A stretch of DNA of 64,000 nucleotides, from the NCBI GenBank assembly GCA_027972325.1, contig JAPMOS010000016.1:248001-312000 (forward strand). The letters are read 5' to 3'. The number at the start of each line of letters is the position of its first letter. Within the stretch, counting starts at the first letter, position 1. Shown here piece by piece: positions 1 through 64,000 of the stretch. This stretch comes from Paratrimastix pyriformis (Eukaryota > Preaxostyla > Paratrimastigidae). The notes beneath the pieces are model-generated. The model ran no database searches, had not been told where the DNA came from, and saw only the letters and a program-made list of their open reading frames with translations. The translations under genes were made by a program, and so were the position numbers.

Positions 1-1838
1 TTCGATCGCCTCGGAATCGAGTGCACCGAGCCAGCGGACCAGATGGGCAAATGCGTCTTTCTCGGCCCGCTCCTCCTCGGGGCGCAGCTTTTTTCTGCGA
101 ACAAAGGGAATGAGAAAGAAGGCGAACAAAGGGAATGAGAAAGAAGGCGCGAGCGGTACAGACGGGCGGCGGCCACGTTTCGTTGTTGTTTGGGGCTTTT
201 GAGCCGCAAGCTTCTCATCGGGCTCAATTTCCATGGACTCTTCATCGGGCTTGGCCCCTGAGCGGGTGTTGCGGGTCACACGTGGTGGTGGCGGCGCCTT
301 CCGGGAACGGGTCACGGTGGTTGTTTCGGTCACTTCCTCGAAGACTGGAAGAACAGTCATAGAACGAACTGCGCGGCTTGCGGAACGGACCACGTGGTCT
401 GCGGAACAGAGGCCCCAGACCGACGCGAAGGGCAATGTCGCAGGCCAAGGGACTCCGGCTGGCTTCTTTATCGGCCTCGGCGAAGAACGGGGCAAACAGG
501 GGCCAGTGCCGGAGGAAGAATGCGAAGCGGCGCCACCCCAGAACAACCGAGGGCGTCCCACCTAGAGGAACAAGAGTTCGTTAAGAAAGGGGAGCGTTGA
601 CCAACCTTCTTTGGCTTGCTGCACCTTCTTCTCCCCTTCTGCTTCGGCGTCCTCCTCCTCCAGAGTGTCCGGCTCGGCATGACCCTCGGTGAGGGCGATG
701 TCGCCACCGCTGCTGCGAGTGCGACCACGCCCTCGGGCGCGACTGGCCTTTTTCTTGGCCGCTGCCGCTTCTTTGCGGGCCACTTCTTGTGCCTCCCGTT
801 GTTTGCGTGCTTCTGCCTCACGCTGCGTGGGTGATCAAAATGATGGCTGAAGCAAATTGGCAGAAGAGCAAACCAAATGACGTGTCGCACGATCTCTTGC
901 CGTCTTCAGAGAGCGGATCACTCCGACGTCGGTGAGCTTCCGGAGCCAGGCCTCCTCTTCCTCGGTGAGGTCCTCCTGCTGGGGCAGCTTTCCCGAATCC
1001 TAAAATTGGGGAGAAATAGAATTGTCCCGATGGATTGAGAGAATCAGACCCGAAGCCGGAAGCGTTCTTGGAGGAATTGTATCGCAAGCGTGTCGAACCC
1101 CCTCTTAACGTGGGTAATCAGCCGACGGTTCAGTTGAGTGGTCCCAAGGAGAGCGGGGTCAGAGTGGGGCGAGTAATGGGTGGAAGTGGGCTGCGCCCGG
1201 GTGCGCGTGGAGTGACTAGAAAGGGTGTGGGTACGATGGAGGAGAATCGGACGGACCGAGTCGGGGCAGGCTTCTCGGTTGAGGCTTCGTCGGGCTTTTC
1301 ATCGGGAACAGGTGGTGGTGTGCTTGGCACGGCGGCGCGCTTGGGTCGAGCTTTTTCGAGGCGGGAATTGAGCTCCTGCATTTCGTGACACACAGGACAA
1401 ATCCAGGTCCCCTCCGGCAATTCCTACAGGGAACGATCAGAGAGAATATTGCCTGCGCTGTTGGACGAACCTTCAACGGGGGATCTAGGCAGTCAAGGTG
1501 AAAAGCATACTTGCAGAAATTTTCGTGGTCAGTCCCCAACGTTTCGATCCCGCGCTCGCACAGCAACAGTGGGCGGTCATCCGTACCATCCTCTCCACAA
1601 ACTAGGGTGTGTTGTGTTCATCAAAATACTCAAGGGGAAATGAAAGATCTAACAAACCGAGACATTGGTCGGCATGACCGTCGTTTACCCTTTGCTCGGC
1701 GTCCGGCTCATCTTCCACTCCATCAGATTCGGAGCCGTCGGATTTGGAGCCGTCCGATCCGATGTCATTATCTTTGGACCACATGTTGTCCTCCTTTGAC
1801 AGCTGGGAATCCTCTTCTTCGTCGCGCTCCGAGTCCAT
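1..1838 (-). CDS. PHD-finger protein, 3' part beyond window
   Basis: Likely a chromatin reader acting in the nucleus. The start ATG at 1838 opens an acidic Ser/Asp stretch. An intron at 1657-1602 (GTTTGT...CCCTAG) then joins a codon that completes CLVC, the first zinc pair of a PHD finger. The finger goes on as CGEDGTDD, LLLCERG, FHLDCLDPPL and, after a second short intron, PEGTWICPVC, which is the complete C4HC3 pattern. Three more exons follow (HSTRTRAQPTS..., TQLNRRLITHVKRG..., DSGKLPQQEDLTEEE...), then a long Ala/Lys/Glu coiled coil (about 840-560). The frame is still open near base 1 (LRPEEERAEKDAFAHLV), so the C-terminus is missing. Four introns were placed, all starting GTYYG. The gene lies about 78 bp downstream of the primase stop on the same strand. 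The PHD assignment is firm; the specific protein is not recognised. Confidence 0.8.
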
Positions 1839-1915
1839 CTTGCAACTCCTGCACGCGCAAGCAGGGCCGGGGTCAATGAAGTTGAGCTCTCTCTTTCAAA
1901 AAATTTCATTGCTCG

Positions 1916-4259
1916 TTACGCCTGTTCTTTCTTTACTTTGTGTGGTCGTGGCCGAGCCAACTCAAGCTCCTCAATATCGTCACTAGTGCGTCTTGGCCTG
2001 CGCCCATCCCCATCCTCGTCCTCCTCGTCCTCCTCATCCTCGTCCTCCTTGGAATACCAAGTTGAGGTGGCGGCCTGGACAGTGGCTGCTTCCTCTTCCT
2101 CGGGATGGCGGATCGGCAGTGCGGGGCCGCCGACGGTGACCGTCTCTCGGGGCTGCTGATCGGGGTGAAGGAGCAGGTAGGGCGCCTCGTCAAACTCGCC
2201 CAGGTTGTCGAAGGGCGGGGCGGGGTGGAACCCTGAGTTGTGCTGGAAGCGAGCGATTAGCGCCCGGAAGTAGCGGATGTGATCGCGGAGGGGCGTCTGC
2301 TCGAAGGCCACGTCTGGGTGGGTGATGGTGATGGTGATGGTGATGGTGATGAATGGCGTTGTTGCAGACCGGGGGGCAGGTTACCCTGTTGGACAGTGAG
2401 AGTGCAAACGTCCCAGATCGACGGGGGGCACTCAAACCAGGGCAGGTCCACCCCAGGCACGCGGCGTGGCGCCTGTGGCTGCGCCGCCTCGGTCGTGACG
2501 GCGGGTGCTGCGGCCTGCTGCTTGGCGAGCTTGGCCATGAGGGAGCCGGCGCTCTCGGTCGAGGAACTGGTCAGCACGGGGCCCGCGGTGGCCAGCCAGG
2601 GCTTGAAATCGTTGATGTGTCGGGCCGACAGGGGGATTGAGACCAGGCCCGTCCCGGGATGCACGCAGAAGGGCGACTTGAGCAGATGTTTCATGATCTG
2701 TGGGGAGTGGGGAGGAGAATCGAGTGTGTCAGGGCCAACAACCACCGAACCCGGACGGACCATGGACACATTGGCATCGAGGCGGGGGTAGCAGCAATAC
2801 CACCGGATGTCGCGGATGGCCCGGTCGAGGGTCCACTTCTGCCGACTCCGGCTCGGGCTGGCACACTCGGCACACAACTGCTCCCTGGGGCGGGCGGGTG
2901 GGTGGGTGGCGGGTATGATCAGGTCGGTTCGGATCTGCAATTGTGGGACGAGCACAGACCACTTCTGGGCCGATGTGGTGACTTCCTCTTCCGCGGTCCA
3001 CGCCCCCAGAAGGGAGGCCCGAAGTTCTGCAGCCCCGAGGTGAGAACGAGCGCACCAAAATGACGTTGGTGTTTGGTGGACAGAGGCACGACCCGGGGGG
3101 GCTGTAGGCCTGGACAAACCTTCGTCGGGGATGAAGGAAAGCAGCTTCTCGCGGGCCGGCGGGTTGTTGAGGACGTCCATCACAGGCAGCACGTGATCCG
3201 CAAAGAAGTTGTCCACCTGCTCGTCAGCACGCCTGGATGGATGGTCAGGCCGGGTGGGAACAAGACGGGACGACAGACTGGAGGCAGGGTGGCAGGACGG
3301 GCGGTAGGTGCACCTTGGAGCCCTGCGAGTGTCCAAACCGCGGAAAAAACCATGACGGGGGCCCGACACAAAACGGGGCACAAAACGGGGACTTGTCAGA
3401 GTCACCGCATCCCAATTCCCTCAACCAAGGATGGGACAGGGCCGGGGAAGAACGGGACGGTGCAAAGTGGAGGAGAGGGCGTGACGGGGGGACGGGGACA
3501 GCGACCTTGATGACCTCGAGGTAGTCCACCAGGGCTTTGCGGTGGTCGTTGCTCATCTTGCGGGCGCTCTCGTCGCACACCCAGCAATGGACACCACGGC
3601 GACCACTGAAGGCCCACAGAATATCGGTGAATCCGAAGTCCTCTAGTAGTCAGAGATGATCGTGAGTGAATACCCCGGGGGTGAGGCAGACCTCGGAGGG
3701 CACGGTCCAGGACAGTCACAGCGAAGTTCGCGAGTGGCCAACAGCGTTCGCAAATCGCAGCCCCTGTCCCACCGAGAAAGATGGTGTGTGGAGGGAAGTG
3801 GAAGAGGGCACACAGACCCTTGCAGCACCCACGGATATCATTGTAGTCGGTCAGATCGATATCCATAATGAACTCGCGCTGGTGATCCACAAAGCAGCCG
3901 GGCTCGACGGAGCTTCGTTCACATGGCTATAAGAGTATTGAAACGTACACGAGGAAGATTGATCCACAACGGACGGGATGAGACATAATAGGACCGATAT
4001 CGATCTTGTCGGGGCACTTGGAGACTAAAGACGCTCGGAATGTGGGTCCATCACGATAACTGAGGTATCGAATCACATTATCCTTTTTGTTGTACGAGAG
4101 CTCGCGTTTGTAAAAAAGGGAGCCTGCGGAGGAAGAGAAGATGTAATGACCGTCGCCGTGTCACGACAGACTATCTCCATGTGAAAGCCACGATGCAATG
4201 TCGTCGCAGGGGAATATTTGAGCGTAGTAGGCCTTGAGGAGCTCGTCCGGGACGCTCAT
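1916..4259 (-). CDS. PRIM1: DNA primase small (catalytic) subunit
   Basis: Makes RNA primers with the large subunit and DNA polymerase alpha. The exons read in family order: N-terminus MSVPDELLKAYYAQIFPCDD; YKRELSYNKKDNVIRYLS; DIGPIMSHP; the catalytic block REFIMDIDLTDYNDIRGCC with the metal-binding Asp pair; ICERCWPLANFAVTVLDRAL; DFGFTDILWAFSGRRGVHCW; VCDESARKMSNDHRKALVDYLE; and the late HLLKSPFCVHPGTGLVSIP motif. The C-terminal part (QTPLRDHIRYFRALI) is followed by an acidic tail ending KKEQA. Introns begin GTCGTG, GTCCGT, GTCTGT and GTCTGC. The start at 4259 faces the EF-hand gene start at 4330, so the two probably share a 70-bp promoter region. Exon joins between 3400 and 2700 were not all resolved. 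The family call is very secure. Confidence 0.92.
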
Positions 4260-4329
4260 TGTGTTGAAAAGTTGAAACTGTGAAAATAGCCTGGCGATCC
4301 AAGGTTACACAGTCTAAATTATCTTTAAA
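4260..4329. promoter_or_regulatory. 70-bp divergent promoter region
   Basis: This short AT-richer gap separates the primase start (minus, 4259) from the EF-hand protein start (plus, 4330). It contains TTGAAAAGTTGAAAC and AAATTATCTTTAAAA just before the plus-strand ATG. No TATA box or initiator motif is certain. A shared promoter is inferred from spacing alone. Confidence 0.5.
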
Positions 4330-5211
4330 ATGATGTCTTCTCGAAAGGGAGTTGTTCCGCGTCCACCCACAACCCCGCGGACTTCGGGATACGCTCGACC
4401 GCAACACACACCTCGAACACCGCGCTCGAGTCCCCCGGCTACACCCCACGAAATAACGCCATCATCTTCCGACCAACAGACGGTTTTGCTGCCTGATGTG
4501 GCGTATGGCCCAAACGGATCTGTTGAACATATTGCAGAGCATATTCGCGCGCGATTAGTGGACCAATTTAAAAAATATGATCGTGATCATGCCGGTCCGC
4601 TGCCGTCTGGTCCCCTCCTCCACCCGCGCATTCTTTCACCAGGGTATCTTCGCATTCGCGACGTAAAAGCAGCCCTATCTGAAGTGGGCGGGCTTCGTCC
4701 CGGCATCACCGACGAAGATCTCTTTCAAGACTGCGCCCAATTTGACAAGGGCCACAAGGGGGCACTCGGTCTGTCTGCGGAACCCCTGTCACAATCTCTC
4801 AACTGCCCGGTAGAACTCGATGAGTTTCTCTGCGTTTTTGCTCGACAGAAGCGGAGATCCCCCATCGCCGCAGAGTATGACGTGATCTATCGCTCCCTGG
4901 GCGGCAACCCCGATCTGGTCTGGATGCTGTTTTCTCCCATCCGAGGACGACATCCCCCTCCGACCAGTCTGGAACAGTAGACTTGGCTGAGCTTTCCCAA
5001 CGCCTTTCGGCCCTGGGGCTGGAGCTCCATCCCCAGGTCAGGATGGCTCTCACGACACCTCACCCCCTCTTCGGCTCCATCCCACCAGGAATTCTGCGGG
5101 GCCCGGGGGCTGGGCGACCGAATTGACCGAGCCTCACTGTGCGACTTATTCGAGACCCAGCTGCCCTCGCCATGTCCCGCCCTGCCCCCGCCCACGGACC
5201 CGCCGGGCTGA
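4330..5211 (+). CDS. EF-hand calcium-binding protein with disordered N-tail
   Basis: A calmodulin/centrin-like Ca2+ sensor. It has a basic Pro/Thr-rich tail of about 60 residues (MMSSRKGVVPRPPTTPRTSG), then at least three EF-hands once introns are removed: DRDHAG joined to YLRIRD, DKGHKGALELDEF, and NPDLSGTVDLAEL. In each case the intron cuts the Ca2+ loop or its edge, and splicing restores the D-x-D-x-x-G pattern. Introns begin GTCCGCTG, GTCTGTCTG, GTCTGGATG and GTCAGGATG. The last exon reads EFCGARGLGDRIDRASLCD and ends PTDPPG-stop at 5209-5211. Long-tailed proteins of this kind often belong to the flagellum or basal body, and the window also holds an SHIPPO gene, but that role is inference. 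ATG 4333 is an equally possible start. Confidence 0.8.
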
Positions 5212-5723
5212 GGTCCCCGGTCGCGGTATGGAATCACCCTGCGGCTTTGACCCCGGCCAGGCCGACCCCCCGGGGGGCAGGATCCGCCTGCCTTCGGCAC
5301 GCGACGGCACTCTTGGCCAATGCAGCCCACCTCCCGCCCAGCTGTCAGACTTCCGGGGGTGTCCTGCCAAGGGGGCGCGTCCGTGTTTCACTGCTGCCCC
5401 TTGCGGCGCCCGGCCATCATCGGGACAAGGACATCGGCCCTGCCCTCCGTGCGCGTGCGGCGCCATCGCGCACATGAGCGGCGCCATCATCATCACAGCT
5501 TGCCAGGCCCGGGCCCCATCGCCATGACTCGGGGAATGCCGCCGCGCCCTCGATGATGAAGCAGCCTTCCATTCCCCATCCGCCACTTTTCGCCGGCCAA
5601 GGCCGGAACCGCCGCTCCCACGGAACGAGCGGATGGAGGGCGCATGCCCCGAGGAGTTCCATCGAAAAAATTCCCTCGATCGGATGCGAAGATTCATATG
5701 GAGAGGGAATTCCATCGTGGAGT
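5212..5723. other. Convergent intergenic region
   Basis: No gene is supported here, between the stops of the EF-hand and F-box/SPRY genes. A 20-bp motif containing GAGTTTAATCGGATGCGAAG occurs about twice around 5675-5745 in diverged copies. Long GC-rich open frames on both strands lack any recognisable protein. Confidence 0.5.
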
Positions 5724-7192
5724 TTAATCGGATGCGAAGAGGGAGTTTAATCGGGCCCGGAAGCCGGCCGGGGAGGGCGCAGCCTGGGGCTGCTCCGCCA
5801 CGCGGCCTGCCGGCAAGGCGTAGTGGCGTACCAGCGACCAGGCCGTCCCTGGGGGGGAGAGCCACCACAACCACCATGGGAGATGGGAGATGGGAGGGTG
5901 GAGGGTGGAGCACAAACATACGAGGAGGATCAGCAAGATGGGGGGTGGGGGATTGTCAGTCGTCAGGCGGGAGAGGGGGGGGGGGGGGGGGGGGGTGATG
6001 GCGACGGACCGGGGGCGAGCCGCACGAAGAAGCGCATGGGCCCGACCATCTCGGGGACCGACAGGGGCGGCATGCGCTTCATGTTGACCGTGAAGACCAG
6101 CGTCCGCTGGGGGGATGCAGCGTTATGGGGTGAAGGGAAGGGAAGGGAAGGGAAGGGAAGGGAAGGGAAGGAGGACATTGGCGACACAAGGCACGGGGGT
6201 GGTTGGGCACCCCGCCCAAGCATGCTCATCCCGATGCCATTTTCAGGCCACCCGTCAAAGTGTCTCACAGCCCGGGGGGGATGCAGACCGCCACCTCCTG
6301 CCCACACCTGGCCCCAAGAGAACGACGGGGGGGGGGGGGGGGACAGACCGCATCCATGTCGACCACCACCCCGACGGTGTGGCCGGGCCCGTAGGCGGTG
6401 TCGCCAAAGGTCTTGGTGCCCGTCCGGCCGCTGCGGAACTCCTGGTCGGAGTGGAACGTCCACGAGTGGGGGCACGGCATGCCCAGGGAGGCCTGGTTGA
6501 CGTCGCGGTCTGGGCGGAGCAGGGGTTGGTCACACGGGGGAGGGAGGCGGTGTGATGCAGACCGGCCTTGCAGACGCCGATGCAGACAAGGTATTGAGAT
6601 TTGAGGAGGGTAGTCTGGAAGACGTGGATGCCCCGGGTGATCACCGGGGTGGTCATGGCATCCCAGCCCGCTGGGGTACGACAGCACATAAGAAGAAGCC
6701 CCGGGGGCAGGTCCGACCTTCGGAATATGAGCAGGTGGGGAAAGGCAAGCCTTCGACTACCGAAGAAGTTCGACTGGAAAGGGCACGTGCGTACAAACCT
6801 GTTAGGTACCCCGTTAAGGATGGGAGCGATCGAGACCTGTTACCCCGTTAAGGATGGAAGCGATCAAGACCTGTGAGCATGTCTAAAAATTTAATATTCC
6901 TCCCAACAGTCGCGCGGGTGAACCGGAAGAGGTTCGATTGATAATAGGTTTTCCAATCAAAGATCTCGTTCCGACTCAGATCGTCCCCAAACTCCACTAC
7001 ACATCTTTGAGACCATGAGTGCTGGCTGTCCGCGATCGAACGTAATTTCGCGCAGGTGAGAAAGATCGGTATTAGGTCGGCGCCGGCTGCGGAGAAGAAG
7101 CCACAAACTGAGAAAGTCGATCATAATGCGCGCGGACAAATTCTCAAGAGAATATCTTGTAATATTTCGCCGGGAAGATCAAGGAGCGACAT
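5724..7192 (-). CDS. F-box and SPRY domain protein
   Basis: Probably a substrate receptor of an SCF-type ubiquitin ligase. From ATG 7192 the first exon gives an F-box, MSLLDLPGEILQDILLRI. A GTCCGC...CTCAG intron joins it in frame to FCGFFSAAGADLIPIFLTC and AKLRSIADSQHSWSQRCVV. Further exons hold a SPRY core: FQTTLLKSQYLVCIGVCKAG, HSWTFHSDQEFRSGRTG, KTFGDTAYGPGHTVGVVVDM (the typical turn before the hydrophobic strand) and LVFTVNMKRMPPLSVPEMVG. A last exon reading AWSLVRHYALPAGRVAEQP would end at 5724; otherwise the gene ends near 5963. Two poly-G runs (5978-5997, 6329-6344) lie in introns and read as poly-C on the coding strand. A 30-bp repeated motif lies inside the gene at 6805-6872. Domain calls are good; the 3' end is uncertain. 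Confidence 0.72.
6801..6872. repeat. Tandem copies of a 30-bp dispersed motif
   Basis: Two adjacent copies share CCCCGTTAAGGATGG followed by A/G AGCGATC, at about 6809-6838 and 6842-6871. A third copy lies at 7605-7638 in the neighbouring gap, with two mismatches to the second. The first two sit inside the F-box/SPRY gene, probably in an intron. Confidence 0.7.
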
Positions 7193-7710
7193 GACCCGTG
7201 GCCGTCCCCTAGTTGTGGTAGCGACTGTTGCTGGGGTTGAGCAGACGTACATGTACTTCTTCTTGCAGGGTCAAGGACCAGACCGACCGGCGAGCATCAG
7301 GGGCCCGCTCGTGACCGCGCACCAAGACCCATCGAAAAAACGGCCATTGTTTGGAGGCCGCAATCACTCCCCAATGCACTCACCCATTCTCTCTCTTCTC
7401 TCTTTTCCGTCATCCCTCCTGTAGTGGCCTGATCATCACTCCCGTTCGAGTCGCAAAATTGCCCCCCCCCCCCCCCCCCCACCCCCCCCCCCCCCTTGAT
7501 CGGGGGGCCCCTTGCGCCCACGGCCGCGTCGATGGCCGCGCGCTGGCGGAGCAAGGCCCGGCTCTTGGAGGCGGGGTGTAAGCCATGGTGTTTTTCATTG
7601 TGGCCTGTTGCCCCGTTAAGGATGGGAGCGATCAAGACAACAAAAGACTGTTTTTTTTTTTCGACAACCCGTATGGTTAAAAACAAAAGGCGCAAGCGAT
7701 GGAGGTTGCC
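7193..7710. other. Intergenic region with poly-C run
   Basis: Gap between the F-box/SPRY start and the RBM18-like stop, both on the minus strand. It holds an interrupted poly-C run at about 7461-7495, a T9-10 run near 7651 and the third copy of the 30-bp motif (7605-7638). No gene is seen. Confidence 0.55.
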
Positions 7711-10700
7711 TCAGTGGCGGCGCGGGCTGGTGCTCCGGGAATGTGGCCGAGGCGAGGGGGTGATGGGAGGGGGTGGCGGAGGCAGATTCTCGTCGGTTGG
7801 CGGGGGCGGTGGGGGGCCGTCATCGTCGGCGATGGGGATCACCTCGATCTCGCACTTCTCGGGCGCGGGCTTGGGCTGCTCCGGGGATGGGGAGCGGCTG
7901 GCCGGGCGGGCGGCCTTCTCCCTTCGGTGGTGGCGCCGCTCCTCCTCGGGGCTGTGCCGCCGCTCGGGGCTGCGCTTGCTGCGCTCGGGGCTGCGCTTGC
8001 TGCGCTCGGGGCTGCGCTTGCTGCGCTCGGGGCTGCGCTTGCTGCGCTCGGGGCTGCGCTTGCTGCGCTCGGGGCTGCGCTTGCTGCGCTCGGGGCTGCG
8101 CTTGCTGCGCTCGGGGCTGCGCTTGCTGCGCTCGGGGCTGCGCTTGCTGCGCTCGGGGCTGCGCTTGCGCTCGTTCTTCCGCTCGGGGCTCCGCTTGCGG
8201 TCAGGGCTGCGCTTGCTGCGCTCGGGGCTGCGCTTGCGCTCGTTCTTCCGCTCGGGGCTCCGCTTGCGGTCAGGGCTGCGCTCAGGGCTGTGCTTGCGCT
8301 CGCTCTTCTTCCGCTCGGGACTGCGGCTGTGCTTGCGCGCGGGGCTGCGCGCGGGGCTGGCCTTCTTCTTTCGCTCGGGGCTGTGGCTGGCCTTGCGCGC
8401 GGGGCTGTGGCTGGCCTTCTTCTTCCGCTCGGGACTGGCCTTGCGCTCGGGGCTGGCCTTCTTCTTTCGCTCGGAGCTGTGGCTGTGCTTCCGCTCGGGG
8501 CTGAGCTTGCGCTCCTTCTTCCGCTCGGGGCTGGCACTGCGCACAGGGCTGGCCTTCTTCTTCCGCTCGGGGCTGTGGCTGTGCTTGCGCGCGGGGCTGT
8601 GCTCGGGGCTGGCGCTGCGCGCGGGGCTGACCTTCTTCTTCCGCTCGGGGCTCCGCTTGCGCTCCTTCGCCTTCTGCTCGGGGCTGGCCTTGCGCGCAGG
8701 GGGGCTGGCCTTCTTCTTCTCCTCCTCCTCGGGGCTGGCACTGCGCGCAGGGCTGGGATGCCGCTGCGCGGTCTTTGGCTTGCCATCCATCTTCTTCTCC
8801 TCGCGGGGCTTCTTGTGCTGCCGGGCGGGGGATCGCGAGGCCGACGAGCCGCTGCTCTCGTGGGCCGCCGCGGGACTGGCCGACGAGGCCGAGGCCGAGG
8901 CCGAGCGCTTCTTCGTCTTCTGGGCGGCGGCGGGTGAGGAGGACCGGGAACGGCGGGACTTCTTGCTCTTCTTCTTGTTCTTCTTGGGCTTCTCCTTCTT
9001 CCCGGCCGGCCGCTCGGGGCTCGCGCTGGTGGCGGAGGCCGAGGGGCTGCGGGCGGGCTTCTTCTTCTTGTGGTGGCTGGGGCTGGGGCTGGGGCTGGGG
9101 CTGGGGCTGGGGCTCGAGCTGGGGCTCTTGTGCTTCGGCTTGGGCTCTTCCCGGGCGGGTGAGGCCGCACGCTTCTTCTTCTTCCCCTCCTTCTGCTCTT
9201 TGGCCTCCTCCTGCTTCGCCTTCCTGGCCGGGCTGGGGCTCCTGCTGCAGCTGCTGCTGGTGCTACCGTCCCGCGGCTCCCTCTTGGGGCTGCCCCGAGG
9301 CTGCGATTCGTGCCGCTTCTCCGGCTCGGCCTGCTTCTTGCTGGCCGGGCCGGGGGCCGGGGCGGGGGGTACTGGGCTGGACGGCCGGAGCTTCTGCGAA
9401 GGCGAGCGGCTCCGGCGGGCGGCGGGGCGGCGTGGGGAGCGGTCGCGGTCGACGCTGGTCCGGGGGGAGGCCTTTCCGGCCGGGGAGTTGGCGCGCCGAG
9501 GGGAGCGGTCGACGCTGGTGCGCCGAGGGGAGCGGTCGACGCTGGTGCGCCGAGGGGAGCGGTCGACGCTGGTGCGCCGAGGGGGGGATGGATTCCGCGG
9601 GGAGGACGATTTGCGGCCAACGCTTGTCGGCTTCCGGTCGACGCTAGTCTTCCGGTGGGGGGAGCGGTCGACGCTGGTCCGAGGGGAATGCTTGCGAGTC
9701 GCCGAGGAGCGGTCGACGCTAGTCTTGCGGTGGGGGGAGCGGTCGACGCTGGTCCGGGGTCGGTCCGCATGGCGGCTCCGGCTCCGGGACTTGTGGCTGT
9801 GGTGGCCGTGCCGATCGTCGGTCAGCCACCAGGGGGCGGGGCGGGACGCCTCGGTACGCCGAGGGGACGGCGAGCGGCGGGGGGAGCGGTGATGGGACCG
9901 CGACCGGCGCGGGGAGTGGCGCCGAGGAGGGGAGGGGCGGCGGCGGGGAGGAGAGCGACGGCGTGGGGAGCGGGGCGGAGGCGATCGGGCGGCCGGGCTG
10001 CGCGAGCGGCGGCGAGGCAGGGCCCCTGCAGGCTCCTTGGGGGCGGGCTTCTCGCCAGGGGTTGAGCTGGGAGTCGTCGCAGTTGAGGTGGGTGTGGCCG
10101 TCGGGGTGGCCGCGGCCGGTGGGGAGGATTGCGGCAGGGTGTCCCGCGCCCCGAGGCCCTCGGCCAGCAGGAAGACTCCCGGCGAGGGGGCGGGGGCGGA
10201 GGGGCTGGGTGCGGGCGGGGGGGTCGAGGCTGCGGCTGCGGCGGCTGCGTCCTTGGCGGGAGGTTTCTCAATCTCCTGCAGATCATCGTGTTCCTCCGCG
10301 GGCTCCCCGAGGCCGCGGTCGTCCGCCCCGGGGATGGTGTCGAGGGTGACCACCGTGGGGGCCGGGGTGGCCGGGACGTCGCTCGATGAGGGGTCTGTGC
10401 TGGTGGCGGGGGGCACCCCGATCTGGAAGACCGGGCTGTCCGTGCTGGCTGCCTCGCCGCCGGCCGTCTCGGACTTCAACCGGGCCAGCTTCCCACGGAT
10501 GGCCGCAATCTGCTTGCTGCACCACACACGAGGAGGCGGCGACCCAACACATACCGGCAGGAGGCGAGCAAAGGAGTGTCAAGAGCGGCCTGAGCTTCCT
10601 CCCTCTTCATCCACTGACACCGACACCCAACACCCGCCCACCCATTCGGCCAGCCAGCTGCGGCCCGCGCCGGACCTGAGGGGCATGGGCCTCCGGAACT

Positions 10701-11276
10701 CACGCCGGTCGCGGTCACGGTCACGGTCGCGGTCACGGGGCCCATCGCGGTCGCGTGAGGCCCGCGTATGAATATCGTCTGTCATTTGGAAGTGGGGCTC
10801 GGCGCCGGCAGCCAGCGCAGAAATGGATTCTTGGGGACGTGCCTGCGGGGGGGGGGGGGGGGGGGTTAAATGCAGGCGTGGCGTGTCGAAGGAACCAGAC
10901 CTCGGCGAAGCGGACGGTGAGCGGACGACCCAGGGCCTTGCGGCCATCGAGCTCGTGGATGGCACGGGCAGCGTCCTTGGGGAGAGGTGAGCGAAGGGCG
11001 GCCTTTGGTGGCCAGGCAGACCTGAACGCTGTTGAATTCGGCAAAACAAAAGCCGGCAGGTTCACCACGTTTGGGCCCGTGCATGTGCCAAACGAACCGG
11101 AGCCGTTTAACGGGGACCACTTTGGTTAAAATCGCAAGCATGACCTGCTCTGTGATGCGGGGGTCCAGATTCCCAATGTACACCTTGTGCTCCGGGATCT
11201 CCGGAGGTCCCTCCATGGGTGCCCCAAACCCACGTGGGTGTGCGTTTCCAAAAGCCTTTTCGGAGACGTACACCAT
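7711..11276 (-). CDS. RBM18: RBM18-like RRM protein with giant RS domain
   Basis: An RNA-binding protein, probably nuclear and splicing-linked. The N-terminal RRM has RNP2 HKVYIGNLDPRITEQ, RLRFVWHMHGPKRGEP, RNP1 AGFCFAEFNSVQ and AARAIHELDGRKALGRPL. The IGNLDP-x-ITE pattern and the later KQIAAIRGKLARLK helix both match RBM18, a protein of about 190 residues in animals. Here a single exon of about 930 codons (10527-7711) follows, packed with SR, RS, SP and KKK motifs, including RTSVDRSPRR repeats and, at the end, a heptad SKRSPER tandem array. An intron near 10850 carries poly-G on the plus strand, so poly-C in the sense direction. Start ATG 11276 is 35 bp from the divergent peptidase T start. 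Orthology rests on the RRM and helix; the RS tail is the unusual part. Confidence 0.8.
7972..8168 (-). repeat. 21-bp tandem repeat encoding SKRSPER heptads
   Basis: About nine near-identical copies of GCGCTCGGGGCTGCGCTTGCT (plus strand) lie in register with the RS reading frame. They encode Ser-Lys-Arg-Ser-Pro-Glu-Arg. Less regular relatives continue to about 8640, and a separate array encoding RTSVDRSPRR lies at about 9490-9760. Confidence 0.9.
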
Positions 11277-11311
11277 CAAAAAGCTCCTGCCCTCGTTCGA
11301 GGACCGCGGTT

Positions 11312-12512
11312 ATGGAAGCTGCAGCAGGCTCGTCAAGCTCACGTGTTTTTCTCATTTTATCACAATTCTTCATTAGATCGGATTGTTTACCCTGGCGTTT
11401 CGTCAGTGGTTGCACGTTTTATCGATTATGTCCAGTACGACACCCAATCTTCTGAAGAATCGACCGAATATCCTTCCACCCGCAAGCAGTTTGCTCTTGC
11501 CAACCATCTCGCTGACCAGCTTCGTGCCATGGGAGCCCATGAAGTCGTTGTGAATGACAGAGCATGGGTGTATGCGACCATTCCCGCATCTCCTTGTCTG
11601 TTTGTCGGTATGTTGATCTGAACCCTATCTTTCCCTTGGCTTGGCTCGTCTATGCAGCTGTTCACAGTTGCCGCACGGTTGCTCTGTTGGCTCACCTCGA
11701 CACCAGCCCTGAGGCCCCCTCAACCAATGTACGCCCTCAGCTTCACGATTACGCCGATGGCGACATTGTTCTGAAGGACGGAATCGTGATTCCTGCTGCT
11801 CAGCTGGCGGCCTACAAGAACCAACGCATTATCACCAGCGATGGCACCACGTTGCTCGGTGCCGATGATAAGGTTCGAATCGATGGGCGGATCCACGTTC
11901 CAGTATGATTCATCTTTATGCGATTAGGCTGGCATGGCAGCCATTATGGAGATGGCGGCACACCTGCTCCGCGAACCCGAGAAGTACCCGCACTGTCGGG
12001 TGCGCGTCTGCTTCACCCCGGATGAAGAGGTCTGCGCGGCAACACAACCGCCGCCTCACACCTGCGCAGATCGGGCACGAGCTCGAGAAGCCCGACGTCG
12101 AGGCTCTGGGCGCCAATTGCGCATACACCGTGGACGGCGGCAAGCTGGGCGAGTTCGAGGACGAGACCTTCAACGCCTGGGCCGCCACCGTGACCGTGAA
12201 GGGCTTCAACTGCCATCCCGGTCCGACCCCTTCCATCCTTTCTTGCATGACATGCTTCCGTATTGACATGCAGGGACGGCACTGAACGTGATGGTCAACG
12301 CGATGCGGGTCGCCGGCGAGTTCCTCGCGATGTTGCCCAAGGACGCCAGCCCCGAGACCACCTGCAACCGGCAAGGTCGCCCTGCCTCCCATCCCGGGAT
12401 AGAAGGGGCTCACCACATCTGTGTGGGACAGGCTTCATCCACCCCGTCTCGATGGAGGGCGACCCCGCTCAGGCCACCATCAAGATGATCATCCGCGACT
12501 TCGATCTCGAAG

Positions 12513-12546
<34 letters not shown>

Positions 12547-13092
12547 ACCCCCCCCACCCACCCACCCGACCGACCGACCGACCGACGCGACCTGACCTTC
12601 ACCGACCGATCTTCTTAGGTGTGGAGCGGCTGAAGGACCGCGTGCGTGCGATTGCCGATTCGGTGGAGCGGCGCCACCCCGGGTCCCACATTGCGGTCAA
12701 CTACCGGTTCCAGTACCAGAACATGAAGCCGCTCATCGACCAGGTCCCCGAGGTGTGCGACATCGCCCTCGAGGCCATGCGCTGCGCCAACGTGGTTCCC
12801 ATCCCGCAGCCCGTTCGCGGTCCGTCCGCGTCGTCGCCCCCCCCCCCCCCCCCCCCCCCGGTCGACGCCTCACACGCCCATCCCCAGGTGGCACGGACGG
12901 GTCGAAGCTGACCGTCATGGGCATCCCGACTCCCAACCTGTTCGCGGGCGGGAGAACTTCCACTCGAAGACCGAGTTCCTCCCGGTGGCCTCGCTGGAGC
13001 ACTGCCTGCAGGTGCTGCTGCACCTGGTGCGCCTCCACGGGGAGCGCTCCACCCCGCTGCCCGCCCTCGTGCTCCCGGCCCACACCGAATAG
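11312..13092 (+). CDS. pepT: Peptidase T (M20B tripeptide aminopeptidase)
   Basis: A zinc enzyme that removes the N-terminal residue from tripeptides, probably in the cytosol. A short first exon (MEAAAGSSSS) joins across GTGTTT...CATTAG to HRIVYPGVSSVVARFIDYVQ. The catalytic set is present: AHLDTSPEAP (metal His and Asp), LGADDK joined by an intron to AGMAAIMEMAAHL (bridging Asp), CFTPDEEV (catalytic and metal Glu), and FHSKTEFLPVASLEH (last metal His). The dimerisation part includes HPVSMEGDPAQATIKMI and NYRFQYQNMKPLID. It ends ALVLPAHTE-stop. Poly-C runs at 12515-12557 and 12837-12859 lie in introns. The family is mainly bacterial, so an old transfer followed by intron gain is plausible. 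All key residues are seen, so it looks active. Confidence 0.9.
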
Positions 13093-13339
13093 ACGGCCGC
13101 GGACCCCGGCGAGTTCCGTGGACATGGCGCCAAGGCCAATGAGACCACTTCTTGTAAAATTCGGTGCGCTGTGCGATGGTCACGATGTTGGTGGGCGGTG
13201 CTGTTCGTGTTCCCTGCTGTTCGGAAACGACCGGTCAGCAGCCAAGCAGTCGCCAACCTCGATGTTTGCATCGGTTATTCGAGCTGGAAGGGGGAAAGAA
13301 AAAAACAACTGGGGGGCGGGGGATGCTCACCCGGGGGGA

Positions 13340-13887
13340 TCACCTCTCGAGAGGGGAAGGCGCGAGCCTGGCCGCAGCGGCGAGTGTGGCTTCGCTTTGC
13401 GCTGGGCAGTAGCTCGGATACTGAGAAGCCAATCGGTCCCTGAAAGCGGAGGTCAGGCAAGGCGTTGACATGATCCAACAGACCGAAGCGACCGAATCCT
13501 CCTGAACGTATCTTCGATGTTTCTTTTCAAATCGCGAATTTCATTGGCGTATGCCTGTACAGATTGTTCGACGATGGGGAGCGTTTTGCAGGTATCGAGA
13601 TTAAACTCGTCTAGCGAGGCATTCGCGCTTCGCATTTTGTGGAGGCTAACAATAAGATGAGAATCTGGTAGAGGCAGTCGTGCGCTTCAGACAGATCCGC
13701 TTGTATGATGCGGATTTTGTTGGTGTCTTCCTTATTCACGATCCCAACAATTTCTCGAGCAAACGTCACCGATCCCGAGTCGGATGGAGGGAGAGGACAA
13801 CTGGATGGAGGTGCGGGGGACGGAGAGGAAGCGGGAGGTGGTGTAAAAGAGGGAGGAGGAGTCGAGGAGCGGCGGATATTGACTCAT
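13340..13887 (-). CDS. KXD1: KxDL-domain protein, BORC subunit
   Basis: KXD1 is a small coiled-coil subunit of BORC/BLOC-type complexes that position lysosomes. The exons read IVGIVNKEDTNKIRIIQADL, then after a GTCTGAAG...GTTAG intron LHKMRSANASLDEFNLDTCK, then IRDLKRNIEDTFRRIRSLR. After a GTCTGTTG...TTTCAG intron comes DRLASQYPSYCPAQSEATLA, ending LAPSPLER-stop. FRRIRSLRDRLASQYP aligns with the C-terminal helix of animal KXD1. ATG 13887 is the likely start. The first exon may be only four bases (ATGA) joined to AAATTGTTGGG, or may encode an extra Ser/Pro-rich tail; this was not resolved. It lies 102 bp downstream of the PSMD5-like stop on the same strand. Confidence 0.72.
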
Positions 13888-13989
13888 GAACCTCGAGGTA
13901 CTGGCATATTCTTTTTGCTGAGAAGCACCCGACGGTATTCGTGTCCTTTGGAGGGGGGAGGGTGGGGAGGGGATGGTGGCGATGGAAAA

Positions 13990-16340
13990 TTATCCGGCGG
14001 CACGGTCGGCAAACGTCACCTTGGGGGCCTCCTTCTCGTCGATGAGGTCGTGCTTCCGACGAATGGCCAGTGTGCGCAGCTGGAGGGGAATCAAATGGGC
14101 GTGTGGCGAGTCCAGCAAGGCTGCGATAAAGCCCTTCTGCGTGCGAGTGCCTAAAAAAAAAGGAGATGAGGCGGATAGCGGGGTGGGAGGAAGGGGTGCC
14201 GACCATCCATGTCGAGCATGCGGCGAGGGTCGGTGGCCCACTCAACGAAGGCCTGATCGGTTGCCACGAGGCTCACGAACCAGGGGAATGCACACATGGC
14301 CGCCAGGGCCTAGGAGACGCCCAGAGTATGAGCCGTGCGATGCGCGTGGACGGGAGATGGCGGGCGGACCTGGTTCGCGAGGGTCCGCGGGAGCGGCTCG
14401 GGGATGCGTGCGCAGGCCATCATCACGTGCAGCGGACCGCCCGACACGACCCGGTCCTCATCGAGGGGCCGCGCCAGAGGGGCCCGCTCGGGGTGGGTCA
14501 GGCCCACCGACAGGAAGAGCGCCTCAGCCAGGGGTGACCCGCTGCAGAGACGAGCACGAACAGGATTTATGTGGTGAGCGGCGGGCGGGAAGACCCCGTT
14601 GTACCAACTCCCCCTGCCGAAAACAGGCGGCGCCTGCAGACCCCGCGGCCAGATCGCGCAGGGCTGCGAAGACGGCACAGGTAACCCCGGGGTCTGCCTG
14701 CATCTTGAGCTGGGCCCCGACCAGCCGGGCGGCCATAACCCCCGGGGGAAAGCCGGCCTTGTCTGCATCGGGGACGCCGGCCGGCAGCGGGGCGGCCGCC
14801 GCGAGGGCTTCCACGCCCACCCGCCGGAGCATGGAAGTGCTCAGGGCCTGGATGGCTGAGGCCTGTGAGCGACGACGGCGAGCGAATGAGGGTGTCGACA
14901 GAAGGTGAGCGAACGAACTGTCATGTTCTGGCGGTATGGGAGGGGTGTGGGAGGGAGAGGGCGGACCAGGATGATGGGGTCGGGGGTATTCCCCAGGGCG
15001 AGCATGGCCCCCTCGACCAACGGGCGCACCTCCTCCGGGGTCAGGCCATTCTAGACGCAAAAGACGACAGGACGAGGGGATGAAAAGCGGGTCCATACAG
15101 GAAAGCCCGCCCATGGGGCAGCAGGTGGGCGGGACGTGGGGCCGGACGTGGGGCAGGGAGGCCGTGATGAGCTCCATGGCCGTGGGGGCGGCCACCTCGA
15201 GGGCCCGCAGGTGCCCCAGGGCCGCTCGCAGGCAGCCGCTCTCGGAGAGGGCTCGCACCCCATCGGCATGGATGGCCACCTGAGGATGGTGGTGGGGTGA
15301 GTATGGCCAGGCGTGGGGTAAGGTCCGCGGACCCGCTTCATGAGCTCAAGCGCATTGATGGCCGAAAGGATGTCCTCCTGCGAGGGGGCTGCGGCCTGGG
15401 ACAGAGCCGCCATCACCCGGGTCCGGGCCACGGCCTGGAAGTGCGCGGGGCTGTGGGCCGCTGTGTCCCGCCGCGGAGCGCAGAACCAGAACCAGGCCAG
15501 AACGAAAAACGGAGGGGACCGTGAGGACAACGACGACGCATGTGCGGAAATGCTGGGCGCGGCGGGGGCGGATCTTTGACGGACCGATCTTGGTGTACAT
15601 ATCCAGGGCCGGGATGGGGGCACTCGTCAGGAGGGCATCGACCAGCCCCGGTTGGGTGAGGAAATCCAGCGCGGCCGGGATGCCTGCCGTACCCATCTGA
15701 AGAACCCCAGGGGATGAAAGATATCCAAGGAAGACCAGCAAACCTCTGCCCCGGCGTTGACAGCAGCGCACATGGTGTCGGAAGCCGGGTCCCGCAGCCC
15801 CTCCACCAGCATGGTCGTCACGTCCTGGGGATGGAGCAGCAGTGGGCAGGTTGGCGCTGGTGTGGTGGCGCCGCCGGCAGTGGCTGTGGAAGCTGGTGTA
15901 GGAGCGTCGGGTGTGATACACCGCCGGAACGCCGAAAAGGCACATGTCCGAACGGCGGATTCGGTGTGGTTGATGCCGCGGAGAAGAGTCGGCCATGTCT
16001 GGTGAGAGAGGAATCGAATTCGCGCCCACCGAGTGACGATTCAGACCTTTTCTAAAGTCAGAAAACTGGCAGCGTCGGGAGCCCTGAACAGTTTTCCGAG
16101 AATTTCGCAGAGAAGAACGCACACGTCACTATCGCAGTCCGGCGTATCATTGTCGTTCAGAAGCTGAAAAACAATCGTTGTTGCGCCAGTTTCTTCGTCG
16201 AACTGGGCAAGGGGGCGTGAAGAGAGGATTCCATCGGATATTTCTCTCAGCTGCTTTTTTAAATCGGGGGTTTTCACGGGGCGTTCTGCAGCCAAGGCGC
16301 GGAGCTTTTCGAAAGATGCTTTTTGTTGTTCCGTTGCCAT
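13990..16340 (-). CDS. PSMD5: PSMD5-like 26S proteasome assembly chaperone
   Basis: PSMD5 (S5b) is an ARM/HEAT-repeat protein that helps assemble the proteasome base. From ATG 16340 the gene gives MATEQQKASFEKLRALAAER, then many helical exons: VLLCEILGKLFRAPDAASFL, MLVEGLRDPASDTMCAAVN, GTAGIPAALDFLTQPGLVDA, TRVMAALSQAAAPSQEDILS, GCLRAALGHLRALEVAAPTA, RPLVEGAMLALGNTPDPIIL and QADPGVTCAVFAALRDLAAG. Near the end, PWFVSLVATDQAFVEWATDP followed by TQKGFIAALLDSPHAHLIPL resembles the C-terminal repeats of animal PSMD5 ([20 protein letters not shown]). It ends FADRAAG-stop. Another ARM/HEAT protein is possible because the match is to a degenerate repeat. It diverges from PIG-T across 54 bp. Confidence 0.6.
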
Positions 16341-16394
16341 CCCGAAGATTTTGAATGGTTGACTGGATGTAGCCTGTATATCCTGGAGTTCTTT

Positions 16395-18253
16395 ATGCTC
16401 CGCCTTCTGCTTGCGTTTTGCCTTGCAGCTCTCTCCTGTGGCGCTTTGCCCAATGACGATTTTCAGGAGAGCCTTCTTTTGCGACCTCTTGCCGACGGCA
16501 AGGTATTAGGTCACTTTCAATTCTCCTTGACCAGCACCCTTCCCACATCCGACGCCGCGGTCCCGCCGTTCTCCCACACGGTTCTTTTTCCACAACCTCT
16601 GGGTGCTATCCTTCACAAGTACGACGTCCGTGAGATGCACCTCCAGCTCGCCCACGGCCGGTGGAATTACGACTCGTGGGGGCTTCCTCTGGTCTCGGCG
16701 CCCATCGGGGCCGAGTTTTGGGCGTGGACCCCCGGTTCGGACGATGCCGCCTGGGCAGGCTTGACCAACTCCCTCTCGGGCCTGCTGGGCGTGACCCTGG
16801 GCGGCCTCGACGCCACCAACACGCGCATCAACGGCACCCTCTTTGCCCCCAGCGCCCATCCCGCGCTCCTTGCCGGGACCGCCATGCGCCACGGGATGCT
16901 CACTCGCGAGGCCTTCTGCACGGAGAACCTGGCCCCGTGGCTGAAGCTGCTCCCCTGTCGCCAGGCGGACGGCCTGGCCAGCCTGCTCGCCCCGCTGCGT
17001 CTCTTCGATTCGCACCACTTCGCCCTGGGGCTGCACGTGCGCTGGGTCCGCCCGGGCACGGTGGAGCTGGTACAGACGGCCACGGTGGTGATCGACCCGC
17101 GCACTCCCGAGTGGACCGTGCGCAGTCTCTTCCGCCCCGCCCCCTACCAACCCGCCCCCGCCCCCGATGCCCAGGCCGACCCGACCCTGCGTACATGTCC
17201 CCTGGCCTCCCGCAGCCAGCTCCGCGTGGACCTGGCCAACCTCTGGGCCGGCTCGGCCGCCCCGCCGCTTCCGCCATGCCCGTCCAGACCGAGGCCTGCT
17301 GCACCCGGCCGGACGCCTTTTCCCTCTGCCCGGCGCCCGACCGCTGGGAGGAGCCGGCCTGCCGCTCCGGGGCCTCACCGCTGGCCATCTACGGGCTGCC
17401 CCGGGCCGACATCACCTTCCGCTACGAGGCGGGCTTCTACTCGCGGGCCTATCAGTACGACCCCAGCCGGCACGTGGCCGGACAGACCCCTGTGGCTGCG
17501 CACCGGTACCTCTACGGGGGCGGCTCGTCTGATGATGGCCAGATGACCCTCCACCTGACCAACACCGACCCCGCCCGCCCGCAGGCGGTCGTCTATCTGG
17601 ATGTGTATCCGTGGTACATGCAGCTGCTCATGCACACGCTCACCGTGCGCCGGTATGATGCGGGTGCTCTCGCCGCGCGCTCCCCCAAGGCGGCAATGGG
17701 TGTGGCCGTCCCCACCGAGGTCGCCTTCCCGGTCTTCGAGTACGTGCCCTCCCGGAGGCACGCGCAGGCCGCCCTGCGCCTCGAGGCCACCCTGCCCCCG
17801 AACAGCACCACGGTCGTCACCGTCCGCTTCGAGAAGGCCTTTCTCCACGTGAGCGAGCACCCTGCGGACGCCCATCGGGGGTTCGATATCGCCCCGGGGC
17901 AGGTCTACATGGTGCCCGTGGAGGGCGAGGACCGCTGCACGCGGGGGGTGGCTCCTCGCCAACAACCCGATCGCATTCTGACGGAGATGATGCTCCTCAG
18001 GCTGCCCGTCCCGGACTTCTCCATGCCGTACAACGTGATCGCCCTGGCCACCACCATCATGGCCCTCTTCTTCGGCTCGGTCCAGGCCTCCCTCACGGCC
18101 CAGTACCCCAAGGAGCACCCCGAGGAGACCTTCCCCCACTGGGTCCTGCGAAAGCTCCCGGAAACCGTGGGGAGGCCGCTCAGGTTGGTCGTGCGGAGGG
18201 CGAAGGCCGCGGCAGGATGGCTGATCAGAAGAGCAGACGAAGCTCCTGCCTGA
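16395..18253 (+). CDS. PIGT: GPI transamidase component PIG-T (Gpi16)
   Basis: A subunit of the ER complex that attaches GPI anchors to proteins. A signal peptide (MLRLLLAFCLAALSCGALP) precedes FQESLLLRPLADGKVLGHF. Other family blocks are WGLPLVSAPIGAEFWAW, FCTENLAPWLKLLPC, DGLASLLAPLRLF, TCPLASRSQLRVDL, VVYLDVYPWYMQLLMHTLTV, and the final DFSMPYNVIALATT membrane segment with a basic lumen-to-cytosol tail. No intron is needed, unlike its neighbours. The reading frame changes once, around 17255-17290: the N-terminal half is in one frame and the half from ASAMPVQTEACC in another, with both open across the overlap. No GT-AG pair fits, so this is a one-base indel (real or sequencing) or a very odd tiny intron. 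The family call is certain. Confidence 0.9.
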
Positions 18254-18365
18254 TGATCATATTTTTGTTTTTGATTATATTGTGTAGTGCCTTTCTTTTT
18301 TCGTCAAAATCTTCGAGTTCATGTCCCGCCATTTGTCCCCGCTTTTGCCCAAGTTACCGGGCAAC
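18254..18365. other. AT-rich flank after PIG-T
   Basis: T-rich sequence directly after the PIG-T stop. It probably holds the poly(A) signal region. No gene is seen. Confidence 0.4.
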
Positions 18366-18381
18366 CAGAATTGCAGCGAAT

Positions 18382-18432
18382 AGAGTCGTTCGTGTTCGGT
18401 GTCGGACAGACTTGTCCGGCAATCCAACAACC
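18382..18432 (+). repeat. Left outer inverted repeat
   Basis: Reverse complement of 21873-21922 over about 50 bp, read directly from the two stretches. It begins at TAGAGTCGTTCGTG and runs into the CAATCCAACAA end beside the 10-bp array. Confidence 0.88.
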
Positions 18433-18439
18433 CGTCGGG

Positions 18440-18590
18440 CGTCGAACAGCGTCGAACAGCGTCGAACAGCGTCGAACAGCGTCGAACAGCGTCGAACAGC
18501 GTCGAACAGCGTCGAACAGCGTCGAACAGCGTCGAACAGCGTCGAACAGCGTCGAACAGCGTCGAACAGCGTCGAACAGCGCCGAACGAT
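18440..18590 (+). repeat. 10-bp tandem repeat, unit GTCGAACAGC
   Basis: About 14 perfect or near-perfect copies, followed by variant copies (GTCGAACGAT, GTTGAACGAT) to about 18615. The unit is similar to, and in the same strand sense as, the GTTGGACAGC repeats of the right arm. Confidence 0.92.
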
Positions 18591-18674
18591 GTCGAACGAT
18601 GTTGAACGATGTCGAACACCTGTCGGACAGCCAACACTCCCGAACAACCTCATCTCGGGCAGGGGTTTCTCATT

Positions 18675-18805
18675 GGCGGCCCTGGCGGCCGGCGGCCGGC
18701 CGGCGGCCGGCCGCCAACCAAAAAGTTCGGCCCGCCCGCCGGCCGCCAACTAAAATTTTCGGCCCGCCCGCCGGCCGCCAACCCGAAACTTCGGCCCGCC
18801 CGCCG
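18675..18805 (+). repeat. GGCC-rich minisatellite, left
   Basis: GGCGGCCGGCC runs lead into about three 33-35-bp units of the form GGCCGCCAACC-AAAA-TTCGGCCCGCCCGCC. The same unit recurs in the same orientation at 20897-20975. Confidence 0.85.
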
Positions 18806-20425
18806 CCGTCAAAGTTGATATCGCTGCTTTGCGGGCCCAGGAGGTCATGATCGAGTGGGGCCGGATCAAGCTGCTGCCGCAGGGCCGCCTCGTCCGTGAG
18901 CTGGTGGAGCTGGGTGAGAAGCTCCCAGAAACAAGGGCGGGGCACCAGTGCATTGGCGAATGGGCCGGGGCCGCCGAGGCGGTCCTGAGGGACTATGGCC
19001 TGGGCAGAGGGGCCCGGCCTGGAGACGAGACGATCCGGTCCATTGGCATTGCCGCCTGGAAGGACATGGTCCGGAAGAAGGTGCGTGAGCGCGTCGAGGC
19101 CCAGTGGCGCGCGAAGGTGGAGGATGCCCACTCACACCCGAGGCTGGCGCTCCTGCGGCAGGTCAAGCAGGACTATGGCCGCAGCGAGGCCTACCTGGAC
19201 GACATGAGCCCGGCTGGGCGCCGAATTGCGGCCCAACTGCGCGCAGGGATGTACCTCGATGGTGAGTTCCTCCGAACCTGGAAGGGCAGACCTGAGGCGG
19301 AGCGCGGAGGAGCCTGCGTGTGCTGCAGCGCGGGACCGCTCGAGGATGCCCAGCACATCATCCAGCAGTGCCCCGCCTATGAGGAGTTACGCAAGGAGGC
19401 CTGGGACCGCCTCCATGCCGCTTTGGGGGCCCCGGACTGGGCCCGGCTGGAGGCCCTGGGCGCCGACAAGTGGCAGATCATGATCGGGAGGCCCGCGGCT
19501 GGCTGGGGACGGCCGACCACCGGGGCCGTCAACAGGATTGCGGGGGACTTCCTGGCTCAGGCCCATGCGCTCCGGCTTCAACTGCTCCGGGAGCGTCGGG
19601 CAGGACCACCGCCAGTGGCCAGCGAGCGGGGGGCCCGGCGGGAGGCTGCGTCGCGGCGACGGAGACGGCTGCCTGCTGTGCCCATCCAGCAGACTAGTGG
19701 CCACCACAACGAGGCCTCCTCTACATAACAATGGACTGAACCCCTCTCCTTTGCGGGTGGACGACGGCAGCGTCAGGCTTGCCGGGTGGGCTCGTCCTCA
19801 AAACCTGCAGGGAGGGGGGTGGGGTCTCAGGTCGCTGCTCTTCCCGTCTCCTTCTCTTCCTGCTTTGCTTTCGCCAGGATGGCGGCACTGCCCAAGCGGG
19901 ACTACATCTGGCCCTGACGCTGGGCCTCAAGCGCTGAAGTGGCTGGGGATGAGGTGATATTTTGTGAAATCGGGTTGGGAAATGGGGGAAATGGGAGTAA
20001 AACCTTTTGTGAACTCTTCTCGATTGCGATTATCTAGTTAGCCTCCTACGAGGCTGCATTAACACGAGACTGAACCCCTCTCCTTTGCGGGTGGACGACG
20101 GCAGCGTCAGGCTCGCCGGATGGGCTCGTCCTCAAAACCTGCAGGGAGGGGGGTGGGGTCTCAGGTCGCTGCTCTTCCCGTCTCCTTCTCTTCCTGCTTT
20201 GCTTTCGCCAGGATGGCGGCACTGCCCAAGCGGGACTACATCTGGGCCTGACGCTGGGCCTCAAGCGCTGAAGTGGCTGGGGATGAGGTGATATTTTGTG
20301 AAATCGGGTTGGGAAATGGGGGAAATGGGAGTAAAACCTTTTGTGAACTCCTCGATTGCGATTATCTAGTTAGCCTCCTACGAGGCTGCATTAACACGAG
20401 ACTGACTGACTGACTGACTGACTGG
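18806..20425 (+). mobile_element. 5'-truncated non-LTR retrotransposon (LINE), 3' part
   Basis: An open frame runs without an ATG from the minisatellite edge at about 18806 to the stop at 19726-19728, about 300 codons. It holds ALRAQEVMIEWGRIKLLPQG, the helical IGIAAWKDMVRKKVRERVEA and, near its end, CVCCSAGPLEDAQHIIQQCP followed by AYEELRKEAW. That C-x-C, HI and CP spacing is the zinc-binding motif found downstream of the reverse transcriptase in many LINEs. The reverse transcriptase itself is absent, so this is a 5'-truncated copy. After the stop comes a 3' untranslated part present twice in tandem (19734-20067 and 20068-20399), ending in a GACT microsatellite (20400-20425). The clade cannot be named without the polymerase domain. 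Confidence 0.72.
19734..20399 (+). repeat. Two tandem copies of a 333-bp LINE 3' unit
   Basis: Copy 1 is 19734-20067 and copy 2 is 20068-20399. Both start GACTGAACCCCTCTCC and end GAGGCTGCATTAACACGA. They differ at only a few places, for example GGCTTGCCGG against GGCTCGCCGG and ACTCTTCTCG against ACTCCTCG. The near-identity points to a recent duplication. Confidence 0.92.
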
Positions 20426-20884
20426 GAATCGACCAAACCGGGCGAGGGTGGCTGAGTCAGACGCGAAAATCGGCGAGTTTTTGCAGTTTTCTTCATCCAG
20501 CAGAGTGAACGGACCTTCCCCCACCCAAGGATCTTTCTGATTTCTTTGGTTTTGGTTGTTTGAAAGGAGGCTCAACACAATTGAACTGGTTTTCGATAAT
20601 CACTTTCAAAATTAATTGCTGGACCCTGCCACTTCGAATCTGATATGAATCGTAACGATCTTTGCGTTCTCCCTTTCGTTGGCCGCTGAATTGGACATAG
20701 ATGCCTCATAGATGTTTGATACAGCACATACAGGCTATTCGGCGGGGTGTTGCGTTTTCAAACTCGTGTCACCAGTGCGGCCAGCGCACATTTCCTTTCC
20801 TCGCACTTTTCCGCATTAATCGTGTGTAAAAACATCATTGCGACACCCCCTGTGTCCCTTGAGGATGGAATCACTCGATCTCCT
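20426..20884. other. No gene seen
   Basis: Mixed, AT-richer sequence between the LINE tail and the right GGCC minisatellite. It has no recognisable reading frame or repeat. Confidence 0.4.
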
Positions 20885-21030
20885 CCTTCAAAAGTTCGGC
20901 CGGCGGCCGGCGGCCGGCCGCCAACCCAAAAGTTCGGCCCGCCCGCCGGCCGCCAATCAAAAAAAGCCGCCCGCCCGCCCGGCGGCCGGCGGCCGGCGGC
21001 CGGCCGGCCGCCAGTGAGAAACCCCTGTCG
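20885..21030. repeat. GGCC-rich minisatellite, right, with inner inverted repeat
   Basis: CGGCCGGC runs and 33-bp units match the left minisatellite. They end GGCCGCCAGTGAGAAACCCCTG, the reverse complement (one mismatch) of the left CAGGGGTTTCTCATTGGCGGCC at about 18660. Confidence 0.82.
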
Positions 21031-21585
21031 GGGGAAACACATCTTCCAGAGGCCTAAAATACCTCATCGTCGCGGACATTTGCTCCGGCAACCTCCTTTC
21101 TTTGGAGGGCCCCTTTCCGGGTGGGATGCCCGACGTAGAAATATAGGTGCAGCGAGTTTGCAGAGGCCCTCATCCCCCGTGAGCAGGTGGTCGCCGACGG
21201 AGGGTTTCAGGGTCCCCCCGAATTTATCCTTCCTGTGAGAAAGCCTCCGCGTCGTCCAGTTCCCACGCAGAGCAGCGCCCAGTGCGCGTTGTGGTTGAGA
21301 ACTCTAGCCAAGCTTAAAAATTTTCATCTCTCTCGATGTTTGTGGCGGGGCACGACCGGTTGGCATGGGATCTACATGCACGCCCTCGCCACTGTCATCC
21401 ATGCATGGCAAACTGACAACCCGCACACAGTGCGCGTGGAGCCGTGTGCTTGGCTGTACTGAGTGGTGTTTGGTTCCCTCCTCAGCCTCCACGACTCTTC
21501 ATTTCCCTCGTACGGGCCGTTCTATCAACAAAATCACGTGAGCTGCTCGCCAGTTCCCGATAGCGGACAGGGGGTGGGTTGTGGG
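21031..21585. other. Unexplained right-arm filler
   Basis: This 550-bp stretch lies between the inner inverted repeat and the right 10-bp array and has no counterpart in the left arm. Short open frames occur on both strands, but none resembles a known protein. It may be captured or inserted sequence. Confidence 0.35.
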
Positions 21586-21589
21586 CCAG

Positions 21590-21860
21590 GGGTGTTGGCT
21601 TGTTGGACGAGGTGTTGGACAGTGTTGGCACACCGAACAAAGTGTCTTCCTGTCGGACAAGGGTATCGGACTGTCGAACAAGGGTATCGGACTGTTGGAC
21701 AGGGTGTTGTCTGTTGGACAGGGTGTCGGTCAGGTGATTCTTGTTGGACAGTGTGTTCGGCGTTGGACAGCCCAGTTGTCAGACAAGCTCGGGTTGTCAG
21801 ACAAGATCAGTTTGTTGGACAGCGTTGGACAGCGTTGGACAGCGTTGGACAGTGGCGAAC
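21590..21860 (+). repeat. Degenerate 10-bp repeats, unit GTTGGACAGC-like
   Basis: Many imperfect copies of TGTTGGACA(G/N), including three perfect copies of GTTGGACAGC at about 21822-21852. This is the right-arm counterpart of the left array but far more diverged, so the left array looks freshly amplified. Confidence 0.8.
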
Positions 21861-21872
21861 GGATTGTTGGAT

Positions 21873-21922
21873 TGCCGGACAAGTCTGTCCGACACCGAAC
21901 ACGAACGACTCTACTCAATTCC
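21873..21922 (-). repeat. Right outer inverted repeat
   Basis: Reverse complement of 18382-18432. It ends about 50 bp before the NUP35 start, so the island reaches into that gene's 5' flank. Confidence 0.88.
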
Positions 21923-21971
21923 GGAAATGATCGTCCTGACCCCAGGGACTATTTGCATTATTTCTGTTCGA

Positions 21972-23437
21972 ATGCTCTCTTCCCGCTTCCTCGCGGCGCA
22001 GCCGCAGGGATACCCTCAGGCACAGCAGCTCTCGCCCTTTGCGCAACACTCGTACTCACAGTTTCCCCCATCCCACCACGTGGGGACTCCCGGCTCTGCC
22101 AAAACGCCGACATGGGGTGCCCCCCGTATTTCGTCTGCGATTTGTCCCTCTGACCACAAAGTGAAACCCATAAATGATTGCCACAATTAAGCAGTTCTCC
22201 CGCTCGTCCATCTCCTGCTCCGATGGAGATGAGGCCACCCACAGCCGATCTCTGCAGTGCCTTCGGGCCGCCGACGCCAGCAGGTCGTCTCTTTTCTTTT
22301 CTTTCGTTTCACGCTCTCGTCATATTCACCTAGGCTCGCCATACCGCGGCGGCGCCACTCCTGGCGGGGAGAACTGGGGTGAGGGAACCCCCCTGTCGAC
22401 GCCCACCGGCCGGTCTGTCACTGCCATTTCGCGCGTCCCTCCTCCTCACCATCACTCCACCCACCCCGCAGGATGGAAGTCGTCAACCCCTCCACGCCCC
22501 TTTCGTCTCCGGTGACTGGTCTGTCCCCCAGAACTCGTTGGTGTGCTCAACCCCCCGGTCGACTCCACCGCAGAGCCCGGGATGAACCCGGATGAGGTCA
22601 TGCACTGGGTGACGGTGTTTGGCTTCCCCCGGAGCGAGGCCTCCACCGTGGTGGGGCTCTTCCACCAGTTCGGGGAGATCACCGCCATGCGGCAGCACCC
22701 CGAGACCAACTGGCTCTCCATCAGGCCCGTCATTGCCACCGCCAACCTGCCCATGCTGCCCCTGGCCCCGCTCCCGCTCCCGCTCCCGCCCGGGACTGGC
22801 GCAATGTCAGCCTGCTCAGCATTGGCATCATCGTCCAATTGTACTGGCTGTGTTCTTTGGTGGTGTGCCTGGCGACGGGCCGAGCAGGTTCCAGTCGCCC
22901 CTGCAGGCCCAGCAGGCCCTGGCCAAGAACGGCCGCTTCCTCGGCCAGTTCCTCCTCGGCGTCACGGCCGGCGTCCCGCCAGGGCTGGTTCGTCCCCTCC
23001 CCGCGTCCTCATCCCGGTTTTCATCCCGCTTTTATCTCATCCGTCCGCCTGTGTTGCCTCGTGGCGTCTGGGCGGGCAGTCCCTCTCGACCCCCTCGGGA
23101 CCCTACCAGCGCCAGGCCACTCCGGGCCCCACCGTCTCGGGGCCGGCCCGCTCCTTGGGCAGGTCTGCCTCCATCCCCCCTGGTTGCTCCATCCCTTGAC
23201 CGTCTCCTCCCCCCAAAAAGGACCGCCTCCTCCCCAGATGGACCGTCTCCTCCCCCTTTGTCATGCGGCCTTCGTTGTGGTGGAGCCTCGGGTGGCGTGT
23301 CTCATGTTCATCCCGTGCTCTCTTCACCCCTTCGCAGCGAGTCCTTCGATGTCGAGCCCAAGACCTGCCTCCGAAAGCGGCCCCGGGCCCACACCAGCTG
23401 CTGGCACAAGGCGCTCGAATACCTCTGCGGGTGGTAA
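21972..23437 (+). CDS. NUP35: Nucleoporin NUP35/Nup53
   Basis: A nuclear pore inner-ring protein. The N-terminus (MLSSRFLAAQPQGYPQAQQL) is Gln/Pro/Ser-rich. The RRM-like dimerisation (MPPN) domain reads NPDEVMHWVTVFGFPRSEAS and TVVGLFHQFGEITAMRQHPE, then NWLSIR and, after an intron, QSPLQAQQALAKNGRFLGQF. It lacks RNA-binding residues, as in the family. The final exon EPKTCLRKRPRAHTSCWHKA ends ALEYLCGW-stop, the amphipathic membrane-binding helix with terminal GW that marks Nup53/Nup35. An upstream in-frame ATG at 21927 (MIVLTPG) is possible. The gene starts just beyond the repeat island. Confidence 0.88.
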
Positions 23438-23605
23438 TGACCCCACGCGGCTCCGACCCGTCAAGGCAGATGCGCGAGCCGATTGGGACTCGGCGGCGCC
23501 AGGAGACGTGAACGGTGGCGTGACGCGCTGGTTTTTTTAACCGGGAGATGAGGCGGCGCGGATGAGCCGGGGTGAGGCGGACTGGATCCCTTCGCCTCGT
23601 GTTTC

Positions 23606-23651
<46 letters not shown>

Positions 23652-23885
23652 ACACACACAACACTTCTCTGCCCAACAACGCACACCAGGAAAGATCGAG
23701 TCAATTTCCTCAGCGATGATCTGTGAAAACGTCGTTCTTTTCCGGACCGACAGAGACAGAGGGGGTTGGGAATGATGATATGGAGAGGAAGGGAAAGGAA
23801 GGGCCGCGGGGAGCAGACGATCTGCTGAGGTGTCAAGATCACAGGTGCCGAACCTCACCGGGGTCCAAGTTTCTCGTGAAGGCAA
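23438..23885. other. Intergenic region with C-run plus CA repeat
   Basis: Gap between two plus-strand genes. It holds a C30 run (23608-23637) followed by about 12 CA units (to 23660), and a purine-rich stretch at 23760-23800. A further 5' exon of BMT2 cannot be ruled out, but none is recognised. Confidence 0.5.
23608..23662 (+). repeat. C30-(CA)n composite microsatellite
   Basis: Direct reading: an uninterrupted C run followed by CA dinucleotides. Similar composites lie at 27749-27808, 35100-35139, 39025-39067 and, reversed, 58849-58920. Confidence 0.95.
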
Positions 23886-25324
23886 ATGGGGCGCAGAACC
23901 AAACACATCACCATCCGCCAGCAGCAAAACCAGCACACCAAGACCAAGAAGGACTCCACTGCTGTGATCCGCAAGTTTCACGAACTCTGCAAGAAGCTCT
24001 ACACCTTGAGATCGGCAACAATTCCCAAAGGCGGGCACAAGGCGACCCAAGCCACGGCATTGATTGAGGAAGACTTCGTCTCGATGCCTACTGATTCGGC
24101 GCAGGTCTGCCAAAATCGATCTCCACTCTTCCCCTGAGACGCCACGCCATTCCGTCCTCTGCAGATTGCCACCGTGAAAGCAGAGCTCCGAGCCATGGGT
24201 GGCCTTGCAGCCTACCAAGAGGCCAGTTTGCACAACGAGTTGCGCCAGCCATGCACCCGGGCCACCATCAAATGGGTCCGGCAGCATCTTTACCCGCTCA
24301 TCCACCCCCCCGCGGCGGAAACCACTGCCCCCGAGTCGCCAGCCGCCGCCCCGCCGGGCGCCAAACGTCCCCGCCAACGGCAAGTCCCACTCCGACTGTT
24401 GGACGTGGGCGCGCTTACGAACCACTGGTCCGGCTTTGGGGACTTGACCCCCCGGTCGATCGACCTGAATCCCCGCCACCCCACCGTCGAGCAGGGCGAC
24501 TTCCTCCAGGAGCCCCTGCCCGCCACCCCGGTCCGCATCCCTCGAGACCTGCCCTTTGTGATCCTGGCTGCCAAAGGGTGGCCTTGTGTCGCCACCACCA
24601 TCCCCTATGTGGGTCTGACTGACGATTGGTGGTCGGTGCCGCGTGGTGGTGGTGGTGTGGTTGGGGGGGCATCCAGGATTCCCCGGCGTTCTACGATGCC
24701 ATTGTGCACTCGCTGGTGCTCAACACGGTGCCCGACCCGCGAGCCCGAGGTCTGCGGCCCTTCATATCATCCCTCACCCACACCTGATTGTCGCCGCTTC
24801 CGGGGGTTCCAGCCGGGGCGGCCCACTGGCGTTGACCTCCTTGTTTGGCGGGCGACTCAGTCGCTCTCACCCCTCGGGGCGGATGCTCTATCCTTGCTGA
24901 TCTGACATGTCTCCGTCCTTGTTGGGCGGGCACACCCAATCTCCTTCCCTCGAACCTTGCCGACCTGACACGTATCCGTCCTTTTGTCCCCCTCCCAACT
25001 TCCTCCTCCCCCCAGGGCGGATGCTCTATCACGCCGCTCGTCTGCTGCGCCCGGGGCGCGGGCTGCTCTTTGTGGTGCTGCCGCGGGCCTGCCTGGACAA
25101 CTCGCGCTACCTGACGCTGGCCCACCTGCAGGCGGCCCTGATGCGCCCCCTGGGGCTGACCCTGGTCAGCCAGCGGTCGAGCCCCGGACTCACGTACACC
25201 GTCTGGCGGAGAGTGCCCCGCCGGGACCTGGGGGTGGATGAGACGGAGCAGAAGGAGGAGGGCGAGGAGGAGGGCGAGGAGAAGAGCGAGGAGGAGGGCG
25301 AGGAGGAGGAGGAAAATGGAGAGG

Positions 25325-25358
<34 letters not shown>

Positions 25359-25704
25359 AGAGGATCCTCGGAGCCGGAGGAAGCGCCATCGGAAGGGCAG
25401 TGATGATGACGAGGAGGAGCAGGAGGAGCAGGAGGAGGCCGTCAAGCCGAAGCGTCGTTCCTCCCCGAAAGAAGATGATGACGATGCTGAGGGCCAGAGC
25501 GATGATGATGGTGATGCCGACGAAGACGAGGGGGACGAAGACGAGGACGAAGACGAGGAGGACAAGGAGCAGGAGCAGGAGCAGGAGGAGGCCGGCCTTT
25601 CCGTTCCCCGCAAGCTGCTGCTTGGAGGGGTGAAGCACAACAACTTCGCCATCATTTTGAACCTCACCCGCCCCGAGGTGGACGCCCTCTCCATTGGCGA
25701 ATGA
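23886..25704 (+). CDS. BMT2: 25S/28S rRNA adenine-N1 methyltransferase, Bmt2 type
   Basis: A nucleolar SAM-dependent enzyme that methylates an adenine in large-subunit rRNA. The N-terminal GRRTKHITIRQQQNQHTKTK and STAVIRKFHELCKKLYTLR match the Bmt2 leader. MGGLAAYQEASLHNE and IKWVRQHLYPLI follow. The Rossmann part has RLLDVGALTNHW, RSIDLNPRHP, GDFLQEPLP and LVLNTVPDPRARG, with a late MLYHAARLLRPGRGLLFVVL and LDNSRYLTLAHLQAALM. A Glu/Asp-rich repeat of about 120 residues is inserted (25240-25600) before the conserved end KLLLGGVKHNNFAIIL. An intron starts GTCTGCC at about 24105, and another, near 24760-25015, holds partial duplications. The acidic insert is unusual. Confidence in the family is high. 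Confidence 0.88.
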
Positions 25705-25774
25705 GCGGGCGGCCCCTGTCATTCTTTTGTCAAAGAGCTTGTAACCTTTCCGGTTCCATTGACTGTCTCGATCA

Positions 25775-27751
25775 ATGGCGAGCAAGAAGGGCGCGGTTCC
25801 ACCGCCTCCCCCGGATGCTTGCCATTTCTATGTTGAAAAAAAGAGGCGCTATTGCAGATTCCCGCGTCTTCCAGATCAAGATTATTGTGGTATGCACACT
25901 CCATCATCCCGGGTCCCGTGCCCGTTCGATCCGAGTCATTCGGTGTTCCTTTCCGAGCTGGAACATCATAAACAAGTTTGTAATGCCCGACCAAGCCCCC
26001 ATCCGAGCTATTACGTGCATAACATAAATGCATTCGCGCCTGGTTCGGCACCAAGCGGTCCTGAGACCGAGACACGCCAATTAAAAAAGGTATTTTTTCC
26101 TGAGTCACCTTTTTCGTTCACACCGGGTTCCACCAGCCTCGGGTTGAAGTCGATGAATCTGGAGTTGAATGCCACTCGGAGCTGCAGACAGTGCCCCAAG
26201 AGACTCTGATCGCGCTCGCAACTAAGGCCCTTGCTGCTCTCGCGCAATACCATGAAAGGTTTTCCCATTCTTTCCGCCGGTCTCATCGACCACGGGTTCT
26301 AGCCACGGCCTCCTGCCCCACCACCACCTGGAGCACCCCGGCTGCATCGCCATCCGAGAGGCCGTCCAGCAAGATGCCCACAGGTCCCTCCATGTCCCAT
26401 CTACCCCAGCAGCCTCTCACCACCACACCCGGTGGTAACCTTCTCCCCCAACCTCCCCTCCCCTCCCCTCCCTCCTCCCTGGTAGCGCCTCCAAGCTGGC
26501 CACCAACACGAAGCACCTCTCCCAGCAGAGCTCCATCGCGGCCCACATGGCCCAGTGGGGCCTGCTGGACCCGCACTACTGCTACGTCGAGCTCGGCGCC
26601 GGCAAGGGTCCGCGCGCCTCGCTCGTTGCCCACCCTTGCTTTCATCGCCACCTCTGCATCCGCTGCGCTGCGCTGCTAGGGGGCCTCTCGCACACGGTGC
26701 ATGCTTTGCTCCGGCAGGGCACCTTCGTCTTGATCGAACGCGAAAAGGGCCTCCGGATGAAGGTCTGACTCACCCCCTCGGCTGCCTTGCCCACCTCACC
26801 ACCCCGTCATGTTGTACCACCCGACTGCGGCTCCCCTCCCCCCCCCCCCCCCCCTCCCCCCCCACCCACCCACCCACCCACCCCTGCTCCAGGCCGACCG
26901 GCACCACCGCTTCCTGGCGGGGACCTTCAGCCGTCTCAAGGTGGACCTCGCCCACCTGCACCTGGGCCGGGTGCCCGCCCTCCACGCCCCGGGCTGCCCC
27001 TGCCCCTGCGTCCCGGAGCCCCCGGCCGCCCTGGAGACGCCCATGCCCCCCGCCCATCAGCCGGCCGCCCCCGCGCCCCCGGCCGAAACCCCCTCGTCCT
27101 CGGTCCCAGCCCCAGCCTCCAGCACTTCCGCAGTCACCGCGCCGGTGGCGGTTGGGCGGGGGTGCGAGTGCCAGTGCTGGCGGCACGCGCCCCCGGCCCC
27201 GTCGCCTGCCGAACCGGCCGACGGGCGACGGCGCGATCGGAGGAGGCCGCCAGCTGAGCGCCCGGAGAAGCCGACAGAGACACCCGAGGGGAAGCCAACA
27301 GAGACACCCGAGGGGAAGCCAACAGAGACACCCCAGGAGGGAAAGGCAGAGGGACCCGAGGAGGGGAAGGCGGCCGAGTCGACCGAAACCGAGCGGCAGG
27401 GTGCCGAGGGTGCCGACCCCGATGAGGACGGGCCCAAGGGGCCGCCCCACTGCACCTGCGGCGGGGTCGTTGGCATCGGGTCCGCCGCCGCCCCTCCTAT
27501 CCCATCCCACCAATCACCGTCTGTGGGATCATCACCGCCACATGCATACGTACATGATTGTGGGTGGTTGCAGGAAGCACCTGTGCGGGGGCGCAACCGA
27601 CATGGCCCTGCGGGCGCTCGTCCAGACCCTGCCCGCGGCCCCCACCCAGAGCTGCTGCCGCAGCGGGTCCCTGGCCGGGGTGGCCATCGCCACCTGCTGC
27701 CACCACCTGTGCACGTGGGCCTCCCTCGCCAGTCCGTCACCACGCCCGCCC

Positions 27752-27782
<31 letters not shown>

Positions 27783-28427
27783 ACACCCCACACACACACA
27801 TACATACACCCACGCCCTCTCCATGCTGCTGTTGTCCACCATATCAACCGCTCTGCTCTTGGTTTCCGCCTGCCCCCGACTGACCCGACCGGCCGCAGAC
27901 GCGGCCTTCTTCACGGAGCGGGGCTTCAGCCGGGAGGAGGTGGAGCTGCTCATCAAGATGACCAGCTGGGCCGTCTCGGGCCTCCGCACCACCGACCCAT
28001 GTCCGCCTCCACCCTTCAACCGTGCTGCTCTCCCTGGCTGCTGCCCTCCCACTCCCCTCACTCCCCGGTGGTCTGATGGCGGGATGCGATTCTCACCATC
28101 GATCGTTTTCGTCTGGTGTTGCTGCTGCTGCTGCCGGGGGGTCCGCCCACAGTCATGGAGACGACTCTCCCGCCGGCCCTGATCCTGTCGGCCCCGGTGG
28201 CGGCGGCCTTGCCTGCCCGCCCGGACCCGGCGGCCCCCTGGCGGCTGAGCCGGGAGATGGTCGGGCGGGCCTGCAAGCGGCTCGTGGACTGGTCCCGGGT
28301 CGAGTACCTCCGCGCCCAGGGCGGCCTGCAGGCGGGCCTGGTGGAGTACGTCCCGGCGGCGATCTCCCCCGAGAACTGCCTCCTCTGGGCCAGCCGCACC
28401 CCGTGCCCCCGTACCCCCCAGGCGTGA
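25775..28427 (+). CDS. TRMT13: tRNA 2'-O-methyltransferase TRM13
   Basis: Methylates ribose at position 4 of certain tRNAs. The N-terminus has the CCCH-type finger HFYVEKKRRYCRFPRLPDQD with YCGMH, then the CHHC finger VPCPFDPSHSVFLSELEHHK with QVC, both in TRM13 order. Later exons hold IAAHMAQWGLLDPHYCYVEL then GAGK (SAM site), GTFVLIEREKGLRMK, RFLAGTFSRLKVDLAHL, KHLCGGATDMALRAL, GVAIATCCHHLCTW, FFTERGFSREEVELLIKMTS, and the last exon CKRLVDWSRVEYLRAQGG ending PRTPQA-stop. An inserted Glu/Pro-rich stretch with TETPEGKP repeats lies at about 27250-27400. Introns start GTCCGC and GTCTGA; two contain poly-C (26833-26863, 27749-27768). It follows BMT2 after 70 bp. Confidence 0.9.
27749..27808 (+). 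repeat. Intronic C20-(CA)n composite
   Basis: A C run of about 20 is followed by interrupted CA repeats to about 27808, inside an intron of TRM13. Confidence 0.95.
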
Positions 28428-28907
28428 GTGTTACTGATATAATGAGCCATTCGCAGTTTCACTGGAGATTGCTATACTTAAATATGCATGGCTTAATCTT
28501 TTAATCTTTGAGACAAGCATATGACTACTGGCAGAATCAACTGCTGAAATCTCCCTCAACGGAACCCGGATGCCAGGCTGAACCGAGGAGATTGTTCTGA
28601 AATCTCAGAATGTCTCTGTCTTTGTTTGGAGCTGAGGCCGGGTGTTTGGAGGGATGATCTTTTCTATTGCTGGTTTGATTTTCTGCTCCACCCTTGCCAC
28701 AGGGGTGAGGGTCAGAGGGCGGCATGGGAGGGGAAAAACGTTGGCCCCGGGACGATGACGGAGAAGATGAAGGGGGAAGAGGAGAACGATAGAAAAGGAA
28801 AAGAAGAGGTTTGACACAGATCGGGCCGAGCACGCCGGGGCAGACCGAACAGAGCTCGGTAGGCGACGTCACGCAAGGATTCGTTGGAGGACAAGGACGA
28901 GACAGAG
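28428..28907. other. Intergenic region
   Basis: 480 bp between TRM13 and the kinase-armadillo gene. It is AT-rich just after the TRM13 stop (probable 3' end signals), then purine-rich with GAAGATGAAGGGGGAAGAGG. No gene is seen. Confidence 0.5.
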
Positions 28908-31900
28908 ATGAACCCAGTGGATCAGTTGGTCCATGTCATCTTCGCCGATTTGGATCGCGATGTCCGTTGCCGGCGCCCGTTTTCTTCCTTGACCCCCTCT
29001 CATTCCTCTTCATCATCCAGGTTGCCGAGTATGTCCTGAATTTGTACGCAAACAACCTTGCGGTGACCATTAGGATTCTCAAGGAGATGGGTTATCAGGG
29101 GTCTGCTTGTTTAGGCTATGCGTGCGCTCGCTCACTCTCTTTGCACCCCCAGCGTGGGTTGTCCTCCTGCGCAAGACTGCCGAATGACCCCGGTGGATAG
29201 ATTGCTCGCGCTTTTTGCCGATTTGACGAGTGACGTCTGTCGCAGTATCGTTTTTCTTGGGTTTTTTTATGCGTGCTTTGCTTTTCCTTTTCCCCAACTC
29301 AGTTTGCTGATGCGATCCTGATTGTGACCGAAGGCAGACTTGGCGTTGCCATCAGAATGCTGGTGGAGATGAAGACGTATCGCGGGTCTGTCAGTTTGCG
29401 CACACCTCTTCGGTGACCCGATTCTTGTGTTTTCTTCCTCCATCCCGCTGCCCACCCATCAACCCACCCCTCCTTGCTTCCGCCAAAACCACGAGATAGA
29501 CGCGATCCAGCGATGAGGTCCTCGCTGCCACCACCCGGGACGGCCTCCCCCGCCCCCGCCCCCGCTGCCCCCGCCCCGGGGAGAGGAGCCGCACCGGTGC
29601 TGGTGTTGTTCCGACTGAGCGGGCGGCAGATCCACGAGGGTGCCGCGGTGCCCGGGTTGGAGCCCATGATTGGGCCGCACTACCGCCACCTGGCCCACCC
29701 CACCCGGGGCACGCCCTTCCACATCCTGGGGGCGGGGGCCTTCGGGGTGACCTTCCTCTGCCTGGACACGCGCGACCCGACGGGCCACACCCGGGTGGTG
29801 GTCAAGGTGCTGCGGCCTGACGCCGAGGGCCCGGGGGCGATGCGGGAGCTCTTCCTGCTGGCCCGGCTGAGCGACCCGCACATCCTGCAGGCGATCGGCG
29901 AGCTGGAGGGGGTGGTGGTGGAGCGGGGCGGCCCCGGGTGCGTGTGCCTGGTGACGCCCTACTGCGAGGGGGGCGACCTGGACGGGGTCATCCGGCGGGG
30001 CACCACCCCGGGCGAGCGGCTGCTCATCATGCGGTCGCTGGTGGCCGGGCTGCGGTACCTGCACGGGACGCCCATCCCGGGGGCGCCCTACCCGGTGCTG
30101 CACAACGACATCAAACCGGCCAACGTGCTGATGCAGCGCGACCCGGCCACGGGCCTGCTGGAGGCGGTGCTGGCCGACCTGGGGCTGGCCTGCCAGTACA
30201 GTGGCCACACCCTCGTCCGACCAACAGCCGACGTCGACGGGGCCGGTCGGTCGGCGGGGGGTGCGGGCACGCGCGGCTTCATGGCGCCCGAGGTGGCCAC
30301 CATGGGGAACAGCCAGGCCACGGACGTCTACTCGATGGGGTGCCTGCTGTGGTGCCTGTACACGGGCACGGACACGGCTCACCGGGTGGAGCAGCACCTC
30401 GAGCCCGACGAGCTGGCGGAGGCCTTCGCCGAGGTGCCCGAGCGGGTGCGGGTGCTGCTGGTGCGGATGTGCCCGGGCGGCGGCCGAACGGCCCTCGGTC
30501 GAAGTCGTGGGCAGGGCGCTGGCCGATCCGGCTGTGGCCGAGGCGAGTGCGCGGCTGGAAAGCCCGCTGCCCGCGGAGGCCGAACAGGAGCTGCGGGCCA
30601 GCATGGGCCTTGAGGCAGGTCTGGATTGGTTTGAGGGGATGAGGGGTCGTTTTTTCCCCCATCGTGTCTGTGCGGACGCGAGGCTCATTGTGTTTTTGTA
30701 TGGCCGGGGGTTTCTTGTGGTCGGGGGGTGGTGGGGCTCATCATCAGGGCGCCCGGTGACGATGGTCGATCTGCGGGGCTGGCTGGCCAAACTGACTCCG
30801 ACCTCGTTCCCGGCCCAGGCTCTTGTGGGCCTGCTCCAGTGCCCCGAGGTGACCAGCCGTCCCGCTGTCCTGGGTGACCTGCTCCGGGCTCTGAACAGCG
30901 TGTGCGACCCCAACCTCGAGGGCTCCGCAAACCCGCGAGCGGCTCTTGGGAAAGCCGGTGTGGTCGCCCCACTTGTCCGGCTGCTCACGGCCCACCCCAA
31001 CCTGCCCGCCACCAGCCCCGCCCTGGCCGAGCAGCTCCTCGCGACAATCGCCAACCTGTCGTGGGATTCCGAGAACGAGGCCTCGTTTGGGCGTGCCGAT
31101 GTGGCCGCCCCACTTGTCGGGCTGCTCACGGCCCACCCCGACCTGCCCGCCACCAGCCCCGCCCTGGCCGAGCGGCTCCTCGCGACAATCGGCAACCTGT
31201 CGTGGGATTCCGAGAACGAGGCCCGTTTGGGCGTGCCGGTGTGGCCGCCCCACTTGTCGGGCTGCTCACGGCCCACCCCGACCTCCCCGCCACCAGCCCC
31301 GCCCTGGCCGAGCAGCTTCTCGCGGCAATCCGGAACCTGTCGGTTGATAAGGAGAACCAGGCCTCGTTTGGGCGTGTCGGTGTGGCCGCCCCACTTGTCC
31401 GGCTGCTCACCGACAACTCCGACCTCCCCGCCACCAGCCCCGCCCTGGCCGAGCAGCTCCTCCTGGCAATCGGCAACCTGTCGGCGGACAATCCCGAGAA
31501 CCGGGCCTCGTTTGGGCGTGCCGGTGTGGCCGCCCCACTTGTCGGGCTGCTCACGGCCCACCCCGACCTGCCCGCCACCAACCCCGCCGTGGCCCAGCAG
31601 CTCCTCGGGGCGATCGCCAACCTGTCGTGGGATTCCGAGAACCAGGCCTCGTTCGGGCGTGCCGGTGCGGCCGCCCCACTTGTCCGGCTGCTCACGGCCC
31701 ACCCCAACCTCCCCACCACCAGCCCCGCCCTCGAGGAGCTCCTCTGGGCAATCGCCAACCTGGCGGTGGACAATCCCGAGAACCGGGCCTCGTTTGGGCG
31801 TGCTGGGGTGGCCACCCCACTTGTCGGGCTACTCACGGCCCACCCCGACCTGCCCGCCACCAGCCCCGTCGTGGCCGCGCGGCTCCTCCGGACGATCGCC

Positions 31901-33539
31901 AACCTGGCGGTGGAGGACGAGAACGAGGCCTCGTTTGGGCGTGCCGGTGTGGTCGCCCCACTTGTCGGGCTGCTCACGGCCCACCCCAACCTGCCCGCCA
32001 CCAACCCCGCCCTGGCCGAGCAGCTCCTCGGGGCGATCGCCAACCTGTCGTGGGATTCCGAGAACCAGGCCTCGTTCGGGCGTGCCGGTGTGGCCGCCCC
32101 ACTTGTCCGGCTGCTCACGGCCCGCCCCGACCTCCCCGCCACCAACCCCGTCCTGGCCGAGGAGCTCCTCCGGGCAATCGGCGACCTGTCGGCGGACAAT
32201 CCCGAGAACCAGGCCTCGTTCGGGCGTGCGGGGGTGGCCGCCCCACTTGTCGGGCTGCTCACGGCCCACCCCAACATGCCCGCCACCAGCCACGACATGG
32301 CCGTTGAGCTCCTCCGAGCAATCGCCAACCTGTCGTGTGATGACGAGAACCAGGCTTCATTTGGGTGCGCGGGAGTGGCCGCCCCACTTGTCGGGTTGCT
32401 CACGGCCCACCCCGACCTGCCAACCACCAGCCCCGCCCTGGCCGAGGAGCTCCTGGGAGCAATCACCATCCTCTCGTTGGATGATGAGAACCAGGCCTCT
32501 TTTGGGCATGCCGGTGTGGCCACCCCACTTGTCGGGCTGCTCACGGCCCACCCCGACCTGCCCACCACCAGCCCCGCCCTGGCTGAGCGGCTCCTCCGGG
32601 CAATCGGCAACCTGTCGGCGGACAATCCCGAGAACCAGGCCTCTTTTGGGCATGCCGCTGTGGCCGCCCCACTTGTCGGGCTGCTCACGGCCCACCCCGA
32701 CCTGCCCGCCACCAGCCCCGCCCTGGCCGAGGAGCTCCTCCGGGCAATCGGCAACCTGTCGTGGGATGACGAGAACCAGGCCTCGTTTGGTCGTACTGGT
32801 GTGGCCGCCCCACTTGTCGGGTTGCTCACGGCCCACCCCGACCTGCCCGCCACCAGCCCCGCCCTGGCCGAGGAGCTCCTGGGAGCAATCGCCAACTTGT
32901 CGTTGGACAAGGAGAACCGGGTCTCTTTTGGTCGTGCCGGTGTGGTCGCCCCACTTGTCGGGTTGCTCACGGCCCACCCCAACCTGCCCACCACCAGCCC
33001 CACGGTGACCGAGGAGCTCCTCTGGGCAATCGGCAGCCTCTCGTTGGACAATCCCGAGAACCAGGCCTCGTTTAGGCGTGCCGGTGTGGCCGTCCCACTT
33101 GTCGGGCTGCTCACGGCCCACCCCAACCTGCCCGCCACCAGCCCCACGGTGACCGAGGAGCTCCTGGGAGCAATCACCAACCTCACGGAGGACAATCCCG
33201 AGAACCAGGCCTCGTTTAGGCGTGCCGGTGTGGCCACCCCACTTGTCGGGCTGCTGACGGCCCACCCCGACCTGCCCGCCACCAGCCCCGCCCTGGCCGA
33301 GGAGCTCCTCTGGGCGATTGGTAGCCTCTCGTTGGACAATCCCGAGAACCAGGCCTTGTTTGGGCGTGCCGTTCCAGGCCTTGTTTGGGCGTGCCGGTGC
33401 GGCCGCCCCACTTATCGGGCCGCTCACGCTCACGGCCCATCCCAACCTGCCCGCCGACCTCCTCCGGGCAATCGGTGACTTGGTGCCTCAACTTCAGCGT
33501 CATTCCGGGTCCGCGTTCCTGTTGATGATCCTCAGGTGA
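28908..33539 (+). CDS. Protein kinase with C-terminal armadillo array
   Basis: From ATG 28908, two related modules of about 50 residues join in frame across GTCCGT, GTCTGC and GTCTGT introns: MNPVDQLVHVIFADLDRD with AVTIRILKEM, and MTPVDRLLALFADLTSD with VAIRMLVEM. A fourth intron (GTCTGT...GATAG) leads in frame into a Pro/Ala linker and a kinase domain: GAGAFGVTF, VVVKVL, HNDIKPANVL (Asp kept, Arg of HRD replaced by Asn), DLGLA, GTRGFMAPEV, DVYSMGCLLWCLYTG. About 17-18 near-identical ARM repeats of 47-48 residues follow (PLVGLLTAHPDLPATSPALA). The frame shifts near 30475, near 31228 (one T missing against the repeat consensus) and near 33370 (a local 26-bp duplication). The gene is therefore decaying, misread in places, or uses unseen introns. 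It ends SAFLLMILR-stop. Confidence 0.75.
30945..33470 (+). repeat. About 143-bp tandem array encoding armadillo repeats
   Basis: The block GTGGCCGCCCCACTTGTCGG recurs at spacings of about 138-147 bp, from about 30960 to 33405, about 17 full units and one partial unit. Units are highly alike at DNA level, including silent sites, so the array expanded recently or is homogenised by gene conversion. Unit ends vary between SWDSENEASFGR and SADNPENQASFGR types. Confidence 0.92.
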
Positions 33540-33992
33540 ATTTGTTCCACTTCCTCTCCGGTCCAAGATCCGCATCTTCGTTGACAACCTCCCCCCATCG
33601 TCCTGAATGACGCAGTTCGCCGGGCTCTCCATTGAGCGCGAATGCTCATGGGACCCCTCGGCGTTGTTGAGCTCGCGAACAAAAGCCTGCCAATCATGGC
33701 CATTTTTCGAACCCAACCACCCTCCCATCCAACCACCCTCCCAACCTGATTTCGGCATACCGCCCCATTGATGATCACACCTCCCGAATGGGACCGCGGT
33801 TTTTTTGGTCAATAAAAGCGGCACGCTCCAAACTTTCCCGTGGCGGTGGCAGAAGTTCGGGTGAGTGTCCAGGGAAGTGGGAAAAGGGATCCACCTGAAT
33901 GTGGAGTCGGGTGTGTGGAGACAGCCACACTCGCCCCCGAACCCCAACTACCATGACCAGAAACACGGGTGGTGGGTGAGTGGATGGCTGGG

Positions 33993-34025
<33 letters not shown>

Positions 34026-34679
34026 TCCTGGTGGGTCGACTTATCCACGACCCCCCTCTGCACACTGCCACCCGGGGGTCCGGCCAGCCACCGCAGCAGC
34101 AGCAGCACAGGGCTGGGCCCTGTCGGGGCACGCAACCCACGCCGCCCACATGAACAGCTGAAATGATGAATGCTTGCGTGGCAATGTCCCGCAAAGACAG
34201 CATCCACAAACACAGTTCTCTGTCCGAAGAACAGCGGGAGGGGTGAGCGAGAGGGTGCCCACGTTGGATTGAGGAGAGAAAAGAGAGAAGACAGGGGCGC
34301 AGATTGCAGCCATTCGTACAGTCATTCGTGATCAGGGGCTGGAGCAGCGGCGGGGGCAGCAGCGGCAGAACAATGGCTCCTGAACAGTCTTCCCATTGAC
34401 AAAGAATGGCTGCGCACGCCGGGGCAGATGAAACCGTCCGGACTCGAGTATGTGGCTTTGTTGATCAGGCCGTCATCGCTGCCCTAACGTTACCCTCCTG
34501 TACCACCCACCCCGCGCTTGCTGGCCCGCGAGGCATCCGGATTTGGAGGGTCGGCGAACAGTCGTGCGAATATTCGTCCTGTTCGAATAATTGGACAAAA
34601 CACGCCATCGCTTCGATGTGGGTTGGCCGAGGGGCGATCAGCCTTGTCATGCGTCTCCTCGCTGCTCCGCCTCTGTCCA
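33540..34679. other. Convergent intergenic region
   Basis: 1.1 kb between the stops of the kinase-armadillo gene (plus) and the GH99 gene (minus). It contains a G30 run at 33995-34024 and short open frames on both strands. I recognise no protein, RNA or repeat besides the G run. Confidence 0.5.
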
Positions 34680-35101
34680 TCACCTCTGTGGGGCCGTCTG
34701 TTCCCGGAGTCGGGCGGCGTGGCGGGCGGTGGCCTGCAGGTACTGTCTGGGCCCCTGCTCGTAGGAGGGGTACTGGTTGTGGGCCACGACGGGCTCAATC
34801 TGCCACCACCCCGCGAACCCACCAAAAAGGCGTCAGACGGACGGGCGAACCGGGGGGATGGCAGCAGACCTGTGTCCCCTCGTGCCATTCGTTGAAGCTG
34901 GTCACCCCTATCCGCCGCCGGGGATCGTGAGGGATCGGAGGAATGGGCAGCACCGTGACGGACCGACAATGGAGGGGGTCACCACAAGGGCCGCGTTCCA
35001 CATGCGATCGTAGTAGGTGCCCGCTTCCTGCAAGACGAGACCGGTGACTACCAGACTGAAGGCTCCCTCCCCCCTCCAGCGCGGTCGTACATAGAACCAC
35101 C

Positions 35102-35132
<31 letters not shown>

Positions 35133-36591
35133 CACACACGGACCCTCCCTCGATAATTCCGGGCGTTCCATGGCCGGATGGAGCGGTCGTCGTATCCTGA
35201 GACCGAACCCAACAGCCGATCCGCCAAAACGCCCGTGGGCACGCGTGAGGATGGATTCGCCGAACAGGACGACCAGACCAGGGCCCACGCAAGGCACGAA
35301 GAGCATCCCGAACTGCTTGCATTTGGAGGCGACGGTCGCCCAAACGCCTATGCCAATGAGTCAGATGTGCGGGAAGGAAGCCAAGCGGCGCAGACGTGTC
35401 GAGGAGCCATACGTGAACCCGTCCGTGGCAAAATACGTGTAGGCCGCGTCAAAGCCCGCATTCTGCAGCACAGAGGGGAGGGGAATGGTCAATGGAGCTG
35501 GGAGATGTGCATTCGGGGCGCGGGTCGGACGTGCAACTCATCGAGGTGGAGCGATTCCACCAACAGCCCGATCAGGAAGGCATCATGTGGCTTCCCGCGG
35601 ATGGAGCTCGTCTGGGGGTTGGGGGGGAGGGGAGGAGAGGGGGGGGGGGGGGGGGGGGGGTCGGATGAACGAGACGTGGTGAGGCGTTGAAATGTGTGGA
35701 TGCGCAGGAAAAGAGCCAGAGAGCAATCCCAAAAAAGCCGTGGCGGCAGACCCCCTTGGTCAGGGCGCCCAGGTTGGGCGCCGCGTAGCTGTCGTAAACG
35801 TACAGCACAATCCGTCCCTCACGTCTGTAGAGGGCGGGGTGGGCTCCGTACGTGGCTTGCAGGTAGATCAGATCCGTCGCAATGGATGGTCCGCTCCGGC
35901 CCTGGGGGAAGAGCAGGATCGGGGGGGAGCTCGTCATCGGATGGGCCAGACCTCGTACGGCTCGTGGTGGACGGCCACCTTCAGCCCATGGGCCGCGGCT
36001 CGGTCGAGAATCATCTGCATCCGATCGTTCAGCGGATATTTCTGGGTCTCGGTGATTCCTAGAGGGTCGGAGAGGTGTGTGTTTGCTGCTGCTGTGGGGG
36101 GGAATACAGACGGGGGGGCAACCACGAGACGACCACGACCCCGATTCCGCCCTCCTTCATCATCTCCATGTGCTTGTCGACGATTTCGGGGTCTGCGCTG
36201 CTGTAAAGACCCAGTTCAGGCCAATACGCCGACCCGATGGACGCAGGTGGCTTGTGGAACTGGTGCGAATCATCGAAGATTTCGTGGTTCCAGTGGAAGT
36301 ACTTCTTGTCCACGGTTGGGTTCCCATACCAGGGATAATAAAAGGCCTGAACTCGATCATCAGGAACAGGGAGGGTTGTGGGGATGGGAGGTGGAGGTGG
36401 AGGTGGAAGGACAGCAGGATCGGGTTGCTGGACGGCGGGGGGATCTGATGTTGGCTGTGGCACTCCCCGAGATTCTTGAGCGACAGGGATGCTTGGCTGA
36501 ATATGTTGGACTTCAGACTGCGGGCCATGGTGGGGGTGGGCCTTCTCCAAGATGGCCATGGGATTGACGATGGTTGGGCGGGTCGTCATTT
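34680..36591 (-). CDS. MANEA: Glycoprotein endo-alpha-1,2-mannosidase, GH99
   Basis: A Golgi enzyme that trims glucosylated high-mannose N-glycans. After a Pro-rich stem, the catalytic domain opens RVQAFYYPWYGNPTVDKKYF and HWNHEIFDD, then GSAYWPELGLYSSADPEIVD and GIGVVVVSW. Later exons give LNDRMQMILDRAAAHGLKVA with HHEPYEVWP, FDAAYTYFATDGFTYGSS, FGMLFVPCVGPG, DDRSIRPWNARNYRGR, and GVTSFNEWHEGTQ followed by IEPVVAHNQYPSYEQGPRQY, ending LREQTAPQR-stop. All blocks follow animal MANEA order. The first in-frame ATG is 36591. Just upstream, in the same open frame, lies AAFVLLSFAVFVFTILFVNF, a perfect type II membrane anchor without its own ATG. A missed upstream exon overlapping the divergent NDR gene, or a non-ATG start, is therefore likely. 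Confidence 0.88.
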
Positions 36592-36679
36592 GAGACTCTT
36601 GAAAATTCACAAATAAAATAGTAAACACAAAGACAGCGAAAGAGAGGAGCACGAAGGCCGCCCAGGGGCCGTTGCTGTT

Positions 36680-40026
<3,347 letters not shown>

Positions 40027-41034
40027 CCGCCATCGCCCAACCCCCCCAAACCCCAAACCCCCCCAAACTCCCACCTCTCTCCTCTTCTGGTGCCGCCGCC
40101 GCCTCCCCTCGTCACCCCCTCCCGTGGGGCCGGAGGGGACGGGCGGCCATTTTTGGGGGGTGTGTGTGAGCGAGCCTCACCCCTGAGCGCGCGCCCATAC
40201 CTCCCCCCCTCATGCGCCCCCCGTGCCCGCTCCTCCTCCTCCTCCTCCTCGCTTCCACCTCCACCCCTCATCTTGCCCTCTCGTCCTCACCCTCTCCCCT
40301 CTGCCTCATCATCCTCTTCCTCCTCATCCTCCTCTTCCTCCTGCCCTTCGCTTCTCCTTCGGCGGCGCCGGCCACCAGCCTCCCCTTCCCCCCTCCCCGG
40401 CCCATCCCATCCCTCCCTCCACTTGGCCAGGGTGTATACCCCCCCCCCCCCCCCCCTCCATCTCCGTGTGAATATCCCGTGTGTGCTCTTGCCCCTTCCC
40501 TCCTCCTTCCCCTTCCCCTCCTCCCTTGTTCCCCTTCTCCCTTCCCTTCCCCTGTCTGGGGCCCCCGTTGTCGTCGCCGCCTCATCTTCTCTGTCGGCAT
40601 CACCCGCCCTGCCTTCGCCTCCCCGTCTACATCCCCCACCTCTCCCCATCCCCCTCACCCCCATGCCCATCCGCCTCTGTCCAATGCCCCCTTCTTCCCT
40701 CTTCTCGAACAGGACCTTTTCTCTCTCCTTTGGATGGACGGGGCGATGGACGGATGGATGGATGGCGTGCGGGGCACCTTCGGCAGGGTAAGAAACGCCG
40801 CTTAAAATGAGCCCAACCACCCAAAACCGGCCCGCAAAACCCTTAAACGAAATAGGGGGGGGGGGGGGGGGGGGGAAACAACAAATCGGCAATGGGAAGG
40901 AAGGCGAAGGCGAAGGGGAAGAGAGGCCTCCAAGCATTTGACGTCCGTCAGTCCGTCCGGGGGGGAGGGGCGGGGGTCTGCGGCCCCTGAAGGGCATCTT
41001 TTTGCAGCCCCCCCGTTGACCAGGGGCCGGCCGT
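40027..41034. other. Pyrimidine-rich convergent intergenic region
   Basis: About 1 kb between the stops of the NDR kinase and the TLDc gene. It is strongly C/T-rich on the plus strand from about 40080 to 40720, with TCC and CCT runs, a C18 run near 40440 and a G22 run at 40855-40876. Long open frames here on both strands are low-complexity products. No gene is supported. Confidence 0.6.
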
Positions 41035-44000
41035 TTAGGGGGCGGTGCCGCACCTGAAGACCTCGATCTCGGCGATCTTGAAGTCGCGCACGCCCCCGTT
41101 GATGAAGTACCGCGGGGCGCCCGCCGGGGCGGCGTAGGTCGAGTTGGGGTGCGGGAAGATGGTGTTCGAGTTGGTGTGGGCGTCGCTCTGGTCCGAGACG
41201 AACAGCCCGTACATCCCTGCCCGAGGGAATGGGGGAAGAAGGATGATGGGGGAGAAGGTGAGGGCGGTCGGGACGAAAAAGACACGAAGACGAAGACGGA
41301 GATGCGGTGTCCCCCCCAATGATGACGCTTTGACCAGCCGGAGATGTCATCACCACGCACAGGCGAGCAGGAGACAGCGCGAGGCTCATTCTTTTGACTT
41401 TGCGCCCCGGACGGACCGAAGATGGGCCCGCTGGTGGCGCTGCAGCAGACGGCCAGCTCGGGGTGCTTGCCGCTCTGGCCGATCCTGATGGGCGCCTGGC
41501 CGGGGGCCTTCTGGCTCCGCAGGACGAACAGGAAGGCGTGCGGGTCGGCCGCGAAATCCCCGCTGGGCACGGCGTTCCAGGCCACCGAGGCGTACCCCCC
41601 GAAGACGTTGCCCTCCCCGCTCCGCACGACCGTCACGGTGCCGCCCTGGTTGCCGTCGCACAGCTGGTGGAAGGTGGCCGCGTCGAAGCCGTCCCGGGTG
41701 CCGCGCCACAGCAGGGGGCACTCGCCCGCGGCCCGGATGCGGGGCCCGATGAACTGGGTCAGGGCCGTGCCCTCCTCGGGGCTCAGGATGTGCGAGCTCG
41801 GGAACATGGTGCCGCTCGGGACGGGCCGCTGGCCGGCGCTCGGGTCGCCGCCGCCGCCGCCGATCAGGGGCGAGTTGGCCGGGGTCACGGGAGGGGGCGG
41901 GGCCGGCGCGGGCGGCTGGGGCACTTGGAACAGGGCCACCTCCGACAGGACGCCCTCGATCCCGGCCCGGGAGGCGCCCACCCTAATCTTGCACTCGGCC
42001 CCGGGGGCCCCGATGGCCTGGTAGGGCAGAGTGAAGGCGGTGTTGGTGCCGCGGTAGACATCGGCCCAGATGGGCTCGTCCTCGCCCTCGTGGACGCACT
42101 GCACCAGCAGCCGGTACTGCAGGGGCAGCGCGTGGGCGCTGGGGGCGGCGGGGCTGGCCCAGCTCACCTGGAGCAGCGGCTGGGTCGGATGCGGCGTCAG
42201 GACGGGCGGGGCCATCGCGGGGGGAGACGGGATCAGCTGCGCGAGGGGCGAAGGCGGGGGAGGAGGTGACGAGGAGGAGGTGGGACGATCAACAGATGGC
42301 GAGAATGGCCACGGGGCATGTGGGGGCATGTGGGGGCATGTGGGGGCATGTGGGGGCATATGGTCACAGACGGCATCCAGGCGTGCCGAGACAACATCGA
42401 GGAGATCCTGAGTGCGCCGCTGGTTGGCCTCGGTCTCGGCAATCCGGGCCTCTGCCTAAGGGTGGGGGTGAAGAGGGGGAGGAGGAGGGAAGAGAGGGAG
42501 ATGACTTTCCGAAGAGACCCAAGGGGGCGATGCAGACCTCCTCGAGTTTGGTCCGCAGGGCGGCCGCCTCCTGCCGGGCCGTGTCCAGTTCGGCCCGCAA
42601 GGCCGCATCACCCTCGGCGGCCTTGGCACAGGCCTCCCTGAGCACCCGCTCGTCCTCGGCGGCCCCGCGGGTCTGGGCAGCCTGCGCCTCCTCACGCAAG
42701 GCAGCCACGGCTGCGGTCAGCTGGTCGACAACGCGCTGATCGCCATCATCGGCCCGCTTCCTGGCCAGGTCGATGGCCACGTCGGCATGGGCGACGGCGT
42801 TCTGGTCGCCCAGCTCGGCCACCATCCGCGCCTCGGTGACAGCGGCCTGGGCCCGCTTGGCGGCCTCCTCGGTGCGCTGGCGGGCCTCGGTGGCCACCTG
42901 CTCGGTGAAGGCCCGCTGCCGCGAGGCGGCCTCCTCGATGTGCTGCCGGGCCTCGGTTGCGATCTCGTCGGCGTGCTTGGCGCCCTGGGCCGCGAGGGCA
43001 TCGGCATGCTGGGTGCAGTCGGCGAGGCCCTGGTCGGCACGGGCACGGGCATCGAGGAGGGCCCGCTCGGCGGCCGCCTTGTCGGCGTTGACACGCTCGA
43101 GCACGCGCTGGTCGCCGCTTTCGGCCTGCTGCCGAGTCAGGGCAATCTGGGCGCGGGGGACAAAAAACGAGTGTGGCGGCGGATGGGGGGGAGGGACAGA
43201 CCTCGTCCATGGCCCGCTGGTCATTCCGCTCCACCTGGGCCTTCAGGGCGGCCGCATCCGCGCGGATCAGGGCGTCCTCCTGTGCCCCCGAGTTGGACTC
43301 CTTTTGCAGGGCATCGGTGAGCTCGGCTCGCGCGCGTTCCAGATGCTCCGTCAGCCGCTTGGGGCACTCGGAGGCGCGGTGTCGCTCCATCCCGGGGAGA
43401 GCCACAAATTGTCCGCACTCGACGCACGGTTCACCCCGTTCGGGGCATTGGTGACACTCATGTGCCTGCAGCGAGTGCGGGATGACCGGCTGCTGGCACC
43501 GAGGGCAGCTCGACATGCGCCATTCGCAATGCTCATGGAGATGTCGTTCGAGGTCGGGAATCGCGAGAATAGCAGGGCAACCCTGTGAACAATTGGGGCA
43601 TTTTAAGCGCATACGGGACACCACTTTGGCTGCGGTTAAATTAGGGTAAAGGCTATCGGGTGGGTGAGGAGTGGAGGCCGACGAAGAGAAAAGACCGTTC
43701 AACCGGAAACGCGGTGTGGCACACAGGGCACATTCGGTCAGCAGGGACACAGCTTTCGCAAACAGTGTGTCCTTAAGAAAATATAAATGAAATAGATTCT
43801 GTTTGGCAGACCGCACGGCAAAAGCAGTGGATGCTCAAAATGAGAAAAACACCGAGGGCACCTCCAGATGCTTGACTCTTCTGGGGGATCAATGTAGTCG
43901 TAACGCTTTTTCTCGGTCACAGAAGAAATCTGGGGGGTGGATGACTGAGTGGGCTGAGTTTCCATATCCACAGTGTCCTGTTCGGAATGAGACGGAGGCA

Positions 44001-44037
44001 AGATGTCCTCCCCCGATGCAGATTCTGAACTCAGCAT
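41035..44037 (-). CDS. RING, TRAF-type zinc finger, coiled coil, FN3-like and TLDc protein
   Basis: Likely an E3 ubiquitin ligase fused to a TLDc domain. From ATG 44037 an acidic leader precedes a RING finger: WRCPRCFSHFEHPLLLPCG, joined across GTCTGCCAAACAG...CTTAAG to GHTVCESCVPADRMCPVCHT. A TRAF-type finger follows (CPNCSQGCPAILAIP, HEHCEWRMSSCPRC). A long Ala/Glu/Arg coiled coil with EATEARQ-like repeats spans about 43350-42500. After a linker with a 12-bp tandem repeat comes an FN3-like segment (PPVLTPHPTQPLLQVSW, QYRLLVQCVHEGEDEP), then a TLDc domain: LLWRGTRDGFDAATFHQLCD, TVTVVRSGEGNVFGGYASVA, HAFLFVLRSQ, GMYGLFVSDQ, RDFKIAEIEVF. The stop is at 41035. The domain order is unusual; the individual domains are well supported. 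Confidence 0.82.
42314..42361 (-). repeat. 12-bp tandem repeat, unit CATGTGGGGG-CA type
   Basis: Four copies of GGGGGCATGTGG in tandem (plus strand). On the coding strand they read HMPPHAPTC-like repeats in the linker before the FN3-like part. Confidence 0.9.
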
Positions 44038-44241
44038 CAAAAAACCGCTAGAAAAATAGTTGATAGAACCCTGAGGTCGTAAACAGCGAACGGGCAAGGG
44101 GCATACTGCAGAAAAACGTGGGTATTTTTAGATAGGTGTACCTCGCAGGATCGGCCGATGTGCCAGTTAAACTCCGCCCTCCGATGTTCCGAATTTTAAA
44201 CATGCATGTGGTCGATCAAACCCCATCAGGTCATAAAAGCT
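44038..44241. promoter_or_regulatory. Divergent promoter region of TLDc and SHIPPO genes
   Basis: 204 bp, AT-rich compared with its surroundings, between the minus-strand start 44037 and the plus-strand start 44242. It includes GTGGGTATTTTTAGATAGG and GAATTTTAAACATGCATG. No motif is assigned with confidence. Confidence 0.45.
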
Positions 44242-46164
44242 ATGAGCCAAGAACGGCCTTCTCCCGAAAAAGTCAATTATCGGCAGGTTGGCAGGCAGAC
44301 ATTGGATCTGTCTCTTGCAAAGAAGACACGGGGTCTGTATTGTTAAAAAAAATGGGCACCGAGTTGACTAGGCCTCATCATCTTCAGGGGCGACTCATTC
44401 TGCGCCGGGTGCGGCGATCCCATCAATCCCATCAAAATATAGCACAGTCTTTGTGTCTAACGCTCAAGAGCGAGACGCTTTTAGTTCCCGAACGCACCGA
44501 TTTCAGGCGAGTGTGCTGGTCTGTAAGGCGTCATGACATGGACTTTCCCACCCACCCCTCTCCAGACCGACATACCAGGCCCCGGCGCCTATGGTGGTTT
44601 GTCTGACTTCGAGCCCAAGAGCGATTCGTTTTCCAAGCGCGGATTTGGCAACTTGGCCTCCCAGGTTTGCCCGGCTCCTGGATCTCTCCTCCACACCTCT
44701 CCCCCACCACAGACGGACCGTTTTCAAGTGCGGCTCCCGCCAGCATTCCCCGGCCCCGGGAGCTACGACACTCCAGTGGCGGTCCCGTCCCCCCCACACA
44801 CCGCGCCACAGAGTTCCGCCTTCTCCCAGCCCATCGCCACGGGGCACATCCCGCGCCCCGTCCTCCCCGGGCCAGGGCAATACGAGGTCTGTGTGGCCAT
44901 GGTCTCCACTTCCCTTTGGATGAGAGGGGCTGAGGGGCGGCCGATGGTGGGCCGAATGTTGTCATTGTTCCTCAGCATTCGCTCCATCCATCCCATCTCC
45001 TGCTGCGCGGCGCCAGGTGAAACCAACGATTGGTGTCGCTCCCCCGGGGCCGTCCCACGCCTTCCGGACGCACACTTCCCACCGAATCCCGCCCCCTCCC
45101 CCATCAAACGCCGAGGGAAGGCCCAGACCCGCAGTCGTGCCACCCCCCGGTCTGTATGACCCACTCACCCCACACACCCTCTCCACCGCTCGTCCGCCCC
45201 TCCCCGCCCCGCCAACCCGCCGCTCATTTTTCGACCTTCGCACAGGGCCCGGATCCTATGACCCCACCCCGCCCATCAGCGCCCCGCCCCAGGTTCGGTC
45301 GGCATTCGTGTCGAAGACCGAGCGGTGCAACTTCATCACCATTGGCGATGCGTCTGTGGGGGCCTGGCCTCACCCTCACGCCCCCCTCTCACACGCGGTC
45401 CTTGCTCGTCTAACGCGTTCCTTTGGTACAGACCTGGCCCCGGGACGTACAGCACCGACGCACCACAGGAGAACGCCTTCTACCAGACGAAGCCATCTCA
45501 GTCTGTCGTCGCCTTGGCACCTCCTCCCTTTTTCACGTGATCACCCACATGTCCCACCCGCCTGGGGCAGCTTCTTCGCGCCGACCGAGACGTCGCGCTT
45601 CGGGCAGACTCCCAAAAAGATTCCAGCGCCTGAGGCTCCAGGACCCGGTCTGTCACGCCCACCCCCCGGTGATATACCCGAGTCGGCATCCACATCATCA
45701 ATGTCATCACCTGGGTGCCTTTTAGGCACGTATAACCCCGGCGGCCCACCCGCGCCCCCACCACCATCGGGGGTGCCGACCACGACGGGGAATGGGATGC
45801 TGATCGAGCGATACCCCCGGCTTCATGCCGAGGCCGACAAGGCCCAAGCACTGGCTCGCCTTTCCGCCCAGTCTGTATCCCCCTCGGCACATTGCCCCGC
45901 TGACTCATTGATCGTGACGTGGTGCAGGGCTCAGATGCGGCTCAACCCCACAATGCGGTTGCCTGCTTCCAATGCCGTCTTTCTCTCCGAGACCAGAAGA
46001 GGCCATTTGCCATCCGATGAGAAACCCGGTCCTGGTCTGTTTCTTCTCTTCATAAATTATGATGACAAACATTCATCCCCTTTTTTTGATTCGCAGCTTT
46101 CTACAAGCCTGTCGGTCCAACACACAAGAGTTTTCACCTCAACATCGATCGTAAATGGCTCTAG
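44242..46164 (+). CDS. SHIPPO / sperm-tail PG-rich repeat protein
   Basis: A microtubule inner or outer protein of flagella, by family. From ATG 44242 (MSQERPSPEKVNYRQVGRQT) an intron GTCTGTATTG...CTTCAG leads to KYSTVFVSNAQERDAFSSRT. Repeats follow with the PGPGxY signature: DIPGPGAYGG, SKRGFGNLA, FPGPGSYDTP, LPGPGQYE, VVPPPGLYDP, TGPGSYDPTPPISAPPQVRS, PGTYSTD, ETSRFGQTPKKIPAPEAPGP, LGTYNPGG and EKPGPA, ending FYKPVGPTHKSFHLNIDRKW then L-stop at 46162-46164. The last intron starts GTCTGTTTC. Its presence indicates the organism builds a flagellum. It is similar to ODF3/STPG proteins, but the exact orthologue is not claimed. Confidence 0.85.
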
Positions 46165-46240
46165 CGCCCTCCTGTATTTTATTTTTGGATTCAAAACATT
46201 CCGGACTGAGCGATGGGTCGTTCAGATTTTGTTCCTGTCA

Positions 46241-49097
46241 ATGAACGTTCCCGATCTTCAATGTCTTCTGGTGCTAAGAGGGTTCAATGAGGAGACAAAT
46301 GCTGCTGCTTTGCGCCAAATGTCCGATTTTCCGACTCGTGCGTTCAAACTCAGTTTTTTTGGCAGATTCCCTACCGCCATCAAGACGCACGTGGCCTATG
46401 GACGAAAGGATGGTCAGACGATTTTCCTTGGATTTGCGGGCCTTCTGTTTGCAACGCCTGAAGAGGCTTCTGACATCCGAAGCAAGTCATTCACAATCGA
46501 TGGGAACGTTTGCACCTTAGAGTATTCCACCGAGCAGGAACGTTTCAGCCTTTTGAAACACCACAAAAAGAATGAGTGTTCCCCTTCCGGGACTGGTTGC
46601 CCGATTTCCAAAACTCATCCGGAATCGTCCGCACCCAATGAGACAACAACCCCGACTTCGCCTCCAGCTGCGACGACGACGACGGATTTACTCCCAGGTT
46701 TGGCCATCTCACCGACCACACACACCAAGAACGCGTCTATTCCCGACAGATATTGAGGGAACGAGCCTCGATCCGGGGACGAAGATCCGAAGCGCCTCCA
46801 CCTCCCCAATCCTCTCCGACCCCTGGCCGATGGGCACCCTGGTAGACCGTCTGTGGCTCTGCTACCCTCTCGCACTCGAACCTTGTGGCTTCACCCCCGC
46901 TGCGCAGTCCACTGGACCGGGACCCTGCTGGAGGATGCCTCCAAGGTTCTGGCGACCACCCGGACCCTGTCCGCGCAGAGCCCGCGCCGGGTCGCCTTGA
47001 CTTCAGGTCGGCACCACCCCGGGGAGACCACCTCTGTCCAGCGCTGCGGCAGCAATCTCGTGTCACGTGCGGCTGTGTGGTGATCATGCTGCTTCATTCC
47101 TTTTCTGCCTCCACTCCCGTTCCTCCCTGGCTGGGGCAGGGGAGCTCCCTCTCCCGGTGCAGCTTGCCGCCCGGGTCATGCAGCCCGGCCAGACGGCCAT
47201 CGTGGTTGCGGACCCCTCACGGACCGAAGGCCTGTCTGACCGCCGGGTGCGGTACGTGGTGGAACTCTTCAAGGTCATCCTCCGCCTCACCGACATGGTC
47301 CGTCCACCTTCTTCATCCTCCTCCCCATTTGTTCCCGTCCGTGAGGGGTGCGCGATGCGGGATCCATGATCATCATTGCCATCCCTGATCCTCGACATGC
47401 CGGCGTCTTCGCTCCCCCACAGCGGCTGGTGCCCCGGTCGCTCGAGGGTAAGATCCGCTACGCCCAGGTCGAGAAGGACAGCGGCAACGAGCTCTTCCAC
47501 GAGAAACGCTGGGCTCAGGCCGCCTCCTGCTTCCAGAGGGTTCGCCCGGGCCCTCACCCCCCAGAAGAGCATGCGTCTCACTCACTCCCTGGGGGGTATG
47601 CAGGCGATCTCGTTCTTCGGAGGGGTCCGCGACCCGCCCGCCGACCTGCTGGCGACGCTGCACCTCAACTTGGCCGCCGCCCAGCTGGGCCTGGGCGAGC
47701 AGCACATCCCGCTGCTCGAGGGGAAGCGCGAGGAGTTCTTCGCCAAGGCAGAAGCCACGTGCACCACAGTCTGTTGCTCTTGCTGCGGTTTCCTCAGCCA
47801 CCGGGGCCCGTAAAAGGGAACACGAGAAAGACCGAAATCACCCAAGAAAGGGAAAACAAAAGGGAGGGAGGACCCACCACCCCGCACACCCCTTAGCGGG
47901 CGCGCACGAGAATGTTTGCGGCGAATACCTCGCGCACCTGGCACGGGGGGGCACGGGTAGGATCTCTCTCTCTCTCTCATCTCTCTCTCTCCTCCTCATG
48001 AAGGGTCTTATGGTATATCTCATGTATCAAAATTTATCGGCCCAATAGTCTAGAGGTTATGATTCCTGTTTTGGGTACAGGAGGTCACGGGTTCGAATCC
48101 CGTTTGGGCCCACTTAATTTTTCCTTTCCCTTTTTTCCCCCCTCTTCAGGTCCTGAGGTCGCTTGCTCCCGACCATCCCAAGGCCCTCTACCGCCGGGCG
48201 CGGGCGCGCATCCTCCATCCGGGCGCCTCGAGGGAACAGCTTCTGAGCGGGCAGGCGGACCTCGCCCAACTCGGACCCAACCCTCCTCCCCAAGCGGCCG
48301 CCCTGCTCCAGTCCGTCCAGGTCTGACGACTGACATCCTGCTTCGACGCCGTCACCGCTCCCGTCCCTCCACAGGACCGGCTTGCGGGCCGGGCCGGGGC
48401 GCCCGTGTACCCCCCGGTCCTGCCTCGGCCCGGCGGGAAGACCGGCCTTCCAACAGCAGACGACGGGCCCGAGTGGGCCCCGCCTGAGCCGTCATCCACC
48501 CCCCTTGTGGTGCCCCCGGGCGCAACAGCAGCCGCACTGCAGTCCGATGCCATGCCGGGGGCGCTGGATGGCCCGGACGTCGCAACGACCATGGCAACTG
48601 CCACCACCACTGCCGCAACCGCCACCACCACCACAACGGCTGCTCCCGGCACCCCCAGCCTCACCACCCCATCCCCCTCTTCTGACACCACCAGCACCAC
48701 CAGCACCACCACGGAGCCCCCGCCCATCCCCCTCCCCAACGCGGCCACCCCCACAGGCGACAAGAGCGCCAGCCCCCCGGCCACGAACCCCCCCGGGTCC
48801 CCCGATTTTCTGGACATGTCCGATCTGATGCCCTTCCTGCTGCCCCATGACGACCCCGGGGGCGCCGACACGGGCGAGGACTACGCCTACGACACGACCC
48901 TGCAGGCCGACGGGACCCCGACGGTGGTCATCTACCGGGAGACCGTCCAGTGGCCCTTCGATGAGGACCGGGGCTGCCCGACCCGGGAGGTGGTCCGGGT
49001 CGAGGTGGGCCGGATGAGCAGGGGGCCCGACGGCCGGTGGGCCCGTGTGCCGCCGCCCGTGGCCGACCCTCCGCCGCCACTCGAAGAACAAAGATGA
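46241..49097 (+). CDS. RRM-like, FKBP-like and TPR domain protein
   Basis: A co-chaperone-type protein by architecture. From ATG 46241 (MNVPDLQCLLVLRGFNEETN) the first exon has an RRM-like fold with GFAGLLFATPEEASD. A GTTTGG...TTGAG intron joins it in frame to EPRSGDEDPKRLHLPNPLRP, and a second (GTAGAC...GCGCAG) completes the FKBP-like strand PVHWTGTLLEDASKVLATTR. LPVQLAARVMQPGQTAIVVA follows. TPR helices read KIRYAQVEKDSGNELFHEKR with WAQAASCFQR, LLATLHLNLAAAQLGLGEQ and, after an intron holding a tRNA gene, LRSLAPDHPKALYRRARARI. A Thr/Pro-rich linker and a conserved-looking end (YRETVQWPFDEDRGCPTREV) close the gene. The FKBP core is short and lacks some active-site residues, so isomerase activity is doubtful. 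The RRM call is tentative; it could be a separate gene. Confidence 0.65.
47962..47993 (+). repeat. TC microsatellite
   Basis: An interrupted run of CT dinucleotides about 45 bp upstream of the tRNA gene, in the same intron. Confidence 0.9.
48039..48110 (+). tRNA. tRNA-Pro (anticodon UGG)
   Basis: A full cloverleaf of 72 nt. The acceptor stem GGCCCAA pairs with TTGGGCC. The anticodon arm CCTGT-TTTGGGT-ACAGG gives anticodon TGG. The T arm ACGGG-TTCGAAT-CCCGT is perfect, with B-box GGTTCGAATCC. The D arm (AGTCTAGAGGTTATG) fits the A box. A T-rich stretch (AATTTTTCC) follows as a Pol III terminator. There is no intron in the tRNA. The gene lies on the same strand inside an intron of the FKBP-like/TPR gene. 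Confidence 0.95.
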
Positions 49098-49274
49098 TCC
49101 CGGAAGCCATCGCCCATCTCTGGTCATCACCGCGGCAAGATGGAGTTTGGGGGGGGGGGGGGGGGGGGGGGGAGGAAGCATGTGGCGGAGTGCGCATGAG
49201 CACGTGTAGGGTGATCACGAGCGCGTGCGGGTGTGTGAAGGGCTGGGAGGGTGTGTCTGTGTGTGCGCGGCGGC
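49098..49274. other. Convergent gap with G25 run
   Basis: 177 bp between the stops of the TPR gene (plus) and Dicer (minus). It contains a G run at 49149-49173 and a GTGTGTCTGTGTGTG stretch. Confidence 0.6.
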
Positions 49275-52200
49275 TTAGGCGGGATGGCCGTGCTCGTCGA
49301 GCATGATCCAGGCGGCCACCTTCTCGGCGTCCCGCTTGGTGGCTGCCTGTCCGGTGGCCTCGCACTGCTGGCCCGCCCAGGCGGCCCGGCAGACGGAGAC
49401 GAAGGCCGGGGCCGGGGGCAGCCTGGTCTGGGTGGTTGCATAGCGGGGCATCCCGCAGAGGCCCTGCATGGCCAGTTCCTGCAGGGTGTTCTTGGCCAGC
49501 GGCCAGCGGGCCCCCGGGGGCAGGTCCTCCGGGCCGGGGATCTTGGCCTTGTCCTCCCAGTCGGGCGGGGGGCCCCAACCCTTGGGAACAGCCGCGGTCC
49601 AGTCGGAGCTGCCGGGCCGCGAGGGGGCGCGGACGCTGCTGCGGGGTGCCGTGGCCCAGCCGCCGCCGCCGCCATCGGCCCACGAGGAGGCCGTGCTGCC
49701 CGCGGCCCAGCCGGAGGCAGTGGTGTCCTCGGTGGCCCAGGAGGCGGCGGGGCTGTGGGCTCGGGGCGGCGGAGGCGGAGGCGGGGCGGCGACCGTCTTG
49801 TGTGTGCGGCGGGTGGCGGTCGATGAGCATGACGGCGGCGGCGAGGCGGAGCGCGGGGTGGCGCTGGCTGCGCGGGGGGTGTGGCCAACCGTCCGGCCTG
49901 TCTGGGCGGGCGTTCCGTCATCCGACGGGATCTCGATCTCCCCCCACTCCGAGTCCGAACCCGTGCCGCTCCCCCACTGCGGTGTCGCCGGCACCTGTGG
50001 GGGTTTCCGAGGAGCCGCAGGTTTGGATGGAGCGGCGCCCCACTGGGCGGGGCCGGCCTCATCACCGGCTTCCCCGCCCCATTCCCCGCCCCAGGACAGG
50101 GCCGGGGCGTCGCCTGGGGTGGGTGCGACCCCTGCCCAGGCTGGTGTGCGGTTGGTCCCCGCCCACCCATCCCCGGGCGGGCCGCCCCAGGAGTCATTGC
50201 AGCTGCTCTGGGCCTCTGGCGCCGCCTGCCGAGAGGTGGGGGGGACCGATGGAACGGAGGTGGGCTTGCCCACTTCCAGGGAAGGTCCAACCAGTGCTGC
50301 TGTTGCTGCTGCCGGGCCTGCCTTCACTCGCGCAGCAGGAGCAGGAGCAGCAGCAGGCAGGCCAAACGGTGGCTCGGCCAGAGGGGCGGGAGGAGGTGGG
50401 CCCGGGGTTTTTCTGACGGCGAAGGAGGGCGGCGGGAGGGCTGCAGTCGGCGGCCCAGCCGAGAAGGCGGCGTCTGGGCCGAGGAGATGCCCCATGCCCC
50501 AGACGATCCGGTCCTCCACCTCGGGGGGGCTGGGCGATGGGGCGGGGAAGACGTGGTCGTCGTTGTTGTTGTCGATGGCCGTCCAGCTTGCCGCCCCGTC
50601 GGCGGATGGGATGATGTGGGAGCCGCCAAGGAATGGAGGGGCGGCTGGGGCGGATGGGATGTGGGAGCCGCCAAGGAAGGGAGGGGCGGCTGGGGCGGCG
50701 GAGGCGCGATCAGAGGTGTCTGTGCTGCCGGCGGCGTGCTGGTCAATGGCGGTGGTGGTGATGATGACCGGCTCCGAGGCGATGTGTGTCCTGATGGCCG
50801 CCGGTGGCGGCTGTTGGGCGGTGCGGATGCAGGATGGCGGCGGCATCATCGCAGCGAGCGGGGGCGGTGGCGAGCGCTCGGGTGGGAGCGAGGGGAAGAT
50901 CGCGGCGGAGTGGGCGTCACCATCCAATGGCGGCGTCAAGGGCGGGACATTGGCCCCCCGGCCCTCGCCTAGCCGTACTGGGGCGGGGGGCACATCCCGA
51001 AAAAAGAGGTGCTGGCATCGAGCTGGTCGAGGACCGCCTGGGCGGCGAGCTTCTCGGAGTCCTTCTTGGTCCGGGCCATCCCGTAGCCGCGCAGGGTCCG
51101 CCCCTCGTGGACCACCGTGCAGGCCGTGTGGAACTCGGGGAACTGGGGCAACTGCACACACCCACGCAGCGGCAATCATCATCAGCATCCAATCAGCATC
51201 CAATCAGCATCCAATCATCATCCAATCATCATCCAATCATCATCATCAATCATCATCGATCATTCATGTCGCACCGAGAATGAACATGAGGAGCGGCCGG
51301 GAATCGGGGGAGGATGGCAGGGGGAGCGGGTGTGTGCGGGGGGGCGTCGGATCCGTGGGAGGCGCCCGCCCACGGACCCCGAGGTTGTCCGTCTCGTACT
51401 GGATGGCACTCACGTCATCGGGGGACTTCTGGCTGCGCTCCAGGAGCCGGTTCTTGGCCAGGGCCGCCTCGATGATCCGATCCTCCATGTAATAGCGGTC
51501 CTCGGCCGGGTCAGGGGGCAGCGGGGCCGCGGCCCGGCCACGGGTGGCGGCGGCGACAGGCAGGCTTGCGGGCGAGGCGGAGGCCCGGGCTGGAGCGGCG
51601 GTTGCCGAAGTGGCCGCCCGGGCCTCGATCTTGCGAAGGACCCCAAGGGCCGCAAGTTTCTCGGCGTCCTTCTTGTTGGTCGCCCGGCCCGAGGCGGACA
51701 GGGGCGACCCCCGGTGGCGGCAGGTGCAGGTGGCGAGGAACAGCGGGATGTGTGATGCCTGGCGGGGGGTGAGGGGTTGGAAGACAGAGAGACGGCGAGG
51801 AAGCAGAAATAGCAAGGTGAGCATGGGGTGAGCATGAGGGTGAGGGGGTGAGCGTGGGGTGGGGGTGACCGGTGTGGGCAAAGGCGAGCATGGGGAAACA
51901 AGGAGCATAAACTCAGCGAAGGGGCGGGGTGAGGGTCAGATGGCCAGGGCATGGCGGACCCCCATCGAGCGCGTGTCGAACTCGACCGCGGCGACCTCCC
52001 AGCGGGGCTGCATGGCCCGCTCGAGGAGCGTGCTCTTGGCCGCCATGGCCTCGGCCAGGCTCTCGAAACTCAGCGGCGGCTCCTCCGCGGCCTCGGCCTC
52101 CGCCTTGGGCTCAGCCCCGGGCTTGGGCTCAGGCTCCATTCCGCCTTCGTCGTCGTCGTCACTTTCTTCAGCCGGGGCGGCCGCTCGGGGTGCTGCTGCG

Positions 52201-54310
52201 GGCGAGGGCGCCGGAGGGGCAGGAGGGGATGCGGCCGGTGTGGTCCGGGCCGCTGGTGCCGGTGCCGGGGAGCGGCTTGGCCCCACGGATGCAAGCGGGA
52301 TTGCCCCACGAGGCGCAGGTGTGGGCGCGGGTGAGGATGCGGGTGACGATGATGCGGGTGGTGGGGGCGCTTGGCGGAATGCGAGGATGATGTCGTTCGT
52401 CAGGCGGAGCAGGTGGCACGCGGCCACCTTCTCGGCGTCCTTCTTGCTCAGGGCCACCCCCCGCGCGGCCACGGGGAACTTGTTGAAGAGCAGGCAGCTG
52501 CAGGTGGCCTCGAAGAGCGGCATGTGCGATTGCTGGTGGGGACGTCCCCGGGCCAGCAGGGGAGAAAGAGCGAACGTCAGATGGCGCGGATCGTTCGGGG
52601 GGTGGGGGTTGGGGAGGTGGGGGTGGGTTGGGTTGGGGAGGTGGGGGAGTGGAGAAGGAGAGGCAAAGGGCGCAGGGGCACATTCAAATGATGGCGAGGC
52701 CGTTGGTGGCGAGTGGGGGGCGGACCCCTTCGGAGCGTGACTCGAACTTGACGGCGTGGATCCTGCCGGCGTGGTTCTGTGCTGCCTCGAGGACGCGGTT
52801 CTTGGCCGAGGCCAACTCGTCCGCCGGCAGGTCCGAGGTCAGCAGCACGGGCGCCTCGGCCGTCATCCGGGCCGCGAGGGCGGCAAGGTCGGCCACCGAC
52901 GCCGATGATGCGCCGCCGGGGGCCGGGGAGATGGGTGCCGGCAGGACGCGTGGCGGGGCAGGCGATGGAGATGGAGATGGGGAAGGAGAAGGGGAGGCGG
53001 CGACGGGCGTGGCGGTAGCGATGCTCGGGGGCGGGGTCGAGGGTGGCGACGGGGCGGATGAGCGGCCGTGCGAGGCCATGATGACGGCGAGGGGCGAGGG
53101 GGGTGCCGCCGGCAGGGGGGCGGCAGCTCGGAAGGCCGCCATGTCCGAGGGCGGTGGCCGGCCCTCGCCAGCCCGCGCCGGGTTGGAGGGCCGCCCGGTG
53201 CGAACGAGGGCGATCATCTCCTGGGCGGCGGCCTTCTCGGCGTCCTTCTTGGAGGAGGCCAGCCCGCGCGCCCAGAGGCCACGCGACTTGCAGGTGCAGG
53301 TGCAGGACACCAGGAAGGTGGGCATGTGGCTCGGCTGTCAAGAAGAAAAGAAGAAGAAGAGGAGGAGGAGGAGGAGGTTATGAGAAACTCGGTGTGCCGT
53401 GGTGGACCGCGACACTTTCAATGAGCATTTGGTAAAAAAACACGAGGGTGGTCACAACCGTCGTGATGGCGTTTGTCCCCAATTCGGCGCTTGGTCCGAC
53501 CTGCGGAAATGTCCCCCCCCCCCCCCCCCCCCCCCCCGCGGGAGGACGGACCCCTGCGCGGCCATCGAGGGTCCACTCGAGGTTGCGCACGAATCCCTGC
53601 TGCTGCATCTCCAGGAGCCGGTTCTTGGCGTTGATGTGACTGGGGCCGTCCCCGCCGGCCCCCGAGAGGTCATCCATGGCCAGGGGCACGTCCGGGTCGA
53701 TCATGTCCGAGGGCAGCGCGTCAATGTCGACCAGCTCCAACGCCGCCCCGGCACTCAGGTCGTCGCACGGGGCCGCCGCCGCCTCCTCGTCATCGCTCAG
53801 CCCCCCTTCCCCATCCTCCGGCTGGGCGTCGGCGCTGTCTTCGTCCGGGGCCGCCAGCTCGGGGCTGCTGCTTGAACTGGCATCGCCCGCCGGGGACGGA
53901 GCCTGCTCGACCACGTCGCCCAGCCCCCCGAGCACCGTCGCCGGCCGGCCCATCCACCAGGGCTGCCCGCCCTTTGGTGTGGCCGCGGGGGTGGGCGCGG
54001 CAGCCTCGGCAGAGGTCGCGGTGGCCGGGGCGGTGGCAGCAGGTGCCGGGGTGGTGGGTGCTGGCGCAGCAGGGGCGGAGGACTTGCCGCTCTCGAGCCA
54101 TTTCATCAAGTCCTGGAGGACCCGCCGGCAGGCCGTGCGGAGGGCGCTGCGGTGGGTGGAGCTGCTGGCGGAGCCCTCGATGAGGGCCTGCTTGAGGAAG
54201 ATGGCCGGGTGCTTGCGGCTGGAGGTCAGGGGGGCCGTCGGAGGCCCCAGGGCCACCTGGACCCGCCAGGGATTCGTCAGCCGCCGGGCATCGTGGACGC
54301 TCCTGGGGGG
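49275..54310 (-). other. Array of six dsRNA-binding domains within Dicer
   Basis: In gene order: dsRBD1 about 54310-54080 (RLTNPWRVQVALGPP, RSALRTACRRVLQDLMKW); dsRBD2 53650-53190 (NAKNRLLEMQQQ, LASSKKDAEKAAAQEM); dsRBD3 52820-52380 (AKNRVLEAAQNH, ALSKKDAEKVAACHLL); dsRBD4 52060-51600 (AKSTLLERAMQP, ATNKKDAEKLAALGVL); dsRBD5 51480-51010 (AKNRLLERSQKS, ARTKKDSEKLAAQAVL); dsRBD6 49490-49275 (AKNTLQELAMQG, AATKRDAEKVAAWIML). The KKDAEKxAA helix is the RNA-binding signature. Domains 2 to 5 are each split by an intron between the first strand and the CTC/PxF block; domain 6 is unsplit. Linkers are Ala/Pro/Ser-rich and acidic. Confidence 0.85.
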
Positions 54311-55751
54311 GGGATGGGCGTGATCACGATACGATGATGAGGGTGTGCCGACCATCATGCTCCCCGACCGACCGGGGTGATAGCCACCCAACCACACCCA
54401 CCAACCACCCCCTCAATGAACCCAAGTGGGGTGGGACTTTCACCACGTTTTCGCATCCTCGGTCTTCATCATCTCATCTCAGACCCACCCCTCTGAACCC
54501 AACCGATGTGGTCTTCAACATCACCCTCGTCTCCTTTCTTTGGACCCGTGCGTGGTGATGTCGGGGGAGAGAACGGACCGTGTGACGAAGCCCAGCCCAT
54601 TCTCGGACCCGATGCGCTTGCAGAAGTGGACCGGCTGGGCCTGGGGGGCCATGGTGGGCGTGACGAAGTGCCTGTAGAGGGGCGCCACGAGGCGGGGGGC
54701 GATCACCTGGGACCACAGGGCCCGCGTCGACCGGCTGATGGCCTCGGCGATCTGGGGGAAGGTCGGCTGCGTGGGGGGGGCGCCATCATCGGCCTCGACG
54801 GGAGGGCGGAAGGTGTTGACCAGAGAGTCGACCAGCATGGCCGCTGGGTGGCGTGGGGCGTGGGGACGAGATCAGACGGGGAAGTGACGAGCACATAGCA
54901 CACGAGGAAGAAAGCTGCGGCCAACCCCCGGTTACCCGGGGGAACGCCACGAAGGAGGGGTGAGGCAGACCGGAGGTGGCCTCAAGATGTCGTTGAGCAC
55001 CTTGGGCGCGGCGGCATCGAGAAATTCCGGCTTGTTCTAAGGAGGCGAGGACGGAGCGGATCATGAAAAATGAGGAGCGGCAGCATCGAGGGGAAGGGAA
55101 TTCTGGTTTGTTCGGCGGGCGGATCCCCAGGCGGAGGAAAAGGTTCGAACAAATGAAAATGAAGTGCCGCACCCCCCTCGTTGCTTGGGCAGGGGGCAGG
55201 GGGCAGGGGCAGGGGGCAGGGGCAGGGGCAGGGGGCAGGGGCAGGGGGCAGGGCAGGAGACAGGAGGCAGTGGCGGACGGTGGCGGTCCACGGGTGGGCG
55301 GCGGTCGAGTGGGTCTCGACCGGCACGGCCTCGGCAAAGGCCATCACGTCCGCACGCAGGTGGGCCGAGAAGGCGAACAGCGACTGTGACGACAGTGGGG
55401 AGTCAAGAGTAGAGTCGGCCGGGTGCCCAGTGAGCACGGCGGGCAAAGGACGTGGAGTGAGAAGAAGAGGCGATGCGTCTGGAGGGGACGGACCCGGGCG
55501 AGGGAGCTGCCCACGGCGCAAGCGCCCAGCATCTCGTTGCAGATGGCGGCCTGGCGGAGGACCGAGATCAGGTCCGGGGTGGCCCGCGGGTAGAGGGCGA
55601 AGAGATCCAGTGTCACCTGGCGTGGGGCGTCGGGAGGGGAACGAGGGGCCGATTGAGTTGGCGGTTGGCCAGCGATCATCATCCGTCATCAATCAATCAA
55701 TCAATCATATCCAGTCATCATCATCATCATCATCCGCATCGTCGTCATCCG

Positions 55752-55839
<88 letters not shown>

Positions 55840-58800
55840 GTCATCATCCAATCATCATCATCCAATCATCATCATCCAATCATCATCATCATCCAATCAT
55901 CATCATCCAATCATCATCATCCAATCATCATCATCCAATCATCATCATCCAATCATCATCATCATCATCCAGTCATCATCATCCAGGCATCATCAATCAT
56001 CATCACCCAGCCATCATCACCCAGCCATCATCACTCAGCCATCATCACCCATCCATCGTCACCCAGCCATCATCTTCCGATCAGCGGACCATGAACTCGA
56101 GGAAGGCGTCGCCGAGGAACTCCAGCCGCTGGTATGTCTGGCACCCTGTGCAGTAGAGCACCCCCCACCCCATAGCAGGTGACCCCACGAACAGAAGCCC
56201 AGGTGAGCATGACCGAAAACCTGGGAGCAAGACAACAGAATAACCTGGGAGGAGGCCGCCGGGCCAGAATGGATGCTGGCGCGCGGACCGATGGGTGTGA
56301 GTGCCTGGTGCTCGGCTGCCAGCAGCCCCGAGGGGTGCGTCAGGGCCTGTGCGAGCAGCCCCAGGCCCGGCCCGTGGAAGCGGTACCCGAGGACCTCGTC
56401 CTGGAGGGACTTGAAGGCGGCCGCGCGCAGGGTGGTGATTTCCTGGTGCCGACGGGCCCGGATCTCGGCGCCGTCAGCCTCGGGTTCGGTTTCTGGTCGT
56501 GCGGGTCAGCGGGTGCGAATGAGGGGGAGCGATGAAGCCGGGAAATGACGGGATTTCTTGGGGCAGACCGATGGGTCCGGGGCTTTCGTCACCATCAGCA
56601 GCGGCAGCCGCCGGGGCCGCCGCGCTGGCCACGACGGCCTCCAGCGGAGGGGGGATCTCGGCCCATTCCCGGACGAGGCCCGGCCAGCACTGGATCACCC
56701 AGAGCTCGGGGCCCATGACGCTCAGCAGGCGGTGGGTGAGATGAAGGGCGCCCAGGAAGCCGCCGCACCGGTAGGCCATTCCTGGAAGGGAAGGGAAGGG
56801 AAGGGAAGGGAAGGGAAGGGAAGGGAAGGGAAGGGAAGGGAAGGGAAGGGAAGGGAAGGGAAGGGAAGGGATGGGATGGGATGGGATGGGATGGGATGGG
56901 ATGGGATGGGATGGGATGGGAGCATTGAAGTGATGAAGCAATGAAGGGCGCACAAGAACCCGCGTCTGCCGCTGTGACCCAGCACAGAGACGGGATGGAT
57001 GGGATGGGAGCATCTGAAGGGATGAAGCAAGAACCCGCCGCCCCGGTATGCCACTCCTGAGCGCCAGCACAGAGACGGGACGGACCAATGAGGGCCTCCA
57101 CCGAGTCGGCGACGGCCTTCGATCCGAGGACGGTCGCCGCGGCCTCCTTGTCCTCCTTCGCCCGGGCGGCCTTCTCGTGCTCGCTCTCATGCTCATCATC
57201 GTCCTCGCCCTCGCCCTCGTCCTCATCCACACCCTCATCCTCATCCTCGGGCTCATCGCCTTCGTCATCGTCCTTGCGGGCCCCCTCGGATCGATCAACG
57301 CAGCACCGCTTGTCGCGATGCTCACTGGGGTTCGACTTGGCGAGCGGGGGGCGTGAGCGAGGGCAACAAGGGATAGACCAGAGAACCGGGGGCTGCAGGG
57401 CCAGGCAGCTGGGCAGGGCGGGCAGGTGGCGCAGGACGGAATTGCACAGGAACGAGTTCGACACCAGCCGCATCCGCAACCGGGTCAGCTGGCCCTCGTC
57501 CTGTGGGGGGAGGGCGTCCGTACGGGGGGGTGCTCGTGCGTGAGCCGATCCACGTGTGCCCCAACATGGAATGAGGCAACCGCCCCCCATCGCTGCGAAC
57601 CGCCGAGCAGGGCGGACCTTCAGCGGGTACTTGGCGTAGAGGTGCAGGGCCGTCGCGAAGCAGAGGAAGGCGTCGCCGAGGGTCTCGAACTTCTCCAAGT
57701 CGATCACGTCCTGCGCCGGCGGGCACGCAAAGGGGAGGAACAAGTGGGTGATGACAAAAGGAGGGCCGAGAGTGACAGACGTGAGCCCGCTTGGAAGTTG
57801 TTGCCTCCAAGATCCAGTCGCGAACCATCCGCCAGTGCATCATCGTGCCCTTCCGTTCGCCGCCGCCAGCGCGCGGCTCTGCGCGGGCACGGGCGTTGAC
57901 GTCGAAAATGGCCAGGGCGGGTTCGGGGGCATCGGGTCTGATGCTGAGCATCTCGGCCAGCTCGCAGGCCCGGGCGAGGCCCTCCAGGCGCCCGACCAGG
58001 GCCCCCAGGTAGCGGCGTGCCGAGAGGATGGACCCGGGCTGCCGGTAGGGCTCGGTGAACTCGGGGATCAGAAGGGCCACAAAGCGAGGCTGGCTGGCGG
58101 GCGACTGGGGCGGGGCCTCCTCGCCCAGGAGCAGCGATCCCCATGCGCTGTGCTCGGCCTCGACATGGGCCGGGTGGGCCATCGCCATGTACGACAGCAG
58201 CGGGAGCCGCTTGGTCTGGCCCGCAAAGGGCACCGCCTTGATCAGGTGCGCGCCCAAGTCCTGCACGGTGAGCTGGTAGGTGTCCCGATAGTAGTCGCGG
58301 AAGGTGGGGCCCTTCGCAGGCTCCGGGAACTAAATAGCGGGGATGATCAAAGGGCGCGATGAGTGGGTGGAATAAGGGTGGCAGAGCGCATGAGGAAGAC
58401 CAACCGGGGAGGTGGCTGTCACGGTTGTGTCGACGCCCTGGCAGATATACAGGGCTCCGTTGTACACCGTGCGCACGATCATGCCCGCCTTCCACTCGGT
58501 GGCGCCTCGCCCTGGCCCCCCGGTGCGGCATTCCCACAGCAGCCGGCCGACCATAGGCCAGTCCACTTCCGTGTGGCCTGTCCCGTCCGTGGCGGGGCAG
58601 AGGGGCACCGCAAGAAAGTGTCGGCCGGCGGCCGGACGTGGAGCGGATGGGGTTGGGAAGCCTGCCGCGGCGAGGTGGTCCCAGGCAGGGGCCGGGACCG
58701 GGGCAGTACTGGCGGGGCAGGAGGAGGGCGACTGGTAGAGGGGCGAGTTGGCGGGCGGGGGGACGAAGCCGGAGGGGCGGTATCGGCCGAAGAGCGCCTG

Positions 58801-58888
58801 GTGGGCCGACAGGAGCGTCGCCATCTCCAGGGGGGTCGTCTCCACCAGGCCTGTGTGTGTGTTGTGTGTTGTGTGTGCGTGGGGGGAT

Positions 58889-58920
<32 letters not shown>

Positions 58921-61900
58921 GGAGGACACGTGAGCTCATGGCGAGCTGTGAATTTTCCACCCAAAAGCGGGGTCTTTGCGAGCGGGGCCGTTGGCGGACC
59001 GTTGGACTCCCACCAGACGTCGCACTGCAGGGTGGCCACCCTGCCCCCCTCGGCGCCGGCCGTCTCACCCCGCCAAACGGCCTCCGTCAGCTGCAGCTCC
59101 TCCTCGCGGCTGATCCAGCCCAGGGTGTGGGCATGGGCCAGGGTCAGGTGCACCACGAACGGGGCCTCGGTGACCCCGGGGGGGAGGGTGTGCCCCAGGA
59201 GAAGCCCCAGGGGCATAACGAAGGATGGTCGGCTGAGGCGCAGCGAGGGCCCGGGATCAGACGACGGCTTGGTGGCGGGGGCGACGGGGGAGTGCGGGTA
59301 GCGGGCCGGGTCGGACTCGGCCAGCTCCAACACGCGACATACCTGCAGATGGGAAAGCAGGAAGAGATTGGCGGAGTTGATGTGATAATGCTGATCCTGA
59401 TGCTGATGGTGATGGTGATGCTGATGCTGGTGATGCTGATGATGCTGATGATGCTGATGATGCTGAATGCTGATGGTGATGGTGATGGTGATGCTGATGC
59501 TGATGATGCTGATGCTGAATGCTGATGATGATGATGCTGGTGCTGATGCTGATGATGATGATGAGGTGGCATGAGACCGAACACGCGAACGGACCTGCAC
59601 AGGGTGATTTGCACGGTCGGCCCGTGCGGTGCGGGTGCCTGCTGGGGCGGCGTCTGTCGCGGCCGCCGAGACGGTGGCCTCCGGGGTGCCCGCACTGACG
59701 CCGCCGATGACGTGGGTCCCCACAAGGCGGGCCTGGTAGCTGTGCACCATATAGCGCCAGCCCGGGGCCCGCGGGGAGAGGGCCTGGTAGGGCACCCAAG
59801 AGGCCGGGCGGGGAGCCGGCCGGGAGGCAGGCGGCGGGGGTGGTTGTTGTGGGGGAGCGTTGCTGAGGCAGCGGGGGATGCGCGGCTGATGGGGGACGGT
59901 GAAGCGGGAGTTCTTGCCTGTTGGGGGGAAGAGGTGTGGGAATGAGGGTCACGCCCGGCTGAGCGAGGGGGTGGCAGACCACGACGTGGCAGGCGATCTC
60001 CCTCCACTCCGCTCACATCGCGGGTGCCGTCGTCGCCCGAGTCGTCGCCGTCACCGTCATCGTCACCGTCGCTGAGCGGGAGGTCGTCCCCCTCGTCTTG
60101 CCTGCCGGGTGAGATAACGGGGGGAGGAAGCAGTGAGCGGAAGAAGAAAGAAAAGCAGGCTCGTTCCGGTGCACTCCTCCATCAGACGCCCCCCCCCCCC
60201 CCCCCCCCATCCATCCATGGGACAGGCCTTCCCACGGTCGGCAGGAGGCGGTCAGAGAGCAGCCCCGCCTGGTGCAGAGCCCGGCAGCACAGGAAGGCTG
60301 CCTGCCGGCGGGCGTCGCGGTCGCTGGGCTGGGCGGACGAGGTGAAGGTCCGGAGGGCCAACGGGGTTGTCGGCGGCATCCTGACGGTGCAGACGAAGAG
60401 GGGCTCCCCACTGCCAAAACAAATCAGAAACCAGAATTCAGAAGAAAGGAGGAGAAGACGTGAAGCGCCACGTTGATGTGGTTGCCATCCCGCCATCACC
60501 ACGGAGGAGAGAGGGAGGCAGCAGCATCCCCAAGGACCTGCCAGGCTCGTTGTGACTCTCCACCCGGAACTCGGGGCGCGGCTGATAGTAAGCGTCGTGC
60601 CGCAGGGCGGCGCAGTACATGTGCAACAGCGCCACAGCCGACTGCCAGCTGACGAGGGCGCCCCGACCGGTGGTGTAGTGGTGCTCGGCGTCGAGGATGG
60701 CGGTGGGCGGGGGCGTGATGCCTGCCAGGTCGGCATCCAGGCCGAAGTCGGGAAGCAGGCGCGACTCGTCCTTCATCTCGGCCCCGCCCTGTGTGGAGAG
60801 AGAGTGAAAAAGGGCACGTTGAACACCCGTCCGAGTGCAGTGGTGGTGAGGGCATGGCCGTTGGGGGGCAGGAGAAGAGGGAAACCAGACCGAGTCCACG
60901 ATCTGCTTCATGGCCAGGCTGCGCATCCGCTCCTCGGAGGCGTTCCAGATCTGGATGCGCCGCTGGACGGCCGCCCGCTCGGGGTATGAGGTCATCTCGG
61001 CGAAGCTGCTCCCGTCCCGCTGCCGGGCCCGGCCGCGAGCCTGCGGTGCCACGTGGTGGACAGCAGCGTTCAGGCCCCTGACAACCCGTCACATACGCAC
61101 ACGTCTGACACATACGCACACGCCTGACATAGACGCACACGCCTGACATAGACGCACACACCTGACATACGCGCACACCAGCCCCATACGCACACGCCTG
61201 ACACACCTGGCGACACAATACGCACTTGGCGGACACCTGAATCTTCCTTCTTCCTTCTGCTTCTGTACGACACACACCTGACACTGGCCACAGACACACC
61301 TGGTTTTTTCATGGGGCGACGGACCTGCAGCCGGCCCACCAGAGTCAGGGGCGGGTCGAAGAGCACCACCGTGTTGCAGGCTTGCACGTCGAGCCCCTCC
61401 TCCACGACGCTGGTACTGAAGAGGAGCCGGTAGCGGGCCTCGCGAAACCGCTCCACCACCTGCCGCTGGGCCCTGGCACACATGCCTGCACACCGCCCGG
61501 ATCAGTGCGCCGGGTGGCAGGCGCGTGAGCGGGTGATGACAGACAGTGGGGGGAAGGTGGGAAGGGGGACCTGGGGTCAGGAAGACAGACCGGCTTCCGG
61601 GTTGAAGGCCGCCGTTGCGGCGGCCCCACTGGCCGCACTGGACTGGGAGACGGTATCCCAGTCGATGTCCTCGGTCTCCATCTCGGCGCCCTCGCCCCCC
61701 TCCGCGCCCATCTCAGGGGCCAGTCGCGGGTCCGCGGGGCCCGGGGAGACCAGGTTGCCCTCGTGCACACCGTGGCCCACGATGAAGCTGCGGGAGGGAA
61801 CCCACAAAAAAAGACCGAGTGAGAACGTGCCCATGCGGGTGGACAGCGGGGGGGGGGGGGGGGGGGGGGGGCGATCAAAAAAGACGGAGAGACAGAACGT

Positions 61901-64000
61901 GTGCATGGCAGGAAAAAGGGATGGAACAGGAAGGGAGTGAGTCACCGACCAAGAAAGGAACCGCCGGGCCAGGCGGGGGTGGGCCAAGAACAGGCGGTTC
62001 AAACAGTAGACCGTGATGCGACGCCGGGCAAAGACGATGCCCTTGAAGCGATTCCTGTACCACCCCAAGGTCAACGCCAACGCCCAAAGGACAAGGGGTG
62101 CGATCCGATGATGAGGATCGAAGCAACCAACCAATCGGTTGAGCCGTGTGAAACCAGCCACTTTCCAGGATTGTGGGAATCTCCCGGCCGGAGCAGCAGA
62201 CCCCACTTCGTGCCTGCGTCGGTTGAGGTAGGCGATCAGCTGGGCCACCTTGGGGGTGATCTCCTCAGCCCGGGGCGGAGCCAGCCGGTCGGGGATTTGG
62301 TAGCCGCCCGCTGTCAGGAACTCGCGAAGCGCCTGAAACCGGTGCCGCTCCCGGTCTCTGCGCGAGCGGCGAGAAGATGAAGAGGGCGTGAGCCGGTCGG
62401 TCCTCCATCCAGTGCGTTGATGTTTTTCTGCGCTGGCTGGGTGGGTGCGCGGGGCACAGTGCAATAAGCGACGGACTGGAAGACGGCCACCACCTTGGGG
62501 GGGATCATCCCATAGTCGCCCAGCACGAGGTCGATATCGGGATGTTCCCCGTCCGCCAGGGCCTCCTGCCCGCGGGCAGGGGCAGGCTGCAGCAGGACCG
62601 AGTGGGCAATCTCGTGGATCAGGGCCTCGATGCTCCTGCAGGATGGCGGGGGATGGGGCAGAGGAGGGATGAGAAGGGGAAAAAACGAGATTGCGCTTTC
62701 AGCCGGGCGGCACGCGAAACAGCTCGGGGAAGTGGCCACTGGTGGGCGGGGGGTGGCAAACCATGGCCCGATCTCCTGCACGACGACCTGCAGGGAGAGC
62801 AGAGTCTTCAGCAGGGGCGACTTCTTGCACAGGTTGGCATCGGGCCGCCGCCGGAAGAGCGGCTCGTCCAGAGAGGGCAGGCCATCGGGCGGCTGTGGTG
62901 CAACAAGTCCGTTGGAAAAAGTGAACCGGGATCGTGGCTGGGCAGAGGCGGCGGACGGACCAGGGCATGCGGGGTGGTGCCGTGTGAGGTGGCCGCCAGG
63001 AAGGCCGAGACGAGGCGCAGCAGGAGGGCATGCCGAGGGGACAGCGGGACGGTCAGCTCTTCCTCGCCCCCCTTCGAGTTGGGGTTCGGGTTCACGGGCG
63101 CCAGTTTGACTGGGAAGGGCAGAAGATCAGCAGCCTGTGACGCGGGCGCCTGGCAGACCCCTCACGGCAGGAGCGCCCTCGGGCAGAGGCGAAAGCCCGG
63201 GCGCATAGAGGATGATCTCTTCGTGTGGCTTGGCGACATGCTCGCGGAGGCTGTGCATGAAGGTCGTGGTGAGGACCCGGGCGTCCATGGCGCGTTCCAG
63301 CTTGACGATCTCGTCCTGCGCGTCGTGATGGGGGTGGTCGGGGGGCATGAGAATGGGGATGGGGCCTGCTGTTATGCTCCCCTGCCCCACAACCATCATC
63401 ACTGGGGGCAACACCGACCTGAATGCCCTTGGATTTGATGGATGGACTCGAGCTCATCCCGAAAATCTTCGGGCGCTGGGCCGGGGGCAAGGTAAAGTAG
63501 TGCTGGGCCATGATCAAGGCGTACTGCAAGTGCACGTGGGTTGGTGGCGATGAGTGGTGATGAAAAGCATCAGAGATGCAGACAGGATGGTCCTCCCGCG
63601 TGTGGTGGCACTCGTCAAAGCAGAGGAGCGCCACCTCGGCCAGGGAGAACAAGGCATGCTGGAGCAGGTTCAGGAAGGTCTGTGGGGTCATCACGAGAAC
63701 CTGCCCGACAAAAACAAAAAGCCGACAAAGAAATGTGAAAGCTCGCGCCAACTCCGCACAGACCTGGTGCGATGCGATCCGTTTGCGCCACTCCTGCTCG
63801 TTCCACAGATCAACCCCGAGATCTCCGTAGAAGCACCCACAAGAATAGGGGAGGCTCTTTTCGATAACCGCACTCTGCTGTTGCACCAAAGGTACAGTTG
63901 GCGCGATAAAAACGACCCGGCGTGGGTTCGATGGTGAGGGCGAGGGCGAGGGGGGATGCACTGATCGAGCGAGTTCATCTTCGATCATGTATCGTATCAA
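49275..64000 (-). CDS. DCR: Dicer with six C-terminal dsRNA-binding domains, N-terminus beyond window
   Basis: Cuts long dsRNA into small RNAs. At the window edge the helicase is already under way (RVVFIAPTVPLVQQQ, LVMTPQTFLNLLQHAL, FDECHH, FGMSSSP). The C-terminal helicase half gives RFKGIVFARRRITVYCLNRL, LLFSTSVVEEGLDVQACNTV and GRARQRDGS. DUF283 (SAVALLHMYCAALRHDAYYQ), the platform and PAZ (GMIVRTVYNGALYICQGVDT, TFRDYYRDTYQLTVQDLG) follow. RNase IIIa has KFETLGDAFLCFATALHLYA and VADSVEALIG, with an Asp/Glu insert; RNase IIIb has YQRLEFLGDAFLEFMV and KVLNDILEA. Both catalytic acid sets are intact. A GTCCAA...CCCCAG intron joins the end of IIIb in frame to a dsRBD, and one continuous frame leads on into a second, so the array belongs to this gene. 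Introns hold several microsatellites. The stop is at 49275-49277. Confidence 0.92.
53513..53537 (+). repeat. C25 run in a Dicer intron
   Basis: Reads as poly-G on the Dicer coding strand, opposite to most intronic runs in the window. Confidence 0.95.
55190..55262 (+). repeat. GGGCAG-type hexanucleotide repeat
   Basis: Tandem GGGGCA and GGGGGCA units in a Dicer intron within the RNase IIIb region. Confidence 0.9.
55685..56085 (+). repeat. ATC/CATCAT and CCAATCATCAT microsatellite cluster
   Basis: About 100 bp of pure CAT triplets (roughly 55755-55845) is flanked by AATC repeats and imperfect 12-15-bp CCAATCATCAT and CCCAGCCATCAT units. All lie in one Dicer intron beside the exon encoding YQRLEFLGDAFL. 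Confidence 0.93.
56776..56929 (+). repeat. (GGAAG)n-(GGGAT)n pentanucleotide repeat
   Basis: About 19 copies of GGAAG, then about 11 copies of GGGAT, in a Dicer intron between the RNase IIIa and IIIb blocks. A shorter GGAAG run occurs at 6134-6170 in the F-box/SPRY gene. Confidence 0.95.
58849..58920 (-). repeat. C-run plus (CA)n composite, reverse strand
   Basis: GTGTGTTGTGTGTTGTGTGTG followed by about 40 G with one break. On the Dicer coding strand it reads C-run then CA repeats, the same arrangement as in the plus-strand genes. Confidence 0.93.
59390..59572 (+). repeat. GATGCT/GATGGT trinucleotide-hexanucleotide repeat
   Basis: About 180 bp of TGATGCTGATGG-type repeats in a Dicer intron in the platform region. 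Open frames across it are low-complexity His or Met/Leu runs and are not genes. Confidence 0.93.

Follow-up and report, generated by a model that had tools for sequence, protein, structure and literature searches.

The minus strand of the analysed window, a 64,000-nucleotide stretch of the Paratrimastix pyriformis contig JAPMOS010000016.1, encodes a Dicer whose tail carries five recognisable dsRNA-binding domains (dsRBDs) and a tryptophan-rich spacer. The best explanation, to which we give a probability of about 0.57, is the fusion in cis of a Dicer core with the function of its dsRNA-binding partner and with an Argonaute-recruiting stretch, the functions of the tail being predicted from its sequence.

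The Dicer gene and its core

The gene was modelled by hand, from an ATG picked by eye just beyond the window. Its core comprises the following features:

about 64202..49275, minus strand: Dicer gene, 34 exons (in-window part 49275..64000), stop codon TAA at 49277-49275
60891..64000, minus strand: helicase module (DEAD, Helicase_C), in-window part; Pfam DEAD 60.1 bits, Helicase_C 44.0 bits
60228..60788, minus strand: DUF283 / Dicer dimerisation domain, exons 14-15; PF03368 Dicer_dimer, E 8.1e-25 and 1.3e-22
57781..58850, minus strand: PAZ region and connector, exons 19-20; PF02170, 23.3 bits, E 6.5e-5
56569..57710, minus strand: RNase IIIa, exons 21-23; PF00636; FETLGD and DSVEALIG motifs
54579..56492, minus strand: RNase IIIb, exons 24-29; PF00636 best stretch 1690-1808; RLEFLGD and NDI-X-EA motifs
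54980..54990, minus strand: frame break (a), exon 28, in RNase IIIb; PKVLNDI upstream and EATSAAMLVDS downstream in different frames

In the Dicer protein, Pfam recognises the helicase (DEAD, E 2.8e-16; Helicase_C, E 2.9e-11), DUF283 and two stretches of Ribonuclease_3 (PF00636, E 4.6e-25). Of the features expected of a Dicer, the protein has a helicase, DUF283 and a pair of RNase III domains, both with catalytic acidic motifs. The catalytic motifs were spotted by eye, and those of RNase IIIb are complete only when read across break (a). The best PDB match of the RNase IIIb piece is Dicer homolog 1 (7eld, 1.1e-18), in an alignment that spans the break. A preliminary description of this DNA had called the core otherwise complete, and this holds for the helicase, DUF283 and both RNase III domains, while the PAZ region scores below the PF02170 cut-off of 28.8 bits. 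The DUF283 region also gives a weak dsrm match in Pfam (20.2 bits).

The model has 33 introns, with a YAG acceptor at all of them, and its exons make up 3286 codons. The model allows all 33 joins between exons to keep the frame, which is broken within exons 28 and 34. The donor is GTCYGY at 24 of the 33 predicted introns, including all four in the dsRBD array; the gene (14,928 nt) contains 35 GTCYGY sites in total, these 24 among them. All eight U1 matches have a 5' end that fits the donor rule, ATACAGACC. Intron 15 requires a GC donor.

Two frame breaks, one of them within RNase IIIb, could mark the locus as a decaying pseudogene. We regard this as very improbable, given that every exon join can be placed in frame, that the array exons are open, that break (a) is flanked on either side by intact catalytic motifs, and that a weak single-exon search of the genome found no other Dicer. 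The genome search with PF00636 missed the present Dicer itself, and is therefore uninformative on further Dicers. Two genes for Piwi-like Argonautes are present in the genome, as are two RdRP loci, which was counted in favour of the fused reading.

The dsRBD array

The tail dsRBDs are separated by long low-complexity spacers. They were recognised using the Pfam dsrm model (PF00035) at its curated cut-off of 23 bits, with the domains scored as cut pieces:

54095..54637, minus strand: dsRBD1 position, degenerate and unrecognised; split by intron 54303-54578
53197..53635, minus strand: dsRBD2, 35.0 bits; phase-0 intron 53335-53551
52392..52815, minus strand: dsRBD3, 23.3 bits; phase-0 intron 52533-52725
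51621..52046, minus strand: dsRBD4, 25.1 bits; phase-0 intron 51759-51959
51014..51467, minus strand: dsRBD5, 27.4 bits; phase-0 intron 51152-51377
49284..49502, minus strand: dsRBD6, 27.3 bits; no intron

The tail had been described as carrying six C-terminal dsRBDs. dsRBD2-6 all exceed the cut-off; at E<=10, Pfam reports nothing but dsrm for the tail ORF. When scored within its whole ORF of about 641-642 amino acids, dsRBD6 reaches 22.2 bits, slightly under the cut-off; its predicted structure (pLDDT 82) has the order helix, three strands, helix, with 1di2 as the top Foldseek match (E 1.1e-4). The dsRBD1 segment, by contrast, has no Pfam match at E<=10 and only three irrelevant matches in the PDB at E<=10, the PDB Dicer alignments all stopping short of it, and its exon-30 part models poorly (pLDDT 56.5). 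dsRBD1 was consequently rejected as a recognisable dsRBD, and five domains are supported, not six.

The signature of an RNA-binding dsRBD consists of a glutamate in helix 1, a GPxH loop and KKxA in helix 2. dsRBD2-4 retain the helix-1 glutamate, SH in the loop and an exact KKDAEK, the type of motif that had been attributed to the whole array; the second helix reads KKDSEK in dsRBD5 and KRDAEK in dsRBD6, and dsRBD1 has no such motif. The second-loop histidine is absent from dsRBD5 and dsRBD6. This absence, the unrecognisable dsRBD1 and a tie in the codon model (see below) were counted against the fused tail.

As previously described, dsRBD2-5 share a first helix, AK(N/S)(R/T)(L/V)LE, and an equally placed intron, which is in phase 0 in all four. 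Identity to dsRBD2 is 39% for dsRBD3, 36% for dsRBD4 and 30% for dsRBD5. Because the intron position and phase are the same and dsRBD3-5 resemble dsRBD2, it is well supported by sequence comparison that these four domains arose by tandem duplication of a two-exon unit. The proposal is not supported in this way for dsRBD6, which is 31% identical and intronless, or for dsRBD1. The array exons are staggered, each holding the end of one dsRBD and then the start of the next (dsRBD2-5). One exon does hold the dsRBD1 position together with dsRBD2's first half in one open frame, as was noted, and exons 30-33 link the tail domains through open frames.

The preliminary description had named a separate start for the array as grounds for abandoning its proposal. 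None was seen: the exon shared by the dsRBD1 position and dsRBD2 joins exon 29, in RNase IIIb, without a change of frame, and the idea that the array is an independently started gene was rejected on these grounds. The intron between RNase IIIb and dsRBD1 keeps the frame, as claimed; its donor is probably not the proposed GTCCAA, which would also preserve the frame, and more probably GTCCGT at 54578, 33 nt upstream.

No dsRBD was seen elsewhere in the genome in two weak searches, in which only single exons were visible. This fits the earlier suggestion that the tail stands in for separate partner proteins; the high avidity and long-range measurement of dsRNA that were also suggested are conjectural.

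The frame break between dsRBD5 and dsRBD6

The exons of dsRBD1-5 are open, but a single frame does not continue to dsRBD6, which lies in the -1 frame relative to dsRBD5. The features at this break are:

TAG 50971-50969, minus strand: frame break (b), exon 34, between dsRBD5 and dsRBD6; the stop closes the dsRBD5 frame
50999..51005, minus strand: T_TTT_TTC heptamer at break (b), in frame, X_XXY_YYZ register
50951..50994, minus strand: GC-rich stem-loop downstream of the heptamer, a predicted fold

With the assembly taken as written, the Dicer would end at the TAG with four tail dsRBDs, and the following ORF, containing the tryptophan block and dsRBD6, would be either a gene of its own or a dead remnant. 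In-frame ATGs within the dsRBD6 ORF accord with this. It is nevertheless unlikely, since the coding signal switches from the dsRBD5 frame to the dsRBD6 frame within bases, at 50969-50970 (a site that the stop codon itself partly dictates), which leaves no space in which a 3' end and promoter could fit. In addition, there is no GTCYGY donor from dsRBD5 to the stop, and helix 2 of dsRBD6 is like that of the other dsRBDs. From 50960 to 49530 the codon model ranks the dsRBD6 frame as the likeliest of the six, with 4 of 27 windows past dsRBD5 preferring another frame. An intron with a consensus donor bridging the two frames was also rejected for want of a GTCYGY site in this stretch, where at least two non-consensus GT sites are possible donors.

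The heptamer is the only in-frame slippery heptamer in the 3286 codons, and the exons hold no other T6 run, against 18 runs of C6 or longer and 8 of G6 or longer. Its position at break (b) makes programmed -1 frameshifting conceivable, with a short Dicer that stops behind dsRBD5 and a less abundant long form bearing the tryptophan block and dsRBD6. The heptamer is in exact register and leads into the right frame, the GC stem begins 4-7 nt past it, and the frame-0 stop is no more than 30 nt further on. Against this, the stem is no stronger than those of shuffled sequences (z = -0.20; 80 of 200 shuffles fold equally well). Moreover, break (a) and a frame break in the neighbouring DIS3-like gene both occur without slippery sites, implying that indel errors occur nearby. 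Frameshifting in cellular genes is rare. Overall, we judge programmed frameshifting distinctly unlikely; and it is slightly more doubtful still that the ribosome in this way sets the share of Dicer able to hand products to Piwi/Argonaute. A one-base assembly error is the likelier cause of break (b), and on that basis the whole tail is one protein. The two breaks in the assembly, one of them in the catalytic RNase IIIb, were also counted against the fused tail.

The tryptophan-rich spacer and known systems

The spacer before dsRBD6 contains a feature that is absent from the preliminary description:

49557..50189, minus strand: tryptophan-rich GW/WG block, candidate Argonaute hook

A 225-residue window here has 15 tryptophans and neither phenylalanine nor tyrosine, so that tryptophan is the sole aromatic besides histidine. 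Thirteen of the 15 tryptophans are in a small or acidic context, compared with 1 of 22 in the Dicer core, and tryptophan and glycine are adjacent 11 times against 3.7 expected (p 2e-4). There are 12 GW/WG in this spacer and none in spacers 1-4. The block therefore presents several tryptophans in a GW/WG, small-residue context, in a stretch whose composition suggests disorder. In the parts of the sources consulted, GW/WG hooks are described as repeated tryptophans, mainly GW/WG, in disordered stretches (PMC9262622, PMC10991848, PMC5666084); the block resembles them and is a candidate hook.

The raw counts of tryptophan and GW are not unique to the block. Tryptophan-rich windows occur in 3 of the 132 ORFs of at least 225 residues, and a plus-strand ORF at 8871-9545, probably non-coding, has 23 tryptophans and 17 GW/WG. 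Over the block itself, its own frame has 16 tryptophans, the other minus frames 4 and 4, and one plus frame 15, and the codon model ties with an antisense plus frame (-2517.3 vs -2518.0). It is the context of the tryptophans that sets the block apart: in the other two tryptophan-rich windows, a small or acidic context surrounds just 4 of 23 and 2 of 15. An origin as a by-product of G-rich DNA is judged unlikely, the 16 tryptophans against 4 and 4 in the minus frames favouring real coding.

The block might instead be a disordered linker that serves only in condensation or in binding another partner. Low-complexity spacers are plentiful in this protein, tryptophan-rich disorder can serve other purposes, and low-complexity DNA can also yield GW-rich readings, as at 8871-9545. 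We consider this possible though doubtful, in view of the contrast with spacers 1-4 and of tryptophan being almost the only aromatic, in a context such as that described for hooks in the part of PMC10991848 consulted.

On the preferred reading of a Dicer fused to its partner functions, the helicase/PAZ/RNase III core would cut dsRNA like other Dicers, while the tail dsRBDs would grip the substrate and later the cut duplex. The tryptophans of the block may dock in pockets of Piwi/Argonaute, and the duplex would then be passed to Piwi/Argonaute on the same protein, a cis counterpart of what Loqs, R2D2 and TRBP do in trans. The domains, the exon chain, the intron phase and the tryptophan block are seen in the sequence; RNA binding, Argonaute binding and hand-over are predicted roles of the tail.

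Plant DCLs have up to two C-terminal dsRBDs. Canonical Dicers (animal Dicer, plant DCLs) share a helicase, DUF283, RNase IIIa and RNase IIIb, along with a PAZ region that here is below the Pfam cut-off, with the present Dicer, which differs in its five recognisable tail dsRBDs and its tryptophan-rich spacer. According to the sections of PMC10328071 consulted, the common Dicer architecture has one C-terminal dsRBD, and Kluyveromyces polysporus Dcr1 is an RNase III enzyme with a tandem dsRBD. The latter is alike in its tandem dsRBD, but has a single RNase III domain and a noncanonical architecture. Among the matches listed from the open-access literature, at the level of titles and abstract openings, a weak search found no Dicer bearing three or more C-terminal dsRBDs or a GW/WG stretch. 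The hooks of GW182/TNRC6, NRPE1, SPT6L, Tetrahymena CnjB and Wag1 are none of them on a Dicer, whereas the present block is a candidate for one; its tryptophans are 4-22 residues apart, with one gap of 69, and some gaps are shorter than the ten residues quoted for TNRC6.

Dicer partners fall into two main kinds, of which separate tandem-dsRBD proteins are one; these aid recognition, fidelity and Argonaute loading (PMC10328071, in the sections consulted). TRBP, Loqs-PD, R2D2 and plant DRB4/HYL1 are such separate proteins, whereas here the dsRBDs are fused to the nuclease; the nearest PDB sequence to dsRBD6 is DRB4 (8.1e-7). If the reading is correct, this would be a natural single chain of Dicer, partner and Argonaute-hook-like stretch, the parts of which could be tested by stepwise removal.

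The gene model, its splice sites and the Dicer core

The Dicer gene lies on the minus strand of a 680,000-base contig (window at C68:248001-312000; the genome being 56 Mb), starting at about 64202 in window coordinates. This is past the window edge, in the upstream locus L003, the start codon having been picked by eye. A DIS3-like gene lies upstream on the same strand. Other features around the gene are as follows:

7433-9889, plus strand: long run of low complexity in which open frames of 819 and 338 aa overlap, one being GW-rich by repetition; probably repeat sequence, or else the opposite strand of a repetitive gene
41000-43830, minus strand: gene with a TLDc-like end and a zinc-finger/TRAF-like start, by eye
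44530-45900, plus strand: SHIPPO/ODF3-like PGPG-type repeats (flagellar proteins), by eye; these would suggest a flagellated organism
48039-48111, plus strand: tRNA-Pro (TGG) gene, within an apparent intron (by eye) of a TPR-like gene (also by eye) that lies downstream of Dicer and is oriented towards it
49149-49172: G24 tract, just beyond the Dicer stop
53513-53537: C25 tract, in intron 30

The 34 exons were placed by hand, and splice sites were then picked to join the exon frames. In the draft, 8 of the 33 joins were mismatched; seven were resolved by shifting six donors and one acceptor, and the model is fitted at these seven. The shifted donors include two GTCYGY and one GC (intron 15), and in the four introns of the dsRNA-binding domain (dsRBD) array the only adjustment was a one-base shift to G|GTCCGY. 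Within this gene alone, GTCYGY is found at 24/33 donors, GTC at 29/33 and GTRAGT at none of the 33, and all 33 acceptors are YAG (30 CAG, 3 TAG). Given that GTCYGY occurs just 35 times in the 14,928 nt of the gene, donor choice is nearly deterministic. U1 normally has the 5' end ATACTTACC. All eight U1 matches in the genome (L027-L034; 41 of 992 candidates scored) start ATACAGACC, which pairs with AG|GTCTGT and is independent support for the donor rule, the matches all being under the Rfam cut-off (best 60.2 bits vs 69.5). For U6, four of eight matches are above the cut-off, and those four keep the ACAGAGA box. The U1 5' end and the donor sites thus appear to have changed together.

The gene encodes a Dicer. 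Pfam analysis of the spliced protein identifies DEAD, Helicase_C, Dicer_dimer and two Ribonuclease_3 stretches, PAZ being below its cut-off. The eighth mismatch is a frame break inside exon 28 (RNase IIIb), between PKVLNDI and EATSAAMLVDS. Because the alignment with Dicer homolog 1 continues through the break point, this is an assembly break and not a wrong exon. The DIS3-like gene has a frame break of its own (L003, about 3400-3430), with about three residues missing just before its FTSPIRRYPD motif; it could be an error of assembly or a genuine lesion, and because of these missing residues the error type is mixed.

The dsRBD tail

Six dsRBDs had been proposed after the core. Scanned singly as cut pieces, dsRBD2 to dsRBD6 all exceed the PF00035 (dsrm) cut-off of 23 bits, with 35.0, 23.3, 25.1, 27.4 and 27.3 bits respectively; dsRBD6 scores 22.2 inside its 641-aa ORF and 26.9 in the genome scan. 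Searched against Pfam at E≤10, the tail ORF matches dsrm alone. The first proposed domain, right after RNase IIIb, is not a recognisable dsRBD. Its segment has no Pfam match and three PDB matches, all irrelevant (both at E≤10); no PDB Dicer alignment extends into it, the best stretches stopping by residue 196 of 347, and its exon-30 part gives a poor predicted model (pLDDT 56.5). The dsRBD6 model is good (pLDDT 82, from a five-row alignment), with the order helix, three strands, helix, and its top Foldseek match, out of 12 with E≤0.001, is 1di2 (E 1.1e-4). In an alignment of dsRBD2-6, 14 columns are invariant; when dsRBD6 is aligned to the second halves of dsRBD2-5, 11 are.

In exon 30, one open frame covers the dsRBD1 position and runs into the first half of dsRBD2, as had been described, and exons 31, 32 and 33 each join the second half of one dsRBD to the first half of the next, again in one open frame. 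This chain of shared half-domains places dsRBD2-5 on one transcript, and we are highly confident of the gene structure as far as dsRBD5. The four array introns are all phase 0, at the same G|xxxxPxF, in agreement with the shared intron place noted earlier; dsRBD6 has no intron. Tandem duplication of an intron-containing unit, as already proposed, is the most likely origin of dsRBD2-5, judging from these sequence features.

The frame break and tryptophan-rich block before dsRBD6

The dsRBD5 frame stops at a TAG (50971-50969); dsRBD6 occupies the -1 frame, which stays open between 51203 and 49275. With a codon model fitted to the remaining exons, the frame change maps to 50969-50970, a position that the stop codon partly dictates. 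Beyond dsRBD5, 23 of the 27 model windows favour the dsRBD6 frame, three the old frame (50491-50222) and one the third frame. Across 50960-49530 the dsRBD6 frame is the likeliest of all six (-5364 vs -5539 for the runner-up, which is a plus frame); over the tryptophan block alone (50228-49554) it only ties with a plus frame (-2517.3 vs -2518.0) and beats the other minus frames by at least 96. The change coincides with T_TTT_TTC, which is unique among the 3286 codons as an in-frame slippery heptamer and is also the sole T6 run of the exons, compared with 18 runs of C6+ and 8 of G6+. The GC stem downstream is no stronger than in shuffles (z -0.20). Since RNase IIIb and the DIS3-like neighbour break without a slippery site, an assembly indel is likelier than frameshifting at T_TTT_TTC. 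The block and dsRBD6 probably belong to the same protein as the rest.

The dsRBD5-dsRBD6 spacer (490 aa) contains 17 W and 12 GW/WG dipeptides; spacers 1-4 (154, 128, 111 and 49 aa) contain 3, 0, 0 and 0 W, and GW/WG is absent from all four. A 225-aa stretch has 15 W, one L and no F, Y or M, with gaps between W of 4-22 except for one of 69. W is adjacent to G 11 times vs 3.7 expected (p 2e-4; 353-aa W span, 20,000 shuffles). A plus-strand ORF at 8871-9545, probably not coding, exceeds the block with 23 W and 17 GW/WG in a low-complexity run, so a hook cannot be called from such counts alone. It is the context of W that discriminates the block: 13/15 W in the stretch have neither bulky nor basic neighbours up to two positions away, vs 1/22 in the core. 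Among 132 control ORFs of at least 225 aa (from the window, L003 and two further loci, L014 and L015), three have W-rich windows, and the two besides the block, one of which is the plus-strand ORF just mentioned, have 4/23 and 2/15 W in such context. In published descriptions, Argonaute hooks are disordered and their Trp occur mainly as GW or WG (PMC10991848), TNRC6 sites have two Trp spaced by ten or more residues (PMC9262622), and the GW repeats of Tetrahymena CnjB and Wag1 are termed an AGO hook (PMC5666084). We would put the chance that the block acts as an Argonaute hook at about even.

Small-RNA genes and comparison with known Dicers

The genome has two RdRP loci and two Piwi-like genes, one near PIWI proteins (2.4e-35) and the other weak (one PDB match, 2.4e-6); the latter is divergent and near a contig end (L015, C445:1-9000). 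Searched for further dsRBDs, the genome gave two PF00035 matches (6 candidates scored) and five matches to a dsRBD protein query, and an RNase IIIb query for a second Dicer gave six, all within the Dicer gene. Genome searches see single exons, and one with PF00636 missed the Dicer gene itself; that these domains are absent elsewhere is only suggested.

The reading we judge likeliest is that of a Dicer carrying its dsRNA-binding partner function fused in cis, plus an Argonaute-recruiting stretch. Such a protein would work as a Dicer together with its Loqs/TRBP-type partner. DRB4 is the best PDB sequence match of both dsRBD2 (2.9e-4) and dsRBD6 (8.1e-7), followed by other dsRBD proteins. The gene qualifies for the Dicer family, and it is the tail that is unusual.
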